DNA from: a virus
DNA length: 64,000 bases
Reading direction: 5' to 3' (one strand)
Virus record (IMG/VR): IMGVR_UViG_3300028388_003330
Location: 1 to 64,000 of that record
Position numbers and translations under genes: made by a program. Positions 1 to 64,000 of this stretch are shown here, piece by piece (positions within the stretch are counted from its first letter, which is position 1; every line of letters begins with the position of its first letter). The notes beneath the pieces were generated by a model, which saw nothing but the letters and a program-made list of their open reading frames with translations, had not been told where the DNA came from and searched no databases.

Positions 1-1195
1 TTGCTTTGTCGGTCTCCGCCAACTTAGAATAAAGCATCTCGTCAAGCTGCTTGTTAAGCTCTTCTCTCAATGCCTGTTGTTCGCTAGATGCCTGTGATAG
101 AAGGTCTGAGGCGTTCAGAGAGACGTTGTCGCCCGGTATAGGTACATTGCCTCCAAACTTACCTCTAATCTGCCCTAGAGTCTCTTTTGAGAGTGCTAGA
201 GCGAATCTTCTGATCCATTGTTGTCCAACAGAGTTAATGCTTTCAAATGGAATGTTCTCCATTGGCATTGTGTTCATGTTATTCACACCAGTTACGCCGT
301 TGTCTCCATTTGATTCTTCAAAGGCATCGTTCCCACCAACTGTAAATCTAAACCAGAATCTTTCTGGTGATACGCTTTGCGGTGTTGGGTAAAGCTTAAG
401 CTTGTTGTCTACAATTTCATATGAATAGTGTGACGTTCTCGTGTAGAGATGGTCTTCGTATGCAATTGCCGCTGCAGCGCCAGATACAGGAAGGAAGGAT
501 GCGGCAGTGCTGCCAATCGCATCAAGGGCGCGCTGACGACCCTCGTCCCATTCCTGCTTCACATACTCGTCCAGATCTGCCATCGCATTCAGATCGGACT
601 CTTTTACGGGCTTGCTGCCCGGTGCATACATCGCGTCGTACTTGGTGTTAAGCCGCCCACGACCTTCTTTCGTAATGAAGATGTCGTAACCGTTTTCAGG
701 ATCAACCATCACGCCAATAGAATTACGATATTCTTTCAGCAGGCTGATGATCTTCTTAAACACTGATGGACGCAGTTCAAGAATCACAGGGCCGTCATCA
801 GAATCGTCAACGCGCACCGCGTTGACGAGAATGGAACTGTTTGCCCGAGAGTCTTCAAGCGCCTTGATCACGTCGTCGTAGTTCTTGCCGTCTTTTGGAA
901 CGCTGGCTTTCGCCTGCGAAATCGCATCACAGATGGCGCACTTCTGTCCGAAAGTCTCCTTGCGGCACATGTAGACGGCACGCAACGTACGACCTTCTTG
1001 ATCGGGTTCAGGGGAGTGGATGAAGTGCTGCCCCCAATCATGCCAAAACACACCGTTAAGATAGTCACCCTTCCAGTTCGGAAGGATGCGCCAGCGAGAC
1101 TTTCCAGAAGGCACGCGAACAGTTTTTTCCCGACGCCCAGACCGCTCGTCCAACTGCTGCTGCTTCTTTTCGATGAGGTCCATCAAGTTAGCCAT
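1..1195 (-). CDS. gp32-like ssDNA-binding protein fused in frame to a virion-protein-like segment (partial)
   Basis: The frame is open from an ATG at 1195, with AGGAAACAG just upstream, to the window edge (398 codons, no stop seen). Residues 1 to about 245 look like phage gp32-type single-stranded DNA-binding proteins: a basic N terminus, GKSRWRILPNW near residue 31, a Cys pair in KCAICDA and DLDEYVKQEWDEG. Such proteins coat ssDNA for replication and recombination and normally end in a short acidic tail. From about residue 250 the text changes to HYSYEIVDNKLKLYPTP, then INSVGQQWIRRFALALSKE and PIPGDNVSLNASDLLSQ, which resembles a structural protein of T4-like marine myoviruses. The junction lies near 440-480. 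It could be a real fusion or an assembly chimera; I favour chimera. The SSB identity is firm and the second identity is from memory of the family. Confidence 0.75.
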   Translation of the reverse strand, partial: MANLMDLIEKKQQQLDERSGRREKTVRVPSGKSRWRILPNWKGDYLNGVFWHDWGQHFIHSPEPDQEGRTLRAVYMCRKETFGQKCAICDAISQAKASVPKDGKNYDDVIKALEDSRANSSILVNAVRVDDSDDGPVILELRPSVFKKIISLLKEYRNSIGVMVDPENGYDIFITKEGRGRLNTKYDAMYAPGSKPVKESDLNAMADLDEYVKQEWDEGRQRALDAIGSTAASFLPVSGAAAAIAYEDHLYTRTSHYSYEIVDNKLKLYPTPQSVSPERFWFRFTVGGNDAFEESNGDNGVTGVNNMNTMPMENIPFESINSVGQQWIRRFALALSKETLGQIRGKFGGNVPIPGDNVSLNASDLLSQASSEQQALREELNKQLDEMLYSKLAETDKA

Positions 1196-1302
1196 AAACA
1201 CTGTTTCCTATTAAAAGGGCCTTTTCGTTAAATAACTTTTCAGCCGTTAGTAAGTGCCGTTTCGTCATCGAATGACTTTTAGGCGGTTAGATCACGCATT
1301 AC

Positions 1303-1785
1303 TTATTGTTGCATGACATCTTTGAGGGAGTCGCGCTCCCTGCGAGAAAGCTCATCGGCAATTTGAATCCGAAGCTCTCCCTTCATTTCTTCATGGACGT
1401 TCTTACTCACCTGAACGATCATGTCCCGACGCTGACGGAACGCATCAGAAGCCACCTTGCCAATGTCCGATTGATAAACCGCTTTTGCGTATTCGTTATT
1501 GGCGCTAATGACTGTGGAATCTGTGGCGACAAGCTTTTCCAGAAGAGCTTCGGTGAACTTCTCACCCTTTTCCTTTAACTCTTCGCGGATAGCCAGATAA
1601 CGATTAGCCTCTACCGTCTTGAGATGCGTTTTGTATAAGGACGCTTGCAAAGCGGCTTTGGATGCCATCATTCCATAGTGGCTGGACAGTGACGCTTGCT
1701 TAACCATCGCGTCGTCTAGCGTCGTCTCGTCGAACGCCAGATCTTCTTCCAATTCATCGGGGTTGATGAAGCTTTTCACCTGCAT
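1303..1785 (-). CDS. UvsY-like recombination mediator candidate
   Basis: A 160-residue, highly charged and helical protein. The start at 1785 is chosen because AGGAGGGAAGAATCC precedes its ATG; a longer frame begins 13 codons upstream without a ribosome site. Proteins of this shape often sit next to gp32-like SSBs in phages and are annotated as UvsY-like mediators that load recombinase on SSB-coated DNA. Supporting features are an acidic N terminus (residues 6-24), a long helical centre and the conserved-looking AFRQRRDMIVQ followed by EEMKGEL near residues 118-142. No catalytic motif is visible, as expected for a mediator. The assignment rests on context and overall pattern; a coiled-coil hypothetical protein is the alternative. 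Confidence 0.55.
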   Translation of the reverse strand: MQVKSFINPDELEEDLAFDETTLDDAMVKQASLSSHYGMMASKAALQASLYKTHLKTVEANRYLAIREELKEKGEKFTEALLEKLVATDSTVISANNEYAKAVYQSDIGKVASDAFRQRRDMIVQVSKNVHEEMKGELRIQIADELSRRERDSLKDVMQQ

Positions 1786-1872
1786 GGATTCTTCCCTCCT
1801 GCTCCTGTTCCTGCTGTGGATCAACTATAGTAAGAATCACGCGGTAACGCAACGCTTACTTACTCTTTGCCG

Positions 1873-4800
1873 TTAACTAATCACTTCCGCCACAAGCTCA
1901 AAGGTCTTGTTCAAAATCTCTTGATGGGCGCTGTGATGATAGATCGTCGCCGGGTTGATTCCGACAATGATTGTGGCGTCCAAGGTCTTGTCATAGATGA
2001 CCTTGTTGGCGATATCCGTGTAGCCACCCTTCAGATCAGGAACCAATTTCCTAGCAATCGTAGCACCTAGTGCCACAATTACTGGCGGTTTCAGGTACTC
2101 AATTTCCCGTTCCAAGAACGGGTAACAACCATTAATCTGTTCGTTCGTCATCACCTTGCCGTCCTTCTTTGCCTTCAGCAGCGTGGTGAAGTACATGTTC
2201 CTCATAGACAGGTCCGCATGCTTCATCGCTTCCCTGACGTACTTGCCGCTTTTTGCTGCCATCAACTCCCCGGCTTCTTCCTCAATCCATGTCGGGCAGT
2301 CTGTAATCACCATCACTTTCGGTGACTTGCCCATCCTTGGTTTTAAATGAGGTCTGCCAGCAAGATTGCAGTTCTCGCAACCGTCAAACTCTTTCGTAAG
2401 TCTGATGATTTTGGCGGAAACGAACTTGTCGATTTCCATTTTCCGGTCTGTCTTGACCATCTGAACGATCAGCCCCGGAATAAACTCAATCTGGTCGCGC
2501 AAACGATCAGGGTGCAAGACAGGAAGCCCGCCCTCAATCTCGACAAAGGAACCAATCCTTTGCAAACGCTCACGCACCGTCTTGTTGATGCGTTTGCCTT
2601 CCATAAAATTCTCAAAGTCGGCATAGCTTTTGAAGCGACCGCCCGCCTGTGTCCGCGCTTCAATGATCCGGTGACAGGAGCGTTCTGAAATCCCCTTCAC
2701 ACGATTGAAGGGAATAATTAGCTTATACTTATCAGCCTTTGTATCGAACACCACTTCAAACACGTCGCTGGACCGATTGATGTCAGGCGGAACCACCATG
2801 ATGTCCTTGTTTGCAGCGTCCTGAACCAAGCCCTGCAGCTTGTCTTCGTCCAGAATGGACAGGGAAGCCGCGTAGAACTGCGCTGGGTAATACTGCTTAA
2901 CCCACATCGCCCAATAACTGATAATCGAATACTCAACCGAGTGTGACTTGTTGAAGGCGTATCCGGCGAACTTCTGGATCTTATCGAACAGCATTTGGGC
3001 GCGGCGCTCCAACATATCAGAATGTAATTTGCAGCCCTCAACCCACTTAGATTCCTGCTTCGCCATCATTTCCGGGTCTTTCTTACCCATTGCTTTACGC
3101 AGGTGATCGGCGTCCGACATGGAGAAGCCCGCCAAGTCCTGCGCGATCTTCATGACCTGTTCCTGATAGACGATAACGCCGTAGGTTTCCTTAAGCGCCT
3201 CAACCATGTTGGGATGCTCGTAATGGATCGGCATCACTCCTTGTTTGGTCGCTACGAAATCCTCCATCAAGCCAGAGTCCATAGGGCCAGGTCGATACAA
3301 CGCTGTTGCTGCCGCGATATCCTCAAACGTCAAGCCGCGTACACTGATGTCCCGCAACAGCTTCCGCATACCCGGAGATTCAAACTGGAACACGCCAATG
3401 GTGTCACCCATTGCGAACGCGTTCAGCACCTTCTCATCGTCCAGCGGTAGCTTTTGATAATCGACCAGAACACCGTGATCGCGCTTGATCATATGCTTGG
3501 CGATGTTGAGAATATCCAAGGTCGAAAGACCCAGGATATCCATTTTCACCAAACCCTGTTCCTCGACAACGCGCTTGTCCCAGTTGACCGTGACATCATC
3601 GCCCCGCGTTTCCACAACGGCACGATTAACAATCGGTTCTCCAGCAACAACGATACCCGCTGCGTGTCTACCCAGACTGCGCATCTTGCCCTGTAACTTC
3701 TTCGCGTGTTCCCACACAACAGGGTGGTTTGTTTTGAAGGCATCAATTTCCGGAACAACCTCTGCCGCTTGTTCCATTTCATATGATTTGCCGTGTAACG
3801 CAGGAACCAGCTTTGACGCGGAATAGGCGTCTCTCTCCAGATTGAACACGCGGGACACATCACGGATTGACCCTGCGGCTCCAAGACTGGTGAAGTTGCT
3901 TATACCCGCAACGCAATCTCTGCCATAACGATCCACAAGGTATTGAACAACCTCTTGCCGTCTGGATGACATGAAGTCGAGGTCAGCATCAGGAAGATCC
4001 AGACGATCCGGGTTGATGAACCGTTCAAAAATCAATCCAAACCGCAGAGGATCGACATCGGTAATACCCAACAGGAATGCGATCAACGAGCCGCCTACTG
4101 ATCCTCGACCTGGGCCTACGGTGATATCGTTGCGCTTGCTCCACTGCACCAAGTCCTGCACCAACAGGAAGTAGCGTTCAAAACCCATCTGACGCAGCAC
4201 TTTCAGTTCGGTTTGCAGGCGTTCCTTATACTTTGGCAAGTCTGCGGGGTCCGGCTTGAATCCTAGCTGTTGTTGACCAAGTCGCTTAGTCCAACCCTTC
4301 TTAACTTCAGAAACCAGCGTCTCGCGCTCATCATCAGCCATCTTTGGAAGCGACACATCCGACGGCTTCCAGACATAATTAATCTGGTTAACGAAGAATT
4401 CCTGGTTTTGAATAGCCTCAACCCAGACAGCGCCCGACCAACTGTCGAGCTGTGCCATACGCTTGTTCAACCTCTCAGATGCCGCTTCCGCTTTGTTCAC
4501 TAATTCGCCATGTTCGCAAAACGTGAACGACCGTATTTGTTGAACAGGACGCCACGCATCCGTGATCTTGGCGTTCATTGCAATGGCTGACATCACATCC
4601 AGCGTGTCGGCATCCTCTTCTGTAAGGTACATCGCCGGATATGTCAGCAGCACCGGAAGCGATAATTCTCGGGAACAACTGATGGCACGGATGTTCAGTG
4701 TATCGAACAGCACACTGTCGATGGGGCACAATTCCACAAACGTCTGAGAGCTTCCACAAGCGCTTGCCATTCTCTGGATATATCCGCAGTAGTCTTCTTT

Positions 4801-5259
4801 ATGGCAGACGCTTAGAAAGTCTCCTGTAGACGCTAGCAAATGCCCCCGAGATAGCTCGCTTAGCAGTTCTTCGAATCCGATCCGAGAGTGATGGTAGAAG
4901 TGATCTGCTTGATTGGCGATGGACAGCAATCGATACAGCGACCGGATTCCTTCTTCGTTCTTGGCGTAAACCTTCACGAAGAACTCTTCATTGGGCTTCG
5001 TGCGCTGCTTCTTTGGGGTCTTGTCGAGCGGGTCGTCAACGATTCGAATCTTGCAGCCGATAATCGGCTTGATATCGTTCTTCAGACACGCCTTAGTAAA
5101 AGGGATCATTGACGAAATGCTCATGAGGTCCACAAGCGCCACAGACTTGTAGCCTCGCTCTTTCGCCAATGCTGGAATTTCTGTAGGGCTTAACAGCGAA
5201 TGCCCGATACTGAAGTCGGACATTACCGAAAGCGCATGCTCAGCTTTCAACTCCCCCAT
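1873..5259 (-). CDS. DNA polymerase III alpha (DnaE-like) with degenerate PHP domain and UDG-like C-terminal domain
   Basis: A C-family replicative polymerase of 1128 residues. The polymerase core shows GPGRGSVGGSL, FERFINPDRL and PDADLDF, whose two aspartates match the catalytic pair of E. coli DnaE, and LVKMDILGL supplies the third. The N-terminal PHP region keeps DIKPIIGCK but lacks the usual His-x-His and Asp-His metal ligands (it reads SDFSIG and VDLMS), so a PHP exonuclease is probably inactive. Residues from about 950 to the end look like a family 4 uracil-DNA glycosylase: CENC, PKVMVITDCP, INGCYPFLEREI and PPVIVALG. The catalytic GEAPG is TDCPT, the HPS is NPA and one cluster Cys seems lost, so this tail may only bind. 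It overlaps the upstream gene by 13 bases. Confidence 0.93.
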   Translation of the reverse strand: MGELKAEHALSVMSDFSIGHSLLSPTEIPALAKERGYKSVALVDLMSISSMIPFTKACLKNDIKPIIGCKIRIVDDPLDKTPKKQRTKPNEEFFVKVYAKNEEGIRSLYRLLSIANQADHFYHHSRIGFEELLSELSRGHLLASTGDFLSVCHKEDYCGYIQRMASACGSSQTFVELCPIDSVLFDTLNIRAISCSRELSLPVLLTYPAMYLTEEDADTLDVMSAIAMNAKITDAWRPVQQIRSFTFCEHGELVNKAEAASERLNKRMAQLDSWSGAVWVEAIQNQEFFVNQINYVWKPSDVSLPKMADDERETLVSEVKKGWTKRLGQQQLGFKPDPADLPKYKERLQTELKVLRQMGFERYFLLVQDLVQWSKRNDITVGPGRGSVGGSLIAFLLGITDVDPLRFGLIFERFINPDRLDLPDADLDFMSSRRQEVVQYLVDRYGRDCVAGISNFTSLGAAGSIRDVSRVFNLERDAYSASKLVPALHGKSYEMEQAAEVVPEIDAFKTNHPVVWEHAKKLQGKMRSLGRHAAGIVVAGEPIVNRAVVETRGDDVTVNWDKRVVEEQGLVKMDILGLSTLDILNIAKHMIKRDHGVLVDYQKLPLDDEKVLNAFAMGDTIGVFQFESPGMRKLLRDISVRGLTFEDIAAATALYRPGPMDSGLMEDFVATKQGVMPIHYEHPNMVEALKETYGVIVYQEQVMKIAQDLAGFSMSDADHLRKAMGKKDPEMMAKQESKWVEGCKLHSDMLERRAQMLFDKIQKFAGYAFNKSHSVEYSIISYWAMWVKQYYPAQFYAASLSILDEDKLQGLVQDAANKDIMVVPPDINRSSDVFEVVFDTKADKYKLIIPFNRVKGISERSCHRIIEARTQAGGRFKSYADFENFMEGKRINKTVRERLQRIGSFVEIEGGLPVLHPDRLRDQIEFIPGLIVQMVKTDRKMEIDKFVSAKIIRLTKEFDGCENCNLAGRPHLKPRMGKSPKVMVITDCPTWIEEEAGELMAAKSGKYVREAMKHADLSMRNMYFTTLLKAKKDGKVMTNEQINGCYPFLEREIEYLKPPVIVALGATIARKLVPDLKGGYTDIANKVIYDKTLDATIIVGINPATIYHHSAHQEILNKTFELVAEVIS

Positions 5260-5846
5260 ATTTTATACCGCCCCCTCTCTGTTCTAACGACCGACAACGC
5301 TAGCAGTGTGTGAACCACTATCAAAACATGCGAGTTGGCTGTTCCATAGGACCAGTCGTTCTCCTTCATTAACCTGCTGCGCAACTCTGAATTGGTGAAA
5401 CCCTGATCCAGCAGCATTTTGCAAGCCACATACATGTAGCGATGCGATTGACGGTACTTGAAAGGATTGACGCCTTGAATCAGATTGGCATGCAAATCGA
5501 TGCCGTGTTTGTACATGTATTTTAGAAGCCGTTCTGCTTTGGAATAACGACCTTTAATTTCTTCAAGCGCCTGCTGTTCACGCTTGGTAATTTCCAGCGT
5601 GTAAACTTTGGTTTTGCGCTGAACTTCGGGGCTTCCAACTAGTTTGATTGTGTGGCTAACTTCCGCGCCTTCTCTGCGAAGTGCCGCAATGTAGTCTTCA
5701 ACGTTCATTTTAACCGAAATGCATGACAGGTGTTCTGCAGTCTTCTGCTTACAGCGGGTAAAGAACTCGCAGTTTTGGCACTGTTGAGACTTGGTTGACA
5801 AACACACAACCAAGCCAAAACAGTTAGGCGTTTTATTGCTTATCAC
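5247..5846 (-). CDS. Cysteine-cluster phage protein, probable DNA-metabolism role
   Basis: A 199-residue protein of unknown function lying directly upstream of the polymerase and overlapping it. I choose the GTG at 5846, six bases after AGGAG; a TTG two codons earlier abuts the AGGAG and is less likely. The N-terminal 35 residues hold a Cys cluster (C-F-G-L-V-V-C, then CQNCEFFTRC) typical of small zinc or iron-sulfur modules that precede DNA-binding regions in phage proteins. The remainder is charged and mostly helical, with YMYVACKMLLDQGFTNSELRSRL near residue 140 resembling a winged-helix fold. Position in the replication block suggests a polymerase or helicase accessory factor. No enzyme motif is seen. 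Confidence 0.75.
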   Translation of the reverse strand: MISNKTPNCFGLVVCLSTKSQQCQNCEFFTRCKQKTAEHLSCISVKMNVEDYIAALRREGAEVSHTIKLVGSPEVQRKTKVYTLEITKREQQALEEIKGRYSKAERLLKYMYKHGIDLHANLIQGVNPFKYRQSHRYMYVACKMLLDQGFTNSELRSRLMKENDWSYGTANSHVLIVVHTLLALSVVRTERGRYKIWGS

Positions 5847-5891
5847 CGACAACTCCTAGAGCTAAGCGGGGCAAATGCCCCGCATGTGGAA

Positions 5892-7055
5892 TTAGAAGGT
5901 GATGAAACGCTGTGCGAGGTTTTCCGCTATCTCCTTATCGATGGGAGTCATACGATTGGTGATAGCGAATTGAACACCTGCGATGATGCTGCCCTTCATC
6001 GATCCGATTTTGGCAGCGTGTATGAGTTCGCGAGGACCAACAGTAGCGCCGATCTTTTTGCTATCGAAAGCCTTCCTGATCTCTTGTGCCCAATCAATGA
6101 GCATTTCGGCGTCTTCCTTAGTGACACCACCCTGACCCTGTACGACGCTTGTTTCATGCCGCTTGGACATGTACTCGACAGGAATCGTCATGCCGAAACG
6201 CGAGTAGTTCGCCGCGTTTTGGATGTTTGTACCAGAGTATAGTCCATGTTCGTCGCCCGTTCCGTTGGTGTTTCCAGTTGCGACGAAGCGGAAGTTGGGG
6301 TGCGGCTTGATGATCCTGTTCTCGCGATCAGCCTCTTTTATAACAAGCGGCTTTCCTTCAAGCACCGGTTGATAAATCGCAAGGATCGATGGGTACGCGA
6401 AATCGTATTCATCAGCGAGATACAGCCATCCGTACTTCATCGCTAGCGCTAGCGGACCCAGTTCGAAGATCGTTTCTCCGGCCTTCACTGTCCACTGCCC
6501 GACAACATCGGTTTCCAGCATGTTTTCAGTATGTTGCACCCGCATGAACGGACGATGTGTGTAATGGCACATCTGCTCCACGACCGTCGTCTTTCCGGTT
6601 CCAGCGTGTCCGTACAGATACGTCGGCGTATTGATTTCGATGCCGAGAAGCAGGTTTTTGAGAACATCGATGTCCCAAATGTAGTTTTCGTCCTGCTCCG
6701 GAACTAAGTGGTCGTTTTCTGATGCACCGCAAACAGTGATCGGAATTCCTTCGCCTTTGATGTTCCGCGCCGCCTTCATTTTGCCCAATCCGAACACGTC
6801 ATGAAGGTGGGCAGTACGCTGCGATGACGAAAGCTGAACCACCTTGTCGTCATCATCATTGATGATCGGTGCTGCTCCGATCATCCGCGTCATCTGGCGC
6901 TCGCGGATTTTTTCTTCCGCCTCGTCGCTCAGCACCGGATGACCCGGATACGTCTCGCGATAGGTTTCCAGGCTGACTTCCGGATGCGCCTTAATCAGGT
7001 GCAGTTGAACGCTGTGAACCAAGTCTCCACAGATTTGACAGGTTATCTTACCCAT
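5892..7055 (-). CDS. CobS/MoxR-like AAA+ ATPase with N-terminal C2H2 zinc finger
   Basis: A 387-residue AAA+ ATPase. Residues 5-25 hold CQICG followed by two histidines (MucR-like zinc finger). The ATPase core shows Walker A GHAGTGKTT near residue 148, Walker B LYLADEYDF near 210 and a sensor-like FVATGNTNG near 255. The sequence resembles CobS, the ATPase subunit of aerobic cobaltochelatase, and related MoxR proteins. Phage CobS homologues are common, but no cobalamin genes are present here, so a remodelling role with the VWA partner encoded just upstream is more likely than metal insertion. The start follows AGGAGGGAAGAAT, and an operator-like repeat sits at 7070-7089. Confidence 0.88.
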   Translation of the reverse strand: MGKITCQICGDLVHSVQLHLIKAHPEVSLETYRETYPGHPVLSDEAEEKIRERQMTRMIGAAPIINDDDDKVVQLSSSQRTAHLHDVFGLGKMKAARNIKGEGIPITVCGASENDHLVPEQDENYIWDIDVLKNLLLGIEINTPTYLYGHAGTGKTTVVEQMCHYTHRPFMRVQHTENMLETDVVGQWTVKAGETIFELGPLALAMKYGWLYLADEYDFAYPSILAIYQPVLEGKPLVIKEADRENRIIKPHPNFRFVATGNTNGTGDEHGLYSGTNIQNAANYSRFGMTIPVEYMSKRHETSVVQGQGGVTKEDAEMLIDWAQEIRKAFDSKKIGATVGPRELIHAAKIGSMKGSIIAGVQFAITNRMTPIDKEIAENLAQRFITF

Positions 7056-7069
7056 ATTCTTCCCTCCTG

Positions 7070-7089
7070 CTCAGTTGCCACTTACTTAT
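7070..7089 (-). promoter_or_regulatory. Operator-like repeat upstream of the CobS-like gene
   Basis: On the plus strand it reads CTCAGT-N8-ACTTAT. One arm matches the recurring TAAGT-N8-ACTTA motif exactly and the other carries mismatches. It lies just upstream of the ribosome site of the ATPase gene, in the same place as the repeat before the VWA gene. An overlapping TTACTT-N8-AAGTAA inverted repeat occupies 7082-7101. Confidence 0.5.
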
Positions 7090-7127
7090 TGCTACAAGTA
7101 AATAGTATCGCGTTGAGTACGGTCAAT

Positions 7128-9224
7128 CTACTTTCCTTTGAGACTTGCCAAAAGGATCGTCTTTAGCTTACCCATTACAGCGCTGGGCAAGTCCTCGACC
7201 TTATTCAAAACTAGATTGTCGGTGTAGTAGTCCTCAACTGCCCGACTCAAGATACCGATTCCAATGATATTGGTATCAGTCTTTTCGATATCGCGGATAA
7301 CCCTCCGAGTGTATTCCCGAATATCATACGAACTACCCATCGCAGCAGGAGCACCGTCGGACAGAACGATCATCAACTTACCGTTCTCTCTGCGACTCTG
7401 TAAACGCCGATAGCACAGTTCAATCGACTCACCATCAACGTTGTTCCACAGATGACCGTTTTCTGGATAGTCCGCGAACCGATATTTGACTTCAGGGGTA
7501 AAGCGCTCATCGAAGGTCTTGAAGATCGGAAGATAGATTGCTTCGCCTCGTGAGAAGAGATTACCCTTCTCCTGCGCTTCGAAGAACTCCCTATGAACTT
7601 CTTCAGTGAAAGGCTTCGTCGTAAATCCGATCACTTCATGCGGCACGTCGATGCGCTCCAGCACAGAAGCCAGCGCGTATGCAGCCTGTGCAGCGGTCAG
7701 CATCTTGAAACCCGCCATCGATCCAGAGCAGTCAACAACCAACTGAACAGCAACATCGTTGGTGATCTTCTGTTCCTTCTGACGGAACACCCGCATATCC
7801 ATTAACTCGGGGTGCTGCTTACCAATTGCGAGTTTAGATAGCGACCGAGAGTTAAGCGAACCTTTGCGCTTTCCTCCTGCCCAGCGGATCATGCTTTGCG
7901 CTTTGATAAGGCGTTCCAGTTCCTTCTCCATGACGCCAAGCATGTGATCGACGGTGTCTTCCATGAGCCCAACTTGACCTCGCTCTGGATACTTAGGCTT
8001 CCAGATTTCGACCACATCTTCGTCCGTTGTAAACGCCCTGTATGTTGCGGACTTGCCAATTTCTTCTGCTTCCTCAGAGATTGCCGCTGATACACCCATA
8101 TCGAAGTCGTTAACAGCGTTTTCCCAATCCTCTAGCGAGAAGTGGTAATCGTTGTCATCGGTGTTCATTTCCTTGTCTGTGTTGGTCATGACAAGCTGAT
8201 CGTCGTCATCACCATCGGAGTCGTCAGAGTCGGATTCATCGGACGATGCGCCGTCAGAATCTATTCCATCATTAGAAGGCGTCGTATCTTCATTTTCCGA
8301 TCCGGGTTCATCATCCTGACCAGATTCCTCTTCGTCACCGTCTTCTTCGCCTTCGTCGGAGCTTCCGCCTTCGGATTCCTCTTCGTCACCGTCTTCGTCG
8401 GAATCAGAATTATCGCCACCAGATCCACCTTCCTGCTCTTCATCACCCTCGTCCTGATCCTCATCCTGACCAGACGCGCTACCCTGCGTTTCTTCCTCGT
8501 CGTCATCCGGGGAGTTATTGTCGGGCGACATTTCCTCATCACCCGATCCAGTCGGATTCGAAGGAGGCGGTGGAGGGGTTGCTGCGCTGTCTTTGAGGCG
8601 ACGATGCATCTCTTTGGCGATTTCGTAGGAGTCTTGGGTAGATGCGATATGACCGATGCGTTCAATGATGTCATCACCAACGATCTTGACGAATCGCTCC
8701 AAGTGCTCCCACTTGTCTTCCATGAACCGCTGAACATCACGCTGCCCGCTCCACGCACGAACCGCTGGAACGAACAGGATGCCTTCGATTGCCTCCTTGT
8801 CGTTGTTCTGAATCGCTTCAGCGAGCTTGGGGGAGATGAACTTGCGCAAGAAGAAGTCCCGCACGTTGTCCAAATTGTATTCGGACCCTCGAAACCGCTT
8901 CTGCATGCATCGCTCAACAAACGGGTCTTCAAGGATGTTGTGCTCCTGACCGAAACCCTCCTGCGAGGACTTCATCAGAAGGTCGAAGTCGGAGAACAGC
9001 AGATGACCAACTTCGTGATCCAGAAACCCCTGAATCGCGTTTAGCAGGTCATCGCTCGCGTTGTCCGGAATATAAGGAATGTTGACGCGACGAACTTCAC
9101 CGTTTCCGTGATGCTCGACATACGCCTGCGAACCCCGCTGAGTGACTTCGATATCCCGTCCACTCAGGATTCGAGTCACCGACTTAACGGCTTCGCGAAT
9201 AAGAAAAATACGGTCATTAAGCAT
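7128..9224 (-). CDS. CobT-like VWA protein with N-terminal HExxH motif
   Basis: A 698-residue partner of the AAA+ ATPase. The C-terminal third is a von Willebrand A domain with an intact MIDAS (VVDCSGSM near residue 490, and LSDGAP later). Residues about 220-345 are an extreme Asp/Glu/Ser stretch, as in CobT. The N-terminal region contains HEVGH at residues 70-74, a perfect HExxH, followed by NILEDPFVE, which could supply a third metal ligand. This suggests a metallopeptidase-like domain, as known in some VWA proteins (DUF2201 families) that partner MoxR ATPases. The substrate is unknown. The gene begins after GGAGGGAGGATAAAA and has an operator-like repeat at 9242-9261. Confidence 0.88.
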   Translation of the reverse strand: MLNDRIFLIREAVKSVTRILSGRDIEVTQRGSQAYVEHHGNGEVRRVNIPYIPDNASDDLLNAIQGFLDHEVGHLLFSDFDLLMKSSQEGFGQEHNILEDPFVERCMQKRFRGSEYNLDNVRDFFLRKFISPKLAEAIQNNDKEAIEGILFVPAVRAWSGQRDVQRFMEDKWEHLERFVKIVGDDIIERIGHIASTQDSYEIAKEMHRRLKDSAATPPPPPSNPTGSGDEEMSPDNNSPDDDEEETQGSASGQDEDQDEGDEEQEGGSGGDNSDSDEDGDEEESEGGSSDEGEEDGDEEESGQDDEPGSENEDTTPSNDGIDSDGASSDESDSDDSDGDDDDQLVMTNTDKEMNTDDNDYHFSLEDWENAVNDFDMGVSAAISEEAEEIGKSATYRAFTTDEDVVEIWKPKYPERGQVGLMEDTVDHMLGVMEKELERLIKAQSMIRWAGGKRKGSLNSRSLSKLAIGKQHPELMDMRVFRQKEQKITNDVAVQLVVDCSGSMAGFKMLTAAQAAYALASVLERIDVPHEVIGFTTKPFTEEVHREFFEAQEKGNLFSRGEAIYLPIFKTFDERFTPEVKYRFADYPENGHLWNNVDGESIELCYRRLQSRRENGKLMIVLSDGAPAAMGSSYDIREYTRRVIRDIEKTDTNIIGIGILSRAVEDYYTDNLVLNKVEDLPSAVMGKLKTILLASLKGK

Positions 9225-9241
9225 TTTTATCCTCCCTCCTG

Positions 9242-9261
9242 CTCAGTAAGCTGATACTTAT
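9242..9261 (-). promoter_or_regulatory. Operator-like repeat upstream of the CobT-like gene
   Basis: Plus-strand CTCAGT-N8-ACTTAT, the same arms as at 7070. On the minus strand TTGACG stands just upstream and CTTACT lies 17 bases further on, so the repeat overlaps a weak sigma70-like promoter. Shared arms suggest that the two genes respond to one regulator. Confidence 0.5.
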
Positions 9262-9271
9262 CATTATCGTC

Positions 9272-9301
9272 AAAAAAAACGGCCCTTCAATCGCGCCGTT
9301 T
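9272..9301 (-). terminator. Intrinsic terminator after the small gene at 9323
   Basis: Read on the minus strand, AACGGC pairs with GCCGTT around an 11-base loop and is followed by a run of T. It separates the small upstream gene from the CobT/CobS-like operon. Confidence 0.75.
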
Positions 9302-9322
9302 AAGTTGCCGTAAAAACGCTTC

Positions 9323-9592
9323 TTAAACCGCATACAGCGTCGGTCTGCGTATGATGGCCGCATGAGGCTCAGTTAAAAGAAGATGTTTGTCGGCAACAGA
9401 ATTCGCAATCAGCACGCCTCTTGCTCCGTTCAGGGCGCACTCGACAGAATGCACCAAGAAAGACCCGCAGTCGTGGGTTTCACGAATCACCAACCGCTCT
9501 AACGCCCCGTACAACTGATTGTCTGCCAAGTGAAAAATCTGAATTTCCGCCGACGCGATATTGGCAAACGACATTAAACTCTCTAAGCGCAC
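9323..9592 (-). CDS. Small hypothetical protein divergent from the repressor
   Basis: An 89-residue frame. The GTG at 9592 is chosen because AAGGAGG lies six bases upstream; the frame also extends to a TTG without a ribosome site. It has no recognised domain: an N-terminal stretch of mixed helix, a single His-Asp-Cys segment in the middle and a basic C terminus. It is transcribed away from the repressor and is followed by a clear terminator, so it is a plausible single-gene early transcript, the position where anti-repressors or Cro-like proteins often lie. A competing frame (about 9480-9686, same strand) overlaps its start, so coding status is uncertain. Confidence 0.5.
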   Translation of the reverse strand: MRLESLMSFANIASAEIQIFHLADNQLYGALERLVIRETHDCGSFLVHSVECALNGARGVLIANSVADKHLLLTEPHAAIIRRPTLYAV

Positions 9593-9739
9593 CTTCGTCC
9601 TCCTTTGCAATTTTTAGCGCCAGAAACCTGACATCGCTCCTTGCGAGCGAAAGGAATTTGACAGTTTTTTTGACGTAGCGCAACACGCAGACATGGTGAA
9701 AAAATCGGTAAGTTGTGAGTTTTTCCTTGCTTGCCCTGG

Positions 9740-9759
9740 AAAAGTCAGTGTTTACTTGA
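9740..9759. promoter_or_regulatory. Operator-like repeat upstream of the HTH repressor
   Basis: AAAAGT-N8-ACTTGA, matching TAAGT-N8-ACTTA with one change per arm. It lies about 75 bases before the repressor start. TTTACT within it and TATTAC 16 bases later could form the repressor promoter, so self-regulation is possible. Confidence 0.45.
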
Positions 9760-9835
9760 TCTAGAAGAAAGTTATTACTACAGTCCCCACCAGAAAAGCA
9801 GCACCACTATTAAGCCGAGACACAGGAAAACTGAC

Positions 9836-10258
9836 ATGACCAAAGCCACAGGAGCGCGTGCCAGTACATCAGGCAAGCAGAGCAAAGTTGCCCAATTCAT
9901 TGCCGCGCAGATCGAATTGAGCGAACTATCTCAACGGGAAATCGCAGAAATCTGCGGCTTCCCAAACCCAAACGTCATCACCATGATCAAGCAGGGGCAT
10001 TCAAAGCTCCCCATTGATCGTGTTGCGAACATGGCAAAGGCTTTACACGTTGATCCCATACGTCTGTTAAAGATCGTTCTGAGCGAGTACCAACCCGGAA
10101 TGCTGGAGGTTGTCGATAGCATCGTCGGATTTGGCTGCACGGAGAACGAGAAAGCCATCATCGAACTGTTTCGAGACGCAACCAACGACACCGATCCGCG
10201 AATTAAGACCGAAGCAGATCGGCAAGCCATCAGAAATGTGTTCGCCAAAATGGCCTGA
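9836..10258 (+). CDS. Helix-turn-helix (XRE-type) phage repressor candidate
   Basis: A 140-residue DNA-binding protein. The ATG at 9836 follows ACAGGAAAACTGAC; the longer open frame upstream is not needed. Residues about 18-70 form an XRE-like helix-turn-helix: LSQREIAEICGF, then NVITMIKQGHSKLPIDRV and AKALHVDP. The C-terminal half is helical and has no LexA-type Ser/Lys peptidase motif, so control would not be by classical RecA-stimulated self-cleavage. As first gene of the only plus-strand cassette, before excisionase and integrase, it is the best candidate for the lysogeny regulator and for the protein that binds the dispersed palindromes. Which promoters it binds is inference. Confidence 0.8.
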   Translation: MTKATGARASTSGKQSKVAQFIAAQIELSELSQREIAEICGFPNPNVITMIKQGHSKLPIDRVANMAKALHVDPIRLLKIVLSEYQPGMLEVVDSIVGFGCTENEKAIIELFRDATNDTDPRIKTEADRQAIRNVFAKMA

Positions 10259-10291
10259 CAGCCCAGAGACCTCTTGCGGAAGAGCTAGCGC

Positions 10292-10311
10292 CTAAGTAAG
10301 CTTTGACTTAA
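10292..10311. promoter_or_regulatory. Operator-like repeat between repressor and excisionase genes
   Basis: CTAAGT-N8-ACTTAA with perfect TAAGT and ACTTA arms. It ends immediately before the CAGGAGG ribosome site of the excisionase-like gene, so a bound protein could block xis-int expression. Confidence 0.6.
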
Positions 10312-10328
10312 CCGCAGGAGGTCATGTA

Positions 10329-10538
10329 ATGAAACTCATTCCCGTCTCGGAATACCGAGAGTTGCGTTTTGTCGGCAACAAAAAACCAAGCGTCAAAACC
10401 ATCAAGCGCTGGATTCAATCGGGAGATCTGCCCGGAAAACGGATTGGAGGCTTATACTTCGTCAATGTGGCCGAAGAAGAATTGATGGTCACAAACGATG
10501 ACGTGGTTAACAGCATCCTGAACGATTATGAGGGCTGA
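10329..10538 (+). CDS. Excisionase-like small DNA-binding protein
   Basis: A 69-residue protein with a winged-helix pattern typical of phage Xis or MerR-like DNA-binding proteins: SVKTIKRWIQSGDLPGKRIGG is the recognition region, followed by a hydrophobic strand and an acidic tail. It starts after CAGGAGGTCATGTA and its TGA overlaps the integrase ATG, so the two are translationally coupled. It probably binds beside attP to direct excision and may also regulate integrase. No catalytic residues are expected. Confidence 0.8.
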   Translation: MKLIPVSEYRELRFVGNKKPSVKTIKRWIQSGDLPGKRIGGLYFVNVAEEELMVTNDDVVNSILNDYEG

Positions 10539-11701
10539 TGGGCGCACGACGCAGACGAGTTAACCAGTTCCTTCCCCCTAACCTGTACCGCACTTCCAAT
10601 GGCTACTACCAGTATCGTGACAAACGTACTGGTAAGTATCACTCGCTCGGCAAAGACAAAGCCAAGGCGATTCGACAGGCGCAAACTCTAAACGCCATTA
10701 TTGAGCCGCAACTGGAGGCTCAGGCGACTCACATCCTTGAAACCGCCATCAGGGAAGAGTCCAGCGTGACACGGGTACGTCGATCAGCCTCCATTACGGT
10801 GAAGAAGCTGATTGACGAATACATCGAAAAGCGGGTTCCCCAGAAAAACTGGTCGAAGGGAAGCCTCAACAATTACTTGGGGTATTTCAATCGCTATCAG
10901 CGTGAATTTGGTCGAGAACCGGTATCAAAGATCACCGTACGGTTTCTCAGCGATTGGATGGAGGACAACCTAACCGACAGTGCCTATGTCCAGCACCGCG
11001 TTCGACTGAATGACATCTTCGCGTATGCGGCATCCCGTGGTTACTGTAAGGACAACCAGGCGGCGCTGTTGTTGGTGAAAAAGCAGGGCAAATCCAAACG
11101 CAGACGCCTAACCGTCCAGCAGTTCTGGGCCATTCACGCGAAGGCACCCCAGTGGATGCAGATTGCCATGGAAATCGGCTTGATCACCCTGCAGCGCGGG
11201 GTGGACATCCGCGCCATGAAGTATGACCACATCAAGGAGTACCCGGACGGCAGTCAAAGAATTGAGGTTGCCCAGCAGAAAACGCGTGACCGTTCCGAAG
11301 CGGCATTTCTTGCCATCCGCGTCACGCCCGCACTGCAAGAGTCCATTGCGCGATCACGGGACGGCATTAAATCACCGTTTATCGTCCATCACCGCTTCAC
11401 TCGTCATGCTAAGGACAAAGAGCATTGGACGCAGGTGCTTAAGAAATACTTCACCGACACCTTTCTGGAGGCACGGGCAGCGACCGGATTGTTTGACGGT
11501 GTTCCAGACGAGGAACTTCCCGGCTTCCATCAGATCCGCGCACTGGGGATTCACTTATACGAGAAGCGCCACGGCAAGGATTACGCCCAAGCGCTAGCAG
11601 GACACGAAGACCCGAAGATGACCGAGTTATACGCTGCCGGTCATGAAGTCTCTTACACTCCGGTTGATGCGGACCTTGATCTGGTAACGCTGGAGAAATA
11701 A
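10538..11701 (+). CDS. int: Tyrosine-family site-specific integrase
   Basis: A 387-residue tyrosine recombinase that would integrate the phage at a host tRNA gene. The N terminus is basic with an AP2/arm-binding look (RTSNGYYQYRDKRTGKYHSLG), followed by a SAM-like core-binding domain. Catalytic residues seen are Arg in LQRGVDIRAMKYDHI, HQIRALGIHLYE (HxxR), the LAGHEDPKM histidine and the nucleophile in TELYAAGHE. The start overlaps the excisionase stop (TGATG). The attP core lies about 100 bases after the stop, the common int-attP arrangement. Confidence 0.95.
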   Translation: MGARRRRVNQFLPPNLYRTSNGYYQYRDKRTGKYHSLGKDKAKAIRQAQTLNAIIEPQLEAQATHILETAIREESSVTRVRRSASITVKKLIDEYIEKRVPQKNWSKGSLNNYLGYFNRYQREFGREPVSKITVRFLSDWMEDNLTDSAYVQHRVRLNDIFAYAASRGYCKDNQAALLLVKKQGKSKRRRLTVQQFWAIHAKAPQWMQIAMEIGLITLQRGVDIRAMKYDHIKEYPDGSQRIEVAQQKTRDRSEAAFLAIRVTPALQESIARSRDGIKSPFIVHHRFTRHAKDKEHWTQVLKKYFTDTFLEARAATGLFDGVPDEELPGFHQIRALGIHLYEKRHGKDYAQALAGHEDPKMTELYAAGHEVSYTPVDADLDLVTLEK

Positions 11702-11799
11702 CCCTGCGGTATTGGAAAAATATCGGAAATTTTTTGGAAACCGTTTTCGGAAGACCTTCCAGAATCACCTGAAAACTTCCCTGTTCTCAGTGACTTAGA

Positions 11800-11843
11800 T
11801 GGTCGGAGCGGGGAGATTCGAACTCCCGACCCCCACAACCCCA
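11800..11843 (-). other. attP core: 3' half of a tRNA-Pro-like gene
   Basis: The minus strand reads from an anticodon-loop-like TGGGGT through a T arm (GGGAG-TTCGAAT-CTCCC) to an acceptor strand CGCTCCG, discriminator A and CCA. Folding by standard tRNA numbering puts GGG at 34-36, so the target is probably tRNA-Pro(GGG). No D arm or 5' acceptor strand lies upstream, so this is not a complete tRNA. Next to the integrase it is best read as attP identity with the host tRNA 3' end. Confidence 0.8.
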
Positions 11844-11891
11844 TTATCGAGTAAGCCTTACGCAACTACCTGTTTTCATTAGAAAACATTG

Positions 11892-11913
11892 GTCAGTAAC
11901 GACTGACTTTTTT
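11892..11913 (+). terminator. Intrinsic terminator downstream of integrase and attP
   Basis: GTCAGT pairs with ACTGAC around an AACG loop and is followed by six T on the plus strand. It would end the repressor-xis-int message. The stem is short (6 bp), so efficiency may be modest. Confidence 0.6.
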
Positions 11914-11975
11914 GGTGATTTTGGAAGGTCAAGATCAATACCTTACAAAGCGGTATTTGCAGTCGAAATAGGACA

Positions 11976-12470
11976 TTACGACCAGATCCGGTCAAGAATG
12001 GAAAACGTGTAATGAATGCCATTATCGACGCCAAACTGCTGATGCGTTGTCTTCCACGCAAGCGTTCGCCAGCTATCGAACCGAGTGTCGCCCTGCGGAC
12101 TGCAATGAACCTCTGTCAGATAGAGCCGATCTATCTCGGAAATAGATTCGCGGTAAATCTGTGCGCCCCCAATTACAAAGCCCTCTACACCATCAATGTG
12201 TATGGCTTGCTCCCAAGCTTCGCTCATGGAACGAGCGACAAAGACGCCCTTTTCCCAGATATAACCAAGCGGGTTTTGGGTAATAACAATGTTGTAACGA
12301 TTAGGCAGCGGACGACCAATCGATTCGTGCGTCTTGCGACCCATAATGATGGGATGACCTGTGGTGATTTCCTTAAACCGCTTAAGGTCTTTTGGCATGC
12401 GCCAGGGGAGATCGGAATTTACGCCGATCACCCCATTGTCTGCCGTAGCCATGATCATTGACTTAATCAT
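11976..12470 (-). CDS. Dihydrofolate reductase
   Basis: A 164-residue DHFR of full length that reduces dihydrofolate to tetrahydrofolate with NADPH, supporting nucleotide synthesis. Family signatures: GVIGVNSDLPWRMPKDLKRF (the Asp corresponds to the catalytic acid), IIMGRKTHESIGRPLPNR (NADPH and folate contacts), VIGGAQIY and the C-terminal YLTEVH strand. The ATG overlaps the stop of the upstream gene (TAATG), so it is coupled to the WGR-gene operon. No thymidylate synthase gene is visible in the window. It is the last gene of its block, facing the integrase. Confidence 0.95.
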   Translation of the reverse strand: MIKSMIMATADNGVIGVNSDLPWRMPKDLKRFKEITTGHPIIMGRKTHESIGRPLPNRYNIVITQNPLGYIWEKGVFVARSMSEAWEQAIHIDGVEGFVIGGAQIYRESISEIDRLYLTEVHCSPQGDTRFDSWRTLAWKTTHQQFGVDNGIHYTFSILDRIWS

Positions 12471-13057
12471 TACCCACCATTCATTTTTCTGGCGATATCC
12501 AACAGCGAGTTTCCCGTCACTGAACGCTTTGGTTCTGACTTGGGCTCTTCCTTGCTGTCCGCCATCATTTCATTCACCACTGCCGAGTAATCCATTTCCA
12601 TGATTGCTGGCTTTTCTGGCTTCTTCGTTTCGCCTGTGACCTTACTCCTTTGAATAGGAGCGGGCTTTGAAACCCCTCGTAAGGTCGGAAGATCATCCAG
12701 CTTGGGGTGATCCAGTTTGGCCCCAACAGAATTCCAGCCGCGAGCGTAGGAAGAATCCTGTTTGTTGAATTTCACCACACTAACTGGTGACTTAGGACGC
12801 GGCTTATAAAAAAGAGCCTCTTCTGCTTCCAACTCCTGCCTACGCATAGCAAGCGCGGGGCAAACTCCCCGACGGATCGCGTTAAAGCATTCGAAGTACG
12901 GGTGTTTGTCAGCGTGTTGAACCTCATCAAACAGAACCCGAATGTGCAGACAGGCCGCGTACGCCTTTTTCTGCCCCAGAACATCGCAGTTAACGTAATG
13001 GGAGTTATCTCCGCCAGCAGACATGCCGACGGGTATCTTGGAGATCTCGTCGCTCAT
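12470..13057 (-). CDS. Phage protein of unknown function with acidic, proline-rich tail
   Basis: A 195-residue protein. I choose the ATG at 13057, whose ATGA overlaps the stop of the WGR protein. The N-terminal half has four cysteines (NCDVLG, AACLHIR, FECFNAIRRGVCPALAMRR), a pattern suited to a small metal-binding fold. The second half is low complexity, Lys/Glu/Pro-rich and probably disordered, with a helical end (SLLDIARKMNGG). It sits between the WGR protein and DHFR in the replication block. No function is recognised. Confidence 0.7.
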   Translation of the reverse strand: MSDEISKIPVGMSAGGDNSHYVNCDVLGQKKAYAACLHIRVLFDEVQHADKHPYFECFNAIRRGVCPALAMRRQELEAEEALFYKPRPKSPVSVVKFNKQDSSYARGWNSVGAKLDHPKLDDLPTLRGVSKPAPIQRSKVTGETKKPEKPAIMEMDYSAVVNEMMADSKEEPKSEPKRSVTGNSLLDIARKMNGG

Positions 13058-13515
13058 GACCAAGTACCGTAGTGTTTGGGGCGGGTTTCGAACGCCTTCG
13101 CGGGCGGCTCTTCTTCAGACGTAACGGCGACGGATTCAGAAGACCCGTTTATATCAAGAATATCTTTCTCGTCAACGCCAATTGAAACCCAATCGGTCAC
13201 AGTGACGCTCTTACGCAGACCTTCCGGAATGATGTTCCAGACATCGCCAAACCACTCAATGCCTGTCGTTTCATCCTTCGTGATGTCGTAGCCGTTATAC
13301 GTCTTGCTGTCTAGAATCTTCTGGGCGTAGTTGTTAGCACGACTTGTGTAGCCAAAGATTTGAGTCTTACAAGTACCGACTGTTTCAACCTTACCCCAAC
13401 GACGAATCATCAGAGCCTTTCCGTTTGGACCCGTGATGATCAAGATGTCGTAGTCTTTGGTTAAACCGTTATGCGCCAAGTGAATATCGCGCTTTACAAA
13501 TTGCATTGTTGACAT
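13054..13515 (-). CDS. WGR-domain protein
   Basis: A 153-residue protein whose residues about 20-75 match the WGR fold: ALMIRRWGKVETVGTCKTQIF followed by AQKILDSKTYNGY. WGR domains in PARP family proteins and in stand-alone bacterial and phage proteins contact nucleic acid ends. The rest of the protein is acidic and lacks a catalytic domain. It begins after AGGAGTGGGGAT and is coupled to the next gene by an ATGA overlap. In this replication operon it may act at DNA ends or forks; that role is inferred. Confidence 0.7.
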   Translation of the reverse strand: MSTMQFVKRDIHLAHNGLTKDYDILIITGPNGKALMIRRWGKVETVGTCKTQIFGYTSRANNYAQKILDSKTYNGYDITKDETTGIEWFGDVWNIIPEGLRKSVTVTDWVSIGVDEKDILDINGSSESVAVTSEEEPPAKAFETRPKHYGTWS

Positions 13516-13572
13516 ATCCCCACTCCTGCGTTTCTCTCTGTAGAGTTAGATTAGCGTCGCGCTTTTGGCGTA

Positions 13573-14655
13573 TCAAGTCAGCCCTGACTGAAGTTTCAGC
13601 TTTGCCTCAAATTGCAATGTCAACGACTCTGCACTCTCAAATGTTTTGATTACCTCGTCTGGCATCGCTTCATTTGGGTCCATGCCTCTAGGAAGAATGG
13701 CAATGTTTACCTCCAATCCAATGCTCTTTAATAATTTTCCAGCTTTGATTGCGGCATTGATAGCGGAAGATTCCGAGTCCCACATCATGGTTACTTTTTC
13801 CAAGCCTAGAGATTTCAGCCTAATAAACTGACTAAATTGATCAGTTTTATCGGCGTGAGAAAGGTGCTTACCAAAGGTCGCTATCGGAACAACCTGCCGC
13901 AGAATAGGATTGGGTTTAAACGCCTGCCAAACGGCTATCGTGTCAAAGACTCCCTCGGTTACTACAACATGCTTAGCGCCCCTGGCGTTATGGGCGTTGT
14001 AAAGCAGCTTACTGGTTGAGGCGAACCCAGGTGGGAACAGATACTTACGGTCAGCATTCCCAGTTGTATCCCTGCCTTGAAAGGAAACCAAGTCGCCATC
14101 TAGGTCGTGAATCGGAATGATTACCCGCTCTGTATACCGCTGTACAAATTTCTTCCCTTTTATACGGTATGGAAAGACGCCAGATTTTGAAAAGCGTAAG
14201 GCAAAATGTTTAGCGGCTTCTGAAGTGATGCCCCGAACTTCCAAGTACGCCAAGTTCCTACCCTTATATGGAATTGGCACCGATTCTGGAAGCTGCAACG
14301 ACGGCACACTTTCCTGAACTGGTTCCGCCTTGATCTTTTTCGGAAGCCAGCCAATCTCAGCCACAATCCCCTTCAGATGATCCACCACCTCCCTGTTGGA
14401 ACCACCCAGTTCTGCTTTGATGAATGACCACTTATTGAAGTTTTCACCCTCAGGGTGGTCGCCTGCGAAACAGTTACCCAACCCTGTTTCTGCGTTGAGG
14501 TAAACCTTCCATTTGTTACTACCACATACAGGGCAATCGCGTACGTTAATCTGGGTTCCTCTGGAACCGTGAGTTATCCGATAATCAATACCCTGCATAT
14601 CTAGCCATGACTCCATGTCGATGGCCTCCAATATATCAGTAATATCGTTCATCAT
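13573..14655 (-). CDS. DNA primase with zinc ribbon and TOPRIM domain
   Basis: A 360-residue primase. The N terminus carries a zinc ribbon (CPVCGSNKW, then GNCFAGDH). A TOPRIM domain follows, with VVVTEGVFDTIAVW giving the catalytic Glu and MMWDSESSAIN the acidic metal site. The size fits T7/DnaG-like primase modules without a helicase domain; the helicase is a separate gene directly upstream, with overlapping ends (14652-14655). Together they would prime and unwind for the phage polymerase. The first ATG follows AAGAGGGA, and a second ATG lies immediately after. Confidence 0.88.
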   Translation of the reverse strand: MMNDITDILEAIDMESWLDMQGIDYRITHGSRGTQINVRDCPVCGSNKWKVYLNAETGLGNCFAGDHPEGENFNKWSFIKAELGGSNREVVDHLKGIVAEIGWLPKKIKAEPVQESVPSLQLPESVPIPYKGRNLAYLEVRGITSEAAKHFALRFSKSGVFPYRIKGKKFVQRYTERVIIPIHDLDGDLVSFQGRDTTGNADRKYLFPPGFASTSKLLYNAHNARGAKHVVVTEGVFDTIAVWQAFKPNPILRQVVPIATFGKHLSHADKTDQFSQFIRLKSLGLEKVTMMWDSESSAINAAIKAGKLLKSIGLEVNIAILPRGMDPNEAMPDEVIKTFESAESLTLQFEAKLKLQSGLT

Positions 14656-16043
14656 TCCCTCTTGAGAACTTTCGTAACAAATTTCATTTTGGCGAGGTCT
14701 TGCTTGACGTAGAGCATGAACCCGCTGGCCTGATTTCGCGAAGCGGCGAAGTACAACCTTGCCTCGTCCTTCATCGCTTCGTCTTCAGATTTGTTAATCG
14801 AAATAACCAAGTCGGCAATACGGATTTTATTGAAATCCTCGGCAACGTGTTCGGCCTTGGCGACGGACGCTTTGAACCCATCGCGGTTGGTCTGAGTTGC
14901 CGAAAGAATGGCGACGTTCTCCTGCTGTGCAATGGCCCTTACATCAACCCACACGCTTTTCGAATTCTCAATGGCGTCGTTCGTTCGATAGCTGGGGGCC
15001 ATAATGTCCAGATAATCGATTACGATAAGCTCAAACAACAGGCTCTTTGCCTTATAGTGTTCGATCAAGCGCCGCAAATCAGTCGGCGTCATGGTTCCAG
15101 ACGGGTACTCATGGATCTTGAACGCGCCAACCTTCTCCGTCTCCCTGATATGTTCCACAGCGGTTTTAACCGCATGAGGCGACACCTTCAGATCGTTCAT
15201 CGTAATGTCTGCGAGATTCGCATCCGCTCTGGTGGCCGCGATTTCCTTCGAAACCTCCAAGGTGACATAGAGAACGTTGTAACCAGCTAACGACGCGGAA
15301 AGTGCAGAATTTATTAAAGCGGTGGTTTTTCCAGTTTTGGCACCGCCCATATAAATACTGAGTTCTGACTTTCCCCACCCTCCGTGATAGAGGTTGTCAT
15401 CGATCTGAGGAATGCCGGTCGTTACCGAATCAATCTTGGAACCGGAGAGTGATTCCAGCCTTGTTGCCGTCCTGCTTTCGATCTCATCGTAGAAATCATA
15501 AGTTGGCGATTGCTGCGCACCAACCTGCATGGCTTCCTTAACCACCTTTTCGATGTTTTCGAAATCCTTTCTGCCAAGGTACTCGACAGATTTCAGAATT
15601 GCCTTTTCAAGAGCCTGATGCTGTGCAAAGGCCGCAACCTCATCGATAACGTAATCCCGATCTGAGATGTCCTCGACGCTAAGGCGCTTCCAAGCGGCGA
15701 GAATTTCGGGTTTTAAATCCTCTCTGATAACCTTCCTTTTGATACCCTCCTTCAGCAGTTTAAGTAAAATGGAATTCGCCGGAATACGGCGATACTTGTT
15801 GAAGTATTTCAACGTCAGCGAAACCAAGACGGCTTCACCTGAGTGTTCAAAATACTCAGGTTGAATCAAACCCTCTGAACGCTCATTGAAAACCGGGTCG
15901 CGAAGCACCAGCGCAGCGATCTTGGTTTGAAAGCTGGAGTCGAAATCATACCGCCGAGTTTTCTCGGTCTTGAGTTCCTCCTGTGCGCCCCCGGTGAAAG
16001 ACCTGCCAATATCTTCCGCAAGGGATTCTTCTGTCACGCCCAC
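14652..16043 (-). CDS. DnaB-like replicative helicase
   Basis: A 463-residue RecA-fold helicase. An N-terminal helical domain (residues about 25-160) precedes the motor, which has Walker A GGAKTGKTT near residue 230, ELIVIDYLDIM (Walker B) near 325 and an ILSATQTNRDG switch motif near 372, as in DnaB family hexamers. The start is a GTG that overlaps the TAG of the Hfq-like gene. Gene order helicase-primase with 4-base overlap implies co-translation. A loader has not been identified, although the unknown protein at 16306 is placed where one could be. Confidence 0.9.
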   Translation of the reverse strand: MGVTEESLAEDIGRSFTGGAQEELKTEKTRRYDFDSSFQTKIAALVLRDPVFNERSEGLIQPEYFEHSGEAVLVSLTLKYFNKYRRIPANSILLKLLKEGIKRKVIREDLKPEILAAWKRLSVEDISDRDYVIDEVAAFAQHQALEKAILKSVEYLGRKDFENIEKVVKEAMQVGAQQSPTYDFYDEIESRTATRLESLSGSKIDSVTTGIPQIDDNLYHGGWGKSELSIYMGGAKTGKTTALINSALSASLAGYNVLYVTLEVSKEIAATRADANLADITMNDLKVSPHAVKTAVEHIRETEKVGAFKIHEYPSGTMTPTDLRRLIEHYKAKSLLFELIVIDYLDIMAPSYRTNDAIENSKSVWVDVRAIAQQENVAILSATQTNRDGFKASVAKAEHVAEDFNKIRIADLVISINKSEDEAMKDEARLYFAASRNQASGFMLYVKQDLAKMKFVTKVLKRE

Positions 16044-16297
16044 TATTCAACCTCCAACGATTTGATAGCGTGTTTGAACACCAATACCTTTCGGTCGTCA
16101 TCATCCTTCTTGTATTTGAGGGTGACCGTGTATTTGTCGAACTCAATCAAGATGACTTGGTAGTAAACAAAACCTTCGATTGTCTGCACCACAAGGCTTT
16201 TGCCCAAGCACTCACGCAAGAAATTTTCATGATTCCTTACACCAGAAGCGGCCTTCGGTCGGTTCTTCAACCTAATGGTTTCTCGCTTTTTTTCCAC
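16043..16297 (-). CDS. Hfq-like Sm-fold protein
   Basis: An 84-residue protein whose C-terminal 60 residues match the Hfq/Sm pattern: NFLRECLGKSLVVQTIEGF (Sm1 helix and first strands), VILIEFDKYTVTLKYK (compare the Hfq IESFDQFVILLKN strand) and VFKHAIKSLEVE (compare the YKHAI Sm2 motif). Hfq proteins are hexameric rings that bind RNA and pair small RNAs with messages. The start is a GTG after GTAGGAGGTATT. It lies first in the helicase-primase overlap group, so it may act in phage RNA control or as a nucleic-acid-binding ring. The family match is by eye. Confidence 0.65.
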   Translation of the reverse strand: MEKKRETIRLKNRPKAASGVRNHENFLRECLGKSLVVQTIEGFVYYQVILIEFDKYTVTLKYKKDDDDRKVLVFKHAIKSLEVE

Positions 16298-16305
16298 AAT
16301 ACCTC

Positions 16306-17046
16306 CTACGGTTTGCTAAGTGACTTGGCTGTGTTAACCAAGTCTTGACCAAAGAATTTAATTGCCAGTGGCTCCAGAAGAACCCGAGCCTCATACAGAA
16401 CATGGCAAAGCACATAGCGCTTCTCTCGCCGCTTCGATATCACGGACAACAGATAGCGCTGAAAACCCTTCTGCTCGGGTCGACCTTGGTAGTTTTCAGC
16501 CAGATAGAAGGGGTCGTTCGGAAGCACCAAGTCATACGTCAGACGTTCAGCCCAAGCCGTAATGACAGGCTCCCTCACCTTCTCGGAATACATCTGCGAA
16601 GGTCTTGGGCATCTGGCCCAGCAGGTTTCTTCCGCGAATCGAATAATGGTTTTGCAGTAAAAGTCGTAAGGGACGCCAAGCTCGTCTGCAGATTGACGCC
16701 CTTTCCAGTAGGCGGTGTAGTCGCGAGACTTGCCCTCAAAAATATTCTCCGTGTAACCCTTAACGGGTTTCATGTACTGGGAACGTTCAAGGTCAAGTCG
16801 AATTCTGTGGAAAAGCTGGTACGCCAGCAGATATTCATGGGCGTACAGTAGGGTGGCCTTGGTTGGATGAAGCCTGCGATAGTCAAACCACTTGGTTTGG
16901 AACAGCGGAGCTTCTTTCCCGAGGAAATGACGCCGCTCAATGTTCTGCAGGGCAAGAATCTCACACTCTTCTTGGGTTAATTGATCCCCGAAGAAGGGTC
17001 CAGTAACAGACCGTGAGTCGTCCAGCGTTGGCAAAAACGCGGGCAT
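16306..17046 (-). CDS. Unknown replication-block protein
   Basis: A 246-residue, soluble, aromatic- and arginine-rich protein without a motif I recognise. The ATG at 17046 follows AGGAGAGGAAGACGGAA. Three cysteines cluster around residues 132-147 (FYCKTIIRF, TCWARCPRP) and the C terminus is helical. It is the first gene after an operator-bearing promoter (17081-17109) and is followed at once by the Hfq-like, helicase and primase genes, so a role in replication initiation or helicase loading is plausible but unproven. Confidence 0.7.
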   Translation of the reverse strand: MPAFLPTLDDSRSVTGPFFGDQLTQEECEILALQNIERRHFLGKEAPLFQTKWFDYRRLHPTKATLLYAHEYLLAYQLFHRIRLDLERSQYMKPVKGYTENIFEGKSRDYTAYWKGRQSADELGVPYDFYCKTIIRFAEETCWARCPRPSQMYSEKVREPVITAWAERLTYDLVLPNDPFYLAENYQGRPEQKGFQRYLLSVISKRREKRYVLCHVLYEARVLLEPLAIKFFGQDLVNTAKSLSKP

Positions 17047-17080
17047 TTCCGTCTTCCTCTCCTGTGTCTATACCAGTAAG

Positions 17081-17109
17081 AGTATTCAGTAAGTGCTTAG
17101 TTATTTCAA
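17081..17109 (-). promoter_or_regulatory. Sigma70-like promoter with operator-like spacer for the helicase-primase block
   Basis: On the minus strand TTGAAA and AATACT are separated by 17 bases. The operator-like repeat (plus-strand TTCAGT-N8-AGTTAT, 17085-17104) fills the spacer. It stands 35 bases before the first gene of the replication block. Confidence 0.5.
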
Positions 17110-17146
17110 GAGAGCAGCACTTATGCCCGTGTTTCTGCCGTCTGGA

Positions 17147-17902
17147 TCAGTCTCGGTAAGCTAGGAGAATTTCGCGGGCAAGCCCAGAACGGACCACGTC
17201 ATCGACATGAAACTCGACCACGGAGACGTAACCGGAGTTTCTGAGCCTGCAGACAGCGTCCTCAAGGCCAGACCTTCCTTCGATGTCGCGCTGCGAAGGG
17301 TCGCCATTGACCACCACCTTGGCATTCTTACCGATGCGAGTGAGAAACATTTTCATCTGCATCGGAGTGCTGTTCTGCGCCTCGTCCAAAATAACCCAAG
17401 AATTATCGAAGGTTCTGCCTCGCATGTAAGCCAAAGGAACGCATTCGATTTTCTTGTTCTTAAGCATGTACTCTATGGTGCCGGGATTCATTCGTTCATT
17501 AAGAACATCACGGAACGGTGCGATATAAGGCTCAAACTTTTCATCAATATCACCGGGAAGGAACCCTAGCGAATCACCAGTTTCAACTGTTGGACGAGTA
17601 AGAATGATGCGGTCAACTTCTTTACTCAGCAAAGCGTCTGCGGCCATTGCGGCGCAGACATATGTTTTCCCTGTTCCTGCTGGACCCAAGCCAAACGTCA
17701 GTTTGCTATTTTGAATGGCAATAATGTAATGCCCTTGAGCTTCAGTTTGTGCTTCTAACGGTTTAACTCTAGACGGTATATTTTCCATCCCCGATACGCT
17801 AGCTAGCCTTAGTCTGTTACTGTTCAAGCGATCCCTTTTCTCTAGTTTACGAAGTCGTCGGCGTTCGGCTTTTGTCAGGTAACTACTATTTGCTGAAGGC
17901 AT
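17147..17902 (-). CDS. phoH: PhoH-like ATPase
   Basis: A 251-residue PhoH family P-loop ATPase. Seen: Walker A GLGPAGTGKTYV near residue 92, TRPTVETGDSLGFLPGD (PhoH signature), YMRGRTFDNSWVILDEAQN (Walker B and family motif) and NGDPSQRD. PhoH proteins are common in marine and other tailed phages; a role in RNA metabolism or phosphate response has been proposed but is unsettled. The basic N-terminal 35 residues could bind nucleic acid. The ATG follows CCAGGGGAAATAT. It closes the early block just after the structural genes. Confidence 0.93.
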   Translation of the reverse strand: MPSANSSYLTKAERRRLRKLEKRDRLNSNRLRLASVSGMENIPSRVKPLEAQTEAQGHYIIAIQNSKLTFGLGPAGTGKTYVCAAMAADALLSKEVDRIILTRPTVETGDSLGFLPGDIDEKFEPYIAPFRDVLNERMNPGTIEYMLKNKKIECVPLAYMRGRTFDNSWVILDEAQNSTPMQMKMFLTRIGKNAKVVVNGDPSQRDIEGRSGLEDAVCRLRNSGYVSVVEFHVDDVVRSGLAREILLAYRD

Positions 17903-17943
17903 ATATTTCCCCTGGTGGAAGAAACAATTAGCCCCTCTACTGT

Positions 17944-18240
17944 TTAACCAAGAGCTTGCTTTACGTTAACCGTAATCGTTGTACCTCTCAGTTTTTTCAC
18001 CACGCCTTCGAGTGTCACTACCTGTAACTCATGCTCACCGACGATGGAGAAATCGCCCTGCTCTACAGCGTATGAAACAATCCCTTTTGCTGGATCGGTA
18101 ATGCTGACCGCAGAATCTTTTGTAACAATTTCCCGGTTGGGCTTTTTAATAATAACCTGCGCATCCGTAGCGCTGGTAAGATCAACATCGGTTTCGAAGT
18201 TGATAAGAACGCCGTAAGTGTCGGTGTAAATATCAATCAT
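17944..18240 (-). CDS. Small Ig-like virion or baseplate protein, paralogue of 32588
   Basis: A 98-residue protein. The ATG at 18240 lies six bases after GGAG and overlaps the stop of the repeat protein. It is similar end to end to the protein at 32588-32890: both begin DTYGV/DTFGV, share DLTSATDAQV/DLTEATSASV and end TVNVKQALG/TFNVKQALQ. Predicted strands and length fit an Ig-like or BppU N-terminal fold as found in phage tail and baseplate proteins. Two diverged copies flank the fibre and lysis region, indicating duplication. Confidence 0.7.
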   Translation of the reverse strand: MIDIYTDTYGVLINFETDVDLTSATDAQVIIKKPNREIVTKDSAVSITDPAKGIVSYAVEQGDFSIVGEHELQVVTLEGVVKKLRGTTITVNVKQALG

Positions 18241-21200
18241 TTGTGTCTCCAATACCTTTGGCGCTTCAACTTCAGGTTGATCTGATCTTTGAGGTCTATT
18301 TTAACTTGAGCGTGAATCGGCCACCAAGTTGAAGTTGCCCAAATACCCTTAATTACTTGACCTTCAGCATCAAAATTCGAATCTGCGGTAATTGACGCCG
18401 TCGCATTGGAAAGCTTGTAACGGTTTGCTGTAAGACTACCATCCGCTTCTATCAATGCGGTGCTGGGCTTGATCTTATACCGCTCAACGGTTAAGCCGCC
18501 TTCTGCATTGATGTATAGGGTAATAAGCCCTTTCGCTACGCTCGAAACCGAGCTTTCACCCTCAGAAGATGCTTGCCTTACATAAATCTTATAGTGCGTG
18601 CTACTTTGAGAACCTTCACCATTAAAGATGATGGTGCTAACACCATGAATCTTGGTGAATTCACTACTAACAACCGCACTGGCTGTAATCGAAGCAAGCG
18701 CCTGCTTAAGCTTGTAAACCTGCGAATTGAAACTCGCCGTACTGGTAATCGACGCCGTTTTCGGCTTGATTTTGTACCTTATAGAGCTGACAGATGCGCT
18801 TGCCGAAGAGCTTGAATCGCGAACGCGAATCACCGTCCGCGTTGTAGAAACCCCGCCCTGCGCAAGAATGTTGACCGTTCCAGAGCTGGAAATTTCAGTA
18901 TAAGAACTGTCAACCGACGCTTGTGCAGCGATGCTGACCGTTCTGGTAATGAACTTCTCGTAACTGGAATCAACCGTTGCGCTTGCAGCGATAGCCGCTG
19001 TGCGTACTCGAAAGATATTCGGAGTGGTTGCAACAACGCCTGTACCAGCAATGCCGGAGGCCGCAGGCTTGATGACAAAGCGATTTGCAGAAACCGCACC
19101 GGCCGCAGCAAAGCTCGCTGTTCCTTCTCCGGACTTGTTTGCAGCGGCAGTAACGCTAGAAGACGCTGTAACGCTCGCTGAGCGCACCTTGATAACGTGC
19201 GTACTCGCGTCGTTAGTGCTAACAGAAGCGCTGGCAGAAACGCTTACAGAGCGTCCCTTAACAACGAAGCGGGCTGCAGTAACGCTGGCTGTAGCGGCGA
19301 AGGAAATCTGCCCAGCAAGCGGAATAACTTCACCCGAGATACTGACTGTATCCGGGCCGTCTTCAGCGGCAAGATCGCCTTGAACCAGTACCGATCCATC
19401 GACACTGGCAGAGTCTTGACCCGACTCCCTGACGTTGATGGAACCAAGTATTCCATTTCCACCGTTCAGGGCTACTAAGTCTGAACCAACCTCTTGGACA
19501 GCAAGGTCACCCTGTATAAGAACAGAGCCGTCAACACTGACCGTGTCAGAGGTCGCTTCTTGGGCGGCAATGTCGCCCTGAACCAGTACCACTCCATCGA
19601 TTGTCGCCGTATCAGAGCCAACCTCTTGAGCGACCAAATCACCGGAGACAATCAAAGAGGCGTCGATTGTCGCTGTATCGGAGCCAACCTCTTGGGCAGC
19701 GAGGTCACCCTGAATCAGTACCGACGCATCGACAGAGACAGAGTCCGCACCGGCCTCTTGGGCAGCAAGATCGCCTTGGATAATTGACGCTGCCGAAATG
19801 GTAACGTCGTCAGATCCAACCTCTTGGACAGCAAGGTCACCCTGAACCAGTACCGATCCATCCAAGGAAACAGTGTCGGAACCCGTCTCTTGGGCGGCAA
19901 GACTACCGGCTATCAGTACATCGCCATCAAACGATACGGTATCAGATCCGGTTTCCTGTACAGCTAGATCGCCTTGAACAACAGCGATGACGTTACCGCT
20001 AAGCGATACAACGTCAGAGCCAACTTCTTGGGCGGCAAGATCGCCGCTGACGAGCACGTCACCATCAATAGAAACGGTGTCAGCGCCAACCTCTTGAGCA
20101 GAGAGATCACCCTGAACGATGAGAGAGGCATCGATTGCTGCAGTGTCAGCACCAGACTCTTGAACGGAGAGGTCGCCAGAGACAATCAGAGAGACGTCAA
20201 TCGATACACTGTCAGCACCAGACTCTTGTGCGGTCAGAGTGCCTGTAATTGCGCCTGAAGTTGTTGTGAATTCAGCGGTTTCGACGCTATTGGTATAAGC
20301 GCCATCGGTGTTCTGCCAAACAAACGCTGCCTTATAGCTAGTGTCCGCTTGAAGCGCGTTGGCATCAAACGCAACCGCGTCTGTAAAGGTCGCCTGTTGG
20401 CTATCACTGAACGCTGCAGCGCTGCCATTAACATCCAAACCAGCAACGATTTGATCGTCAGACGGCTTTGCTAAGGCGCTGTCATAGACAACCACATACA
20501 GAATGCCGGGTACTGCCGTACTAAAGTGCGCAGTATCGGAGCCGGTTTCCTGAACCGCCAGATCACCCGATATTTCAACGCTTCCTGTAAGGCTTGCAAC
20601 GTCCGCAGTTGCCTCTTGGGCGGAAACATCACCTTGTATAAGAACATCACCAGCAAGCGATGCGATGTCCTGCGCCGATTCCTGTACAGAAATCGAACCC
20701 GAAATAATGACATCGCCTGTAATAGCGATGGTGTCACTGCCGGATTCCTGTATTGAAATCGTTCCGCCAGCATATGTTCTGAAAGCGACGGTTTCAGAAA
20801 CACTGGAATCATTGCTTCCGTCAGACCAGACGGCAGCGGCTTTGTATTCGACGCCCTGTGTTAGAGCGGAAGGGTCAAAACTGTAGGTGTTATCGACATC
20901 CGCCGTTTTATCAAATGCGTAAACAGCAGCGCCATCTAATGCATCTGTCCCCGCTTTAATTTGTGCAGCAGTTGGCGTTGCTTTCTCACTGGTATAAACA
21001 ACGCAATAAATTCGATTGGTGGAGGGTTGTTCAACGGAACCGGTAATGTTGCAGGAATCAGAACCCGATTCTTGTGCAGCCAAATCCCCTTGAACGAATA
21101 CATCGCCGTCAAATGCAGCGGAATCTGCGCCGGTCTCTTGTACAGAGAGGTTGCCAGTAATATCTCCATCAGAAACGCTTCCACTAAACGAAAGCGAATC

Positions 21201-22037
21201 TGAACCTGTTTCTTGAGCGCCTAAATCTCCTGTTACCAGTACATCGCCGCTAAAAGATAAGGAGTCTGAACTAGCCTCTTGCGCTGATAAACCACCGCTT
21301 ACTAGCACATCACCATCGAAAGAGACGGAATCTGAACCTGTTTCTTGGACAGAAACATCGCCAGATATAAGTACATCACCATCGAAAGCCGCTGTATCTG
21401 CACCGCTTTCCTGCGCTGACAAGCTACCGGTAATAGGCGCATCAGTGACGGCACCATCGATTGAAACACTGTCAGAACCCGTTTCCTGTGCTGACAGATC
21501 TCCGGTGATTGTTGCAGCACCCGCCGTATAGACGCCAGTAACTTCAGCAGCCGTAATGCGTTTTTCGAGAGTGTCGCCGCCTTTGACCTTAGTGACGACC
21601 ATCGTAATATTGACGATGGCACCATCCCAATCAGCTTTGGTCGCGCTGGTATCAACGCCAGTGAGCGTTATCGCCCCAGAGTTTGTTGGCGTGGTCGTCG
21701 TGATATTAGTGGCAATGGAAACAGCATTGGTTAGCGGCGTCGTACGATCAGATTTAAAAATCTGAACCGTAATGCTGTCCCAGGTGTTTACCTGCGTGCC
21801 AGTTTGCCAGTGATAGCGCAGGTTGATTGACACCGAATCCATGGTGCCAAAATCGGCAGGCGTATCACCCAGCGCGAAGAAGCCAGATATCGCATTGTTG
21901 GCGTTATCAGTAGTATAGAAGTAGGTTGAATCGTTACTGGATGCAATAGCCTCCAGTACCGGCTCGGTACCCGTGATGGAGCACGCGGTCGAATTGACCG
22001 TGTCAAATGTACCCAGTAATAAAGTAAGATCAGCCAC
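18237..22037 (-). CDS. Large repeat-containing tail fibre/adhesin
   Basis: A 1266-residue extended surface protein. Residues about 178-900 hold about 25 copies of a roughly 22-residue unit of the form GDL-[A/S]-[A/V]-QE-x-G-[S/A]-D-x-V-S-[I/F]-x-G, interrupted by two Fn3-like inserts near residues 335-410 and 520-600. Residues about 900-1240 carry a second, different repeat (K-x-A-S-I-x-A-S-A-S-V type). The repeats predict a long beta-structured shaft. The unit resembles those in other phage tail proteins. A GTG start overlaps the preceding stop. No enzymatic domain is evident. Repeat number may vary between relatives. Confidence 0.85.
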   Translation of the reverse strand: MADLTLLLGTFDTVNSTACSITGTEPVLEAIASSNDSTYFYTTDNANNAISGFFALGDTPADFGTMDSVSINLRYHWQTGTQVNTWDSITVQIFKSDRTTPLTNAVSIATNITTTTPTNSGAITLTGVDTSATKADWDGAIVNITMVVTKVKGGDTLEKRITAAEVTGVYTAGAATITGDLSAQETGSDSVSIDGAVTDAPITGSLSAQESGADTAAFDGDVLISGDVSVQETGSDSVSFDGDVLVSGGLSAQEASSDSLSFSGDVLVTGDLGAQETGSDSLSFSGSVSDGDITGNLSVQETGADSAAFDGDVFVQGDLAAQESGSDSCNITGSVEQPSTNRIYCVVYTSEKATPTAAQIKAGTDALDGAAVYAFDKTADVDNTYSFDPSALTQGVEYKAAAVWSDGSNDSSVSETVAFRTYAGGTISIQESGSDTIAITGDVIISGSISVQESAQDIASLAGDVLIQGDVSAQEATADVASLTGSVEISGDLAVQETGSDTAHFSTAVPGILYVVVYDSALAKPSDDQIVAGLDVNGSAAAFSDSQQATFTDAVAFDANALQADTSYKAAFVWQNTDGAYTNSVETAEFTTTSGAITGTLTAQESGADSVSIDVSLIVSGDLSVQESGADTAAIDASLIVQGDLSAQEVGADTVSIDGDVLVSGDLAAQEVGSDVVSLSGNVIAVVQGDLAVQETGSDTVSFDGDVLIAGSLAAQETGSDTVSLDGSVLVQGDLAVQEVGSDDVTISAASIIQGDLAAQEAGADSVSVDASVLIQGDLAAQEVGSDTATIDASLIVSGDLVAQEVGSDTATIDGVVLVQGDIAAQEATSDTVSVDGSVLIQGDLAVQEVGSDLVALNGGNGILGSINVRESGQDSASVDGSVLVQGDLAAEDGPDTVSISGEVIPLAGQISFAATASVTAARFVVKGRSVSVSASASVSTNDASTHVIKVRSASVTASSSVTAAANKSGEGTASFAAAGAVSANRFVIKPAASGIAGTGVVATTPNIFRVRTAAIAASATVDSSYEKFITRTVSIAAQASVDSSYTEISSSGTVNILAQGGVSTTRTVIRVRDSSSSASASVSSIRYKIKPKTASITSTASFNSQVYKLKQALASITASAVVSSEFTKIHGVSTIIFNGEGSQSSTHYKIYVRQASSEGESSVSSVAKGLITLYINAEGGLTVERYKIKPSTALIEADGSLTANRYKLSNATASITADSNFDAEGQVIKGIWATSTWWPIHAQVKIDLKDQINLKLKRQRYWRHK

Positions 22038-22290
22038 CGCTTACCCCACAGGTTGCACAGGTCATGCCAGCCGGAGGCCAATCCCCGCAGTTATTAACAA
22101 AACTAGGCATCAAAGGCTTGACGTTAGTTATGTAACGCGGGTCAGTATATACCGCTTTCCATGTGCCGTTCTCACGAAATAAACCGCAAGCCCAACGTCG
22201 ATTGGGTACGGTATTTTCTTCTAGGTATTGACAAACACCTCCACCGATATAGCAGCAGTGATCATCCGAATTGCCGGTGCAGATACTCAT
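22030..22290 (-). CDS. Cysteine-rich small phage protein
   Basis: An 86-residue protein with nine cysteines, including CTGN, DHCCYIGGGVC, RRWACGLF, NNCGDWP and MTCATC. The ATG at 22290 overlaps the stop of the beta-helix protein (TGATG), and its own stop overlaps the repeat-protein GTG. Proteins of this type are common near phage structural genes but their role is not known; the Cys pairs could bind zinc or an iron-sulfur cluster. The longer TTG-started frame is less likely. Confidence 0.75.
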   Translation of the reverse strand: MSICTGNSDDHCCYIGGGVCQYLEENTVPNRRWACGLFRENGTWKAVYTDPRYITNVKPLMPSFVNNCGDWPPAGMTCATCGVSGG

Positions 22291-24305
22291 CAGAATGTCA
22301 CATCCCAACTAAGTGTTGCACTTGTTAATCCAGCAATTGTAACCGTTGGATTGTCTACTGTTGGCGTAGTGCTGACGTAGTAATCGAAACCGATGTCCCA
22401 CGCGCCAGCAGCGGGCCATTCGTCGCCGTCGATGTCTGCGGTGAAGCTACTGTAGAGGTTAGCGCCCGCACCGATCAGCGACGATCCCGCTGCTAGGTGA
22501 TAGTCATCGTTCGCAGCGTCGGCAAAGTCAGTGCTGACGATGTTGGTCGTCAGGGGGTTGGTGCCGGGAGGCGTGTAAGTGCTGGCAACATCTGACGCAT
22601 TATTGCTGCTGTTTGACGTGTCTATTGCGCCTTCTGTGTCGTACCCAACAGTTGCCCCATAGGCGACACAGTTTTTCAGAACGATAGGGCCAGTCGTTAA
22701 ACACTCTAAAGCCGTAGTGTTTCCACCAGACACGAAAACACAGTTGTAATAATCCTGGTTTGTAAAATTTCTAACATAAACAGCCGGCGAATCCGACGCT
22801 TTATTTATAAACGCACAGTTTTTCGCAACGAAATAATCGCCAGTTGAAGCGGTATTAAAATTAAGCGCAGTGTTGATGCGCGATGAACTATCGTTTGCCA
22901 CTCTACAAAACACGGCATCAAACGAAACATAGTTTGCCTCAACATAAATACTGCTGTTTGCCGAGGAGGTTGCGCCGATCTCTCCGCAAAAGCCCTCAAC
23001 GACTGTATAATTTTGGGACACTTTCAACGGGTATCCATAGTTCTGATCGGTATAAACGTAAAACCCAGTAGCGGGTGTGCCATTGTGACGCTCTGCGCTT
23101 GGCACATACACCTTCACATAACGCTCGGAGTCCGTAGTCCATCCAGCTATAGTGGGGACATCGTTCAACCCACTCGGCCAGTCGTCGTAACACTCGGCGA
23201 CTGCAATCTCGTCGGCAGCGACGAGGTCCACCTGTTCTCCAGACTCCCATGCTGACAGCGTCGTGTAGTCGCCACTGGACGAACGGATAGTCTTGGTAAC
23301 GGCGATAGTCCCCCTGTGGGCACCTATGGGCCAGTGCTCTACACCATCACTGTCAGCGATAGGAACGCCTGTGATGTCGTAAATGGTAGTGCCATCACCG
23401 AGGTCACCCCCGGCTTCAAATAGCTGACTGGTTGTTGGATCAAGTGGTAGGCGGTAATCGTCGTTCGCAGCGTCTCGGAAGTCAGCGGACGTGACGTTGG
23501 TCGTCAGGGGGTTGGTGCCGGGAGGCGTTACCGTTGCGCCGTCGCTAGCGGCGTTATTAAAAGTACCCGCAGTGTATATCGCGCTCGCGCCATAAGAAAA
23601 AGAGGTTCCGCAGTTATACGCCACACAGTTCGCCCACGACACTCCCTGGTTGATGTCGTTAGAACCAGTGGAAGCCATGTAAAAACCTATGTCTGTGCAA
23701 TCGACCGCGACACAGTTCTGTGCGATGTAGCCATAATAATTGGCGCGGGTCATAAACCCACGATAACCCATCCCGATGCAGTTTATGTAAATAGAACGCC
23801 TGTTTCTAAAGGCCGCGTAGGGTGTGCCGCCGTTAGAAGTGCCGTACCCAACGCAAGCAAAAGCGGTAAAATTATAAGTGCTGCTGTCGCAGTAAAAAGC
23901 GTCGCCATTTGCTGCTGTTTGCCACGCCTCGACGTACTCGATTAAAGTGTCGTTCCCAGTAACAACTTCAACTACCTCGCCGTAGTTGTCTGAGTAATAC
24001 ATCCAAAACCCAGCTTTCGAGACGCCGTTATGCCGATGTCCTTCTGCGACCGTTACTTTCACATACCGCGTCGCATCCGTTGTCCACCCGTCGATTGTTA
24101 GTTTGTCGTTCAACCCACTCGGCCAGTCGTCATAGCACTCGGCTACGGCCATCTCATCAGCGGTAACAAGGTCTTTCTGCTCGCCTGCCTCCCATGCCGA
24201 GAGGGTGGTGTAATATCCATCGACGCCATACAGCGCCTCCATAGCGGACTGATTTGCCGTCCATGCGGCTGCGGTACGGATGGCATGTTTAACCTCGGTT
24301 GCCAT
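22290..24305 (-). CDS. Right-handed beta-helix tail protein with internal duplication
   Basis: A 671-residue protein with two tandem halves. Each begins with a YTTLSAWE-x-GEQ-x-DLV segment, then AVAECYDDWPSGLND and GWTTD-x-x-RYVKV, followed by Asn/Cys/Ser-rich beta-helix turns (NCVAYNC, NCAFIN) and a PPGTNPLTTN module. The shape is that of a parallel beta-helix spike or fibre domain that may bind or cleave surface polysaccharide. No catalytic residues can be assigned. The C-terminal segment (TSATLSWDVTF) recurs in the next genes. Start and stop overlap the neighbours. Confidence 0.82.
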   Translation of the reverse strand: MATEVKHAIRTAAAWTANQSAMEALYGVDGYYTTLSAWEAGEQKDLVTADEMAVAECYDDWPSGLNDKLTIDGWTTDATRYVKVTVAEGHRHNGVSKAGFWMYYSDNYGEVVEVVTGNDTLIEYVEAWQTAANGDAFYCDSSTYNFTAFACVGYGTSNGGTPYAAFRNRRSIYINCIGMGYRGFMTRANYYGYIAQNCVAVDCTDIGFYMASTGSNDINQGVSWANCVAYNCGTSFSYGASAIYTAGTFNNAASDGATVTPPGTNPLTTNVTSADFRDAANDDYRLPLDPTTSQLFEAGGDLGDGTTIYDITGVPIADSDGVEHWPIGAHRGTIAVTKTIRSSSGDYTTLSAWESGEQVDLVAADEIAVAECYDDWPSGLNDVPTIAGWTTDSERYVKVYVPSAERHNGTPATGFYVYTDQNYGYPLKVSQNYTVVEGFCGEIGATSSANSSIYVEANYVSFDAVFCRVANDSSSRINTALNFNTASTGDYFVAKNCAFINKASDSPAVYVRNFTNQDYYNCVFVSGGNTTALECLTTGPIVLKNCVAYGATVGYDTEGAIDTSNSSNNASDVASTYTPPGTNPLTTNIVSTDFADAANDDYHLAAGSSLIGAGANLYSSFTADIDGDEWPAAGAWDIGFDYYVSTTPTVDNPTVTIAGLTSATLSWDVTF

Positions 24306-25099
24306 TAGCTCGCCTTGTCGAGTATCCGGCTAGCGAGTTGTGCAGGCGTCACTTCGATGACCCCGCCCATGCCAAGCGCCGTATCAACGTCAGCGTCGGA
24401 CACCCGCCAACGACGGCGGCGCACCGTCTTGCGCATGGCATCCTTCAGCGCATCGACAAAGTGCTGGCGCACGTCGGTACGAGTGAACTCTGCGGTGATG
24501 ACATCGCCCGTCACATCAGTGATCGTCGCGTTGGCCTCCTGAATCTGGGCCTGCGCATTCTGCACCGTCACGCTAGACGCCGACACATCGACCGTGGCAA
24601 CGTGAACGCCGGTACCCTGGTCGTAGGACTGCTCGGCGATGGTAATGCCCAGCGTCGTGGGGTCTTGCCCCCAGAACCCCTCCGACTTGTAGGCGTCCTG
24701 AACGGTGATGTCGAACCGCACCTCGTTGGTCGTCGTGCTGACAACCGACGCACCCCACTTAGTGAGCCAGTTTTCCACCTGCTCGCGGGTGATGCCGTAC
24801 TCATTTGCCGCACCGGGGGTTTCGGTCCATATCCGTACCCGGACACCATCGACAGCGGCATCAGTAGCGACGATCTCGTAACCAAGTTCACGCCGCCAAT
24901 CATCGCGCCGGTCTTCTACCTGCTCGACCGTGACGCCAGGAACCTTGACGATGACGAACGTAGGCGGGCCTTCTTTACCGCCCCACTCATGCCCATCCGG
25001 CATGACGACCACGATGTCACCCTTTTTGTAGCATCCCTGCTCGTCGGTATCCGGGTCCGGGTGGGTGGCGTCAATTGCTTTTATAAGGAATTCGGCCAT
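24305..25099 (-). CDS. Conserved phage structural-module protein
   Basis: A 264-residue protein. The ATG at 25099 is six bases after GAGG; a frame four codons longer is rejected. The N terminus (HPDPDTDEQGCYKKGD, then VVVMPDGHEWGGKE) is a pattern I associate with conserved hypothetical proteins encoded among siphovirus tail genes. The middle is mixed alpha/beta and the C terminus has a very basic helix (MRKTVRRRRWRVSD) that could contact DNA or another protein. Its TAA overlaps the ATG of the beta-helix gene. Function unknown. Confidence 0.72.
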   Translation of the reverse strand: MAEFLIKAIDATHPDPDTDEQGCYKKGDIVVVMPDGHEWGGKEGPPTFVIVKVPGVTVEQVEDRRDDWRRELGYEIVATDAAVDGVRVRIWTETPGAANEYGITREQVENWLTKWGASVVSTTTNEVRFDITVQDAYKSEGFWGQDPTTLGITIAEQSYDQGTGVHVATVDVSASSVTVQNAQAQIQEANATITDVTGDVITAEFTRTDVRQHFVDALKDAMRKTVRRRRWRVSDADVDTALGMGGVIEVTPAQLASRILDKAS

Positions 25100-25115
25100 T
25101 TTGAACCTCAAATTA

Positions 25116-25448
25116 CTAGAATGTAATTGTACACCCTACAGTCGCACTAGTTGGCCCTGTCACTGTAAACACAGGCAAACTTAATACCGGGTTGCTTACA
25201 TCTGAGACAAACGTTTGGTGAACAGCAGTGCTGTAATCGGTCCCGTCGTACCAGACGGCGCTGACGCGGTAGCTGACGCCAGCCGTCAGGCCAGAGGCGC
25301 TGAAGTTCTCGGTGCCCGATACGTCGGCCAGTTGGTTGCTGGCGTAGGTCGCGGCGTTACCGTCGGCACCCTGTCCTGCGACGATCTGCGCTGCGGTCGC
25401 CGTGCCTTGGCTGGATGGGTAGACCGAGAGGTAAAGCGTATCGGCCAT
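25116..25448 (-). CDS. Fn3-like small virion protein
   Basis: A 110-residue protein resembling one fibronectin III or Ig-like domain: TLYLSVYPSS, FSASGLTAGVSYRVSAVWYDG and a beta-rich C terminus. Similar ATAAQI...SYKAAxVW modules occur as inserts in the large repeat protein at 18237, so it is probably a decoration or fibre part. It ends with TSATVGCTITF, the tag-like segment shared with two neighbours. Its ATG overlaps the stop of the next upstream gene. Confidence 0.75.
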   Translation of the reverse strand: MADTLYLSVYPSSQGTATAAQIVAGQGADGNAATYASNQLADVSGTENFSASGLTAGVSYRVSAVWYDGTDYSTAVHQTFVSDVSNPVLSLPVFTVTGPTSATVGCTITF

Positions 25449-26317
25449 TAGAACGTCACACCCACGGCAATATCAGCCGTGGTCTGCCCGATGTTAGTGA
25501 TGACCGGCGTGCCGAGGGTTGGGGCGTTACTGGTCGCGCCGGGGATGCTGAACAGGTAGGGTGCGTCGTTGGCTGGCTTCAGCCACGAATAGAGGTCTCT
25601 TGATAACTGCTTGGCGACGGCAGAAGATGCCCCACGATGGTCAAGCATGAGAAACGATGCTATTTCACCATTAAACGCGGTTATAGGAGGCTCGTTTATT
25701 GCTGTCGCACCAATTTGTGCGAAAGCATCTAAATCCTGTACCTCCACGGAATGTGCGGTGTTATGAACTTCAACACCACCGACAAATGCAACAAGACAAT
25801 TATTTAAACGACCAGCGACTAAATGCTGCCACTCACCGTCACTAAAACCCGTAAATGTATAGTTTATCCCCGTGCTGTTGTGCGTAAGCGATACTCTGAT
25901 ATCGTTCGACCAGTTCACCCTAGATATAACAAAAGAGTCTCCACTGTTGCTATTTATAGCAAAAATTATTCCGTTTCCGTCTCCGCCGGAGTGATTTGAT
26001 TTGAATTCAACCGAAACTAAAAAATCGCCAGTAATGCTCGCCGCATAGTCTATCGGTATAGAATTATCAGAATCGTCCGCTACATCCCACGCAAACCCGC
26101 CGCTTGATGAAGTCCACGATCCAGTGGGACTTGCATACGTTTCGTTAACTTGCGCTGTGGCTAAGTCAAAGAAATCTCTTTGAAAGAGCATCGCGACCTT
26201 TACACCGGGCACGTTTAACGCAACAGGCCCAATAGGCTTCCTTCCAGGCACCAACAAATTCGGCTCGCGCAACGCATACGCCAGTGCGGTCTGGCTGGGG
26301 ACGACTAGCTGGGCCAT
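25448..26317 (-). CDS. LamG/concanavalin-like lectin-domain virion protein
   Basis: A 289-residue protein with a jelly-roll lectin pattern: TGDFLVSVEFKSN, GIIFAINSNSGDSFVI, GEWQHLVAGRLNNCLVAFVGG and AFNGEIASFLMLD are typical of LamG-like domains that bind carbohydrate. The N terminus (LAYALREPNLLVPGRKP) is a short virion-anchoring-like segment. It ends TTADIAVGVTF, the shared C-terminal tag. A role in receptor binding or virion decoration is likely. Confidence 0.75.
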   Translation of the reverse strand: MAQLVVPSQTALAYALREPNLLVPGRKPIGPVALNVPGVKVAMLFQRDFFDLATAQVNETYASPTGSWTSSSGGFAWDVADDSDNSIPIDYAASITGDFLVSVEFKSNHSGGDGNGIIFAINSNSGDSFVISRVNWSNDIRVSLTHNSTGINYTFTGFSDGEWQHLVAGRLNNCLVAFVGGVEVHNTAHSVEVQDLDAFAQIGATAINEPPITAFNGEIASFLMLDHRGASSAVAKQLSRDLYSWLKPANDAPYLFSIPGATSNAPTLGTPVITNIGQTTADIAVGVTF

Positions 26318-26751
26318 TACGCAGCCGGGGCCATCGTGTACGGCGTCAGGTCAAGGTCCCAGCCAGTAGACGATGCGGTGGCGATCTCGTTCTTCAGAAA
26401 GATTTTGCCTTTGCCCGACGACGGGAGCTTGATGTCGGCGATGCAGATTTGCTCTGTGGCGATGTTGTCCTTCACGCTGAACGAGCCGACGTAGTAGGCG
26501 CTAAAGTCAGCGTCCACGTCCTCGGGGTAGCTACTGCCATCCGCCGCGATGGGCAACAGGTAGATGCTGATCGTGCCGCCGGTCGTCGTTGTGTTGAGTG
26601 TGGCCCGCAGTTCAAGCTCTCCCAGCGGGTAAAGCGACGAACTTGCGTCGAACGTTGCGCCGGAAGTAAAGCCCGACGAGGGAATCGCCGACCCACCAGC
26701 AGTGACGACATTGATGGTCGTCGCTCGTGTGTACTTCGCTTCATTCGCCAT
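26317..26751 (-). CDS. Small beta-rich virion protein
   Basis: A 144-residue acidic, beta-rich protein (ELELRATLNTTTTGG, YYVGSFSVKDNIATEQICIAD) without transmembrane segments. It is coupled to its neighbours by start-stop overlaps on both sides and lies in the fibre/decoration block, so a virion component is likely. Similar small proteins occur beside lectin-like tail proteins in siphoviruses. No specific fold is assigned. Confidence 0.7.
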   Translation of the reverse strand: MANEAKYTRATTINVVTAGGSAIPSSGFTSGATFDASSSLYPLGELELRATLNTTTTGGTISIYLLPIAADGSSYPEDVDADFSAYYVGSFSVKDNIATEQICIADIKLPSSGKGKIFLKNEIATASSTGWDLDLTPYTMAPAA

Positions 26752-27155
26752 CAGATGGCCCTCGCTTTAGTCACTTGCCAATCTTCGATCACGCCGAGGC
26801 CAAGCTCGGTCGCACGGCTGATCGTCTCTTCGCGCAGCGAACTGAGGTTAGACACGGTCGTCGAGCCACCACCGTAGATGTAGGTAACAAACGCCTGCGC
26901 GGGTCCGCCAGCCTTGGGGTCGTGCTCGGCAATGCCGCAGAACCCAATCCACTCCTGTTTCTTGGAGTCGGTCAGAGCGGCGTACTCAGCCGAGTCAGTG
27001 GCCTCGAAGACCTCGCGGCCCGTCATGCTGGTGCGGATGCGGGTGATGTCAGCGGTGTTGAGCGCGGCGGCTACCTCGGCGTCAGTCATGCCTGCGTAGC
27101 CCCGCGCACCGGGGTCGTTGCTGATCTCGTCAGCCAGTATTTGATAGTCCATCAA
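26751..27155 (-). CDS. Conserved phage protein with alpha-helical N terminus
   Basis: A 134-residue protein. Residues 1-50 (ADEISNDPGARGYAGMTDAEVAAALN) are a pattern I recall from hypothetical proteins in siphovirus structural modules. The rest is helical with a small glycine-rich loop. Two ATGs lie at the start; the second (MDYQ) may be used. It overlaps the stop of the gene before it. No function is known. Confidence 0.7.
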   Translation of the reverse strand: MMDYQILADEISNDPGARGYAGMTDAEVAAALNTADITRIRTSMTGREVFEATDSAEYAALTDSKKQEWIGFCGIAEHDPKAGGPAQAFVTYIYGGGSTTVSNLSSLREETISRATELGLGVIEDWQVTKARAI

Positions 27156-27427
27156 TCGTTCCTTTCAGTTTGGTAGGCGAGTTCTCGCCGTTCAATTTCG
27201 ATCCTCGTCATGTGCATCATGGCCGCGACGGTTTCTCTTGGGATGTTCATGTTGCAGATGTCACATCGACGAGCGGTTAATTGGTCGAGTTTGTCTAAAT
27301 GATCTGCGAGTCTCGCCACATCGTCGTGCATTTCGTCTTCGAGCCTGACAAGCACGCCGAACAAACGGTGCAAAAAGTCAAGGGGTTGATGCGATAGTAG
27401 GTCAGCGAAAAGTTGAGGGACTCGCAT
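27152..27427 (-). CDS. Small helical protein with CxxC motif
   Basis: A 91-residue helical protein with a CDIC pair near residue 55 and many His, Asp and Arg residues, which could form a small zinc site. The ATG follows AAAGGAAGTAAGCC, a reasonable ribosome site, and the stop overlaps the next gene. No family recognised. Its place in the coupled fibre block suggests a minor structural or assembly protein. Confidence 0.6.
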   Translation of the reverse strand: MRVPQLFADLLSHQPLDFLHRLFGVLVRLEDEMHDDVARLADHLDKLDQLTARRCDICNMNIPRETVAAMMHMTRIEIERRELAYQTERND

Positions 27428-27439
27428 GGCTTACTTCCT

Positions 27440-27670
27440 TTAGGCGTACTCATCAACGATAATTCCAGCCGTTTCATATCGACCAACCCAGAGGTATTCC
27501 TCTACTATGTAATTATACGATTTTCGTAGATTTATACCATCACGAAGGGCAGCGATTGCTGCCCTTGTTTGTGCGGTAGTACGTCTACTTCCTAAACCGT
27601 GATATTTCTTTCCATTCGGAAATGTAAGAACTATCACGGTAGTCTCAGTAGCCACGGAAATGAGATCCAT
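27440..27670 (-). CDS. Small hypothetical protein with hairpin at its start
   Basis: A 76-residue protein: an N-terminal beta hairpin (TVIVLTFPNGKKYHGLG), a helix (AAIAALRDGIN) and a C-terminal strand. There is no Shine-Dalgarno sequence; instead a GCCGCC/GGCGGC stem (27671-27687) abuts the ATG. Coding status rests on the open frame and gene spacing. No family recognised. Confidence 0.55.
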   Translation of the reverse strand: MDLISVATETTVIVLTFPNGKKYHGLGSRRTTAQTRAAIAALRDGINLRKSYNYIVEEYLWVGRYETAGIIVDEYA

Positions 27671-27706
27671 GCCGCCACAAGGGCGGCATAGATCACTACA
27701 GCGATG

Positions 27707-27958
27707 TTAACGAAGAGCGCCGGGGTAAGGTTCTTTCGCATCAACCTGACCCTGACCCTGCCCTTGAACCGGACCACCCTGCTGCTTCTTTACTTCAGCA
27801 AACTGAGCGATAACACCGTAAATGGCTTGACCCAACGCAAGCGAAAACTGATTCGCCTCTTCGTTGGAATCAAAATACCACTTGGCGTCAATATCGCTCA
27901 GATATTGCCCGTCGGGTCCGACCTGATCCAAGGAAATGCTAACGACCTCTTTGCTCAT
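27707..27958 (-). CDS. Small acidic phage protein with Gln/Gly-rich tail
   Basis: An 83-residue protein with an acidic N-terminal half (SLDQVGPDGQYLSDIDAKWYF), a helix and a low-complexity tail (QQGGPVQGQGQGQ). The start overlaps the stop of the neighbour at 27955, so the two are coupled. It is likely a small assembly or virion protein. Function unknown. Confidence 0.65.
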   Translation of the reverse strand: MSKEVVSISLDQVGPDGQYLSDIDAKWYFDSNEEANQFSLALGQAIYGVIAQFAEVKKQQGGPVQGQGQGQVDAKEPYPGALR

Positions 27959-28521
27959 CGGATGCTAGCCCCCGTCTTGGTCGAACCGCCAGAGCGAACA
28001 CCATAGTTCGAACCGGGCTCAGAGGTCTCAGGCAGATCAAGCATCGGGCGAGCCTTGATTTCGTCGAGCATCTTCTGAATCGACAGAATGTTCTGCTTAC
28101 CGCGATTCTCATCGAATTCAGAGAGACCACCACCAAGACCAGCGGACTGCGACATCGCAAGCTCAGCGGCGAAAACCATCCAAGACTCCGCGAGGTACTG
28201 TGCGGCTTCATTCAACGGGACTTCCTCTCCGCCCACATTGGTCGTGAACGTGATGTACGGGTCCGACAGGTTGATGTCGAAGTTCGTCGGATGCGTGGCG
28301 GGGAGGTCCGGAATCGGGCTGGTGCCAAGAGCGTCCAGCATCGACGTAATGTGGTCGATGTAGCTCTGCTGGCGCTCAATTGCCTGCTGAGTCAGACCAT
28401 AGCTGTGCGCAGCAGAGGATTCTTTTGCAATGGTCTTACCGAATTCGTAAGCCTGCTTCGCCACCGTACGCAACTCAAGGTTGCGGTTCGGGTACACCTT
28501 AAACAAATCGTTAAATGCCAT
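27955..28521 (-). CDS. Helical phage protein of the lysis/fibre block
   Basis: A 188-residue protein. The ATG at 28521 is used because it lies two bases after the holin stop; the frame also reads three codons further. Long helices (residues 18-70 and 105-150) flank a beta segment (NVGGEEVPLNEA). The C terminus is Gly/Ser-rich. No domain recognised. It directly follows the holin and endolysin genes in transcription order. Confidence 0.68.
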   Translation of the reverse strand: MAFNDLFKVYPNRNLELRTVAKQAYEFGKTIAKESSAAHSYGLTQQAIERQQSYIDHITSMLDALGTSPIPDLPATHPTNFDINLSDPYITFTTNVGGEEVPLNEAAQYLAESWMVFAAELAMSQSAGLGGGLSEFDENRGKQNILSIQKMLDEIKARPMLDLPETSEPGSNYGVRSGGSTKTGASIR

Positions 28522-28522
28522 T

Positions 28523-28999
28523 TTAATCACCTTTTACTAGAGTTGATTTAGATAAACGAGAACCAAGTGTCGAAGACACCTTCTCAAGACCGCGAGAGCC
28601 GAAATAGGCGGCGTAAACGGTCAGCAGGATGACCGTAAAAAGATCGGTCCAAGTCGATAGAACAGCGATATTGATCGACTCGCTGTCAAAAATCGTCGCT
28701 GCCGCAATCAGTGTCACCATTACTGTAAGGAACACCACGGTAAGCGGACGAACGTTTTTGGCGAGCCAACTATCTGACTGCGTATCGGCTTGCCATCTTT
28801 TTGTAAGCTCTTGTTGTTCAACTTCATTGGCCTTAATGACAGATTGCTGCATTTCGACCATTTTACCCTGAATCGCCTGTTCGATTTTCAGGCGCTCTTC
28901 ATCGCTGGTGATGTTTTTGTCAAGCGCGTCACCGACAGCATCAACCAAACTTGAAGCGCCAGCCGAGAAAATCTTTCCTAATGCCGCTACAAAACTCAT
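28523..28999 (-). CDS. 3-TM-type holin
   Basis: A 158-residue membrane protein. An N-terminal amphipathic helix (FVAALGKIFSAGASSLVDAV) and a charged coiled segment precede two strong hydrophobic segments (residues about 88-107 and 117-138), with NVRPLTVVFLT at their start. This matches the phage holin family annotated as 'holin of 3TMs' that permeabilises the inner membrane for endolysin release. It overlaps the endolysin gene by four bases, which supports a lysis role. Confidence 0.82.
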   Translation of the reverse strand: MSFVAALGKIFSAGASSLVDAVGDALDKNITSDEERLKIEQAIQGKMVEMQQSVIKANEVEQQELTKRWQADTQSDSWLAKNVRPLTVVFLTVMVTLIAAATIFDSESINIAVLSTWTDLFTVILLTVYAAYFGSRGLEKVSSTLGSRLSKSTLVKGD

Positions 29000-29325
29000 C
29001 GCCCTTCTCCATGTTTCCAGACACCATCTTTTGGGGCTTGATAATGATTTCCATCATTGAATCGACCACCCCAAATTCCGCCTTGAGATTCCCACCATTC
29101 GCCAAGCGGACGATGATCTTCGGTTTTCGTTAAGTAAACGCCGTCTTTGAAAAGGTTGAGATCAACTGCCAAACGACTCTTGTGATAGCTTTCTGGATGA
29201 CCGTAAGGACAGCGCGGATCGCGAAAACAATCGCCAAGCGTCACTTCGAAACCCAATTCAAACGCCTTATCTATAAGACGCGGAATCATTTTGGTGAATG
29301 CTATCTGTCGATCTCTTAAACTCAT
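28996..29325 (-). CDS. Endolysin: M15-type peptidoglycan endopeptidase
   Basis: A 109-residue peptidase of the VanY/L-alanyl-D-glutamate (M15) family that cleaves peptide bonds in peptidoglycan. Motifs: SYHKSRLAVDLNLF (His and Asp zinc ligands) and WGGRFNDGNHYQ (third His). The ATG at 29325 overlaps the stop of the beta-helix protein (ATGA). There is no signal peptide, so it relies on the adjacent holin. Its small size is typical of phage enzymes of this class. Confidence 0.9.
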   Translation of the reverse strand: MSLRDRQIAFTKMIPRLIDKAFELGFEVTLGDCFRDPRCPYGHPESYHKSRLAVDLNLFKDGVYLTKTEDHRPLGEWWESQGGIWGGRFNDGNHYQAPKDGVWKHGEGR

Positions 29326-30017
29326 TGGTTGTCTACCACTCGCCAACTGACGCCGTAGAACTTATTGTTCTCGGCAACATTTCCAGACACACGATCAGGG
29401 ACGATCCAGCTTCGCAGCGTGACGAAGGGCCACTCTTTTCCGAAGATGAACCTGGGGTAAGGCTGTTTTGGAATATTCCAATTCCATACCCACTCGCCAT
29501 TTAACGTGCAGCCCCAATTGCGCAAGTCGCGCCAGCGACGGCTGCCGAACCAGATCGCGACGTGGTTATTATAAAATTCGTTTTCTAGAATCCAGTTAGC
29601 GACCGCAGGGCGTCGAGGTTCTGACCCGTATTCACCGCAATTAGAATACACCGTCACACCGTTGCCGACGCTATTGAAGACATTCCCTTTAATCAAGCAC
29701 CGACTAGAGCCATCAATAGCGATAGCCTCACGACGACCCCAAGAAATACGCTGATCACCGTTACCAACAAAACGACTGTCCCGAACTGTTACGTTCTCGC
29801 TAAAGGCAATATAGATGCCAATTCGATTCTTTTCGAAATGACAGTTTTCGATAATCAGGTCATCGCTGCGGCGGATATAGATGCCGTGGTCCGGGTCAAG
29901 CAGTTTGCAGTTGATGACCTTGACGCCGGGACTGTCGTGAATCACCAGCGATCTATCAAACGTCTGGTTCTCAATGACTGCGCCGGGTTTGAACTTGTAT
30001 ACCCTTTCTTCGCTCAC
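29322..30017 (-). CDS. Right-handed beta-helix protein (NosD/pectate-lyase-like) in the lysis cassette
   Basis: A 231-residue protein built of parallel beta-helix rungs: VKVINCKLL, LIIENCHFEKNRIGIYI, VTVRDSRFVGN, CLIKGNVFNSVGNGVTV and ILENEFYNNHVAIWF. The fold matches NosD-like or polysaccharide-lyase proteins. A Trp-rich C terminus (WNWNIPKQPYP, WPFVTLRSWIV) could bind sugars. It starts with GTG overlapping a 27-codon membrane gene and its stop overlaps the endolysin. Placement between two membrane peptides and the endolysin is unusual. Confidence 0.8.
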   Translation of the reverse strand: MSEERVYKFKPGAVIENQTFDRSLVIHDSPGVKVINCKLLDPDHGIYIRRSDDLIIENCHFEKNRIGIYIAFSENVTVRDSRFVGNGDQRISWGRREAIAIDGSSRCLIKGNVFNSVGNGVTVYSNCGEYGSEPRRPAVANWILENEFYNNHVAIWFGSRRWRDLRNWGCTLNGEWVWNWNIPKQPYPRFIFGKEWPFVTLRSWIVPDRVSGNVAENNKFYGVSWRVVDNQ

Positions 30018-30097
30018 ACCACTTCTCCGAGAGCTAGGAAGAAAAACCCTAACAACAAAAGCGCGATACTGGCGAGTAGGACATCAGTAATTTTCAT
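30014..30097 (-). CDS. 27-residue single-span membrane peptide
   Basis: A tiny gene: start ATG overlaps the preceding TGA (ATGA), stop overlaps the GTG of the beta-helix gene. The peptide is one hydrophobic helix (LLASIALLLLGFFFLALGE) with Lys at the N-terminal side. Overlapping ends on both sides support coding. It may be a holin or antiholin-like accessory. Confidence 0.65.
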   Translation of the reverse strand: MKITDVLLASIALLLLGFFFLALGEVV

Positions 30098-30210
30098 CGG
30101 CTATAAAACCCAGCTACAAACGCAAGACCAACAATTACAGCGACAATTAAACAAAGAACCTGCACACCAAAGCACATAGCTTTCAGATAAATGTCGCCGA
30201 GCTTGCGCAC
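30094..30210 (-). CDS. 38-residue single-span membrane peptide
   Basis: A short gene whose GTG start overlaps the TAG of the upstream coiled-coil gene (TAGTG) and whose TGA overlaps the next ATG. A basic N terminus (MRKLGDIYLKA) is followed by a hydrophobic helix (VLCLIVAVIVGLAFVAGF). It forms a pair with the 27-residue peptide. Probable membrane component of the lysis system; function inferred. Confidence 0.68.
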   Translation of the reverse strand: MRKLGDIYLKAMCFGVQVLCLIVAVIVGLAFVAGFYSR

Positions 30211-30425
30211 TATTCACTACCGCCTATTCGTGCGTCCCATTGATCGCACATATAACCAAGAGGCGCACCTTTATTACGATAAGGGTGGTCTTGACGATCC
30301 TTCACCGAATACAAAAGTTGTTCAACCTCTGAAAGACGGTTACGCAACGCAGAAACCTCACTGCGGAGTTCCGAAATGATCACCAGCATTTCGTCAGTAA
30401 CTTCTCTGAAGGCGTTAGGGGACAT
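30210..30425 (-). CDS. Short coiled-coil protein
   Basis: A 71-residue protein with a long heptad-like helix (LVIISELRSEVSALRNRL, then SEVEQLLYSV) and a polar C-terminal tail. The ATG at 30425 overlaps the stop of the XhlA-like gene (TGATG). The coiled coil may oligomerise with that neighbour. No membrane span. Function unknown, probably lysis- or virion-associated. Confidence 0.7.
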   Translation of the reverse strand: MSPNAFREVTDEMLVIISELRSEVSALRNRLSEVEQLLYSVKDRQDHPYRNKGAPLGYMCDQWDARIGGSE

Positions 30426-30790
30426 CAAATCGCACCCTGCAAATGAGCCAGAATTGCACCAAGAATTGCGCCACCGAACGTGATCATTACCGACCAGAAC
30501 AGTTTTCGCTGTTCTCTGATAATAAGCTTCCGATCTTCGTTTTCTTGGGTAACGTGTGAGTTTAAGGTTCGATCAATACTTTCGATACCGTCTTTCATGC
30601 CATCAAGGCGCTTATCTACACTATCGATACGCGCATCAAGCCTCGCATGAGATTCATGCGTCCTAACATCTTGGGCATCTACACGACCTTCCACCTTAGC
30701 GATACGCGAATCCTGTTCGTATTGGCGTCGCTCAATGTGATGAACGGTGTTTTTGATGTCCTCTATGTCTTGGGCATGCCGCTCATCCAC
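30425..30790 (-). CDS. XhlA-like coiled-coil membrane protein
   Basis: A 121-residue protein with a long charged coiled coil (residues about 1-85) and a C-terminal transmembrane helix (LFWSVMITFGGAILGAILAHL). This topology matches XhlA-type haemolysin/holin accessory proteins and similar phage products. The start codon is GTG. It is the first of an overlapping lysis series that runs to the 3-TM holin. Confidence 0.75.
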   Translation of the reverse strand: MDERHAQDIEDIKNTVHHIERRQYEQDSRIAKVEGRVDAQDVRTHESHARLDARIDSVDKRLDGMKDGIESIDRTLNSHVTQENEDRKLIIREQRKLFWSVMITFGGAILGAILAHLQGAI

Positions 30791-30801
30791 GACTCACACC
30801 A

Positions 30802-31179
30802 TTAGGCCGCGTGCTGGATCGTGCCGGAGTTGATGGTTACCGTTTGACCGTTCGAAATCGAAACCGAATCAAGAACGATATTTTCGGCACCAGTTCCCAC
30901 CGTCAGACCAGTGATGACATCGTTAGAATCGCTATCGCGAATACGAGCCTCTGCAGCAGTGCCGCCAGCCGAAGCAGTGTTGCTCAGACCAGTTGCGTTC
31001 AGAGTCAGAGTATCGGTAGCAACCGTACCGCACGGGTCATTCAAGGTGATCGTCACAAGAACCTGAGCCATACCAGCGGTTCCGATTTCCAGCGTGCCAG
31101 CGCCAGCGCCAGCATCAATTTGATCGGCAACAGCCTGCATACGACTCGTCTTTACATCTGTAGCGTAAGTAACAGCCAT
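30802..31179 (-). CDS. Beta-rich decoration or virion protein
   Basis: A 125-residue Thr/Ala/Gly-rich protein: AQVLVTITLNDPCGTVATDTL and a beta-rich C terminus ending TINSGTIQHAA. The composition and size fit small head-decoration or tail-decoration proteins. No charged catalytic region is present. It is between the sulfotransferase and lysis genes. Confidence 0.7.
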   Translation of the reverse strand: MAVTYATDVKTSRMQAVADQIDAGAGAGTLEIGTAGMAQVLVTITLNDPCGTVATDTLTLNATGLSNTASAGGTAAEARIRDSDSNDVITGLTVGTGAENIVLDSVSISNGQTVTINSGTIQHAA

Positions 31180-31202
31180 GATCTTTTCCTCAAGAAACGA
31201 AT

Positions 31203-32048
31203 TTAGACGTAACCAAATTCCGCCATTTGCTCACCAAAGGCGTCTTCAATTGCCTTTACCTGTGAAGTTGACAGAGCGTCTTTCCACCTGCCCACATTCA
31301 CTCTTTCACTGAAGAAACCTGATCCGCTCTCTTTGTGATGACGGGAGGCTTCGTCAAACCCACCTTGAATTTCCTTTTCTCGGAGGTTTTTGAGCTTGCA
31401 GGCTTCAACCGCATGCTCGACTTTCTCTTGTGAAGGTTCGATTCCATACCGCTCCAGAATCCGCGTGAACTGCCCTACGGTGTCATGTACAAGGTCTTCG
31501 TACTTAATCACCCGTGACTTAGGATTGCTGTTCCAACTATAAACATGACTGTCCCAACGAGAGATAAAGCCGTGGGTCGTCATTCTGTCTACCTTCACTT
31601 CTGGTTTTGAACCGGCGTTGGTCTGCATCATAATCTCAATGCAATCATCAAGGCTTATACCTAGATGTTTTGCATACGAAACTGCAACATCACGCGGGTC
31701 ACGAACCAAATAGACGATGGACTCATACAACCCCTCTGGAAAAAGGGGCATGTCCTTGATCATGGCATTGATGTTATGCGTCTTCACGATCAACGGTCGT
31801 CTATCACTTCCAAACAACGCAATTAGGTTGACCAGCGTAGCGGGCCTCAAAAGCGCCCATTGGTAGATATCAAGAAGATCGTAGGGGATTGGTGCAAGAT
31901 GCTGATACAGCGGGGGTCTATTCTCGCCCACCGTAGCCCTAAGATCGTTGATATCTATGTCATCAAAAAAATACGCCTCAATTAATGTCCTTACCCATGT
32001 GTTGCCACTTTTAGGGTAAGAGGCCAACCAGTTAATTTTTTGCTGCAT
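31203..32048 (-). CDS. PAPS-dependent sulfotransferase
   Basis: A 281-residue enzyme of the cytosolic-type (family 1) sulfotransferase fold, which moves a sulfate group from PAPS to a hydroxyl or amine. Visible motifs: YPKSGNTWV near residue 11 (5'-phosphosulfate loop), KTHN near 90, VYLVRDPRDVAVSYAKH near 115 (3'-phosphate site), KYEDL and VNVGRWKDAL near the end. It lies among structural genes, so possible targets are the host surface, a virion glycan or a host metabolite. Such genes are known in some phages but are uncommon. The full motif set suggests activity. Confidence 0.9.
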   Translation of the reverse strand: MQQKINWLASYPKSGNTWVRTLIEAYFFDDIDINDLRATVGENRPPLYQHLAPIPYDLLDIYQWALLRPATLVNLIALFGSDRRPLIVKTHNINAMIKDMPLFPEGLYESIVYLVRDPRDVAVSYAKHLGISLDDCIEIMMQTNAGSKPEVKVDRMTTHGFISRWDSHVYSWNSNPKSRVIKYEDLVHDTVGQFTRILERYGIEPSQEKVEHAVEACKLKNLREKEIQGGFDEASRHHKESGSGFFSERVNVGRWKDALSTSQVKAIEDAFGEQMAEFGYV

Positions 32049-32053
32049 CTCGT

Positions 32054-32476
32054 TTAATCAAGCGAGATGTCAATGCCACCAGCCGCAAACTGGAGCTTTT
32101 CGTTTTGAGCAACGGAGGCGTCTGCCATATCGTTGTCGTAACAAAGCACCTTGTTGGAACTCAGCGTACCGGTCTCGCTGTCCACAATCGCAACACCGAC
32201 AACGTTCCAAGTTGTTGCAGCGTCGTTGGTGAATGTAATTGCAGAGGTATTGGACTTGACAGCAGGAGAGGTGCCACTTGCTGGGTCAAACGTAATAAGT
32301 TGTCGCGCGTAATTTCCGGTGGAGGGCTCTGAGATCGTTGCGCAGGTGTCGGAATCCGCAGCGGGAGAAGTGAGCAGCGCCAAATACAAGCTTGTCGGCG
32401 CTGTCCAAGCTCCACCAGCTCCACCGAAGGCATGATCCAGAAGCTCAGTTTCCAGATAATCGGTAAATTCAGCCAT
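32054..32476 (-). CDS. Phage tail-fibre-type protein
   Basis: A 140-residue protein of a recurrent phage family: DYLETELLDHAFGG, APTSLYLALLTS, NYARQLITFDPAS, SNTSAITFTND and WNVVGVAIVDSETG. Proteins with this pattern are annotated as tail fibre or virion proteins. It is beta-rich and lacks an enzymatic motif. An operator-like repeat lies at 32540-32559 upstream. Confidence 0.8.
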   Translation of the reverse strand: MAEFTDYLETELLDHAFGGAGGAWTAPTSLYLALLTSPAADSDTCATISEPSTGNYARQLITFDPASGTSPAVKSNTSAITFTNDAATTWNVVGVAIVDSETGTLSSNKVLCYDNDMADASVAQNEKLQFAAGGIDISLD

Positions 32477-32539
32477 AATCTTTCACTCTGATGATCCTCG
32501 CCATACGACGAAGCGGTTGAAATTTAAAGCAAGCTAACT

Positions 32540-32559
32540 CTACGTCAGTGCTGACTTAT
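32540..32559 (-). promoter_or_regulatory. Operator-like repeat upstream of the tail-fibre protein gene
   Basis: Plus-strand CTACGT-N8-ACTTAT: one perfect arm, one with mismatch. On the minus strand TAGAGT follows directly where a -10 element would be by analogy with the sites at 56 and 61 kb, but there is no good -35. Confidence 0.4.
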
Positions 32560-32587
32560 TTTCTCACCTTTGCTTTTACCAAGTCAA

Positions 32588-32890
32588 TTACTGCAAAGCC
32601 TGCTTGACATTGAAGGTTACAATATCAGATCGAAGCTTTCGTTCTACACCAAACAACACAACAACCTGCATTTTATGTAGACCCTGGCTTTCAAAATCGT
32701 TCGCCGCAGTCATGTATTTTACAATCCCATTTTGCGAATCATGAATGATTGCGGACTGATTTGTTACCAAACCCTGCGGATTTAGTATATCAACACTTGC
32801 TGATGTTGCCTCTGTAAGATCTGCTCCAGTCTTAAAATAGAGAGCTACACCAAAAGTGTCGGTAAAAAGAAGATCTCTGACAACCACCAC
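32588..32890 (-). CDS. Small Ig-like virion or baseplate protein, paralogue of 17944
   Basis: A 100-residue protein related along its length to that at 17944-18240: DTFGVALYFKTGADLTEATS aligns with DTYGVLINFETDVDLTSATD, and both end in NVKQAL. It is probably an Ig-like domain of the baseplate or tail. Its start overlaps the stop of the next gene upstream. Confidence 0.7.
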   Translation of the reverse strand: MVVVRDLLFTDTFGVALYFKTGADLTEATSASVDILNPQGLVTNQSAIIHDSQNGIVKYMTAANDFESQGLHKMQVVVLFGVERKLRSDIVTFNVKQALQ

Positions 32891-33132
32891 TACTCTCCTT
32901 CACCGGTATTCAGATATACAGTCCGTTCAAACAGGAAATTCTGCGCCTTAATTTCGCCCCTGATGGGCGCTTCTACGATTGGACTTTCGACCATGTAGGC
33001 TTTCAGATTAATTCCATCTATCGGTGTAAGGTTAACAGATATTTCGCCTGTCAGCGATGCGGAGAGAGCAGATTCATCCCTAAGTGAAAGGTCTATGACT
33101 TCTACATGGGATTCAGTATTTACGTCACTCAC
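32890..33132 (-). CDS. Small hypothetical tail-block protein
   Basis: An 80-residue acidic, beta-rich protein (IDLSLRDESALSASLTGEI, then NLTPIDGINLKAYMV). It overlaps both neighbours, so it is part of the coupled unit from the metallophosphoesterase to the Ig-like protein. No domain recognised; a small structural protein is likely. Confidence 0.65.
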   Translation of the reverse strand: MSDVNTESHVEVIDLSLRDESALSASLTGEISVNLTPIDGINLKAYMVESPIVEAPIRGEIKAQNFLFERTVYLNTGEGE

Positions 33133-34433
33133 TGTTTTTCCTTACGGCCCCTGTAATACCACTGACCGCCAACTACAGCGATATCGGTTACAGGAATATA
33201 TTCAAAATTCACCAGCTTATTCTGAACGTCGGCGTGAGCTAATGCAAAACCCATGTGCCATTTTTCCCCTTCAGTATAAGATGCTGAACGTTTATGACCG
33301 CAACCTAGTTGATGCCATTCATATGCACCAAAAATGGGCGAAAACATCGGCCAAACCTGATGTGAGTGATGATGTCCATTGCAACCCGGCAGGCCCATGT
33401 TCCGAGCATAGGGGAAATGATGGAACAACATCGTTTCCCAGTAGACCTTATAGTTATTGCCCAATTCCTTGTCATGTTCGCGCTTAGTCCACGCTGAAAG
33501 GTCCGCTTTGGCAATGTAATTAATTTCGTACTCATCAAGCCCCAGGAGCGTCGCTATGCTCATCCCGTGCAGATCCGACAACACTGCGCGGAGCGCTGGA
33601 GTGGCGTCGGCCAAGAGCTTTAAAAGACGCGCCTCGTGATTCCCTTCGATAATGTCGATCTGCGTTGCTGGACACGCTTCTCTCAGAGGACCAAGAATGT
33701 ATTCATGGGCAAATTTGATCCGCCCCACTACATCCCATTCCCGTGGATCGACGTTGTACTTACCGAATTCTGGAAGATCGAACACATCCCCAACCAATAC
33801 AATGACATCGGGATGGACTCGCTCGGCCGTGTCAATGAATACTCTCAACCAGAACTGATCAACCTCAATATCGTGGATATCTGAGGCAATCAGTACGGTT
33901 TTAAAACGATTGTTGTTCTTGCGGTCATACTTGTTAGCGTACAACTCCCGTTCCCTGTTCAACTCACGGTAATGATCGACGCTGGCATGAACGGCAATAT
34001 TCCGTTCTAAGGCGTGCTGCTGACGACTGAGCTTAATACTAGCTTGGCGTTTAAACTCTTCAAACGTACCGAAATATCGGTTCCAAGTAGACTCAGATAT
34101 AAGGGAGTGGACGCGGAAGTAATTTCTGGTGACAACTTTGTCTGGGTCGATCTCTGCTACTCTGCGGAGTTCCCCAATACACTCTTCAGGCCCCCAATCC
34201 TCCATGAATCGGGTGGCATCTTCTGACATTGGGGACTTTGCTAGTGCTGCCCTGCTGACAAGCTTTGGCAGTTCGTCGTCTAGAGCCGCTTTCTTTCTTA
34301 GGCTTGCCGCCTTATTTTTGACGGTCTTCTTCGATAAGCCGAGTTGATCGGCTACATCGCCTATGGTTTCGAAGCTCTCAACGTCGTTATAAACCCTAGC
34401 AAACTCACTATCGCTTACTGGAGGTTTTGACAT
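33129..34433 (-). CDS. Metallophosphoesterase with N-terminal helix-turn-helix
   Basis: A 434-residue protein. The N terminus has a helix-turn-helix (IGDVADQLGLSKKTVKNKA, residues about 23-41). The C-terminal half is a calcineurin-like phosphoesterase with a complete metal set: ASDIHDIEVD, LVGDVFD, EGNHEARLL, LFHHFPYAR and GHHHSHQVW. It would hydrolyse phosphodiester or phosphomonoester bonds; the HTH suggests a nucleic-acid target. Similar two-domain proteins occur in tailed phages. The ATG has no Shine-Dalgarno sequence, and a TACAAT element overlaps it. Its place between tail genes does not reveal its target. Confidence 0.85.
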   Translation of the reverse strand: MSKPPVSDSEFARVYNDVESFETIGDVADQLGLSKKTVKNKAASLRKKAALDDELPKLVSRAALAKSPMSEDATRFMEDWGPEECIGELRRVAEIDPDKVVTRNYFRVHSLISESTWNRYFGTFEEFKRQASIKLSRQQHALERNIAVHASVDHYRELNRERELYANKYDRKNNNRFKTVLIASDIHDIEVDQFWLRVFIDTAERVHPDVIVLVGDVFDLPEFGKYNVDPREWDVVGRIKFAHEYILGPLREACPATQIDIIEGNHEARLLKLLADATPALRAVLSDLHGMSIATLLGLDEYEINYIAKADLSAWTKREHDKELGNNYKVYWETMLFHHFPYARNMGLPGCNGHHHSHQVWPMFSPIFGAYEWHQLGCGHKRSASYTEGEKWHMGFALAHADVQNKLVNFEYIPVTDIAVVGGQWYYRGRKEKQ

Positions 34434-34546
34434 TGTACTAACTTAAGCAGTCATACCAAACGCAACCGTAGCAGAAATCTCCTGACAGCTCAATCACCTG
34501 TGACTGATCTTTCGATTTCTCTATCAAAAACCGCGTTTAACCTCTA

Positions 34547-34768
34547 CTACGGGCGAAATTCCTGAAATTCCCGACGAGCCAAGACGGACACCACCTGGGC
34601 CAGTTTGATGAGAATTTCTCTGGCTTCCTGTAGATCGGTGACGTTCGTCAGCATCCACGCTTCGATCTCAGCCGGAGTCTTCGTCATCAGCCCACGCAGA
34701 AGGGCGTCCTGACCGACGGTGAACTTGTCTGCCTGTTCGGCGTTACGTTTTATACTAAGTCGCGACAA
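34547..34768 (-). CDS. Small helical tail-block protein
   Basis: A 73-residue helical protein. A TTG start at 34768 is supported by AAGGAG seven bases upstream. Residues ALLRGLMTKTPAEIEAWMLT and DLQEAREILIKLAQVVSVL suggest two helices. It overlaps the end of the next gene by 14 bases. Function unknown. Confidence 0.65.
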   Translation of the reverse strand: MSRLSIKRNAEQADKFTVGQDALLRGLMTKTPAEIEAWMLTNVTDLQEAREILIKLAQVVSVLARREFQEFRP

Positions 34769-35156
34769 AGGACAGCTCCTTGGATTTAGCAGGGAAAGTG
34801 TCGATGGAGACGGTGTAGTCGCCGGGAAGCTCGGCAGTTATTTCCAGAACCCCATCGTCCACCGTAACTCGTTCAAGCACGCCCACTGCAGATAGGGTGA
34901 CAACGGCACCAACAGGCACGCCAGACAGCGTGGCAACGTCTACACCGTCAGCGACGATGGACGTCTTATCCAGTTGAGCGGGGTTGTCGGGTCGCAGGAC
35001 AGGCTCGCCGTCAGGAAAATATGTGGACGCTGCGTCGAACTCTCCTTCATAGTGTCCCTCGTCGGCATTTACGTTATTCGCCAACCCGCTTTCAACGCCG
35101 ATGTGTATTTTGACGACGCGCCCGGTATCTGTTTTGTAGATGGTGTAAACGCTCAC
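34755..35156 (-). CDS. Small beta-rich tail-tip protein
   Basis: A 133-residue beta-rich protein (VVKIHIGVESG, VGAVVTLSAVGVLERVTV, LPGDYTVSIDTFP). Its GTG start overlaps the stop of the giant gpJ-like gene. Small proteins at this position are common in siphoviruses and often belong to the tail tip or fibres. The later strands look Ig-like. No specific family assigned. Confidence 0.68.
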   Translation of the reverse strand: MSVYTIYKTDTGRVVKIHIGVESGLANNVNADEGHYEGEFDAASTYFPDGEPVLRPDNPAQLDKTSIVADGVDVATLSGVPVGAVVTLSAVGVLERVTVDDGVLEITAELPGDYTVSIDTFPAKSKELSFVAT

Positions 35157-38100
35157 TTCTTCACCTCAAGCGCAGAGATAATTAGGTCGTCCACTTTTAC
35201 TTCTATATCGTTTCGACCGCTTTCATAGGTGTTAGAAACATACAAATCTACTGAGTACCTACGAGTCCCAGCAGGCGGAACGTCCATGTACACAAACGTG
35301 ATAAAGTCGCCGCCCCCTTCGCGATACCTCGCTATTTGAGTGCCACCATATATGTGTACATCATCTCTTTTAAGGTCCATGTACAACGAATCGTACCCAT
35401 CGCCGTTGGCGCTGGATATAACCATCCGCATACTAACTGTTATCAGCGCTTCGTTACCAGTAGCCGTATACGTTAAGTATCCGTACTCCGTCCAAGTGTT
35501 TGCAACAGTAGTAAGAGTTGTGAATTTATTCGTCGTTGGTATGGTGACCGCCCTGTCAGCTATCTTTAACGTAGTGACAGCAAGTTCATCTATCTGAAGC
35601 GTACCAACCGCAAGCTCAGCGATATGCCCTCTTTCCACAATCTCCAGGGAGTCGGCCTTCAGAGAAGAGGCTTCGATATTCCCCCTGGCGTAGATGTCGT
35701 TAAACTGGGCGTTGCCGTTTTTGTTTATCCACCAGCCAGACGTTACGTTGACGAAGTTGGTAGACTGTATCGTGTTGCCGATATAGGCATCACCTATGGC
35801 GCCAGCGGCGATAACAGTAGAAACGTTACTCTGATTAATCTCGTCGATGAACGCGAAAGTACCACTCTCTGAGCCAGCAGACTGCAGGCAGGCCCTGGCC
35901 ATGTTCCAGGCTTGGTCCCTGTTCCAGAACTCGCGGTAGTACCGCGCCTCGGAGAAGATGCCCCCGTAGTACACACCGGAACCGAGAGAAGACGTATCCC
36001 AGTCGCCTTCGCTGTTTCCGCCAATAGCCACTGCACGGGCTGTCGTTGTGAAGCTGGACGTCGTGCCGAGCGTCGAGGTCTGGTATGACCCGTCGGCGTG
36101 GAACATGTAGTAGTGGAGTTCGTTCGCGTCCTTGTCGAACGTGACGATCAGGCAGTGCCACTCGTCCTGGTATATCGCGTCAGTAAGCGTGCTGGGGTTG
36201 CCGAATGCAAGGCTGACATTCATCTTGCCGTTGCCGTCGTACGTGGATTCGGAGGTAGAAACCCCCCAGCCATCTGATAAGTCCCGAGTAACAATCCGCG
36301 CCCCTGAAGGGGGAGGCGTGGACGGGGCTTTAAAGACAAACACCCACGACTGCTGCGGGTAGGTCGCGTACGCCGTGTCCACATTCTTCGCGAGCTTGAC
36401 CCCTGCGCTGTCTATCTGGACGCCTTTGCCAAGGTTGGCCTGGACTACACTTACCGAGTTCGCGCCGTTGCTCAGAGTCACATAGCCAAGTTTGGCGGTA
36501 GCGTCCTTGAACTCTCCGCTGTCGTCATCGCTGTAATCTGTTGCAAACGACCAACGCCCAGCAAGTTTTGTCGGGTTTGGTAGGCTGTCTGGATAGCCGG
36601 TGAAGTTATCCCAGAAGTCAGCACCAACAGTTGCACCGTCTTCGATGTTGTTTAGCTTAGTGCCCTCGGCGGTGCTGATTTCCGACAGCGAGGTGGGAGT
36701 GCCGGAGAGATCGTCGTACTCGGTTGTGCCGCCACCTGGGATCGCATAGGTCGATGGGTTGGACAATGCCCCGACCCGCTCCTCGAACATGATGCCGTCG
36801 AACCACACGTCGCAACCCGCACCGCCTTCGTTGTCTACGCGAAGCAGAAGGCGGGTGGAGGTGGTATCCGCCGAAAGGTCTATCGTGGCCGTGATGCGCT
36901 TCCAATCACCGGGTGTAGCGGCGCAGGTGAAGTTGTAGCCGAGATAGGTATCGTTTAACTGCCGCCGGGTGTATAGCTGCACTGCCGCGTTGGCGGTGTT
37001 GCTGCGGACGTAGCAACTGAACAGCCACACTTTACCCGGCTCTATCGGGATGTTGTAGTTAGTTGCGCCATCACTAAGAAAGACGTACCCATTATCGCCG
37101 GTCGCCGCTATCTTTAGGCTGTGCCCACCGAAATAGCTGACAGTGGCGTCTAGGCTTACGGTAGCCGTCGACGCCTTAGCCAGCGTCGGGAAAATATTCT
37201 CGAACACCGAGTACCGATAGTTGGCAATGTTGACGCCACTACCTGCCGTGTTGTTGTAGGTACTGTCGGCGTCAAGCTCGCCCACGTAGTCGAGGTCGTA
37301 GATCGAACTGTTGGTCTTCGCCAGGGCGCTAACAAGCGGGGCACCCTTGTAGATGCTGAACGGTATGTCGAGCCACGCATCGGGGTCGTCATCAACCTCG
37401 CCAGCGTAGGCTTCAAAACCGTTGCCTTCCCCACAGCCTGGGATGCCGATGAGAACGTAAGCGCTGCGGTTCTTGAACAGATTGGTCGAGCCGTAGACCG
37501 CCTTTGATGCGCCGCAGCGGTACATCGCCGCGTCTAAGCCGTTAGCCAGACGGTTGTTCTCTGGTTCGTCGAAGCCGTAAACGACCACGATCTTGGTGTT
37601 GTCAAGAGCGTTGAGCGCAGCGGCCATCGTTGTGGCGTTAGCGACGCTACCGTAAACATCGTAGGTCTGACCAGACTCTCTGAGTCCGGTTGTGCGGTTG
37701 AACACAACCATGGTATAGGAACGCCCGATGCCCTGGATCTGGGTGTCGTCTTCGTCGTAAAGGCCATGCCCATGGGCGGAATAAGTGGCTTGGTTACCCT
37801 TAGTTACCACCCGGTACATCAGCGGACGACCTGACAAGTTGGCAGTCCAGTCAGCGCCAACGGTCGCTTCAGGCTGTACGCGGCTGACCTCGACGTGGGA
37901 CACCTTGACCGTGCCGGTACACGCGCCAACGATGATCTGCACGCTGACCTGACGGCAGTCAGGCTGCAGCGCGGCAGCAGAACCCTCCAGCCAGTACCAC
38001 TGACCTTTGGTTACACCACCATCGTCGCTTACTAGATCTGGCCACGAGCCAACGGCGGTGCTTGCGCCAGCGCTGGTTTTCTCATTCAGTTCGATCCGGA

Positions 38101-41100
38101 ATCCTGTCCCGTTGTAGTCGGTCGAGAAATACACCCGCGCGCGGCAGTACAGCTTCTCCCCTTGCAGCAGTGGGATGTACTCGCCCCTGTTGGTGTAGCA
38201 TGTCTGACCATAGGCTGTCGCCGTGGGGTTGACCACTTGCCAGCAGGGACCGCCGTCTTCCGCCCCCGTAGCCGATACCGTGGCGCCCCCCGTGACGTTC
38301 CAGAACGACGTGTCGCCGGACGCGTACTTTATGAATCCCGGATCGCCGCAGAAGTTGTAGCCCATCGGCGCGTACTTGTTCAGCAACTGCTCGTCGGGCG
38401 GCATGTTATCTAGGTTAGTGCCCCAGGTTGCACCTACGGTCGCGCCTTTCTCGTATCCACCGATAGGCCGTATCTGCACGGCGTCTACGTCGTAGTAACG
38501 TGACGTTGCCGTCCAGTGGTACACAGCGAATGAGGCAAATTTGGCCCCGGCTGTTGGAGTGTATGTGTAGGTGTCTTCTTGCCACGTCGTTCCGGGGTAC
38601 TGCCCGTTGTTATATACAGAAACGAACGTGGTTCTAGTATCAGTCAACGCACTAGTACCACCAGCTCCTATGTGAGTTTTGCCCTCCGCGAGCGCAGAGC
38701 TTTTCTCGTTGAACCGGAGATACAGCCCAGTAGTGCCTACGCTCTCAGCACGATGGCGAATCGTTACCTCGTAAGTTTGCTTGTCGTCGATGGGTATTGC
38801 GGGCCACCCGTAAGCAACGCTGGCGTCATTCGCGTGGGAAATACGCATCCACGTCTTAGTGGAATCGCCCCAAGCAAATGCAGCCTTGCTATTCGTGCTT
38901 TCAACCGCTTCTATACCAGCAGGTTTGCCGTCTGGGCCGTTTATGGACAGGTTCCAGTTCGGCAGCATCCCTGAAACAGCCGATACGTCCCAGGCCGGAG
39001 TAGCCTTGACGACGATGTTTTCCGTTGCAGCACCGTCGGCGTTTGACGCCCATATCGCGATGGTGTTGGTGCCTTCAACAGCGTCCCCAACGCGGTAAAA
39101 CCACCAGCTTGTGTTATCAGGCTGCGAGCTAACTTCGTTGTAGTGTAGGTTTGCGCCTATGGTCGTTCCATTGAGTGCGAGTTGCACCCCGCCTTCAGCA
39201 TCGCGTATCAGGACGCCGATAATGATCTTACCCGCCACGGGGCAGTTGAATGTCCACGTATCGGCGCTAGCAATCGTCGTGCTCATGGGAATGCTGTCGT
39301 TGATGGCCCCTGTAGTGAACAGAGTGGACCCAGCAGCGAACGCAGCCTCTAGCGCGTCATACCATTCCTGCTTGGTCTGGCCTACAGTCGCACCGTCTTC
39401 GATGTTAGTTAACTTAGTGCCCTCGGCGGTGCTGATCTCCGACAACGAGGTTGGTGTACCAGAAAGGTCGTCGTATAAAGTTGTTCCACCTCCGGGTATC
39501 GCGTAAGACGAGGGGTTGGACAATGCCCCGACCCGCTCCTCAAACATAATGCCATCGACCCACAGATCACATCCTGCACCGCCGTCGTTATCAATACGAA
39601 GGCGAAGACGAGTTGAAGTGTCTGCGCTAAGGTCAAGCGTCCAGGTGATACGTTTCCAATCACCGGGCGTAGCCGCGCAAGTAAAACTGCCACCTGGGGT
39701 AGTGCCGTCGGAGTTCCTTACGGCACGCAACTGCACTGCGGAGTTTGCGAGACTGCTGCGGACGTAGCAACTGAACAGCCAAACCTTACCGGGTTCGATA
39801 ATTACGTTCCAGTCGCTAGCGTTTTCGGCAAGAAGAACATAACCATCATTGTCGGTTGCCGATATTTTCAGACTGTGCCCACCGAAATAGCTGATGGTGT
39901 CGTCGTAACTAACCGTTGCGCGGACAGGTACTAACGTCGGGAAAATGTCCTCGAATACCGAGCAACGGTAGTCGGCAATGTTGACGCCACTGCCTGCCGA
40001 GTTGTTATAGGTGTTGTCGGCATCAAGCTCGCCCGTGTAGCCAAGACCGAGAATAGTTACCTTTCCTCCACCGGCTCCAGACAGCGTCCCGTCGTCGGCT
40101 AGTTCAATGACGGTGTTGTCAATAGATTTATCAAAGAACGCAAACCGCAGGTTGTCGAAAATGACGGTGCCTTGGAACTGCCCACCGGACATGCCGGTAT
40201 AAGACGCCATTAGGTGAATCTGTAATCTATATATCTGCTCGCCAGGGTTAAGGCGGGCGGTAAACGGTACTTTCTGCCAGCCGGTGGTCGTCAGCGGGGC
40301 TGTGAACGGTGTCCGCCTGTAGCTCCCGGAGGTGTTATAGAACAGATCAACCAGAATACCTGGGCGTCCGCCTGCGACATAGTTTTCAATGTATATGTCG
40401 AACGCACCGGAGACGAAGGTATCAGCCGGAAGCGGGGTGTCGTAGAACGACACAGTGCGAACTATGCCGAAGTTAGTGGCAGCCGGTACGACAAACTTCA
40501 CCGCGTAGGGGCCGATGCGCCTGAGCGTCGTCTCTTTTACTGGAGTGCCCACTCCGTAGCTGTTCCACCCTGTTGGCCTAGTCTGACCATCCGGCCAATC
40601 ACTGAACGTCGGGTTGAAGCCTAGAGCAACTGAATCGTCGTTGGTGTAGATGCTGTCGTAGGGGATGTTGGTGACGTTGCTGTTGAAGTCAGCGCCTACG
40701 GTCGCGCCGTCTGCTGGCAGGTTGGTGTTGGTTGCTATCAGCGAACTGAGTACGTCGATGCCAGTACCGGCTGCGGTAGTCCATTTTCTACCAATGGCGA
40801 CAATGCAGTCAGTGTCCAGCGGTGTGAACGTGTATTTCACATTGCCGTTATCAACCGCCTGCCATGTATCCGTGTCAATGTCATAAATCGCGCCGAAGAA
40901 TTCAACGGCAGTTCCGAAATTGTTGGCGAACCGTGTGTTAGGGGACTCGTCCGTATAGATGATGTAGAACGGGTCTTGCTTAATCCCACCTTCCCACGCC
41001 GTGTTTAGCTGGGTGTCGTTGGTTATGCTGCGCTTCGTCCCATCCGGGTGATAGAACGTTGTGCCCGTTATGCGGATCTCACCGGGGTTCGCACTACCAT

Positions 41101-44100
41101 CCCCAAGTTCGTTTTTAAGTAACCTAACATCGCCGAACCCACCAGTGTGCATCGACCCCAGCGCAGCGCGATTGAGAGCAACAGGAACACCAGACACTCC
41201 GTCCCAATTTGCCGTATCACCAAGACCTGCGCCGTCAGTCAGTTCACTAGTGTTTGTGATGTAATTGGCGTTGAGTGCGCCCGTATAGTCGAGGTCAAGA
41301 ACGCTACCGCCAGAAAAATTGATTCCATCCCAATTTATCTTGCCGCCCGACTGCAAGACGATATTGCCAGATGAATCGCGAATCGTTATTTGCGAAAATT
41401 CTGCCGATCCAGATTTATCAATCCTCCAACCACTTGTTGGCGTGTAGTTAAGGCTTTGAATGTAATCGCCGATTTTCGCAGTGGAAATAGTGCCATCTTG
41501 TATATAAGTTTCATCGATATATACAACGCCATTGCGAACAATAAATGGTACAGATACATCAACGCCATTCGGATCAAGAATAGAAAACTGATTCGCAAGA
41601 ATCGCCACCTCTGAACTGGTGGTTCCAGATTGATCGTTTTCAACAGAGAGACCAATACCTGCTATTGCTGTTTTTCCATCAGCGGCACGAGCTTCTACTT
41701 TTACGGTGTATTCTGAGGAAAGAAGCCCGTCTTTATCTGCACGCGCTTTGGCTTCTCGCTGAACTGCCGCTATTCCCAAGCCGTCATAGTCCCTAAGAGC
41801 CCGACGCATACCACGAGCAACATACTCATCGTCGCTCAGGTTGTTAAGCCGCAGCATGAAAGGGGCGGTTCCTTCAAACCGCACCGGGCCGCTGTAGAGC
41901 GTCGGGTCCACGCCGCCGATATTACCAACTTCGACTTTGCCGACGTTGTCGCGAGATGCGTAGGACAGGTCGTGGGTGGCGACTACGCCCGTGGAGTCGA
42001 TAACAGTGATAACGCAGGGCTCTACTGCCGCAACAACGTAGTCAGATACGTTATGGGCAATAAGATAAGTGTCGCCCAGCATCTTCGTCGAGATAGCGGG
42101 TTCGCAGTCGCCACCGGCGCTGTCGCCAATAGCCGTAGTCTGAACGAGTCCAGGGGAAGTGATGTAGTGCGAATTGCCGAGTGATGTTTTCTCGTACGAC
42201 GAGTTTACGCTGTCATAAATAACACTGGTGTAGCGCGCCGCCAGAATCTCACGCGCCATCGGCAACAGACAGGTGTAGTCACCAGCGTTACCCTCGGCGA
42301 AGGCGACGATATCCGAACTGGACTCGATAATGACAAACGCCGGTTCAGTAACCGTCGTTGACCACGTCTGCACCGTGCCGGACGGGACCGTGACCGTAGC
42401 AGTCGGCGAGCTAAAATCATACAGCGGCGTGCCAGCATTGTTTATCTTGACGACTGCAGATCCCGACACCGCATAAAAATACAAAGTTACCGGCGAATAG
42501 CGGTTGTAGTAATGCCCGAAGTATCTGCCGCAATCAGAGAATGCTGGAACCTGATCGCCGCGATCCTGTAGCTCAAACTGCGTGGGCTTGTTCGCCGTGA
42601 ATATGTCACCAAGAGACGCGGTACGAGTGATGACACTCATCGCGTCCAGCGGGCCAGCGGTCTCTACACTGTTTTGGTAGATGTAGGTGCCGTCTTCCAG
42701 CGCTGCGATGCGAATGGTCTGGTCTCCGGAGGACCCGAGCACCACCCTTGGAGACGTAAGCGCCTGCGCATTTATATAAGAAGGTTCATCAGATCGAACA
42801 TCAGTCAATGCCGAAAGCTGTTGAATAGATTCTGCTCGGGCGGTTTGTTCATCAGAGATTACATCGTCGACATAGGTAATTGAGGCTTTGAGATCAATAT
42901 CAGCCTGAAGACCGTCGTCGGCAGTTTGATAATCCGTTTCCAGTTGAGAGATTGCGGTAGCTCTTGCCGTCGTTTCATTAGAGACTGCCGTGTCTACATA
43001 AGTAATAGACGCCTTCGACGATGAAAGGTCGTTATAACCCCAGTCCGAATAAACAGGAACAACCTCATAACCTGCGGGTGTGTAGGTATGATCACCAATC
43101 GCATCTGCAACAGCATCTTGGCGAGTATCGATCCAGCTATTACCTACAACGCCATAGACTGAAACCTGTACTCGACCAGCAATTTCTTTGGCGTTTTCCA
43201 GATTCAGTACATAAATGGTTGTCTTGTTTGCTGTTGGGTCATGATAGACCGCCAACCGATCTGGAATTTCTACATCATTGCGCCAACGATATACAGCGGT
43301 TCCTACAAACGTACCAATACCGTCATGTACAAGACCGTTACTGTTTGTAAAAACAGAAATATCAACGTCTGCTGAATTATCTTGGCGACCAGCCCTTGTA
43401 CCGTAACGGACGCGACCAGATAGAGCTAGTCCGTGATAATTACCGGTATTTGTATACTCAAATATCTTAAACGCCGCTGTTGTGCCACTGCCGTTATGAA
43501 TCTTTAGATCAACGTTATAAACCGTTTCAACTGCAGGTAGCGAAACCTTATCAAAATCACCAATGGGCACACCGTTCTGCAGATCGGTAACATCATCGGC
43601 GATAAGAGAATCGGCAGCTTTATAATCAGCGTCTAACTGCGACAACGCCGTGGCGCGAGCCTGCTGCTCATCAGAAATTACATCGTCGACATAGGTAATT
43701 GATGCTTTGGCATCAATATTGGTCTGAAGACCTGCGTCAGCAGCTTTGTAATCGGTATCTAACTGCGTCAACGCTGTCGCACGAGCCTGCTGCTCATCAG
43801 CGATTGCATCATCGACATAGGTAATCGACGCTCTGGTATCGATAGCGTAATCGGCGGTAGCGTCTTCCAGCATTATTGCGCCGACTTCCGTTGTTCCTGC
43901 TACACCGCCATAGTTGGCAATGAAAACGGGACGCATATAGCGAACGTTTTCGTGAGCAAGATGCGGGGCCTCTGCTGTGCTAGCGCCCGAATAATCTCCA
44001 AGCGGCGAGCCGTACCCTTTGGTATAACCGGTAATAACTTCCCAAGTTGCTGCTATGGTGCTTTTACCACCGCCAGTGGTGTGATAGTGCTGATTGTTGA

Positions 44101-47100
44101 AAACGTTATCGCCATTGATGTTGACATACGTCGTTCCATCGGACGCAATGCCCTCAAAACCCGCGTAGAAAGTACCGGTTCCAGCCGTCCTACGAATAAT
44201 AACGGTCCATTTATAGATACGCTCTGGATCAAACGGAATTAGGCTGTTATGAGCCAACCAGTGAAGATCATCGCCCGAGTTATCACCGATTCTTAGAAAC
44301 TTACCGCCCATATAGCTATCAGCGGCGGTTTGAATCGATAGCTCCCCAGTTCCTTGTCTGGTGATCCAGTAATTCAAGGCATTGGCGTCTTCCCAAGTTT
44401 CTTGGAAAATGAGATTGCCGGAGTTTGACGCCGTCGCTTCAAGCGCTTGGATTGCCTGAGTGTGCGAACTTAAAGTGCCTGCTTGATCAATATAAACTGT
44501 CGTTTCTAGGTTATCGATAGCCTGAGCGCTAGCACTAAGACCCGTTTCCGAGTCGTCAATTGACGCCTGAACAGCATCTAGACGATTGGCGTTAGCAACG
44601 ACGCCTCTTTCACTATCTTCTACCGTCGTTTCAAGATCGCTAATAGCAATAGAATGCGCTGCTACAGCGTCGCCAAGACTGGAGTAATCACCGATTTTCG
44701 TCCAGTAAGCGGTATCGGTAGGAAGAGGCGAAGGTGGAAAAACAGCCGTCGTATCCTGAATACACCGATAAAGCGAACCGTTGTAAGCAACGATATCGTC
44801 TACAAAATATTCAGTATTCGCATCAAAATCAGGCGTACCTTCAAGCGCCGCCACTTGAGTCTGGAGAGTATCTACCGCGCCCTCTAGGTCTGTCGTTCTA
44901 TCGTCAAGACCGGTAGTAGGCGTATCAATTAAATTAATTCTGCTATTGAGCGAAGCGGTTAATTCGCTCTCTGAAATCTGACCCTGAAGATCGGCTAATG
45001 TAATACCGAAGTCTTCAATGACGACACTAACCTCAGAGCTAAACGTTAGATTGTCTTTGCCCCAAATGTCATACGCCGCAACACGGACATACCAAGTTTC
45101 ACCGTTATTGGCGGTTATCAGACAACCATTGCCAGTACCTTCATATACCTTGTTTGTATTTATATTTGGAGTAAAGCCAATGGTTTGAGATGCGCAAACG
45201 ATATATCCGCCAACATCAACATCGCCTACACGATCCCAGCCAGCAGCATACTGCGTCTCAGCGTTATTAACGAAAAGATTGCTTGGCGCAGAACTAATCT
45301 GCGGGTTCGTAACGATAATACTTGCGGAGCTACCAGTGGTTCCGCTATAGAGTCTAGCTTTAACCCTAACCGTGATTGAACGATTAATCTGTCCGTCGTT
45401 CTGAGCATCCGCCCATGTATAGGTGTAAGACGGATCTCCAGTGTATGAAATTCGAACAACGGCTGAATTGATTTCAACCTGAACCTCGTAGTCGTAAGCC
45501 TCTTCCAGCTCGTCCCAGCGAACCGTAAAGCGATCCGAAATGAACGGACTTACCAGACCAAGATTCTGAACCTGACCGGGCGGGGCAACTTGAGTGCCGT
45601 TAACAGCGTTAAAATCACTATAAACGCCATCTGTAGTTACTGCTTTAACCCAATAAAAATAACTGATGCCCTGATTAACTGCGGCATCTGTGAAAGTCGC
45701 CTCTTTTGTACGTCCTATTTCTACCGCCGTACCGTTATCATCACTGGCACTGCGATAAACAACGATTTCGTCGTATATGCCTGTTGGCGGCGTCCAACTA
45801 AGGCTAACGATTGTTCCAATTGCAGTCGCAGTAAGGTTTGTAGGCGTAGTTACATCTGGGCGCGCAGTAGAACTAAACGCGATGGTTGGCGCACCAGCAA
45901 AAGTGGCCCGACGACCAACAATGTCAAAAGCAACGACCTTAAAGAAGACAGAAACGCCAACAGGGATGCGATGACGATACTCCAATGTCCGCATATCAAC
46001 CTGACCAACCTTCTCGTAAGGTGCGCCATCAACGGACATATGAATATCTGCACCGCCATAAACACCTGAAGCGGGATACGACCAATACAGATTTGCAACA
46101 GGAAGATAGCTGTTACCTATCTTCTCATATTCTTGGTAGACGCCTAGATCAACAACCTGCCCAATCTGTTGAGGTGCCTCATATATAGGCAACTCAATAT
46201 TATTGTCAACATTATATATTGCCGAATTATACTCAATGGCCCGGATTGTACGAACTTCATGACCAGAACCATTAATTGCAATAACGCGAAATGGACGCTT
46301 GACTAGGGTAACCGGCCCTAGCATAAATTTTGCGTATTTTGGAGGGGCTGAACCTAACGACGAGGCTACGGTTACCGATGATGTTAAACCCGGCGCGTTT
46401 GTAATATCTCGCTCAATTATTACATCAGTATCGTAAATAGTATAATCATGACCAGCAACGATACCAATGGTGTTTTCTATTTCAACACCATAATTTCCAG
46501 ATCCGTCATCATATACAACGCGACGAATTCGATGATCAACGCCGTTAATAACAGCGCGTGTTACGTTGGTATTGCCGTCATAACTGTTCAACCATACAAT
46601 GCCGCCTCCTACTGCTACGCCAGACACCGTACCGGTTGCGCGAGAAATCTTGTCGTAATTAATAAGCAGTCGGTAAGTAATACCGTCTAGTAACTCAACC
46701 TCTTGATCAAGGTTAACAACACTAACCGTGGAATTCGCTTCCAGCCGACCGCTGTACTCCCAATTCGGGAGATTATGCTGTACAAGTATCTGACTACCAA
46801 CCGTACAAGCAATAGACTCTACCGGCGCATCAAACGTAATGCTTTTGGTAATGTACTTGTTTAAGTTAAGTTGAAATACCGCCTCATTAACGGCTTGTTG
46901 TTTATCGGTACAACCAAATAACGTTATCCTTGCCGTTTTTACGTCATCAGTTGGCAAAAGAGATGGGTCGCGAACCTTTAATGTGGTTCTTTCATAATCG
47001 TTTTCTGAATCAAAGTAGGTAACTTCGATTTCATTTGCCCTGTCAGTCATGGGCAACCAAGTCATCTTAAATGACTTCTCGACAATGTTACCTACGTTGA

Positions 47101-48817
47101 ACATCATTACCGGGTCGTCCGCTTTTTCAAGCGCGACCTGATAACGCGTTCCAACGTTTACGATTTGCGCATGACCAAGGCGAAGGACATACTGCAAAAC
47201 ATCCCAAACGTTTGAGGCTGTATCAAAAACGCCGTTAAATACTAAAGAGTTGTCATCGCAATGATCGGCCCACTCTTGCCAAGAATCGATATCAAGACGA
47301 GACTCATCAATTCCTCCGCCATAACGCTTGTTCGTTAATATGTCATACGTTATCCAAGCGGGATTATTCGAAGCCTCATATGTCCAAGTGCCAACGTTAT
47401 TAACATAACGACGGACCTTTATATATTTGCCACCATGCAGATATGTAACGTTGGGAATTGAATTAACTTGATCTGAGGCGCGAAGCTTGACGGCAAGTAG
47501 AGCTGTGTGTCGATATGCGACCTTGTCATTTACGATTTCAGCCACATCGTCATAATTAACGATGTCAACCGTCTGTTCATCAGAAGACGGTGCATCACTG
47601 CGCCGGACGCGAATCTCATAAAAATCTTCAACCAGTTCTGGTGAAGTAAATGTTCTTTGAACGCGAGACCTTCCGCGACCAGAAATTGTAGTTGGTTCAG
47701 TAAAGTTGCCGATTTCTAACTTTTGACCAACAATTTGAAGAGTGGTGTCATCTTGAATAAGCCCGCTATCTAAAAGTGCGGTTCCCGCTCTAAGCGATGA
47801 CTCATAGGTATCGGTGTCAGTGTAATAATATTGCGTAACGTATGTGGTTACAGCGTCGAAATTATAAAGCGTTATCCACTCTGCATCCCCAAGCCGACGA
47901 TATTGACAATCTAAAGCAACTGTAACGGTTGCGACATCGCCATTATCTTTGTAATGCGCAAGACCAGCAGGCGCAGAGAAATCTACTCGAAATTGATCAA
48001 TTTCGGTTGTAGTTGTGTGAACTATCCAATCAACCTCATTTAATTCGATATTCTTTGCGTGCTCGGTGATATTCTGATTAAACCAAGGAATAACGGTCTG
48101 ACCGCCTGTACCCGGACGTACAGCAGTTTCCCAATCACTGAAATTTTCGATGGGTTGATCATTCAGTTTAATTTCCCCAACGCCAGCAATTGGACCTTCG
48201 CCAGCATTGAGAAGCATGTAAAGAATTTGATCATCGCCAGAATTAACCGTATGCAACGCAATTCGGTTTCCAGCGACTCTAAAGCGCCCATAAACCAAAG
48301 GAATAGGCACTTCTTCAGATGATGTGTTTTTGGGGCCTGCGAATCCATAGGAGGGACTATCGTCCGCATCTTGGAAATTCTTCGGCATAATTGGCTTTAT
48401 TGGCAACAGCGTATTGATCAGCAAACCGCCAATCATCGTGATGCCAGCGGTATACGCATAGCCGATGCCCGTTAGTGCCCCTGCAGCGGTTGCCCCACCC
48501 GGAAGCGCAAGAGCAATTTGGGGAGCAAAAATCGCAACAGCGAGAAACGCAACCAAGCGGAGAATGTTTTTGTCGTCACCGCCCTGCGGAACAGGACAAA
48601 CAACGATACTATCACCCGCCCTGACAGGAACCGAGTAAATTTCCTGCTCAGGAACTAAAGCGCCGTTAAGAGAAACAACAATCTCTTTGTAGGGCGAAGA
48701 AATGTATTCACCGAGATTCTTGCCTGACGACCATTCGGGCTTACTACGCGTATAATCCCGTGGATCAAACGGGTTGTTAATTACGGTGAGAAAAATTGTT
48801 TCAGTTTTCACCGACAT
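35153..48817 (-). CDS. Giant gpJ-like tail tip/host-specificity protein
   Basis: A 4554-residue protein, about four times lambda gpJ. Residues 1-150 hold a beta-grasp, gpI-like segment (SLNGALVPEQEIYSV) and two hydrophobic helices. The gpJ core follows (YGRFRVAGNRIALHTVNSG; TNKRYGGGIDESRLDIDSW). Fn3 domains lie near 985-1075 and ASITYVDD coiled-coil repeats near 1650-2010. A DUF1983-like GWRIDKSG segment is near 2450. Two similar carbohydrate-binding-like modules occur near 2926-3149 and 3842-4068, with an ILEI/PANDER-like domain near 3662-3822, a LamG-like domain near 4083-4326 and a second GWWINKNG segment near 4345. It should form the tail tip and bind receptors. The start overlaps the gpK-like gene by 17 bases. 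Confidence 0.92.
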   Translation of the reverse strand: MSVKTETIFLTVINNPFDPRDYTRSKPEWSSGKNLGEYISSPYKEIVVSLNGALVPEQEIYSVPVRAGDSIVVCPVPQGGDDKNILRLVAFLAVAIFAPQIALALPGGATAAGALTGIGYAYTAGITMIGGLLINTLLPIKPIMPKNFQDADDSPSYGFAGPKNTSSEEVPIPLVYGRFRVAGNRIALHTVNSGDDQILYMLLNAGEGPIAGVGEIKLNDQPIENFSDWETAVRPGTGGQTVIPWFNQNITEHAKNIELNEVDWIVHTTTTEIDQFRVDFSAPAGLAHYKDNGDVATVTVALDCQYRRLGDAEWITLYNFDAVTTYVTQYYYTDTDTYESSLRAGTALLDSGLIQDDTTLQIVGQKLEIGNFTEPTTISGRGRSRVQRTFTSPELVEDFYEIRVRRSDAPSSDEQTVDIVNYDDVAEIVNDKVAYRHTALLAVKLRASDQVNSIPNVTYLHGGKYIKVRRYVNNVGTWTYEASNNPAWITYDILTNKRYGGGIDESRLDIDSWQEWADHCDDNSLVFNGVFDTASNVWDVLQYVLRLGHAQIVNVGTRYQVALEKADDPVMMFNVGNIVEKSFKMTWLPMTDRANEIEVTYFDSENDYERTTLKVRDPSLLPTDDVKTARITLFGCTDKQQAVNEAVFQLNLNKYITKSITFDAPVESIACTVGSQILVQHNLPNWEYSGRLEANSTVSVVNLDQEVELLDGITYRLLINYDKISRATGTVSGVAVGGGIVWLNSYDGNTNVTRAVINGVDHRIRRVVYDDGSGNYGVEIENTIGIVAGHDYTIYDTDVIIERDITNAPGLTSSVTVASSLGSAPPKYAKFMLGPVTLVKRPFRVIAINGSGHEVRTIRAIEYNSAIYNVDNNIELPIYEAPQQIGQVVDLGVYQEYEKIGNSYLPVANLYWSYPASGVYGGADIHMSVDGAPYEKVGQVDMRTLEYRHRIPVGVSVFFKVVAFDIVGRRATFAGAPTIAFSSTARPDVTTPTNLTATAIGTIVSLSWTPPTGIYDEIVVYRSASDDNGTAVEIGRTKEATFTDAAVNQGISYFYWVKAVTTDGVYSDFNAVNGTQVAPPGQVQNLGLVSPFISDRFTVRWDELEEAYDYEVQVEINSAVVRISYTGDPSYTYTWADAQNDGQINRSITVRVKARLYSGTTGSSASIIVTNPQISSAPSNLFVNNAETQYAAGWDRVGDVDVGGYIVCASQTIGFTPNINTNKVYEGTGNGCLITANNGETWYVRVAAYDIWGKDNLTFSSEVSVVIEDFGITLADLQGQISESELTASLNSRINLIDTPTTGLDDRTTDLEGAVDTLQTQVAALEGTPDFDANTEYFVDDIVAYNGSLYRCIQDTTAVFPPSPLPTDTAYWTKIGDYSSLGDAVAAHSIAISDLETTVEDSERGVVANANRLDAVQASIDDSETGLSASAQAIDNLETTVYIDQAGTLSSHTQAIQALEATASNSGNLIFQETWEDANALNYWITRQGTGELSIQTAADSYMGGKFLRIGDNSGDDLHWLAHNSLIPFDPERIYKWTVIIRRTAGTGTFYAGFEGIASDGTTYVNINGDNVFNNQHYHTTGGGKSTIAATWEVITGYTKGYGSPLGDYSGASTAEAPHLAHENVRYMRPVFIANYGGVAGTTEVGAIMLEDATADYAIDTRASITYVDDAIADEQQARATALTQLDTDYKAADAGLQTNIDAKASITYVDDVISDEQQARATALSQLDADYKAADSLIADDVTDLQNGVPIGDFDKVSLPAVETVYNVDLKIHNGSGTTAAFKIFEYTNTGNYHGLALSGRVRYGTRAGRQDNSADVDISVFTNSNGLVHDGIGTFVGTAVYRWRNDVEIPDRLAVYHDPTANKTTIYVLNLENAKEIAGRVQVSVYGVVGNSWIDTRQDAVADAIGDHTYTPAGYEVVPVYSDWGYNDLSSSKASITYVDTAVSNETTARATAISQLETDYQTADDGLQADIDLKASITYVDDVISDEQTARAESIQQLSALTDVRSDEPSYINAQALTSPRVVLGSSGDQTIRIAALEDGTYIYQNSVETAGPLDAMSVITRTASLGDIFTANKPTQFELQDRGDQVPAFSDCGRYFGHYYNRYSPVTLYFYAVSGSAVVKINNAGTPLYDFSSPTATVTVPSGTVQTWSTTVTEPAFVIIESSSDIVAFAEGNAGDYTCLLPMAREILAARYTSVIYDSVNSSYEKTSLGNSHYITSPGLVQTTAIGDSAGGDCEPAISTKMLGDTYLIAHNVSDYVVAAVEPCVITVIDSTGVVATHDLSYASRDNVGKVEVGNIGGVDPTLYSGPVRFEGTAPFMLRLNNLSDDEYVARGMRRALRDYDGLGIAAVQREAKARADKDGLLSSEYTVKVEARAADGKTAIAGIGLSVENDQSGTTSSEVAILANQFSILDPNGVDVSVPFIVRNGVVYIDETYIQDGTISTAKIGDYIQSLNYTPTSGWRIDKSGSAEFSQITIRDSSGNIVLQSGGKINWDGINFSGGSVLDLDYTGALNANYITNTSELTDGAGLGDTANWDGVSGVPVALNRAALGSMHTGGFGDVRLLKNELGDGSANPGEIRITGTTFYHPDGTKRSITNDTQLNTAWEGGIKQDPFYIIYTDESPNTRFANNFGTAVEFFGAIYDIDTDTWQAVDNGNVKYTFTPLDTDCIVAIGRKWTTAAGTGIDVLSSLIATNTNLPADGATVGADFNSNVTNIPYDSIYTNDDSVALGFNPTFSDWPDGQTRPTGWNSYGVGTPVKETTLRRIGPYAVKFVVPAATNFGIVRTVSFYDTPLPADTFVSGAFDIYIENYVAGGRPGILVDLFYNTSGSYRRTPFTAPLTTTGWQKVPFTARLNPGEQIYRLQIHLMASYTGMSGGQFQGTVIFDNLRFAFFDKSIDNTVIELADDGTLSGAGGGKVTILGLGYTGELDADNTYNNSAGSGVNIADYRCSVFEDIFPTLVPVRATVSYDDTISYFGGHSLKISATDNDGYVLLAENASDWNVIIEPGKVWLFSCYVRSSLANSAVQLRAVRNSDGTTPGGSFTCAATPGDWKRITWTLDLSADTSTRLRLRIDNDGGAGCDLWVDGIMFEERVGALSNPSSYAIPGGGTTLYDDLSGTPTSLSEISTAEGTKLTNIEDGATVGQTKQEWYDALEAAFAAGSTLFTTGAINDSIPMSTTIASADTWTFNCPVAGKIIIGVLIRDAEGGVQLALNGTTIGANLHYNEVSSQPDNTSWWFYRVGDAVEGTNTIAIWASNADGAATENIVVKATPAWDVSAVSGMLPNWNLSINGPDGKPAGIEAVESTNSKAAFAWGDSTKTWMRISHANDASVAYGWPAIPIDDKQTYEVTIRHRAESVGTTGLYLRFNEKSSALAEGKTHIGAGGTSALTDTRTTFVSVYNNGQYPGTTWQEDTYTYTPTAGAKFASFAVYHWTATSRYYDVDAVQIRPIGGYEKGATVGATWGTNLDNMPPDEQLLNKYAPMGYNFCGDPGFIKYASGDTSFWNVTGGATVSATGAEDGGPCWQVVNPTATAYGQTCYTNRGEYIPLLQGEKLYCRARVYFSTDYNGTGFRIELNEKTSAGASTAVGSWPDLVSDDGGVTKGQWYWLEGSAAALQPDCRQVSVQIIVGACTGTVKVSHVEVSRVQPEATVGADWTANLSGRPLMYRVVTKGNQATYSAHGHGLYDEDDTQIQGIGRSYTMVVFNRTTGLRESGQTYDVYGSVANATTMAAALNALDNTKIVVVYGFDEPENNRLANGLDAAMYRCGASKAVYGSTNLFKNRSAYVLIGIPGCGEGNGFEAYAGEVDDDPDAWLDIPFSIYKGAPLVSALAKTNSSIYDLDYVGELDADSTYNNTAGSGVNIANYRYSVFENIFPTLAKASTATVSLDATVSYFGGHSLKIAATGDNGYVFLSDGATNYNIPIEPGKVWLFSCYVRSNTANAAVQLYTRRQLNDTYLGYNFTCAATPGDWKRITATIDLSADTTSTRLLLRVDNEGGAGCDVWFDGIMFEERVGALSNPSTYAIPGGGTTEYDDLSGTPTSLSEISTAEGTKLNNIEDGATVGADFWDNFTGYPDSLPNPTKLAGRWSFATDYSDDDSGEFKDATAKLGYVTLSNGANSVSVVQANLGKGVQIDSAGVKLAKNVDTAYATYPQQSWVFVFKAPSTPPPSGARIVTRDLSDGWGVSTSESTYDGNGKMNVSLAFGNPSTLTDAIYQDEWHCLIVTFDKDANELHYYMFHADGSYQTSTLGTTSSFTTTARAVAIGGNSEGDWDTSSLGSGVYYGGIFSEARYYREFWNRDQAWNMARACLQSAGSESGTFAFIDEINQSNVSTVIAAGAIGDAYIGNTIQSTNFVNVTSGWWINKNGNAQFNDIYARGNIEASSLKADSLEIVERGHIAELAVGTLQIDELAVTTLKIADRAVTIPTTNKFTTLTTVANTWTEYGYLTYTATGNEALITVSMRMVISSANGDGYDSLYMDLKRDDVHIYGGTQIARYREGGGDFITFVYMDVPPAGTRRYSVDLYVSNTYESGRNDIEVKVDDLIISALEVKK

Positions 48818-49175
48818 ACTCGTATACGCCCATTATTTTATTAGACCAAACGCTCAAAGGCTCAATTACTACACCGCCAGACTTTTCCCATGTGTGAATA
48901 AACTTACCATTACCGATAAAGTAACCCACATGAAGATTGCCCGGTACGCGAAACAAAATTGACGCACCCTCTTTTAATTCACAAGTTTTCCACAGATGAA
49001 GATTACCCATCATCATGGCAGTAATCTCCGCGCCGTTTGAGGAACTTGGAAAATCTTTAATTTCAATGCCACGGCGTCGATGCAGAAGCATCAATAAACC
49101 ATAGCAGTCCAGCGCATTTTCATCGCGACCGCCATAAGCGAATGGAATGCCAATGAGATCTGCGTATTGTGACAT
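48801..49175 (-). CDS. NlpC/P60 tail-tip hydrolase (gpK-like)
   Basis: A 124-residue NlpC/P60 peptidase. The catalytic Cys is in NALDCYGLLMLL and the His is in NLHVGYFIGNG or KFIHTWEKSG. Lambda gpK carries a JAMM domain plus NlpC/P60; here only the latter is present. It helps local cell-wall opening and tail assembly. Order gpL-gpK-gpJ matches lambda. Confidence 0.88.
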   Translation of the reverse strand: MSQYADLIGIPFAYGGRDENALDCYGLLMLLHRRRGIEIKDFPSSSNGAEITAMMMGNLHLWKTCELKEGASILFRVPGNLHVGYFIGNGKFIHTWEKSGGVVIEPLSVWSNKIMGVYEYVGEN

Positions 49176-49193
49176 TTATTTAGCCATCGCAGA

Positions 49194-49814
49194 TCAATAC
49201 TGATTAATGCCGGGAAAACCGCCAAAGTTAAGATTATTATCATGCGCGGAGCAGCCATTTGGGCCATCAAGCGTGTAATCGCATGATTCCATGACACCAG
49301 AATAACCACACTCTACGCTCTTATATGCCCAAGAGCATCGGCTTTTGATTTGTCTGCGACGCGGAAACGCCAAAGCAAGATGTGACTCCGTGCCAAGCGT
49401 CCACTTAACCACATAGTCATCAACGTCAGCCGAGATAACACGAAATGTCTCAACAATCTCCGGGTCACCATCAAGATTCCCGGTATTGATAACCATGAGA
49501 CGTACAACAAACCCCACACCACCGCCATAACCTTCCATCCGTTGCTTAATATCGCCAGTAAGGTCTTGAATGGTTAGGGTGACACTACTCTCTTCACCGG
49601 ATTCGGAACGAAGATCCGGAGTAAATGGGAAGGCAGTGTAAGTTTGACCGTTGAAAACGATATCCTCGTTGTTGTTAACGAGATACAGCGTTTCAATTAG
49701 CGTGCCGTTTGATTCGGTGACATCGATCTCAACCGCCGCTAGGAACGGAATATCCGAATCTATTCGGTTCTTTTCTTCAACGGTTGCAACAGAGATGTGG
49801 CTAGAGGATTTCAT
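49194..49814 (-). CDS. Minor tail protein L-like, iron-sulfur type
   Basis: A 206-residue protein similar to lambda gpL: an N-terminal virion domain (FLAAVEIDVTESNG, FNGQTYTAFPFTP) and a C-terminal module with four cysteines (RCSWAYKSVECGYSG, ESCDYTLDGPNGCSAH) then NNLNFGGFPGI. These Cys bind a 4Fe-4S cluster in gpL. The ATG has no Shine-Dalgarno site; a TTGACA promoter ends seven bases upstream, so the message may be leaderless. Confidence 0.9.
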   Translation of the reverse strand: MKSSSHISVATVEEKNRIDSDIPFLAAVEIDVTESNGTLIETLYLVNNNEDIVFNGQTYTAFPFTPDLRSESGEESSVTLTIQDLTGDIKQRMEGYGGGVGFVVRLMVINTGNLDGDPEIVETFRVISADVDDYVVKWTLGTESHLALAFPRRRQIKSRCSWAYKSVECGYSGVMESCDYTLDGPNGCSAHDNNLNFGGFPGINQY

Positions 49815-49821
49815 AGGGAAA

Positions 49822-49850
49822 AGTATCTAATTGATGACTTATGGTGTCAA
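49822..49850 (-). promoter_or_regulatory. Sigma70 promoter with operator-like spacer before the gpL-like gene
   Basis: Minus strand: perfect TTGACA at 49850-49845, 17-base spacer containing ATAAGT-N8, then GATACT. The -10 ends seven bases from the ATG, so transcription probably starts at or next to the start codon. Confidence 0.65.
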
Positions 49851-49856
49851 GCCGCA

Positions 49857-50222
49857 TCAAACCTCACGAAGCTTGATGCTCGTAACATCAAAATAATGCG
49901 TACCACCGACGCCCTTATACTTAAAATCCATTTCCTCTTCAAAGCGAACTGTGACCTCTTCAAGCGTTGTCGGAATCGTCCATGTAAAGCTCTTAGAGCC
50001 GCCCAACTGCGTGTTCCAGAACGTTTCCAGTAGCGCTCTATCCGCCTCTGAGATCTGCGTAAAACCCGTTTTAAACACTCTACGAGGGCGTCGCGTGTAT
50101 CGTGGGCGAGTTAGTTGATAGCCGCCATCGGTACTGGTTCGAATTGCGGGGTCTTCTTGACTAACCTCGAAATATTTCGAATCTTCCTTGGATGTCATTC
50201 CAGCAGGAGGGAAATCACTCAT
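49857..50222 (-). CDS. Minor tail protein M-like
   Basis: A 121-residue protein with the pattern of siphovirus gpM-like proteins: RPRYTRRPRRVFKTGFTQIS, then ALLETFWNTQLGGSKSFTWT and VRFEEEMDFKYKGVGG. It lies between tape measure and gpL, as in lambda, and would help attach the tail tip to the tube. It starts four bases inside the tape-measure end (ATGA overlap). Confidence 0.82.
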   Translation of the reverse strand: MSDFPPAGMTSKEDSKYFEVSQEDPAIRTSTDGGYQLTRPRYTRRPRRVFKTGFTQISEADRALLETFWNTQLGGSKSFTWTIPTTLEEVTVRFEEEMDFKYKGVGGTHYFDVTSIKLREV

Positions 50223-53200
50223 CGCACTGCACCCCGAAGACCATCACGGAAACCACCAGGACGATTAGCGGCTTCCAATACAACGTCAAGAATCATCTGT
50301 CGCCCATCAAATTTAGTCTGACCTTGATTGGCTTTAACAGGCTGTCCGCTTTGATTGATGACATTCACCTGAACATTAGGAACCTGTTGACCGGTTAGCG
50401 TAACAGGGATGTTCTTGCCGTCAGGCAAAGGAACGTAGGCTTCGTTCATACGCCCTTCGCCAAATAGCGCCAACTGCGGACTGTCTGCGATACCGCCACT
50501 AGCGTATGAACGCAATGGCAACTTACCCGCAGGCGTCATAATGCCACCATCTGCGAATACAGGCGTTGGACCGCCGCCAAGACTAGAACTACCAATGAAG
50601 CTTCCGCCAAAGTCTGAAGCGCCAAACATTCCAGATACAGCACTCGAAAGAGCCGAAGTCAACGGCCCAACAATGTTTTTCTGAATCTGCAGTCGAATCA
50701 ATTCCCTGAGCATGGAAGTGATAAGATCGGCAAATTCAAACTTACCGGTTTCAACGAAATCCATAATGGCGTCGGTTGCGTTATTCGCAAAATCCACCCA
50801 CGCCTGCTCCATTTCATCCGTAATATCCTGCCAATCACGGTTAAGAGCTTGGATCGCGGTTTCGGTGTCGCGCATATACTGATCTCTGAGCGCATCAAGG
50901 AGCCCATACAGTTCGCGCTGCATGGCAACCTGCGCTTCAGAGTCACCTTCAAAATCAAGAAGGCGCTGTTCCAGTAATTCCTTTTCGTACTCGTATTCGG
51001 CTCTGCGCATCTCACGCTCTGTGAGTAGCCCTTGTCGAATAAGTCGTGCTCGTTCTTTGAAATTGAAGGCGTCCTGTAAAGCTTTCCTATCCTGCTCTAT
51101 CGTCAAGCCTTCCTGTAGTTCGCTGCGCAGTTCAGCGATTGCAGCTTCCGCCGCAGGACTCTTGGCAACTAGCGCATCCAGCCATTCAATCAACCCGCGA
51201 ATACGAGCCTCAACCGCAGTTTCATTGTTATAGCCAGACTCTAACTGACGGCGCATTTGCAACATTTTTTGCAAACCCGCCTCATTGCTTTTCTGTGTGC
51301 TATCAACAAGTTGGGTAATCTGAGTCGCCTGACGACGAGCCTCAATGGCGGCCTTGTAGGAGTTTTCCGCCTCTAAAACTTTCTCTTTTGCCTTATCCCA
51401 GGCTTTCGGATCACCAAGCAGTTGAACACCGGCTTTTCCAAACTGACCACTCTCAAGCATGAACTGGAACTTGGCAAGTTCGCCGTTCATTCCAGCCAGT
51501 TCTGCCTTAGCATCAATCGCTTTGTTCGCGAGACTATTCAGATAGGTTTCCAGCTTGTTGGCTTTCTTTTCTTCACCAGCGGAATCGGTAATAAAGACGT
51601 TAGCCAGCTCCATTGCCTTAAGTTCGCGAGCAGACTGTTCGCGGTGCTCTAGATACATCTCGCGCTCTACCGATAAACGCGCCTCAAGCTTTTTAATGCT
51701 ATCTTCTGCGCCTTGTTTACGCGCAGTCTCTAAAGCGGCTTCCGTTTCTTTCATCTCGCTAAGATATGCTTCGCCCATTTTGGCGTACATGGTCCTAGCG
51801 ATGTTGATCATGTTGGTTTTGTGCTGCTCGTTGGTAATCTCTTTTCTACGCAAGAATTCATCTTGAATTGCAGCGGTTGTCTGATATGCGTTCTTAGCCT
51901 CAACAAGTTGTTCAGACATTGCCTGACGGGCGTTTCGTTTTTCCCGAGTAGTTACTTGTCTAGAAAACGCCTCTTCGATTTGCGCAAATTTAATCCTAGC
52001 ATTCAGATACTTAGACCGAAGATCGGCAAGCTTTCGCATATCATCCTGACTTTTAGCGGTTCCATCGCGCTCTGCCTTTTCGATTCGCGTAAGAACGCGA
52101 TTATACTCACCTTCAATCTCGTTAAGAGCCTGTTTGGCTGTCACCACATCTTGTGAAGAAACAAAATTCAGATCCATTTCGCTGATGGTTTCTTCAGCCG
52201 TTTTAGCGGCGGAATCCAACGCATAGAAAAGTGTGGTGAACGCAATGAGAATCGGCGCTACGAGCCCCAGAGCAGATACCAAACCTCGGATTGCAAAGGT
52301 GAATGCGCCTATAGCAGCGGTTGTGGCGCTCAACGCGGTTGGAGCGGTCCTAATCGCAAACATCGCAACGCTTACATCTACGGCAAACTTTTTCATTGCC
52401 ATGCTAGAAGCGGCAATAGCGGGCACTACCGAAGCTCGTAATGCTCTGGAGAAATTCAACAGAGTGTTTATAGCAAAGGCGGTCGCTAACGCCTTGCCAA
52501 ACACCTTTATGGCATCCCAGTTATTGACAAGGAAATCAATGAATGATCTTAGACCTCTAACCATTGCAGCAAGAGCCTGACCAATGTTCTCTGCGACAGA
52601 TTTAAACTGCCCGTCGGCAAAAGCGTTAATCAGACTTTGAAATTCTTGTTTTGCGGCATCGAAGAAACCCGCTTGACCCACATCGTTCAAGAACACCATC
52701 CACTGTGTTCTCATCTGTTGCGTCATCCCGATCCAAGTAGACATCAGTTCAAAGGCAGCGCCTTCATAGTTACGACGGAACTCGCCGAACATCTTCTCAA
52801 GCGCCGACATTGACTCAACCGTACCCTTTGAAATGGCGTTAACCAATTCTCGGAAGGTCATGTTCATGGAACGGGCAAGCAATTGAATAGCTCTCGGAAC
52901 AGCTTCACCCAACTGCTGCCGAAGTTCTTCCATTGAGATGACGCCCTTACCCGCCATCTGCTGAATAGCGATAGTGGCTCGGTGTAGGATCTGATCGTTT
53001 CCACCGAAACGTGCTACCGAATCAAGAAGCGCCTGCATGCTGCCATTGGTCGGATCGATGCCAACAGAGCGGAATTTAACAAAGGTGTTGCCAAGCTCGT
53101 TGAGTGAGAACGGAGCCTCTTGCGCTTTTGTGATCAACCATTGAAGGTTCTCACCGGCTTCTTTTACACGCTCAGAAGCGGTTGCCGCCTCCGACATACC

Positions 53201-53497
53201 CTCAAGAAGCTTGCCCATACGCTCAAGCGTGGCGTTGGCATCAATAATCTGCTGCTGCCAATCCCAAACAACAGCACGCATGTTAACCAGCGCATGACGA
53301 GCAAGACCGGTGATTGTAACGAAATCACGCATCTTCCCTGAAAAACTAGTGACATGCCGCTCCATGCGACGCACAGAGTTGGCAGTCCTGTCGAGATTGA
53401 CGCCAAGGGTTCGAACCGTTTTACCAGCAACTCGGGTGCGCTCAACAAAACCACTGTCGTTAAGCTCAAGCTCTACTTTGATTCTGCTGGTAGCCAT
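50219..53497 (-). CDS. Tape measure protein
   Basis: A 1092-residue protein that sets tail length. The N-terminal tape-measure domain is visible (RTANSVRRMERHVTSFSG; LNELGNTFVKFRSVGIDPTN; AIQQMAGKGVISMEELRQQL). A hydrophobic stretch at about 330-430 may span the host membrane during DNA entry. Long charged coiled coils follow (residues about 440-900), then a glycine-rich C terminus with SYASGGIADSPQLALFGEG, seen in many tape measures. The rule of about 1.5 angstrom per helical residue gives a tail near 160 nm. Confidence 0.95.
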   Translation of the reverse strand: MATSRIKVELELNDSGFVERTRVAGKTVRTLGVNLDRTANSVRRMERHVTSFSGKMRDFVTITGLARHALVNMRAVVWDWQQQIIDANATLERMGKLLEGMSEAATASERVKEAGENLQWLITKAQEAPFSLNELGNTFVKFRSVGIDPTNGSMQALLDSVARFGGNDQILHRATIAIQQMAGKGVISMEELRQQLGEAVPRAIQLLARSMNMTFRELVNAISKGTVESMSALEKMFGEFRRNYEGAAFELMSTWIGMTQQMRTQWMVFLNDVGQAGFFDAAKQEFQSLINAFADGQFKSVAENIGQALAAMVRGLRSFIDFLVNNWDAIKVFGKALATAFAINTLLNFSRALRASVVPAIAASSMAMKKFAVDVSVAMFAIRTAPTALSATTAAIGAFTFAIRGLVSALGLVAPILIAFTTLFYALDSAAKTAEETISEMDLNFVSSQDVVTAKQALNEIEGEYNRVLTRIEKAERDGTAKSQDDMRKLADLRSKYLNARIKFAQIEEAFSRQVTTREKRNARQAMSEQLVEAKNAYQTTAAIQDEFLRRKEITNEQHKTNMINIARTMYAKMGEAYLSEMKETEAALETARKQGAEDSIKKLEARLSVEREMYLEHREQSARELKAMELANVFITDSAGEEKKANKLETYLNSLANKAIDAKAELAGMNGELAKFQFMLESGQFGKAGVQLLGDPKAWDKAKEKVLEAENSYKAAIEARRQATQITQLVDSTQKSNEAGLQKMLQMRRQLESGYNNETAVEARIRGLIEWLDALVAKSPAAEAAIAELRSELQEGLTIEQDRKALQDAFNFKERARLIRQGLLTEREMRRAEYEYEKELLEQRLLDFEGDSEAQVAMQRELYGLLDALRDQYMRDTETAIQALNRDWQDITDEMEQAWVDFANNATDAIMDFVETGKFEFADLITSMLRELIRLQIQKNIVGPLTSALSSAVSGMFGASDFGGSFIGSSSLGGGPTPVFADGGIMTPAGKLPLRSYASGGIADSPQLALFGEGRMNEAYVPLPDGKNIPVTLTGQQVPNVQVNVINQSGQPVKANQGQTKFDGRQMILDVVLEAANRPGGFRDGLRGAVR

Positions 53498-53501
53498 TGT
53501 C

Positions 53502-53819
53502 TTACCCCGTTTTCGCCATTCTCTTCAGTTCTGACCAACCCTCTGTGTCGAGCTTTTCTTCCTGTTTCACCACCGACGCAAGCTCAACCTCCAGAGTCTT
53601 CCGGAATTCTTTGGCGGCTTCAGGGTGATTAGAGTGAACGTTTACAGACAGCGACCGTATGTCAGATTCCGCCATGACACGCGTAATTTGCCCATTAAGG
53701 CTCCAAAACGCTTTGACGGGCATGTTCATGACATCGGCGTAATTGGCATGGAAGAAGTGCATGTACCGCGCCAGCAGAAAGGAGAAATCGACTTCTTCGA
53801 CGGCGCTGTCATTTTTCAG
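53502..53819 (-). CDS. Tail assembly chaperone, downstream (gpT-like) part made by -1 frameshift
   Basis: An open region of 105 codons from the slippery site at 53819 to 53502. It reads LKNDSAVEEVDFSFLLARYM, then HFFHANYADVMNMPVKAFW, the gpT-like pattern. It lacks its own start at this end; the ATG at 53762 is internal. It would be attached to the gpG-like part by -1 slippage to form a fusion of about 207 residues, required with gpG for tape measure folding and tube assembly, as in lambda gpG/gpGT. Confidence 0.85.
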   Translation of the reverse strand: MKNDSAVEEVDFSFLLARYMHFFHANYADVMNMPVKAFWSLNGQITRVMAESDIRSLSVNVHSNHPEAAKEFRKTLEVELASVVKQEEKLDTEGWSELKRMAKTG

Positions 53820-54124
53820 TTTCCCTTGGGGGATTCCTCTTCGCCAACCTGCTCGCCTCGGGCGAAATCAAGAATCGCCGTAAGTTGAGAAAGATTAAGC
53901 GCGTCAAGCTTTTCTTTCGGGCAAGTTGGAAAGCGCCGCTGAATCATCTCAATACTGAGCCTTACCTGCTCAGACAGCGGCATATCCTCATCCATAAGAC
54001 TCTCGTTGCTTGTTACTTCAACGAATTCCTTGACCGACATTTCGACCATCGGGTACTCGACACCGCCGAGCACCAGAGCACGTTCCTCACCTGCGAAATC
54101 ATCAAGGTTCAGCAATTTAGCCAT
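53816..54124 (-). CDS. Tail assembly chaperone, upstream (gpG-like) part
   Basis: A 102-residue helical protein encoded between tail tube and tape measure. It begins after a hairpin-containing leader and ends ESPKGN just after the frameshift site. Length, acidic character and position match gpG-like chaperones. It would be made in excess over the GT fusion, with the ratio set by slippage at 53819-53825. Confidence 0.85.
   Translation of the reverse strand: MAKLLNLDDFAGEERALVLGGVEYPMVEMSVKEFVEVTSNESLMDEDMPLSEQVRLSIEMIQRRFPTCPKEKLDALNLSQLTAILDFARGEQVGEEESPKGN
53819..53825 (-). promoter_or_regulatory. Programmed -1 frameshift site GGGAAAC
   Basis: Minus-strand heptamer GGGAAAC in the frame G-GGA-AAC, directly before the TGA of the gpG-like gene. 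A shift of -1 joins it to the open gpT-like frame. Lambda uses GGGAAAG at the equivalent place. Confidence 0.88.
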
Positions 54125-54147
54125 TGCTTTTACTCCGTTAGAGTTAC

Positions 54148-54169
54148 AGCCCCTCCTAATGGAGGGGCT
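54148..54169 (-). terminator. Stable hairpin between tail tube and chaperone genes
   Basis: AGCCCCTCC pairs perfectly with GGAGGGGCT around a four-base loop. No T run follows on either strand, so it may be an RNA-processing or attenuating element rather than a full terminator. Confidence 0.6.
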
Positions 54170-54181
54170 TGGTTAGGGCGA

Positions 54182-54982
54182 TCAAGCAGCAGCCGGATCA
54201 CCGAACTTGAACAGAAGGTCGTTGTTGGTGCTGTCGGGATAGCCCGTGAATTCGACGTTGTAAACGCGTTCTTCGTCGAGCTTATACGCGAAGGAAACGG
54301 CACCAGCGGTCGCTGCCAGCGGAATGATCAGATCTTCAGATTGATCAGTCACAGGCAGCGAAACCGGATGGATAACCAGTTCCTTAGCGAGAGACAGCAG
54401 ATCAGTACCAACACCGTTGGTAACGTCTACACGCTTGGCACCGGCAGCGGCGGGCGTTGTTTCAACAGCGGCAAGCGTTCCGCCACTGACTGTAACGGTA
54501 GAGGTTACGCCAGATTCACGACCGGTCAGAACAAGAGAAGACCCGCCAGAGGCATCGGCAATCATAGGGGCAGCGCCCGACAGATTGATGCTCGCCTCAA
54601 GACCATCAAGAATCTCGGCTTCATCCGGAGTACCGCTAGCCTCATAGCTGTAAGCAACTCCATCAATCGTAACCGTGTAAGTTGTCGGAACAGGCCCCGC
54701 TTCATCAAGAGTGTAAACCTGCTTGGTTCCGCTATCTACGAGAGTGGCACCCGGCATGATACGAACCATGTTTTCAACGGTTGTTTCAGCCAGAGGGGCT
54801 GTAACGACAATCGAACGCTTGGTAATGAGTTCGTTAATCTCCGACTCACCAAACTGATCAACCATCACCTTATAGGTGTCAGTTGTAACCTCAACCTCTA
54901 CGCCGCCTTTGGTATAGCCCAAATCCACGCCGTCGAACCTGATGTTACATACACCCAATTTCACATTTTGAGTTGATGCCAT
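54182..54982 (-). CDS. Major tail tube protein
   Basis: A 266-residue protein. The first 90 residues (VKLGVCNIRFDGVDLGYTKGGVEV, in part) and the last 70 are typical of siphovirus tube proteins, including TDTYKVMVDQFGESEINE and SLAKELVIHPVSLP. A beta-rich insert (TYTVTIDGVAYSYEAS ... SSLVLTGRESG) lies between, resembling an Ig-like domain exposed on the tube. It is placed before the chaperones and tape measure as expected. Confidence 0.9.
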   Translation of the reverse strand: MASTQNVKLGVCNIRFDGVDLGYTKGGVEVEVTTDTYKVMVDQFGESEINELITKRSIVVTAPLAETTVENMVRIMPGATLVDSGTKQVYTLDEAGPVPTTYTVTIDGVAYSYEASGTPDEAEILDGLEASINLSGAAPMIADASGGSSLVLTGRESGVTSTVTVSGGTLAAVETTPAAAGAKRVDVTNGVGTDLLSLAKELVIHPVSLPVTDQSEDLIIPLAATAGAVSFAYKLDEERVYNVEFTGYPDSTNNDLLFKFGDPAAA

Positions 54983-55014
54983 CGAAAGTTCTCCTTTTGC
55001 AAAAGGTCTCTATC

Positions 55015-55398
55015 TCAAATCAAGACGTAAGCCGTCTCGAATGCTACTGCAAACTCTAGGTTGTCACCTGTGGAGTTTGGGTACACGACAGGGTCGTGCT
55101 GTGGGCGAATATATTTAACTAAAACGTCCGCTAGCTTGTCCGTTTCAGCCATGTTCAACAGCGCAGAAATTTCACTGCACAGTGCGAAACCCGTCTGATA
55201 ATCCGCTGCCCGGACAACGACCATAAACATGCCTTTCCGGTAGCCCGGTAGATCATGCTGGATCTGAGTTCCGGACAGCGGATTCAGAAGTAAAATGCCA
55301 GTGGTGGCCTCTTCTGGCATGTGATAGGCAAAGATATCAGTTCCTCGCCTACCGAAGCCTTCATCCTCAAGAAATTCCGCCACAGACTCAAGTTTCAT
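55015..55398 (-). CDS. Tail terminator / minor capsid-like protein
   Basis: A 127-residue protein: VAEFLEDEGFGRRGTDIFAY, then LPGYRKGMFMVVVRAADYQTG and NLEFAVAFETAYVLI. The pattern and position between the gp10-like connector and the tail tube match tail terminators (gpU-like) and the phage minor capsid family. Its ATG overlaps the stop of the previous gene. Confidence 0.75.
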   Translation of the reverse strand: MKLESVAEFLEDEGFGRRGTDIFAYHMPEEATTGILLLNPLSGTQIQHDLPGYRKGMFMVVVRAADYQTGFALCSEISALLNMAETDKLADVLVKYIRPQHDPVVYPNSTGDNLEFAVAFETAYVLI

Positions 55399-55820
55399 GA
55401 CCGCCTGATCGCTTGATTGATCGCCTCCGAAATCTTCCTTCCTATCTCGGGCGAGTACCTGTCTACAGCGTCAGACAAGAAGTGCGTGCGGGAGCCAGGT
55501 TTATTCTTGCCGTAGTTAGCGGTGTCAGGAATACCTTCATGAACAAGAGTGGCGTACTGCCCAACGTACTTTTTGCCATTCTTGATCGACTCATCCACAA
55601 ACACATCGATGACGACCCGGTTTTTAATCCCTTCACGGGATTCCTCAATGCGGAATGAATCTTCCAAAACACCCTTGTCTCGGGGTGCCCACAACTCGGC
55701 AAGCGTTTTGATCGCTTGTGCCCCATCGCGCAACGCCTGTAGCGCTTTTTTGTTCGACAACACACCGACGTTTTCAAGCCGATTTGCCGTTGAACTGATC
55801 CCAGTTACTTTGAGGCCCAT
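55395..55820 (-). CDS. HK97 gp10-like neck/tail component
   Basis: A 141-residue protein with helical N terminus (NKKALQALRDGAQAIKTLAEL) and the pattern APRDKGVLEDSF then YATLVHEGIPD, typical of HK97 gp10-like proteins that join head and tail. It overlaps both neighbours. Confidence 0.82.
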   Translation of the reverse strand: MGLKVTGISSTANRLENVGVLSNKKALQALRDGAQAIKTLAELWAPRDKGVLEDSFRIEESREGIKNRVVIDVFVDESIKNGKKYVGQYATLVHEGIPDTANYGKNKPGSRTHFLSDAVDRYSPEIGRKISEAINQAIRRS

Positions 55821-56155
55821 TGCTTACAATCCACTTGCCAGTGATGGAGATCGCCGTTGACCGTGTGTCTTGGAAAGACCGATTCAACTTCAAGGTTAAA
55901 TGACATTATGGAAATCCTGTCTCCCGGTTCCACGATGTCGGTCGCCTTCATCATCAAGCGAGCAATGACCGTCCTCTCTTCGGCATTGGCTCTGCTGGCT
56001 GAAGCGTCGGTGCGTACCGTAGTTCTCTGTGCTCCAGCCTCAAGTCGGACAATGCCAACCTGCGTTTCGTAACTATCGCCTTCCTGGGTTTGACCATATA
56101 AATCCGTCTCACCATTCATGCGAGTTACGATGCAATTGACATTGGCCTTAAACAT
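55805..56155 (-). CDS. Head-tail joining protein
   Basis: A 116-residue beta-rich protein. I choose the ATG at 56155 over a TTG three codons upstream because a TATAAT promoter ends eight bases before it, so the message is probably leaderless. YGQTQEGDSYETQVGIVRLE and PGDRISIMSFNLEVESVFP suit the head-closure/joining role. Followed by the gp10-like gene. Confidence 0.72.
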   Translation of the reverse strand: MFKANVNCIVTRMNGETDLYGQTQEGDSYETQVGIVRLEAGAQRTTVRTDASASRANAEERTVIARLMMKATDIVEPGDRISIMSFNLEVESVFPRHTVNGDLHHWQVDCKQWASK

Positions 56156-56163
56156 ACAGGGCA

Positions 56164-56193
56164 ATTATAAGTCACTGATTACTCAACCCGCAA
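56164..56193 (-). promoter_or_regulatory. Promoter with TATAAT and operator-like spacer
   Basis: Minus strand: TTGCGG at 56193-56188, an 18-base spacer with the inverted repeat TTGAGT-N8-ACT, then perfect TATAAT at 56169-56164. The operator arms cover 56167-56186 (plus ATAAGT-N8-ACTCAA). Confidence 0.65.
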
Positions 56194-56950
56194 CAACATA
56201 GCAACTGCTGTTAGGGTGAAAAATATCGTCCTTAATATCTTCGTAAAGAGGCAACCCCAGAGTGGGGTCCGCAATAGCGAATTCTATTCCATTATACTTA
56301 TGTTTAGGGTCCGGATGCCTTACATAAGCGGAATTTTTACCGATCATTGCTAAAGAATATAAGTAAACCTCGTTATAGATCTTCATGGCGTAAGACCGGA
56401 ACAATCTATAAACAAAGGTTTCAGCACCCCAACGCTTTCCGCTTCTGTCCAAAAACACCATGTCGGGACGCTGACTTGTTAGCCGTACAGCGACTTGTGC
56501 GCTCCCCTGAGACATTCTTGAACTGTTCATAACGGAGAGCACGCGTAGCGCGAATTCCCGCGCATATCGCAGCACAGAGCGTCTGTCGCGCTCTAACTGA
56601 GCATGATAGAACTCAGCTAGATCCCGTTTCTCGTTGAACAGGAAATCTTCGACTTCTTCCGCCATCAAACCTTCGAAAACGGAGATGGTTTGAACGCCAG
56701 CCTCTTTCTCCACGTTAGCAATTGCCAGCTTTCGCATTTCCTCTGTAAGGTCGGAAATTACCCCCACCATTTCTTGGTAGTGAGTTTCAATGACATTGAT
56801 AACTTTGAGAGAAAACCGCCCCCTGCTCCCCACATTCATGGCGCTCGCGGTGCTGACGTGACCGTCGAGCATTCCTAGAAGGGCGTACTGTAAGGAGCGG
56901 TATTTACGAACTGCGGAATTTGCCTCCGCAGAAAAGAGTTCTGGATTCAT
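56183..56950 (-). CDS. Minor head / MuF-like morphogenesis protein
   Basis: A 255-residue protein, helical at the N terminus, with a C-terminal segment IKDDIFHPNSSCYVVAG like the HPNCR end of Mu gpF/SPP1 gp7 family head proteins. Residues VFLDRSGKRWGAETFVYRLF support that match. It lies between two connector genes, downstream of the capsid gene. The family is normally next to portal, so the position is a little unusual. Confidence 0.62.
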   Translation of the reverse strand: MNPELFSAEANSAVRKYRSLQYALLGMLDGHVSTASAMNVGSRGRFSLKVINVIETHYQEMVGVISDLTEEMRKLAIANVEKEAGVQTISVFEGLMAEEVEDFLFNEKRDLAEFYHAQLERDRRSVLRYAREFALRVLSVMNSSRMSQGSAQVAVRLTSQRPDMVFLDRSGKRWGAETFVYRLFRSYAMKIYNEVYLYSLAMIGKNSAYVRHPDPKHKYNGIEFAIADPTLGLPLYEDIKDDIFHPNSSCYVVAG

Positions 56951-57702
56951 GACCGCGCCAAGCGCTTCTTGAGGTATATATAACTAGCGAGATAACGCTG
57001 AGCCCTGCTCCGAATCGGCATCATAATGGGCTTGCCGGGGCGGAACATGTTAGAGCTTTCGCCTACGGTTTCCGACATGAGTCCGTCACGCCGACGATCT
57101 TCGATATATTCGCCGCCTAAAATTACATCGGATTCTGCAATTTGCGCCTTTTTTAGCGCAGAAGTGAATTCCACAGGCAATGAGGCGATATCTTCGTCCG
57201 TCAACTCGCTGAGCATGAAGGGTTCAGACCAATAATCTGAAACCAGGAACTTCATTTTCGCGATGGCGAAATAAGCCTCTTTAAGAGCAACAATCCGATC
57301 TTGTTCGGAAGCCGTATCCCATGCTTCGGTAGCCGGAACATCGAACGCCTCCAGAATCGCGTCGGAGTACGTCATGAAAGTGTTTTCCCAAGTCACCAAA
57401 CCATCGCCGGACTCAATCAAATAGCGATCTTTGATGATATGGACGCCATTGACGGTCGTAACCCGCAATTCAATCATGCGGATATCACGAACCTTCTCTG
57501 CCGGAAGTGTATTGTTGACCGCAAGAACGGTGACAGACACCTCAAGATCATCGGAATCGAAACCAATGTTGGTCGTTCCGATAATTTCTGTCTCCGAACC
57601 GTCCAAAAGACGATAGGAAAGCGCGGTCGGATAAACTTGCGACCCATTAACTGTTAACGGGATGGTCCTTACAATATCAACGCCAGACAGGAAGGTGTTC
57701 AT
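56947..57702 (-). CDS. Head-tail connector protein
   Basis: A 251-residue protein. The N-terminal part is beta-rich (VDIVRTIPLTVNGSQVYP; VEVSVTVLAV-like strands) and the C-terminal part helical (ALKEAYFAIAKMKFLVSDYW; RAQRYLASYIYLKKRLA). It begins soon after a capsid-proximal gene and overlaps the next. Context suggests an adaptor between portal and tail. No enzyme motif. Confidence 0.7.
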   Translation of the reverse strand: MNTFLSGVDIVRTIPLTVNGSQVYPTALSYRLLDGSETEIIGTTNIGFDSDDLEVSVTVLAVNNTLPAEKVRDIRMIELRVTTVNGVHIIKDRYLIESGDGLVTWENTFMTYSDAILEAFDVPATEAWDTASEQDRIVALKEAYFAIAKMKFLVSDYWSEPFMLSELTDEDIASLPVEFTSALKKAQIAESDVILGGEYIEDRRRDGLMSETVGESSNMFRPGKPIMMPIRSRAQRYLASYIYLKKRLARS

Positions 57703-57710
57703 GCGTCAAC

Positions 57711-58127
57711 TCATTCCGCAGCCAACTGTTGAGCGTTAATAATACCGGTAATCAGGCCCTTGATGCTGTTGGAGCGGATATCGAACTCTTCGCCAATTGC
57801 ACGCAAACCCTGAATGCCTTTTTCATCGGCAATTTTCTCCAGTTGTGCTCGGTCATATTTAATTACCGGCTTCTTTGGAGGTTCAACAGGATCAGGCTGA
57901 CTTACGCGACTCGAAACAACCGGAGCGGGAGTGCTTTTGTTCGCTTCGTAGGCGCGGCTCGTTAGCTTATTGCCGTCGCCTTCGATAACTTCAACCCTGG
58001 TAAGCGCAGAAAGAAGATTAGCTTGCTGATAGCTAATCGGTTCAGAAACGCCATTTTCGAACTTGGTCATTCCAAGATCGCCGTTGAAATTATCGTATCC
58101 CTTGCCAACCAGTTTCACGCGAATCAT
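57711..58127 (-). CDS. Head-associated protein with C-terminal helical domain
   Basis: A 138-residue protein. An N-terminal beta region (KLVGKGYDNFNGDLGMTKF) and a Pro-rich linker (SQPDPVEPPKKP) precede a SAP-like helical module (YDRAQLEKIADEKGIQGLRAI). Similar architectures occur in phage head or connector proteins. It directly follows the capsid gene and its hairpin. Confidence 0.68.
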   Translation of the reverse strand: MIRVKLVGKGYDNFNGDLGMTKFENGVSEPISYQQANLLSALTRVEVIEGDGNKLTSRAYEANKSTPAPVVSSRVSQPDPVEPPKKPVIKYDRAQLEKIADEKGIQGLRAIGEEFDIRSNSIKGLITGIINAQQLAAE

Positions 58128-58148
58128 GTTTTTTCCCCTGTAACGAAC

Positions 58149-58177
58149 AAGGGGGTGAGGAAAACCCCCACCCCCTT
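58149..58177 (-). terminator. Strong hairpin after the major capsid gene
   Basis: AAGGGGGTG pairs with CACCCCCTT. On the minus strand it follows the capsid stop but no long T run follows, so it may act as a partial terminator or mRNA stabiliser that keeps capsid message abundant. Confidence 0.65.
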
Positions 58178-58213
58178 TGAGTTTGCTAGGTCATCGCTGA
58201 CATAGCTTATCGC

Positions 58214-59119
58214 TTAGATGTTGGTAACACCCTGCAGACGCGCCAGCGACTTGGTGGACTTCAGGGCGGTGCCGCAGTACCACTTCAGACGCGTGCGAGT
58301 GGCGTCTTTGTTCTGAACAGTACCGATGTCCTCGACAACGATACCGGCAGAGTTGCCACCATAGATGCCGTGCAGACCGTCAACTTCGTTCAGGCGCATA
58401 GCGTAGATGGAGCAACAAACGCCAGTCGAGCTACCCTGATCTTCGTCACCCGGCAGGAAGTCATTGATAATGACCGGAACGCCATTATGGGTGAGCATCG
58501 GACGACCGAAGTTCTCCATCATGACGTGCGCGGGCTCAAGACCGCCAGAGGCACGGAGCAGAGTACGCAGAGCGCGAGCAGTGCCAGAACGCATCATGAT
58601 GGCATCAGCGCCGTTCGGCACCATGTCCAGCAGTTCGTCCAGCATGTCGAGCGTCAGAGCCGCACCATTGACAGCAGCGTCGATAGTCTGACCAACGGTC
58701 ACCAGAGAGGAAACACCATCAAACTCTTTGGCGTTAACACCGCTATCGCCAATAGCGAGAGTAGCGCGGAATTTACGCGCAAGACCCTTGGCTTTAGCAG
58801 CGATCTGAATCGCCTTCTGGTTGTTGGTGTCGCCCATGGTGGCGTCGAGGAATTTATCGACATCCACGTCACCAGCAAGGATCTTCAGATTCGCAGTAAC
58901 CTGCGTGAAGGTGCTCGCCTCTTCGGTCACGGTCTCGTTCGGATCGATGAACGCGCCTTCAGAGATGACGTTCTCACGGTTGTAAACGTAAGCTTTACCC
59001 TCGGTACGGGTAAAGGGCAGTACAGCAAAGAGGTCTTCTTTATCGATGATCTCTTCGATGACGCCTGCCACCAGATCATTGTTAGAAAGCTTTTCAGCTT
59101 CAGTTTTGAGCAGAGCCAT
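58214..59119 (-). CDS. Major capsid protein
   Basis: A 301-residue protein, the size of many HK97-fold capsid proteins. It follows the scaffold and ends before a hairpin. Patterns include ALLKTEAEKLSNNDLVAGVI, VLPFTRTEGKAYVYNREN, PNGADAIMMRSGTARALRTL and GVPVIINDFLPGD, which recur in phage capsid proteins of this type. The ATG follows AAGGGAGAAAATCA. An operator-like repeat lies at 59158-59177. Confidence 0.9.
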   Translation of the reverse strand: MALLKTEAEKLSNNDLVAGVIEEIIDKEDLFAVLPFTRTEGKAYVYNRENVISEGAFIDPNETVTEEASTFTQVTANLKILAGDVDVDKFLDATMGDTNNQKAIQIAAKAKGLARKFRATLAIGDSGVNAKEFDGVSSLVTVGQTIDAAVNGAALTLDMLDELLDMVPNGADAIMMRSGTARALRTLLRASGGLEPAHVMMENFGRPMLTHNGVPVIINDFLPGDEDQGSSTGVCCSIYAMRLNEVDGLHGIYGGNSAGIVVEDIGTVQNKDATRTRLKWYCGTALKSTKSLARLQGVTNI

Positions 59120-59157
59120 TGATTTTCTCCCTTAGAAAGAAATAAAAGTCGCAGGCG

Positions 59158-59177
59158 TTAAGTAACTGGGGACTTAA
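59158..59177. promoter_or_regulatory. Perfect operator-like palindrome before the capsid gene
   Basis: TTAAGT-N8-ACTTAA, with all six bases of each arm paired. On the minus strand TTGTTA lies three bases upstream. It could let the capsid gene be expressed separately from portal and scaffold. Confidence 0.6.
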
Positions 59178-59210
59178 TCATAACAAACTTTTCGCCGCAT
59201 GCACAAATAT

Positions 59211-60089
59211 TTATGCACCTGCTCGCAAACTGGCTGCAATACGTTCGTGACCACGAAGCTTCGGTTTCTCTTCCGGCGCTTTATCAGTAATGGTTTTCGA
59301 ACCTGCACCCGGCTTTGCTTTGGAGCGAATCAGTTGTTCACGATCAGGATCGGTCTCAATGATTTTCTTAAGGGCCTCTTCAAAACCAAGAGGTTCTCCT
59401 TTGCCATCAATGAGTTGCGTCCGACCCTCTGCGCCTCTCGGCTTGTCGTACCCAACAACCTGACCATCTTCAATATCGAAATGGCTGCCGTATACAATCC
59501 GCGCTTTGTTGGGCGTAAGAGTCAACTCTTCGGCAATGTATTTCGAATTGTCGAAATTATGACCGACGGTTAGCTTTTCGATGACCGAGTCTTTAGTTTG
59601 CAGACCATTTTCCAATTCACTAAGGCGCTCTTGGAGCGACTTGAGTTCGTTCTGGTGCTGCTCGACCATCTGTTGCTTGAGCTTGTCCCACTCACCCCTT
59701 TCCTCAAGTCGCTTGGTTTCGGCCTTCTTTTTGGACTCCACCAGTTCCTTGATTTCCTTCGGGTCGTAACCTTCCCACTGACCAAGAGCCTTTTTCATGG
59801 CATCCATCTCGGAACGAAGTTCCTTAATGGTCTGCTTCTTCTGCATCACCTCTTTCAGGAGTTGAGCGTCGGCATCAGAAATTTTCTTTTTGCCTTCGTA
59901 CTCTTCAGAGGAATCGTCAGAATCATCAGGGGAAGCCGTATCAGCAGAAGCTTTTACCGTATCGTCACCGCCTTCGCTGTCACTTGCTTCGACGGAATCT
60001 TCGGTACCACCTGCTGCATTGGCAGCGGTGTCATCTTCTTTGGCATCCCAGTAGCCACGATTGATCAGTTGTCGGATTGCAAACGGCAT
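59211..60089 (-). CDS. Capsid scaffold protein
   Basis: A 292-residue acidic protein. Residues 15-75 are Asp/Ser/Glu-rich and disordered, residues about 75-170 a long coiled coil (KKQTIKELRSEMDAMKKAL; KLKQQMVEQHQNELKSLQERL, in part) and the C terminus is basic. This is typical of scaffolds placed between portal and capsid genes. No protease motif is present. Confidence 0.85.
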   Translation of the reverse strand: MPFAIRQLINRGYWDAKEDDTAANAAGGTEDSVEASDSEGGDDTVKASADTASPDDSDDSSEEYEGKKKISDADAQLLKEVMQKKQTIKELRSEMDAMKKALGQWEGYDPKEIKELVESKKKAETKRLEERGEWDKLKQQMVEQHQNELKSLQERLSELENGLQTKDSVIEKLTVGHNFDNSKYIAEELTLTPNKARIVYGSHFDIEDGQVVGYDKPRGAEGRTQLIDGKGEPLGFEEALKKIIETDPDREQLIRSKAKPGAGSKTITDKAPEEKPKLRGHERIAASLRAGA

Positions 60090-60109
60090 TTTTTAACCTC
60101 TCGCTTGGT

Positions 60110-61624
60110 TTAGCTTTGCTCAGTTTCTTGAGCCGGAGTTTCATCTTCCTCATTGACCAGTGAACGAGATCCGACCATTAGCGAATCCTGTACGGGCCAA
60201 GATTTAAGATTGGCTTTGATCTGTTCCTTGAGATTTTCCGCAAGGTACGGGAACAGCTTCTCAACCACCTGCTCCATTTGATATCGACGAACATCATCAG
60301 GAGCATCGATAAGCGCCAACTGCGACGCAATTTCGAATTCATCAGAAAGACCGCGAACGTCGAAATCATCCGGATACCGGATCAACGGCTCTTCGGTGTG
60401 TTTGTTGCTTTGACCAGACCACAGATTGATCAGCGCGATCATTTTATTTTCCGCAGCCTCAAGCATTCCTGCCTTGGAGGTAAGCAGCGAATTGACACGC
60501 TCAAAATCGTAAGCCTTGGCGACACCAGAGGAATTATCGATCCCCATAGAGTTGTCTGATTTCGTTCGCTCGCCAGCAACTCCGACCGAATGATAAATTT
60601 CGTTGATAATTTGCTTAACCACCGAAATGATCAGTTCAGCCTGTTTCGGATCTGGCGACAGGAAAAACGGCTTGGCACCGTTTTCACCGTCAAACAGGAA
60701 AATCCTCTTGGTGCCCATTTCCATGAGCTGGTCGTACTCGTCATCGCCAGGAAGAACGCCCTGTGCTGGCATAGCCAACTGCGAGAACGTTTGATCCTGA
60801 ATGATGGCGTCCAAATTTGACAAATAATTGGCTACAGCACGATCAAGATAGGCGATATCGCCAATCAGCGAAGGAGCGGTGTACTTGCTTTCATCGGTTG
60901 TGATGTGATCAACGGGGAATACCGGAACAACGCCAAGATTGTGTACACCACTATCTTCAACGACGTAGTTGGTTTTGTTGCCGTCGGTCATCACACCAAT
61001 AAGAACCCACTCTTCGCGAGTCCAAAGCCGATAACGGCTGGATACCTCACCTGACGATTCAAGCGGATCTTCGTCATCGCGGTATTGCTCACGGATCAGA
61101 ATCCAACGCAATTCACCGTCATCATCGAAACTCATATCCAGCGCATTCTGCGGAGACACCAGATACGAATAGATCCGACCGCTAGATTGTTTCTCGTCAG
61201 CGAGACTAATTGACTCTTCGTTTTTGGAAGAATCCACTACAACCCAAATTCGACCGTAAATCGATGATTTATCAGCAATTTGGCGAATGTAGTGTTCAAT
61301 GTCCATGCCTCCGGGCGTTGCATTACGCCAGAACATTGCCACCGCATCAGAAGCGTCATCTTTGACCCGCTCAATCTTGGCTCGAAAAATATATTTCGAC
61401 ACCAGATCCACAATCTCTCGGGAATGATTGAACCGATAGGCGCGCTCCACCCGATCTGCGTACTCTTCAGGGCCTTCTTTCAGATACTTGAAGATGTTGA
61501 AGTCAAACCAAGCCCTACCGCCTTCATAGGTATCATTGAGAAAATCCCAATGAGAGACTTTATCCTCATATTCAGGATGTCGCCTCTCAACGAGTTGCTT
61601 AAGCTTTTCTTCGGTGGTTTTCAT
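60110..61624 (-). CDS. Portal protein
   Basis: A 504-residue portal through which DNA enters the head. Position after terminase, size and the pattern YRFNHSREIVDLVSKYIFRA, SSIYGRIWVVVDS and YLDRAVANYLSNLDAIIQDQ are typical. The C terminus is acidic. There is no Shine-Dalgarno sequence before the ATG; a 6-codon leader frame ends in an ATGA overlap with it, so translation may depend on coupling. Confidence 0.9.
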   Translation of the reverse strand: MKTTEEKLKQLVERRHPEYEDKVSHWDFLNDTYEGGRAWFDFNIFKYLKEGPEEYADRVERAYRFNHSREIVDLVSKYIFRAKIERVKDDASDAVAMFWRNATPGGMDIEHYIRQIADKSSIYGRIWVVVDSSKNEESISLADEKQSSGRIYSYLVSPQNALDMSFDDDGELRWILIREQYRDDEDPLESSGEVSSRYRLWTREEWVLIGVMTDGNKTNYVVEDSGVHNLGVVPVFPVDHITTDESKYTAPSLIGDIAYLDRAVANYLSNLDAIIQDQTFSQLAMPAQGVLPGDDEYDQLMEMGTKRIFLFDGENGAKPFFLSPDPKQAELIISVVKQIINEIYHSVGVAGERTKSDNSMGIDNSSGVAKAYDFERVNSLLTSKAGMLEAAENKMIALINLWSGQSNKHTEEPLIRYPDDFDVRGLSDEFEIASQLALIDAPDDVRRYQMEQVVEKLFPYLAENLKEQIKANLKSWPVQDSLMVGSRSLVNEEDETPAQETEQS

Positions 61625-61641
61625 AGACAGGACTTTTTCAT
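61621..61641 (-). CDS. Possible six-codon leader peptide coupled to portal
   Basis: ATG-AAA-AAG-TCC-TGT-CTA-TGA (MKKSCL). The TGA overlaps the portal ATG, and its own ATG is seven bases after the predicted -10. It would be a leaderless upstream frame delivering ribosomes to portal. Very short, so support is positional only. Confidence 0.35.
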   Translation of the reverse strand: MKKSCL

Positions 61642-61648
61642 GGCGCTA

Positions 61649-61677
61649 AACATAAGTCATCACCTACTTATTTGCAA
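61649..61677 (-). promoter_or_regulatory. Portal promoter with perfect operator-like spacer
   Basis: Minus strand: TTGCAA, 17-base spacer, TATGTT. The palindrome ATAAGT-N8-ACTTAT (61652-61671, both arms perfect) fills the spacer and the start of the -10, as expected of a repressor site. Confidence 0.65.
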
Positions 61678-61680
61678 GGT

Positions 61681-62976
61681 TTAGATAGACAGACCCCTTA
61701 TATTGGTCAATCGCACCGGATATTCGTACTCAATGCAATAGCCAAGCGCATCTGTGGCGTGTTCCACACTCATCATTTTGTCGATCTCTGGCGACCCTTC
61801 CTTATAGATGGTCTGCTCGAAAGACTGGATGGTTTCCTTGCATTTTTCATCGACCCGCAAACGGACTCGACCGTCGGCTGACATGAGCATGCGATTCACG
61901 GCATTTACTCTGTCTTTGACCTTTGGATGGCTGTAATGATATTTCATTCTCTTGAAACCGCGCTCCCTGAAAATATCCAGATCCGATTCACCCCTGGCGT
62001 GCTGACGATGCCCACCTGCGGGGTCAGGGTAGATGGTCGTACTCCGCAAATAACGCCAAAAGCGTCGCTCTAGCTCATTACAGGTTTCTTCTGTGTTGGA
62101 ACCGTACAGGATCACCTCGTCAACAACCCAAAGTTCGCCATTCCGCTGTGGCTGCATGATGATCGAAGTCATGGGGTCGATGTTGAAGTCCTGACCAACC
62201 CAGATAGGGAGATTCTCGTTAAATTGCAGCTTTCCAACGTGCAAACCGCGATCAAACGGGTAATAAACCCTACCCGACATGGTTTCAAAGCTAGCCTCAA
62301 ACTCCTGCTTGAAGGACTTGGCGTCCATGTCGCGGCGAGCCTGTTCGATCTCGGAATCAGGGATAAAAGGCGAGGAAATGCTCGGAAACTGCCAAGATTC
62401 CCATTGATTTGTCGAAATATATTCGGGCTGTTGACCCAAAACGTACAGATCGTACAGGTGATTAAATGACTTCGGAGTCCCGATAAAAAGTGCATGACCT
62501 CCAGTGCTGGCGAGAGTCGGACGAACCGCTTCTTGCCACACTTCCCACTTCATGTCCTGAAACTCGTCCAAAACCACATAATCCAGACCAACGCCGCGCA
62601 GCGTATCCGGCTTATCAGCGCCCTTACACTCAATCATGGAGCCATTAATGAGCCGAACCGTCATGGTCGTCTCATTCAGCTTTTTGATCCATTGGGAGGG
62701 GATGGCTTCGACAAGTTCATCCCAGATAATCTGTTTTGCCATTCGATAGGTTGGCGCGATGTACCAGACCTTCTGCTTGGCTTTGCGCGTACGATGGATC
62801 ATGGTGGTTTTGGCAAGCTGAGTTTTACCCCAGCGTCGACCGGCAACAACCACTTTAAAGCGCGCCTTAGATCGATAAACGAGTTCTTGACCTGGGTGCA
62901 GAAGAAGATTGTTCTTGGGTTTTTCAACCCGCGCCAATTCCTCCAATACAGGGTCTAAACTAGCCGTTGAGTGCAT
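61681..62976 (-). CDS. Terminase large subunit
   Basis: A 431-residue packaging motor. The ATPase domain has Walker A VVAGRRWGKTQ near residue 43 and Walker B YVVLDEFQD near 140, with the coupling motif FIGTPKS. The nuclease domain shows VGQDFNIDPMTS and TIYPDPAGG acidic residues and DALGYCIEYEYP at the end. It cuts concatemers and drives DNA into the prohead. Its start lies inside the end of the small subunit gene. Confidence 0.95.
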   Translation of the reverse strand: MHSTASLDPVLEELARVEKPKNNLLLHPGQELVYRSKARFKVVVAGRRWGKTQLAKTTMIHRTRKAKQKVWYIAPTYRMAKQIIWDELVEAIPSQWIKKLNETTMTVRLINGSMIECKGADKPDTLRGVGLDYVVLDEFQDMKWEVWQEAVRPTLASTGGHALFIGTPKSFNHLYDLYVLGQQPEYISTNQWESWQFPSISSPFIPDSEIEQARRDMDAKSFKQEFEASFETMSGRVYYPFDRGLHVGKLQFNENLPIWVGQDFNIDPMTSIIMQPQRNGELWVVDEVILYGSNTEETCNELERRFWRYLRSTTIYPDPAGGHRQHARGESDLDIFRERGFKRMKYHYSHPKVKDRVNAVNRMLMSADGRVRLRVDEKCKETIQSFEQTIYKEGSPEIDKMMSVEHATDALGYCIEYEYPVRLTNIRGLSI

Positions 62977-63613
62977 TCTTGATATCTTCTTCGGATTCCC
63001 GACTGATTTCTTCTAACTCATCAACCGATGTTTCCAACTGCTCAAGCGGCACGACACCCGAACGCAATTCTGCTTCTCTTTGAACCTCTTTGACTTCGTC
63101 TTCGGTCATGCCGCGAATGATCAGTTCCGGCAAATCCCTTTCCTGTTCGTCCTCTTTGTCCATGTCAGTAGCCTTGGCTCTCTGATCAAAGGCTTTCTGC
63201 TGGATGCTCAAGGCTCGCTCAATGGAGCGAAGATCAGGCTCTACTGACGCTAGGCTAACGCCGTTTTTCATAGCATCGGCAACGATCTTCATTCCGGCCT
63301 TAGCCAACACCGTTGCGTTGTTGTAGTGGAACTGTTTGGTGTCGATTTGCCTTTTTGCAATTATTTTTGCATTCCAAACATCGGCGCGAACCAATTCCTC
63401 GTGAACCTTTTTCCGATGCTCTTCTGCCTTCTCACCGTAGCGAATCCCCCATTCCTTCATTTTGCGCGAAACGGTTTCACGCCGAACGCTGTATTTTTCA
63501 GCGATATCCATAAGGCGCATCTCACCCATTGCCCAAATAGCGGCAATTTCTTGCCACTGTTTTTTGGTCAGGCGATTACCTTTGTTGGTGTCTTTGTTTG
63601 TTCCGTCACTCAT
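62960..63613 (-). CDS. Terminase small subunit-like protein
   Basis: A 217-residue protein with an N-terminal helix-turn-helix (LTKKQWQEIAAIWAMGEMRL, then IAEKYSVRRETVSRKMKEWG) and an acidic C terminus. It lies directly upstream of the large subunit and would recognise the packaging site. The ATG at 63613 is preferred; a TTG six codons upstream lies almost in the terminator. The palindrome at 63749-63841 is a candidate target. Confidence 0.82.
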   Translation of the reverse strand: MSDGTNKDTNKGNRLTKKQWQEIAAIWAMGEMRLMDIAEKYSVRRETVSRKMKEWGIRYGEKAEEHRKKVHEELVRADVWNAKIIAKRQIDTKQFHYNNATVLAKAGMKIVADAMKNGVSLASVEPDLRSIERALSIQQKAFDQRAKATDMDKEDEQERDLPELIIRGMTEDEVKEVQREAELRSGVVPLEQLETSVDELEEISRESEEDIKNALNG

Positions 63614-63629
63614 TCTCTTGGCTCGGGAC

Positions 63630-63659
63630 AAAAAAATGGGCGTATGCTGGGATACGCCC
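63630..63659 (-). terminator. Intrinsic terminator between late promoter and terminase
   Basis: Minus strand: GGGCGTAT pairs with ATACGCCC around six bases, followed by A and seven T. It would end transcripts from the promoter at 63688-63716 after about 50 bases unless antitermination occurs. Confidence 0.88.
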
Positions 63660-63687
63660 TAACACAGGAGGGACTGCAATTAAGGGC

Positions 63688-63716
63688 ATTATAGGTTTGA
63701 GTATAAATATGGTCAA
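63688..63716 (-). promoter_or_regulatory. Strong sigma70 promoter, probable late promoter
   Basis: Minus strand: TTGACC, 17 bases, TATAAT. It points at the terminase genes and the whole structural operon. The predicted start is near 63681. Confidence 0.82.
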
Positions 63717-63748
63717 TCATTTATGACTAATTTCCCGCAGCGAATGGC

Positions 63749-63841
63749 GTGGGCACTTTTTCGTTTTCCTCTAGTATTAATACTCTTGGTATTAAAATAC
63801 TTAAATAATATTAATACTACGGAAAACGCAAAAGTGCCCAC
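63749..63841. repeat. 93-bp imperfect palindrome beside terminase
   Basis: Arms GTGGGCACTTTT...CGTTTTCC and GGAAAACG...AAAAGTGCCCAC pair over about 21 bases with one mismatch, and inner TAGTATTAATA/TATTAATACTA segments extend the pairing. The centre is AT-rich. It is non-coding and lies between the last gene and the late promoter. Candidates: packaging site, origin or bidirectional RNA structure. Confidence 0.8.
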
Positions 63842-63844
63842 ACC

Positions 63845-64000
63845 TCACAGATCGAAGTCCTCGTAGGTAAGAGGAAGACCGCTCGGGGGGAAACAGGTTT
63901 CATCCTTCGGATTAACCATTCCCATGATTCGGTATCCTGCTGCTGTCGGAGCGAGAATAACTCTTCGGCGACCTCTGCGAATCTCTTTTCCGTTTTTCAC
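63845..64000 (-). CDS. C-terminal part of a small phage protein (partial)
   Basis: The visible 51 residues (VKNGKEIRRGRRRVILAPTA, then GYRIMGMVNPKDE and LTYEDFDL) are basic at the start and acidic at the end. The frame is open at the window edge; the last codon in view is GTG, so it may start here or continue. No family recognised. It precedes the packaging region on the same strand. Confidence 0.6.
   Translation of the reverse strand: MKNGKEIRRGRRRVILAPTAAGYRIMGMVNPKDETCFPPSGLPLTYEDFDL

Follow-up and report, generated by a model that had tools for sequence, protein, structure and literature searches.

The 64,000-nt stretch of viral DNA analyzed here (the window) contains a dnaE-like gene on its minus strand, and this gene encodes a protein of 1128 amino acid residues. 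Based on the Pfam search, the domain order of the protein is PHP, DnaE polymerase core, fingers, helix-hairpin-helix (HhH) and uracil-DNA glycosylase (UDG) superfamily. The gene and the parts of its product were located as follows:

1873..5259, minus strand: dnaE-like gene, 1128 amino acids (open reading frame; NCBIfam DNA polymerase III alpha, E = 1.8e-228)
4813..5226, minus strand: PHP domain, residues 12–149 (Pfam PF02811, E = 5.9e-17)
3973..3993, minus strand: polymerase active-site motif PDADLDF, residues 423–429 (aligned with PDFDVDF of E. coli DnaE)
2536..2802, minus strand: HhH region, residues 820–908 (Pfam PF14579, E = 2.5e-14)
2479..2493, minus strand: putative beta-clamp-binding motif QIEFI, residues 923–927, between the HhH region and the UDG domain
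1876..2430, minus strand: UDG-fold domain, residues 944–1128, in place of the OB and C-terminal domains (Pfam, NCBIfam, AF2)

The polymerase part has the PHP, Pol3 and HhH domains and the catalytic aspartates of a C-family DnaE. The third catalytic Asp was assigned by alignment to D574 in VKMDILGL (VKFDFLGL in E. coli DnaE), and the catalytic aspartates of the active-site motifs were invariant across 32 relatives. In the sequence alignment, residues 9–889 of E. coli DnaE corresponded to residues 10–906 of the window protein, and the match stopped at the HhH region. In the full-length AF2 model (pLDDT 88.9), residues 2–912 matched E. coli DnaE and residues 944–1128 matched family 4 UDG. The OB and C-terminal domains of DnaE bind the template and tau. 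Both the OB and the C-terminal tau-binding domains of a typical DnaE1 are absent from the window protein; given that the DnaE match ends at about residue 909, at the HhH region, and that a UDG fold comes next, the UDG domain replaces them. The putative clamp motif QIEFI, drawn as a helix in the AF2 model, lies after the HhH region, which matches the location of DnaE clamp motifs (PMC3919608). When 63 fused domains were compared at this clamp-type motif (Q-x-x-L-[ML]), Gln was found in 48 and Arg in 15, position 4 was Leu, Phe or Met in all of them, and position 5 was mostly Met or Leu.

An earlier note on this DNA had claimed that a phage DnaE carries a UDG-like domain at its C-terminal end, and had proposed comparing its predicted structure with family 4 UDG; both the domain searches and that comparison bore the claim out. 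The Pfam UDG profile PF03167 matched residues 979–1110 above its gathering score (E = 3.6e-11 with the whole protein, 1.2e-12 with the domain alone). The NCBIfam family 4 models gave ∼2e-15 and 57 bits with the isolated domain, against cut-offs of 125 and 250, and by these scores the domain is to be taken as a relative, not a member, of those models. The AF2 model of residues 907–1128, built from 55 aligned relatives, had a mean pLDDT of 89.3 and a pTM of 0.85. Its best matches in the PDB were the family 4 UDGs 4zbx (Z 24.6, rmsd 2.1, 181 residues aligned), 1vk2 (Z 24.2) and 1ui0 (Z 23.7), followed by UdgX, the family A polymerase of phage phiLo (9qhs, Z 15.5), TDG and MUG; a literature search found no paper on the phiLo structure 9qhs. 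The fold thus belongs to the UDG superfamily and is nearest to family 4. The interval 1873–2400 given in the earlier note does hold the domain, but the fold spans slightly more (residues 944–1128, positions 1876–2430). Since the same fusion recurs in dozens of phages at 25–49% identity, the fused domain is not a chance arrangement.

The earlier note had named no such fusion for DnaE, and this hint of novelty did not hold. DnaE proteins with the OB and C-terminal domains replaced by a UDG domain were described in 2013 by Timinskas et al. (PMC3919608), and in RefSeq the entry for Rhizobium phage RHEph10 is already annotated as ‘uracil-DNA glycosylase-like’. The DnaEX-UDG of that paper, which strains of Y. 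pestis and S. enterica carry as an additional polymerase, has the same PHP-Pol3-(HhH)2 core and PF03167 replacement as the window protein, and the passages concerned give neither a phage link nor an analysis of the UDG motifs. Matches among Salmonella plasmids lead us to infer that the bacterial copies in those passages are SSU5-type phage-plasmid genes.

The phage collection held 41 records covering at least 80% of the whole protein. The best of the matches listed were full-length fusions and included those of Stenotrophomonas BUCTxx99, Pseudomonas hairong and nickie, Rhizobium RHEph10, elements of Klebsiella and of Escherichia, and Salmonella SSU5. In the plasmid search, 918 records matched over 80% or more of the domain (E ≤ 1e-3). 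Most of them were elements of 100–115 kb from Klebsiella, Escherichia, Acinetobacter and Enterobacter, and a few weaker matches were free-standing UdgX or UDG. From IMG/VR, 177 relatives were obtained, of which 80 were kept, and GTDB genomes yielded five. The viral relatives were recovered from viral contigs by an alignment-based scan, whereas a single-sequence scan of the viral contigs gave none; a DNA-level search for the domain in E. coli genomes gave no match, the sequence being too divergent. The DnaE-UDG architecture was identical in every full-length relative examined. The window gene is best read as encoding the C-family (DnaE) replicase of an SSU5/RHEph10/nickie-type phage or phage-plasmid.

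The motifs of the domain were compared with those of known glycosylases in 63 non-redundant DnaE-fused domains (<90% identity). The sites concerned are:

2347..2379, minus strand: CxxC (C961, C964) with His971, which make up three of the four putative metal ligands (co-occurrence, n = 63)
2290..2304, minus strand: degenerate motif A, TDCPT, residues 986–990 (GE(A/G)PG in family 4)
2182..2193, minus strand: YFTT, residues 1023–1026 (Y-x-T-N in family 4; the uracil-reading Asn is replaced by Thr)
2170..2172, minus strand: A1030, where family 4 has its third cluster Cys (KCRP; Cys in 0 of 63 fused domains)
2125..2127, minus strand: C1045, fourth putative metal ligand, equivalent to the fourth cluster Cys of family 4
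1948..1956, minus strand: degenerate motif B, NPA, residues 1102–1104 (HPS/HPA in family 4)

The window domain shares the family 4 fold over its whole length (4zbx, 1vk2 and 1ui0; Z 24, rmsd ∼2), but it is changed at motif A, the Asn of the TN motif, motif B, the stacking Phe, the third cluster Cys and two Arg residues, and the four-Cys [4Fe-4S] site of family 4 is not present. As the earlier note had read from the sequence, GEAPG and HPS are altered, to TDCPT and NPA. These changes run through the family. At the second position of motif A, every one of the 63 domains has Asp (Asp987 in the window protein) instead of the family 4 Glu; the Asn of the TN motif is replaced in every one by Ser, Thr, Ala or Gly (T1026); the His position of motif B is Asn in 53, Ser in eight and His in two; and the stacking Phe is kept in three (M1000 in the window protein). 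A comparison of 34 DnaE-fused domains with eight domains of family 4, four of UdgX and nine fused to PolA showed that the Arg of motif B and the Arg of TKxRG were absent from all 34, whereas family 4, UdgX and most of the PolA-fused domains retained them. The domain also shares the fold of UdgX (6ail, 6ajo; Z 22–24) without its GEQPG, KRRIH loop and HPS: TDCPT stands for GEQPG, and KAKKDGK occurs where the R-loop KRRIH is expected. In UdgX, the Glu of motif A, the Asn of the TN motif, and the His and Arg of motif B serve catalysis or substrate binding, R184 of motif B supporting substrate binding (PMC10359453). Given that motif A, the TN Asn, motif B, the stacking Phe and the Arg residues are changed family-wide, the domain is very unlikely to remove or even read uracil, to judge from its sequence.

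A UDG-like domain is also found on family A phage polymerases, both the SPO1 type (SPO1 gp31, LysYB1, Serbin and PMBT14, with phiLo 9qhs as the solved relative) and others. Several of these PolA-fused domains share the D-x-P motif A and the missing Asn with the DnaE-fused domains, but they mostly retain HP, the Arg residues and the four Cys. Moreover, their UDG domain lies N-terminal to a family A polymerase, an arrangement that the window protein, a C-family polymerase with a C-terminal fusion, does not have. In the tree, the DnaE-fused domains formed one clade (100/100) separate from the PolA-fused domains. Jointly, the two groups fell on one side of the tree, at a distance from the cellular enzymes (family 4, UdgX and family-5-like); support for this is weak (80/83) and the branches are long. 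A common phage origin of both is possible.

The loss of a cluster Cys, which the earlier note had reported, stands at A1030, but it is apparently compensated by the conserved His971 and is not a simple loss. CxxC, His971 and Cys1045 were present together in 51 of the 63 domains, all missing in 11, and reduced to the His in one; of all alignment columns, these differed most between the domains having and lacking the set. The window protein has the C-C-H-C set, whereas the SSU5-type members are without it. As these residues are present or absent jointly, the alignment suggests that a putative C-C-H-C metal site has replaced the four-Cys Fe-S cluster, with a His gained and the third Cys lost. The best tree called for four to five separate losses of the set, of which two had good support, and with so few independent losses a tree-based test of Cys-His co-loss gave no significance. 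This variant metal site, within an architecture already known, is what appears to be new here.

The former pocket also retains conserved residues. Asp987, Thr1025, Glu1052, Pro1058, Gly1065 and Lys1077 were invariant in the fused domains, Met983, Pro989, Tyr1023, Lys1029, Lys1032, Asp1094, Gly1100 and Pro1103 were nearly so, and near-invariant positions across very diverse phages numbered 17. The former active-site stretches averaged 1.47 bits, against 1.91 bits elsewhere in the domain, so that their conservation is mildly higher; as 17 of 183 mask rotations gave values as low, this proves nothing alone. The conserved residues of the old pocket could reflect a retained ligand or an altered activity, a point against the structural role favored below.

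In at least nine relatives (L001, at 4523–5311, and L009, L014, L026, L036, L044, L051, L064 and L065), dnaE is broken at the same place, corresponding to residue ∼744 of the window protein at the end of the fingers, and the gap between the halves holds a NUMOD4/HNH-type gene in most. The UDG domain of these relatives lies on a separate HhH-UDG polypeptide of ∼400 amino acids (PHROG 4335, ‘unknown function’), which shows that the core of the polymerase can work with the HhH-UDG part in trans. The upstream halves end in a conserved tail of ∼45 amino acids, roughly AG[YWF]xEVELEDGTxVxVHRxxKxxCxDGxxRTxxEA, at these positions:

L001, 4523–4663
L026, 4609–4761
L036, 4576–4716
L009, 2406–2555
L051, 1936–2079

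The downstream halves start with a short conserved leader (MKIKSI..., roughly 8–20 residues). For the conserved tails, Pfam gave nothing beyond weak, sub-threshold matches, and the Rfam intron search found none at gathering score in the split genes; neither tail nor leader could be placed in a Pfam or Rfam family. The tail and leader may be what is left of an intein, or may serve as a docking clip by which the two halves are rejoined. A split intein was considered and rejected as unproven, given the short downstream leader and the missing terminal HN.

The virus record, of 80,202 bases, encodes terminase, portal, tape measure, primase, DnaB-type helicase, SSB, integrase and two ParB proteins. 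The two ParB-like genes are adjacent (L130 2390–3790, genome 65289–66689) and fit a phage-plasmid lifestyle. Sliding clamp and DnaQ-type exonuclease families were not found in this record, which fits dependence on host subunits; this is weak evidence, as the record may be a fragment. Searches of the same record for thymidylate synthase and trimeric dUTPase families also found none. A dihydrofolate reductase gene lies at 11976–12470 of the window, though the thymidylate synthase family was not found. Directly upstream of the polymerase region, at 5892–9224, is a CobS/CobT-like pair (a MoxR-type ATPase with a CobT-like protein), an arrangement shared by SSU5 and hairong.

Read jointly, the results lead us to favor, with moderate confidence, a phage DnaE in which a pseudo-glycosylase has replaced the OB and tau-binding domains and plays a structural, non-catalytic part in the replicase. 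The OB and tau-binding C-terminal domains would have been swapped for a UDG fold that is no longer a uracil glycosylase. With its polymerase core intact and a clamp-type motif still in place, the enzyme would probably copy DNA on the host sliding clamp; the Arg at the Gln position in 15 of 63 domains and the helix drawn by AF2 at this motif speak against such clamp use. The C-C-H-C metal site would stabilize the UDG-fold domain in most members, and the fold would offer a docking surface for phage replication proteins, hold the template, or both, i.e., do the jobs of the lost domains. By analogy, a structural role is supported by gamma-herpesviruses, which use UDG as a structural part of the replisome, and by vaccinia virus, whose UDG is required for replication beyond repair (PMC5934625). 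The poxvirus and herpesvirus UNGs likewise are UDG folds serving viral replication structurally, but they belong to family 1 and to animal viruses, are separate subunits, and are not degenerate like the window domain.

The function proposed in the earlier note, a non-catalytic sensor that reads template uracil and stalls the replicase, would suit a UDG fold that sits on a replicase with its catalytic motifs altered. However, the uracil-recognizing residues are altered too (the Asn is absent from 63, the Phe from 60 and the motif B His from 61 of the 63 domains), the two glycosylase Arg residues are missing from 34 of 34, and the record, with no thymidylate synthase or trimeric dUTPase family found, gives no sign of unusual uracil handling. 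The sequence offers no pointer to uracil, and such a sensor is improbable. The same losses, at motif A, TN, stacking and motif B positions and both Arg residues, weigh against the idea that the domain is still an active glycosylase but has changed its specificity, Asp987 and Asn1102 having taken over catalysis or recognition. Such an enzyme could draw on Asp987 and Thr1025 (63 of 63 each) and Asn1102 (53 of 63) in the old pocket, but base removal by the replicase itself would presumably endanger the phage genome, and we give this explanation very little credence. Loss of the metal site on several branches is what a vestigial passenger under little selection might show, but the 17 near-invariant positions maintained across very diverse phages make a passenger hardly probable.

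Two further possibilities deserve somewhat more weight, both being rather unlikely. The domain may act as a DNA-binding module only, holding the template in place of the OB domain and needing no protein partner: it occupies the exact place of that ssDNA-binding domain, and Lys1029, Lys1032 and Lys1077 are invariant or near-invariant, but since all domains checked have lost the conserved Arg both in TKxRG and in the motif B loop, it would have to bind DNA in some new way. Tentatively, the glycosylase pocket may instead have been rebuilt, through Asp987, Thr1025, Lys1029, Lys1032, Gly1100, Asn1102 and Pro1103, into a site for a new, non-uracil ligand (another base, a nucleotide or a partner peptide) that controls the polymerase, beside the change from a four-Cys Fe-S to a C-C-H-C metal site.

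The replacement of OB and tau-binding domains by a UDG fold, noted in 2013 in a few bacterial strains in the passages concerned, is the standing design of a large and widespread lineage of phages and phage-plasmids. UDG folds are joined to phage replicases of both family A (N-terminally) and family C (C-terminally), which raises the questions of what a presumably dead glycosylase does at the replication fork and how the polymerase works without a tau-binding domain.

Elsewhere in the window, a single open reading frame of 4554 amino acids on the minus strand (35153–48817) takes up about one-fifth of the sequence. The C-terminal part of the SSB-like protein encoded at 2–1201 also matches the head-tail adaptor profile phrog_211, possibly by chance or as a composite.

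Follow-up and report, generated by a model that had tools for sequence, protein, structure and literature searches.

A phage CobS/CobT-like gene pair with a putative zinc-peptidase site, encoded ahead of DNA polymerase III alpha

Does a CobS/CobT-like gene pair carried by a temperate phage encode part of a cobaltochelatase, or an ATP-driven machine of another kind? We examined this question for a pair in a 64-kb window (the whole stretch of DNA analyzed), which is part of an 80.2-kb virus record from a temperate phage. The initial annotation had placed the pair at positions 5892–9224, and it is real; each open reading frame (ORF) matches a phage protein family (phrog_1576 and phrog_249). Both ORFs are on the minus strand at these coordinates, and each is preceded by a strong Shine-Dalgarno sequence (AGGAGGGA). 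The features of the locus are collected in Table 1. The function label of phrog_1576 is "unknown", and phrog_249 is labeled as porphyrin biosynthesis.

Table 1. Positions of the gene pair, its domains and motifs, and the genes downstream, numbered within the 64-kb window
Feature	Coordinates	Strand	Details
CobT-like protein	7128..9224	(-)	698 aa ORF; phrog_1576 4e-185; CobT_C 8.7e-39
N-terminal domain, residues 1-215	8580..9224	(-)	zincin-like core 1-140 plus helical extension
HEVGH, residues 70-74	9003..9017	(-)	predicted zinc-binding/catalytic motif; read directly; on helix 58-77
NILEDPFVE, residues 96-104	8913..8939	(-)	predicted third-ligand helix; read directly; on helix 92-110
Acidic linker, residues 216-385	8070..8579	(-)	Asp+Glu = 41%
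VWA domain, intact MIDAS (D498, S500, S502, D597, D623)	7149..7790	(-)	PF11775 8.7e-39
CobS/MoxR-type AAA+ ATPase	5892..7055	(-)	387 aa; phrog_249 2.2e-91; AAA_5 1e-18; CbbQ_C 2.9e-7
Ros/MucR-type C2H2 zinc finger, ATPase N terminus	6984..7040	(-)	C6, C9, H19, H24
Walker A GHAGTGKT of ATPase	6588..6611	(-)	read directly; lysine invariant, n=133 sequences
Walker B LYLADEYDFA of ATPase	6396..6425	(-)	read directly; Glu invariant, n=133 sequences
Small gene between ATPase and polymerase	5247..5852	(-)	201 aa; phrog_3616 5e-27
DNA polymerase III alpha, downstream in same apparent operon	1873..5259	(-)	phrog_405 2e-301

The CobT-like protein runs from an N-terminal zincin-like domain through an acidic linker to a C-terminal VWA domain. 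The elements that the initial annotation had read from the sequence are all present, namely HEVGH followed by NILEDPFVE in the N-terminal domain, a long linker rich in Asp and Glu, and an intact MIDAS made up of DCSGS at residues 498–502 together with D597 and D623. Among 155 aligned homologues, D498, S500, S502, and D623 occur in 154 and D597 in 140. The adjoining gene had been described as a zinc-finger MoxR/CobS ATPase, a description borne out by its C-x2-C...H...H finger, Walker A, Walker B, and arginine finger, by its AAA_5 match, and by its matches in the PDB to CobS (1.4e-28) and midasin (5e-36). The locus thus joins a gene for a MoxR-clade AAA+ ATPase to one for a MIDAS-bearing VWA protein, the arrangement by which MoxR-VWA systems are recognized.

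The finger residues of the ATPase (C-x2-C-x9-H-x4-H) are invariant in 33 relatives, 28 of which match PF05443 (ROS_MUCR) at E ≤ 1, the best at 5.6e-7; the window's own ATPase is sub-threshold when searched alone (E 0.08). In a profile comparison, the PDB structure of Ros, 2jsp, is matched at 7e-5. Outside the polymerase-linked CobS group, this Ros-type finger is mostly missing.

Fold prediction of the N-terminal domain, a check proposed with the initial annotation, gave confident AlphaFold models (pLDDT 92.9 for residues 1–226 and 93.9 for the core, residues 1–140). The core is modeled as a helix, three strands (26–29, 35–38, and 44–49), the HEVGH helix, a short helix, and the NILEDPFVE helix. 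HEVGH is predicted to lie on a long helix that follows the three-strand sheet rather than on a buried loop, a position that had been named as counting against a metallopeptidase-like domain. When the core was compared with the PDB, the leading structural matches were nearly all zincins, most of them proteases: projannalysin (4jix) was the best (Z 6.7 over 97 residues, 3.0 Å), followed by BlaR1 (8ext, Z 6.3), proabylysin (4jiu, Z 6.0), selecase (Z 5.9), SPRTN (6mdx, Z 5.9), IrrE (3dte, Z 5.1), and ArdC (6sna, Z 4.3), with M32 carboxypeptidases also among the leading matches. These matches are weak singly (best Foldseek E 0.65, not significant; all Z < 8), and the zincin assignment comes from the consistency of the match list together with the motif, no one score being decisive. 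The full domain (1–226) gave a Foldseek list of PDB matches led by helical-repeat proteins and not by zincins, noise that arose because the helical extension dominated the comparison. Judged from the models, the N domain very probably adopts a zincin fold with a formed site.

A Pfam scan of 74 N domains found no peptidase family above chance level. Matches of the N-domain profile to AcrIIA26 and retroviral integrase (E 0.01–1) were taken as chance, and its match to the solved CobT N domain 21vu (E 0.11) was too weak for use. DUF2201_N, a putative-metallopeptidase domain, was considered as a bridge; few of the genomes examined carry it.

Conservation of the motif was assessed in N-domain relatives drawn from phage records, viral contigs, and genome contigs. 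HExxH is intact in 117 of 128 distinct homologues and in 81 of 90 after reduction to < 80% identity, counts that are inflated where they come from genome contigs, for which the HE..H pattern was one of two search seeds, and less biased where they come from the viral search, which permitted H, S, or R at the corresponding place and also used a VWA seed. The motif is therefore not a chance occurrence, and the concern that it might not be conserved among homologues falls away; its conservation spans four mobile-element lineages. In shuffled N domains, HExxH alone appears in 2.3% and HExxH plus NxxED at the observed spacing in 0.04%.

Some relatives have lost HExxH and retained the gene pair, among them Pseudomonas phage nickie (SExxK), a Stenotrophomonas phage (RExxT), and Kistimonas (HAxxR); one further homologue also reads SExxK, and other losses are few. 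On the tree, the intact or lost state requires six changes. The domain in these HExxH-less relatives may work without proteolysis, like cellular CobT. Such decayed lineages favor an alternative in which the pair unfolds or chaperones proteins and HExxH does not serve to cut, the metal site having a structural role or binding peptides; so do cellular CobT, which functions without the motif, and several known MoxR-VWA pairs that remodel, e.g. RavA-ViaA (PMC7159879). A structural zinc, however, needs only two histidines and an acid, yet 121 of the 128 homologues retain E71, the putative catalytic base. We consider such a non-cutting remodeler unlikely and a peptidase function of the CobT-like protein probable.

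Helix 92–110 carries four conserved residues, N96, E99, D100, and E104, with E99 kept in 127 and E104 in 126 of the 128 homologues. Two of them follow the state of the motif: N96 is present in 79 of 81 HExxH-intact versus 1 of 9 HExxH-lost homologues, and D100 in 80 of 81 versus 3 of 9. E99, D69, and G113 do not track it. Because E99 persists without HExxH (9 of 9) and D100 does not, D100 is a likelier third ligand than the classic gluzincin glutamate, with E104 placed behind D100 in the putative site. The homologue in phage ICP2 lacks E99 and keeps D100 and E104. A phylogenetic test of N96/D100 coupling was weak because independent losses are too few (three supported pairs only; sign test not significant). 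The initial annotation had suggested testing for a gluzincin-like site; HExxH is modeled on the putative active-site helix, and the third ligand is more probably an Asp than a Glu.

The same domain can be followed into cellular CobT. A profile of the N domain aligned over its whole length with 25 alphaproteobacterial CobT N domains (98% probability, E ∼1e-13), PF06213 (CobT) matches 71 of 74 N-domain relatives, and the VWA domain matches PF11775, so that both CobT domains are homologous. In this alignment, HEVGH stands opposite AVALR and NILEDPFVE opposite EVFEQARVE; none of the 25 cellular domains has HExxH at the aligned position. One over-long CobT ORF contains an HExxH, in a stretch that is apparently out of frame. 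By alignment, what the phage protein carries is the N-terminal domain of CobT in a version whose putative metal site is intact; the version in cellular CobT lacks that site. The description of the N domain as metallopeptidase-like holds for motif and predicted fold, but this domain belongs to CobT itself. On the CobT tree, nearly all rows of cellular CobT, every one motif-less, make up one side of a starred branch, a placement that is not firm, since long branches meet there. Because it is unrooted, the tree does not distinguish an ancestral from a gained HExxH site. Phage cobT has been said to be mistakenly annotated as a peptidase (PMC8651126), and a metallopeptidase domain has been described for jumbo phages (PMC7824862); on our reading both are partly right.

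Full-length homology of the pair to CobS and CobT also fits an auxiliary cobaltochelatase, proposed for tailed viruses (PMC8651126), in which phage CobS and CobT would join host CobN, insert cobalt, and raise cobalamin supply. The scores of the pair nevertheless fall far short of the NCBIfam CobS/CobT equivalog cut-offs (98 vs 558.6 bits and 87.6 vs 759.1 bits), and the phage form keeps the HExxH that cellular CobT lacks. The initial annotation had noted no cobalamin gene alongside, and a search for CobN across the whole 80.2-kb record, which may be a fragment, likewise found none. Nor was CobN found in Xenorhabdus, Buttiauxella, Parasutterella, and Desulfovibrio carrier genomes, some of them incomplete MAGs and all of them carrying HExxH relatives. 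E. coli, one of the control genomes, gave no CobN match either, and E. coli K-12 is on record as the host of the SSU5-type phage-plasmid PhiR41_1, a close relative whose homologue reads HEVAH...NALEDVFIE. Because CobN is absent from the record, several carrier genomes, and E. coli, a cobaltochelatase role of the phage pair is unlikely, in line with the initial annotation; we rate the auxiliary enzyme as highly improbable. A role in supporting ribonucleotide reductase was rejected, as the large chain of that enzyme was not found in the 80.2-kb record and the pair has no such partner there.

The gene neighborhood points elsewhere. The order cobT, cobS, DNA polymerase III alpha is found at 70 of 80 viral loci and at 20 genome loci, with the polymerase no more than about 3.4 kb from the end of cobT and contig ends making up most of the exceptions, and it is near-universal in the window's phage group. 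In the window, cobT heads a leftward run opposite an XRE-type regulator and an integrase, past which lie a helicase and a primase. Relatives have a primase, helicase, or ligase upstream of the pair; in cyanophage P-SSM2 the pair lies with gp46/gp47 on one side and gp45/gp44 on the other, and ICP2 has it ahead of primase, helicase, and polymerase. On IncC conjugative plasmids, a cousin reading HEAAH...NVLEDCRIE occurs with an AAA ATPase, a DUF3150 protein, and ssb-bet-exo. The comparison of homologue neighborhoods that the initial annotation had suggested thus places replication and recombination genes beside the pair, and we give a DNA-replication-linked role roughly an even chance. Operon position is itself no proof of function.

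This context bears on a published proposal for the same architecture in group 2.2 jumbo phages (PMC7824862), by which the pair would be a chaperone-peptidase for structural proteins, folding and trimming them late in infection; an archaeal virus needs a MoxR-VWA pair for tail assembly (cited in PMC7824862). Here, however, it is the replicative polymerase and not structural genes that the pair is linked with, in the window and in those 70 of 80 viral loci, and IncC plasmids, which make no virion, carry the intact-HExxH cousin beside ssb-bet-exo. We regard virion assembly as improbable, ranking it below the non-cutting remodeler and above the cobaltochelatase.

The reading we favor, with moderate confidence, is an ATP-driven MoxR-VWA machine with zinc-peptidase activity that is made with the phage replicase. 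Motif, predicted fold, and MoxR-VWA pairing agree with the ATP-driven peptidase or remodeling machine first suggested, and make peptidase activity probable. The model builds on the observed ORFs, domain identities, motif conservation, gene order, and absence of CobN, together with the predicted fold. A CobS-like ATPase ring would remodel or pull a protein target, and the VWA protein would dock on that ring through its MIDAS domain. On its flexible acidic tether, the protease domain, which resembles minigluzincins and combines HEVGH with the D100/E104 helix, would bind zinc and cut the target. The pair opens the apparent DNA polymerase III alpha operon, cobT and cobS being its first two genes, and would be produced with the replicase, and the Ros-type finger could anchor the ATPase on DNA. 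The job of the machine might then be to clear or process proteins on replicating or recombining phage DNA, with DNA-bound roadblocks, crosslinked proteins, and initiation complexes as candidate targets.

Several known systems resemble the pair in part. Group 2.2 jumbo phages have a MoxR ATPase gene adjoining that of a VWA protein with an N-terminal metallopeptidase domain (Iyer 2021, PMC7824862), which, compared by published description, is the same architecture; the window pair, from a temperate-phage record of 80 kb, differs in standing at the head of an operon for the replicative polymerase, where that work assigns virion assembly, and in the Ros-type finger of its ATPase. The architecture is therefore already published; new are the tie to cellular CobT and the setting in a replication operon, and neither the link between protease site and CobT nor the replication-operon linkage across mobile-element types was found in the open-access literature searched. 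The cyanophage "peptidase" (phrog_459; PSSM2_150 in P-SSM2) likewise combines HEVGH and VNVCEDVRIE with a VWA domain, and cobS (PSSM2_154) follows at a distance of a few genes, in a region with recombination and clamp genes, but this pair is more distant in sequence and not directly joined to a polymerase gene. Cellular CobS/CobT share both CobT domains, the VWA MIDAS, and the acidic linker with the phage pair, and differ in having AVALR for HExxH and Q for D100 and in working with CobN.

Minigluzincins (proabylysin, projannalysin, and selecase) have a similar core fold (Z 5.2–6.7 over 94–100 residues) at 9–18% sequence identity, but are stand-alone peptidases without a VWA domain or ATPase. 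Spartan/SPRTN and IrrE/PprI, both linked to DNA metabolism, share a similar zincin core, with different ligand sets and no VWA/MoxR partner. More tentatively, phages, phage-plasmids, and conjugative plasmids may share a VWA-coupled, ATP-driven zinc protease that works where their DNA replicates or recombines and is functionally analogous to Spartan/p97; cellular CobT would then come from this protease stock, its active site having been lost. A portable ATP-driven protease in a replication operon, if true, would pose a testable question of how proteins that obstruct DNA are dealt with by phages and plasmids, and the CobT link suggests an origin for the N-terminal domain of cobaltochelatase.

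The closest named relatives are SSU5-type phage-plasmids and RHEph10/nickie-type phages (∼36–40% identity), which have identical gene order and, in most, the same motif, the nickie-type and Stenotrophomonas phages being without HExxH. Their homologues are annotated as porphyrin or cobalamin biosynthesis genes. Many phage and plasmid members bear such labels, under which they can enter counts of auxiliary metabolic genes; should the labels be mistaken, conclusions about the supply of vitamin B12 by viruses would have to be revised. Cobalamin and porphyrin biosynthesis labels also occur among the 990 plasmid records matched.

Three phage loci (L004, L006 and L041) have lost the HExxH motif and retained the CobT-like/ATPase pair, making them natural HExxH-less variants of use as controls. 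In two relatives, at loci L106 and L115, the CobT-like gene is seemingly split or truncated, with C-terminal ORFs of 340 and 303 aa.

On the IncC plasmid (L199), ssb-bet-exo is flanked by an AAA ATPase gene and by DUF3150 and HExxH VWA genes, and clusters resembling this arrangement are also present in Desulfovibrio and Geobacter-like loci (L153, L156, L160 and L169).

The DNA polymerase III alpha of the window phage unites a replicase and a repair domain in one protein, an unusual fusion. In Rhizobium phages (L003 and L010), a sigma-70-like factor occupies the slot of the small gene that separates the ATPase and polymerase genes in the window.

Features of the window and of the plasmid cluster
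Feature	Location	Strand	Details
DNA polymerase III alpha with C-terminal uracil-DNA-glycosylase-superfamily domain	window 1873-5259	-	PF03167, residues 979-1110, 3.6e-11
Small gene between ATPase and polymerase genes	window 5247-5852	-	
Tail-tip/GpJ-like protein	window 35153-48817	-	4554 aa; CBM_5_12 carbohydrate-binding module and ILEI domain
AAA ATPase, DUF3150 and HExxH VWA genes, ssb-bet-exo	L199 1796-9788		IncC conjugative plasmid NZ_CP014978

Follow-up and report, generated by a model that had tools for sequence, protein, structure and literature searches.

A putative terminator-gated, repressor-controlled late-gene module upstream of the terminase genes of an SSU5/RHEph10-type phage-plasmid

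The intergenic region preceding the small terminase subunit gene, terS, of the viral contig IMGVR_UViG_3300028388_003330 harbors a near-consensus sigma-70 promoter which is followed by an intrinsic terminator. The resulting module is considered to be, with somewhat better than even probability, a terminator-gated, repressor-controlled form of late-gene control in an SSU5/RHEph10-type phage-plasmid. Judged from its sequence and from that of its relatives, the promoter-stop arrangement is very probably a real switch which works like the late switch of lambda without the known parts of the latter. The analysis was centered on a window of 64,000 nucleotides (positions 1 to 64,000 of the 80,202-base contig).

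In the proposed mode of action, the late promoter is probably shut in the prophage state by a phage repressor bound to a dyad over the -35 hexamer, as other phage promoters probably are. Once free, the promoter would drive transcription toward terS, the large terminase subunit gene terL, and the structural genes. Most polymerases are predicted to produce a short leader and to stop at approximately +52, yielding an RNA of ~52 nt, and the late genes would be expressed only as far as polymerase reads through the terminator. Such read-through presumably rises in the lytic phase and is most likely the function of an antitermination factor. A CUCC motif beside the terminator hairpin may act as a loading or licensing signal for read-through or as the seed of a leader-derived small RNA (sRNA). 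The layout and its conservation, the dyad, the CUCC motif, and the lack of space for another promoter ahead of terS are evident from the sequences; that the promoter is active and repressed, and that transcription terminates and is read through under regulation, is what we infer.

The promoter-terminator module and its recurrence among relatives

The contig is assigned to the SSU5/RHEph10-type phage-plasmids, of which it is taken to represent a possibly incomplete genome, because its TerL is 60 to 62% identical to those of SSU5, RHEph10, and nickie-type phages and because it has in common with these phages the gene order ParB-like, ParB-like, ABC ATPase, phrog_900, terS, terL, and portal. Related TerL, terS, portal, ParB-like, ABC ATPase, and helicase genes were all found in the same order. 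The terS gene (62960 to 63613, minus strand) encodes a phrog_867 product with a DNA-binding domain and is read from an ATG at 63613, with an in-frame TTG at 63631; when TerS was used as the query against viral contigs, no matches were obtained. It is followed by terL (61681 to 62976, minus strand) and preceded, in the same direction, by the 3′ part of a gene (63845 to 64000, minus strand) specifying a 113-amino-acid phrog_900 protein with no assigned function. A large interrupted inverted repeat with arms of ~21 bp (GTGGGCACTTTTGCGTTTTCC and GGAAAACGAAAAAGTGCCCAC) occupies positions 63746 to 63844. Of the 72 relatives, 26 have a comparable repeat ahead of terS, while shuffled sequences gave none, and the termini of the SSU5 record map within the equivalent repeat of that phage; the repeat at 63746 to 63844 is, therefore, considered a probable cos or packaging site.

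The promoter facing terS on the minus strand, TTGACC-17-TATAAT, with its -35 hexamer at 63711 to 63716 and its -10 hexamer at 63688 to 63693, matches 11 of the 12 sigma-70 consensus positions, being the best sigma-70 promoter and the sole 11/12 match in the whole contig. Its predicted start lies at approximately 63681. Following a leader of 22 nt, sequence inspection and folding identified a GC-rich hairpin of eight pairs, GGGCGTAT-CCCAGC-ATACGCCC, at approximately +23 to +44 (63638 to 63659, minus strand; -11.7 kcal/mol for the hairpin alone), which is separated by a single A from seven T residues at 63636 to 63630, specifying a U7 run that ends at +52. The terminated leader RNA, as deduced from the positions of the -10 hexamer and the U run, would thus span 63630 to 63681 (minus strand). 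The entire stretch from 63630 to 63716 is intergenic, and the start codon of terS is situated 16 nt from the U run and 24 nt from the end of the hairpin. This promoter-terminator pair is unique both within the window and within the contig. The first-pass annotation, in which a near-consensus promoter directed at terminase and a GC-rich hairpin with seven T residues some 22 to 50 bases after the start had been described, is confirmed at these coordinates, and the pR′-tR′-like order of promoter, terminator, and terminase which it had recognized is kept in relatives whose sequences have diverged.

This order is best read as a pR′-tR′-like gate. The strongest reason is that, whichever promoter is used, a polymerase producing terS mRNA has to pass the terminator: the distance between the U run and the ATG is too short to accommodate a promoter, so that any terS mRNA must originate from polymerase which has moved beyond the stop. 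The same lack of space for a further promoter between terminator and terS is a recurrent feature in relatives.

To assess conservation, 96 relatives were collected through TerL searches. Removal of redundancy left 72 upstream regions, that of this phage among them; the relatives, represented by metagenomic or draft contigs, are not independent of one another and had their genes predicted with a simple caller. A strong terminator in the interval from -200 to +120 relative to the terS open frame was present in 26 of these 72 regions, as opposed to a mean of 0.55 (range, 0 to 3) in 20 dinucleotide-shuffled sets. In its canonical form it was absent from the other 46, RHEph10 and SSU5 types among them, and the gate is, therefore, not essential to this phage type. 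Thirty promoter-terminator rows were listed, a few of them doubtful (the second row of L038 is spurious, while the promoters of L033 and L085 are weak), and approximately 29 modules were recognized. Their common order comprises the dyad, a TTGACN or TTTACN hexamer, a spacer of 16 to 19 nt (mostly 17), a -10 hexamer, a leader of mostly 21 to 50 nt, and a GC-rich hairpin of about -10 to -22 kcal/mol followed by 6 to 8 U residues. The stems vary considerably (GGGC, GGCGGG, GGGGCAG, TTGGGCACG, and others); this divergence of stem sequence, coupled with the persistence of pairing and of the U run, implies that selection acts on the RNA terminator.

The promoter-terminator pair is the sole one in three of the relatives (G001, G005, and G008) and one of two in a fourth (G016). 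In a quick TerL tree, the layout was present in 29 of the 31 rows of one clade and in deep lineages represented by this phage, L084, L085, L088, L040, and L058, and it was absent from the rhizobial RHEph10-like and enteric SSU5-like branches. The L088 version of the layout, from which the CUCC motif is missing, resides in Chitinibacter tainanensis DSM 15459, a host available in culture.

The leader RNA and its CUCC motif

The leader of this phage harbors an anti-Shine-Dalgarno-like CUCC motif within UCCCUCCU (63667 to 63670, minus strand), 7 nt before the hairpin. The corresponding CTCC is present in 25 of 30 leaders, compared to 7.0 expected from shuffled leaders (maximum of 14 in 500 sets), and is usually located 0 to 7 nt before the hairpin, four leaders having it inside the hairpin itself; the modules of L087, L088, and L037 lack it. 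An earlier suggestion that the short leader RNA could have a role of its own is strengthened by this conserved motif. An opposite-strand open reading frame behind GGAGG was also considered and was found not to be conserved in the few relatives compared by eye.

It is possible, at less than even odds, that the ~50-nt RNA is itself the product, i.e., an sRNA whose CUCC seed pairs with Shine-Dalgarno sequences on mRNAs of the phage or of its host, in which case the terminator would represent the ordinary 3′ end of the RNA and terS would receive leak-through only. Such a role is consistent with the retention of CUCC while leader and stem sequences change, with the leaders folding on average 1.3 kcal/mol less than their shuffled counterparts, and with the hairpin and U7 run, a sequence sign which fits Hfq. 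The motif is short, however, and is missing from the three modules named above; in the predicted fold of this RNA its first CUC is unpaired, in favor of this reading, but the remainder takes part in a weak stem. The leader furthermore has no match in Rfam, the hits obtained being weak ones between microRNA families and the long inverted repeat, which are attributed to chance.

Precedents for an RNA of this kind have been reported. StxS is an Hfq-binding sRNA derived from pR′-tR′ of Shiga toxin phages (PMC7873438) and, like the leader RNA predicted here, is a short RNA from a late promoter which is stopped at the leader terminator; it measures 74 nt and is made in lysogeny, whereas the RNA considered here would measure ~52 nt, carries CUCC, and originates from a promoter which is probably repressed in lysogeny. 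The alpha-r14 sRNAs possess conserved unpaired CCUCCUCCC anti-Shine-Dalgarno seeds and variable stems (PMC10746234), and the combination of a conserved CUCC-type seed with variable stems is common to these alpha-r14/cuckoo RNAs (NfeR1) and the phage leaders. The former are non-phage RNAs with three hairpins, each displaying an unpaired CCUCCUCCC, while a single hairpin in a phage late leader is present here. A regulatory RNA and gating of the late genes are compatible rather than exclusive.

Passage through the terminator

A rather unlikely, though by no means negligible, alternative to a gate is that the terminator acts as a fixed attenuator, lowering late expression by a constant factor through passive read-through and requiring no antiterminator. 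Constitutive partial read-through would leave the same sequence pattern as a gate, and it is in keeping both with the existence of relatives without the terminator and with the negative outcome of the searches for a Q-like gene and for pause and binding elements. The strength of the hairpins and U runs across the relatives, on the other hand, exceeds the need for mild damping, for which a weaker promoter would suffice, and the retention of the terminator despite diverged sequence argues that the stop has a use. No gene family was exclusive to the terminator-bearing genomes in a comparison which is weak, being based on a simple open reading frame caller and on five genomes without the terminator.

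The first-pass annotation had predicted either a Q-like antiterminator or one acting through nascent RNA, and neither prediction was borne out in its strict form. Antitermination of the HK022 put type depends on a leader RNA which folds into two put stem-loops. Such a mechanism is not supported for this phage, the leader of which measures 22 nt and has little structure, and an antiterminator formed by pairing between the leader and the 5′ arm of the hairpin was likewise rejected in view of the reduced folding of the leaders.

The layout does resemble that of lambdoid pR′-tR′ regions under the control of Q (lambda, 21, and 82), in which a strong sigma-70 promoter is followed by an early intrinsic terminator with the late genes behind it; in the module described here, the terminator lies ~50 nt from the start and terS is situated directly behind it. 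A similar arrangement precedes the alpB lysis operon of Pseudomonas aeruginosa, where the promoter-loaded factor AlpA bypasses the intrinsic terminator tB. Q depends on a binding element located between the -35 and -10 hexamers and on a -10-like pause at the very beginning of the transcript (PMC6606751), as does AlpA (PMC9371919). Neither was evident in the terS module: the initially transcribed region of this phage contains no -10-like sigma-pause element (no A-N3-T hexamer), such elements were not enriched in relatives (3 of 24, compared to 3.2 expected from shuffles), and a conserved Q-binding element in the -35/-10 spacer is doubtful, no position being well conserved when 15 relatives were compared. 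Short inverted repeats are in weak excess in this spacer (P of ~0.01), an observation which was made after looking and is not relied upon. Profile searches for the Q families PF03589 and PF06530, the controls of which worked, returned no member from 16 genomes, among which the contig of this phage may be incomplete; a search with PF06323, run without a working control, also returned no match. Because AlpA and 21Q are dissimilar in sequence (PMC9371919), family searches could miss a Q protein, a diverged factor, or a structural analogue. Despite this and despite the matching arrangement of elements, a genuine loader of the lambdoid Q or AlpA type acting at the terS promoter is improbable given the missing pause and the lack of conservation in the spacer. 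As far as tested, the late module resembles pR′-tR′ in its probable working, but the evidence does not identify it as a Q system.

The dispersed dyad, a candidate repressor, and flanking genes

An operator-like dyad, TTAGTCATAAATGATTGA (63713 to 63730, minus strand), overlaps the -35 hexamer of the terS promoter, with its center at approximately -41 from the predicted start; it matches 11 of the 14 positions of the consensus TAAGTCA-N4-TGACTTA. We take such a repressor-type dyad across the -35 hexamer to be unlike lambda. Most terS promoters of this type carry the consensus or a near match over the -35 hexamer, often altered to TGATTGAC and thereby containing TTGAC. The contig harbors 22 sites with at least 11 of 14 matches (compared to ~3 in shuffles) and 11 sites with at least 12 (compared to ~0.3), examples within the window being those at 10293, 32541, 56168, 59159, and 61653. 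A second good promoter, TTGACA-17-GATACT (49850 to 49822, minus strand), precedes the tail genes and has a dyad at 49824 to 49841 over its -10 hexamer.

Across the relatives G001 to G027, assessed together with a control dyad, the dyad mostly occurs 10 to 40 times per genome, being infrequent in G003, G012, G014, and G023 and present at most once in G022 and in the phages SSU5, nickie, hairong, and BUCTxx99. Nearly all of the sites detected in two host genomes fall within the phage-plasmid contig. The centers are mostly outside genes, as illustrated by G007, where 37 of 38 are intergenic in a genome which is 12% non-coding, and about half of the intergenic dyads lie 0 to 40 nt before a start codon. 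While -10-like hexamers are in excess within 22 nt of the dyad edge, no single peak indicative of a fixed -10 spacing was obtained across all dyads.

A candidate for the dyad-binding repressor is encoded at 9836 to 10258 (plus strand). This HTH_37/HTH_3 gene is flanked by dyads upstream (9741 to 9758) and downstream (10293 to 10310), an upstream dyad being found in 9 of 10 genomes, and the profile of its product matches the N-terminal region of one protein of known structure which bears the name immunity repressor (8bny; E = 6e-6). In its occurrence the gene follows the dyad, with G009 and G023 as exceptions. Among 32 genomes, 23 possess both gene and dyads, 5 neither, 3 (one of them a fragment) dyads only, and 1 the gene only, with two marginal HTH matches scored as absent (Fisher P = 0.0015, uncorrected for kinship). 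The dispersed, intergenic distribution of the dyads, tracking a gene which itself has an upstream dyad, leads us to infer a repressor network.

For C1 of P1, 22 asymmetric operators are scattered over the genome (PMC8546580), and the operators and stoperators used by L5-type repressors are likewise asymmetric and dispersed (PMC9283540). As in those systems, where 20 to 40 copies of one site occupy promoters and short intergenic gaps, a single type of site is distributed across the phage genome, both in promoters and in the spaces separating genes. The P1 (17-bp) and L5 (13-bp) sites are asymmetric, whereas the 18-bp dyad is symmetric and its binder is a prediction; the pattern suggests a P1-C1-like or stoperator-like repressor network with a symmetric site. 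That the dyad instead serves as a TerS or ParB binding site in packaging or partition is quite unlikely: the terS region does combine a dyad with the adjacent probable cos repeat and with ParB-like genes close by, but SSU5, nickie, hairong, and BUCTxx99 possess terS and ParB-like genes with next to no dyads, and the HTH gene tracks the dyad better. It is highly improbable that the terminator belongs to the upstream operon of ParB-like, ABC ATPase, and phrog_900 genes and is unrelated to the promoter, since, even though this operon has the same direction, a plain operon terminator would be placed before the terS promoter and the stop is situated after it in nearly all terminator-bearing relatives.

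A more encompassing scenario, which is tentative and on balance unlikely to hold in full, would apply to a broad group of proteobacterial phage-plasmids: one dyad-binding repressor would shut the late promoter and mark the gaps between operons, a ~50-nt anti-Shine-Dalgarno RNA would be made first, and terminase would follow after a non-Q read-through which uses CUCC. If so, the leader RNA would regulate translation before terminase appears. No account of a late-gene switch in SSU5-type phage-plasmids, which are widespread, was found in the partial open-access literature library which was searched. The terS module offers concrete cis elements for testing, suggests that terminator gating of late genes occurs outside lambdoid phages and without known Q signals, and would tie such gating to a dispersed repressor-site network and a possible phage sRNA.

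Additional features of these genomes were recorded. Among the structural genes is an open frame of 4,554 amino acids (35153 to 48817, minus strand), relatives of which are present in all 11 compared phage-plasmids. A run of small consecutive genes specifying similar coiled-coil proteins (RDEARAE..., RAENERLR...), which resembles repeated duplication, occupies positions 8719 to 11532 of L003 (contig positions 70719 to 73532). At positions 2204 to 3280 (minus strand) of L003, adjoining the ParB-like genes and terS, an ABC-type ATPase is fused to a GNAT acetyltransferase domain, and the corresponding stretch of SSU5 contains two distinct genes, each with the annotation ABC ATP-binding protein.
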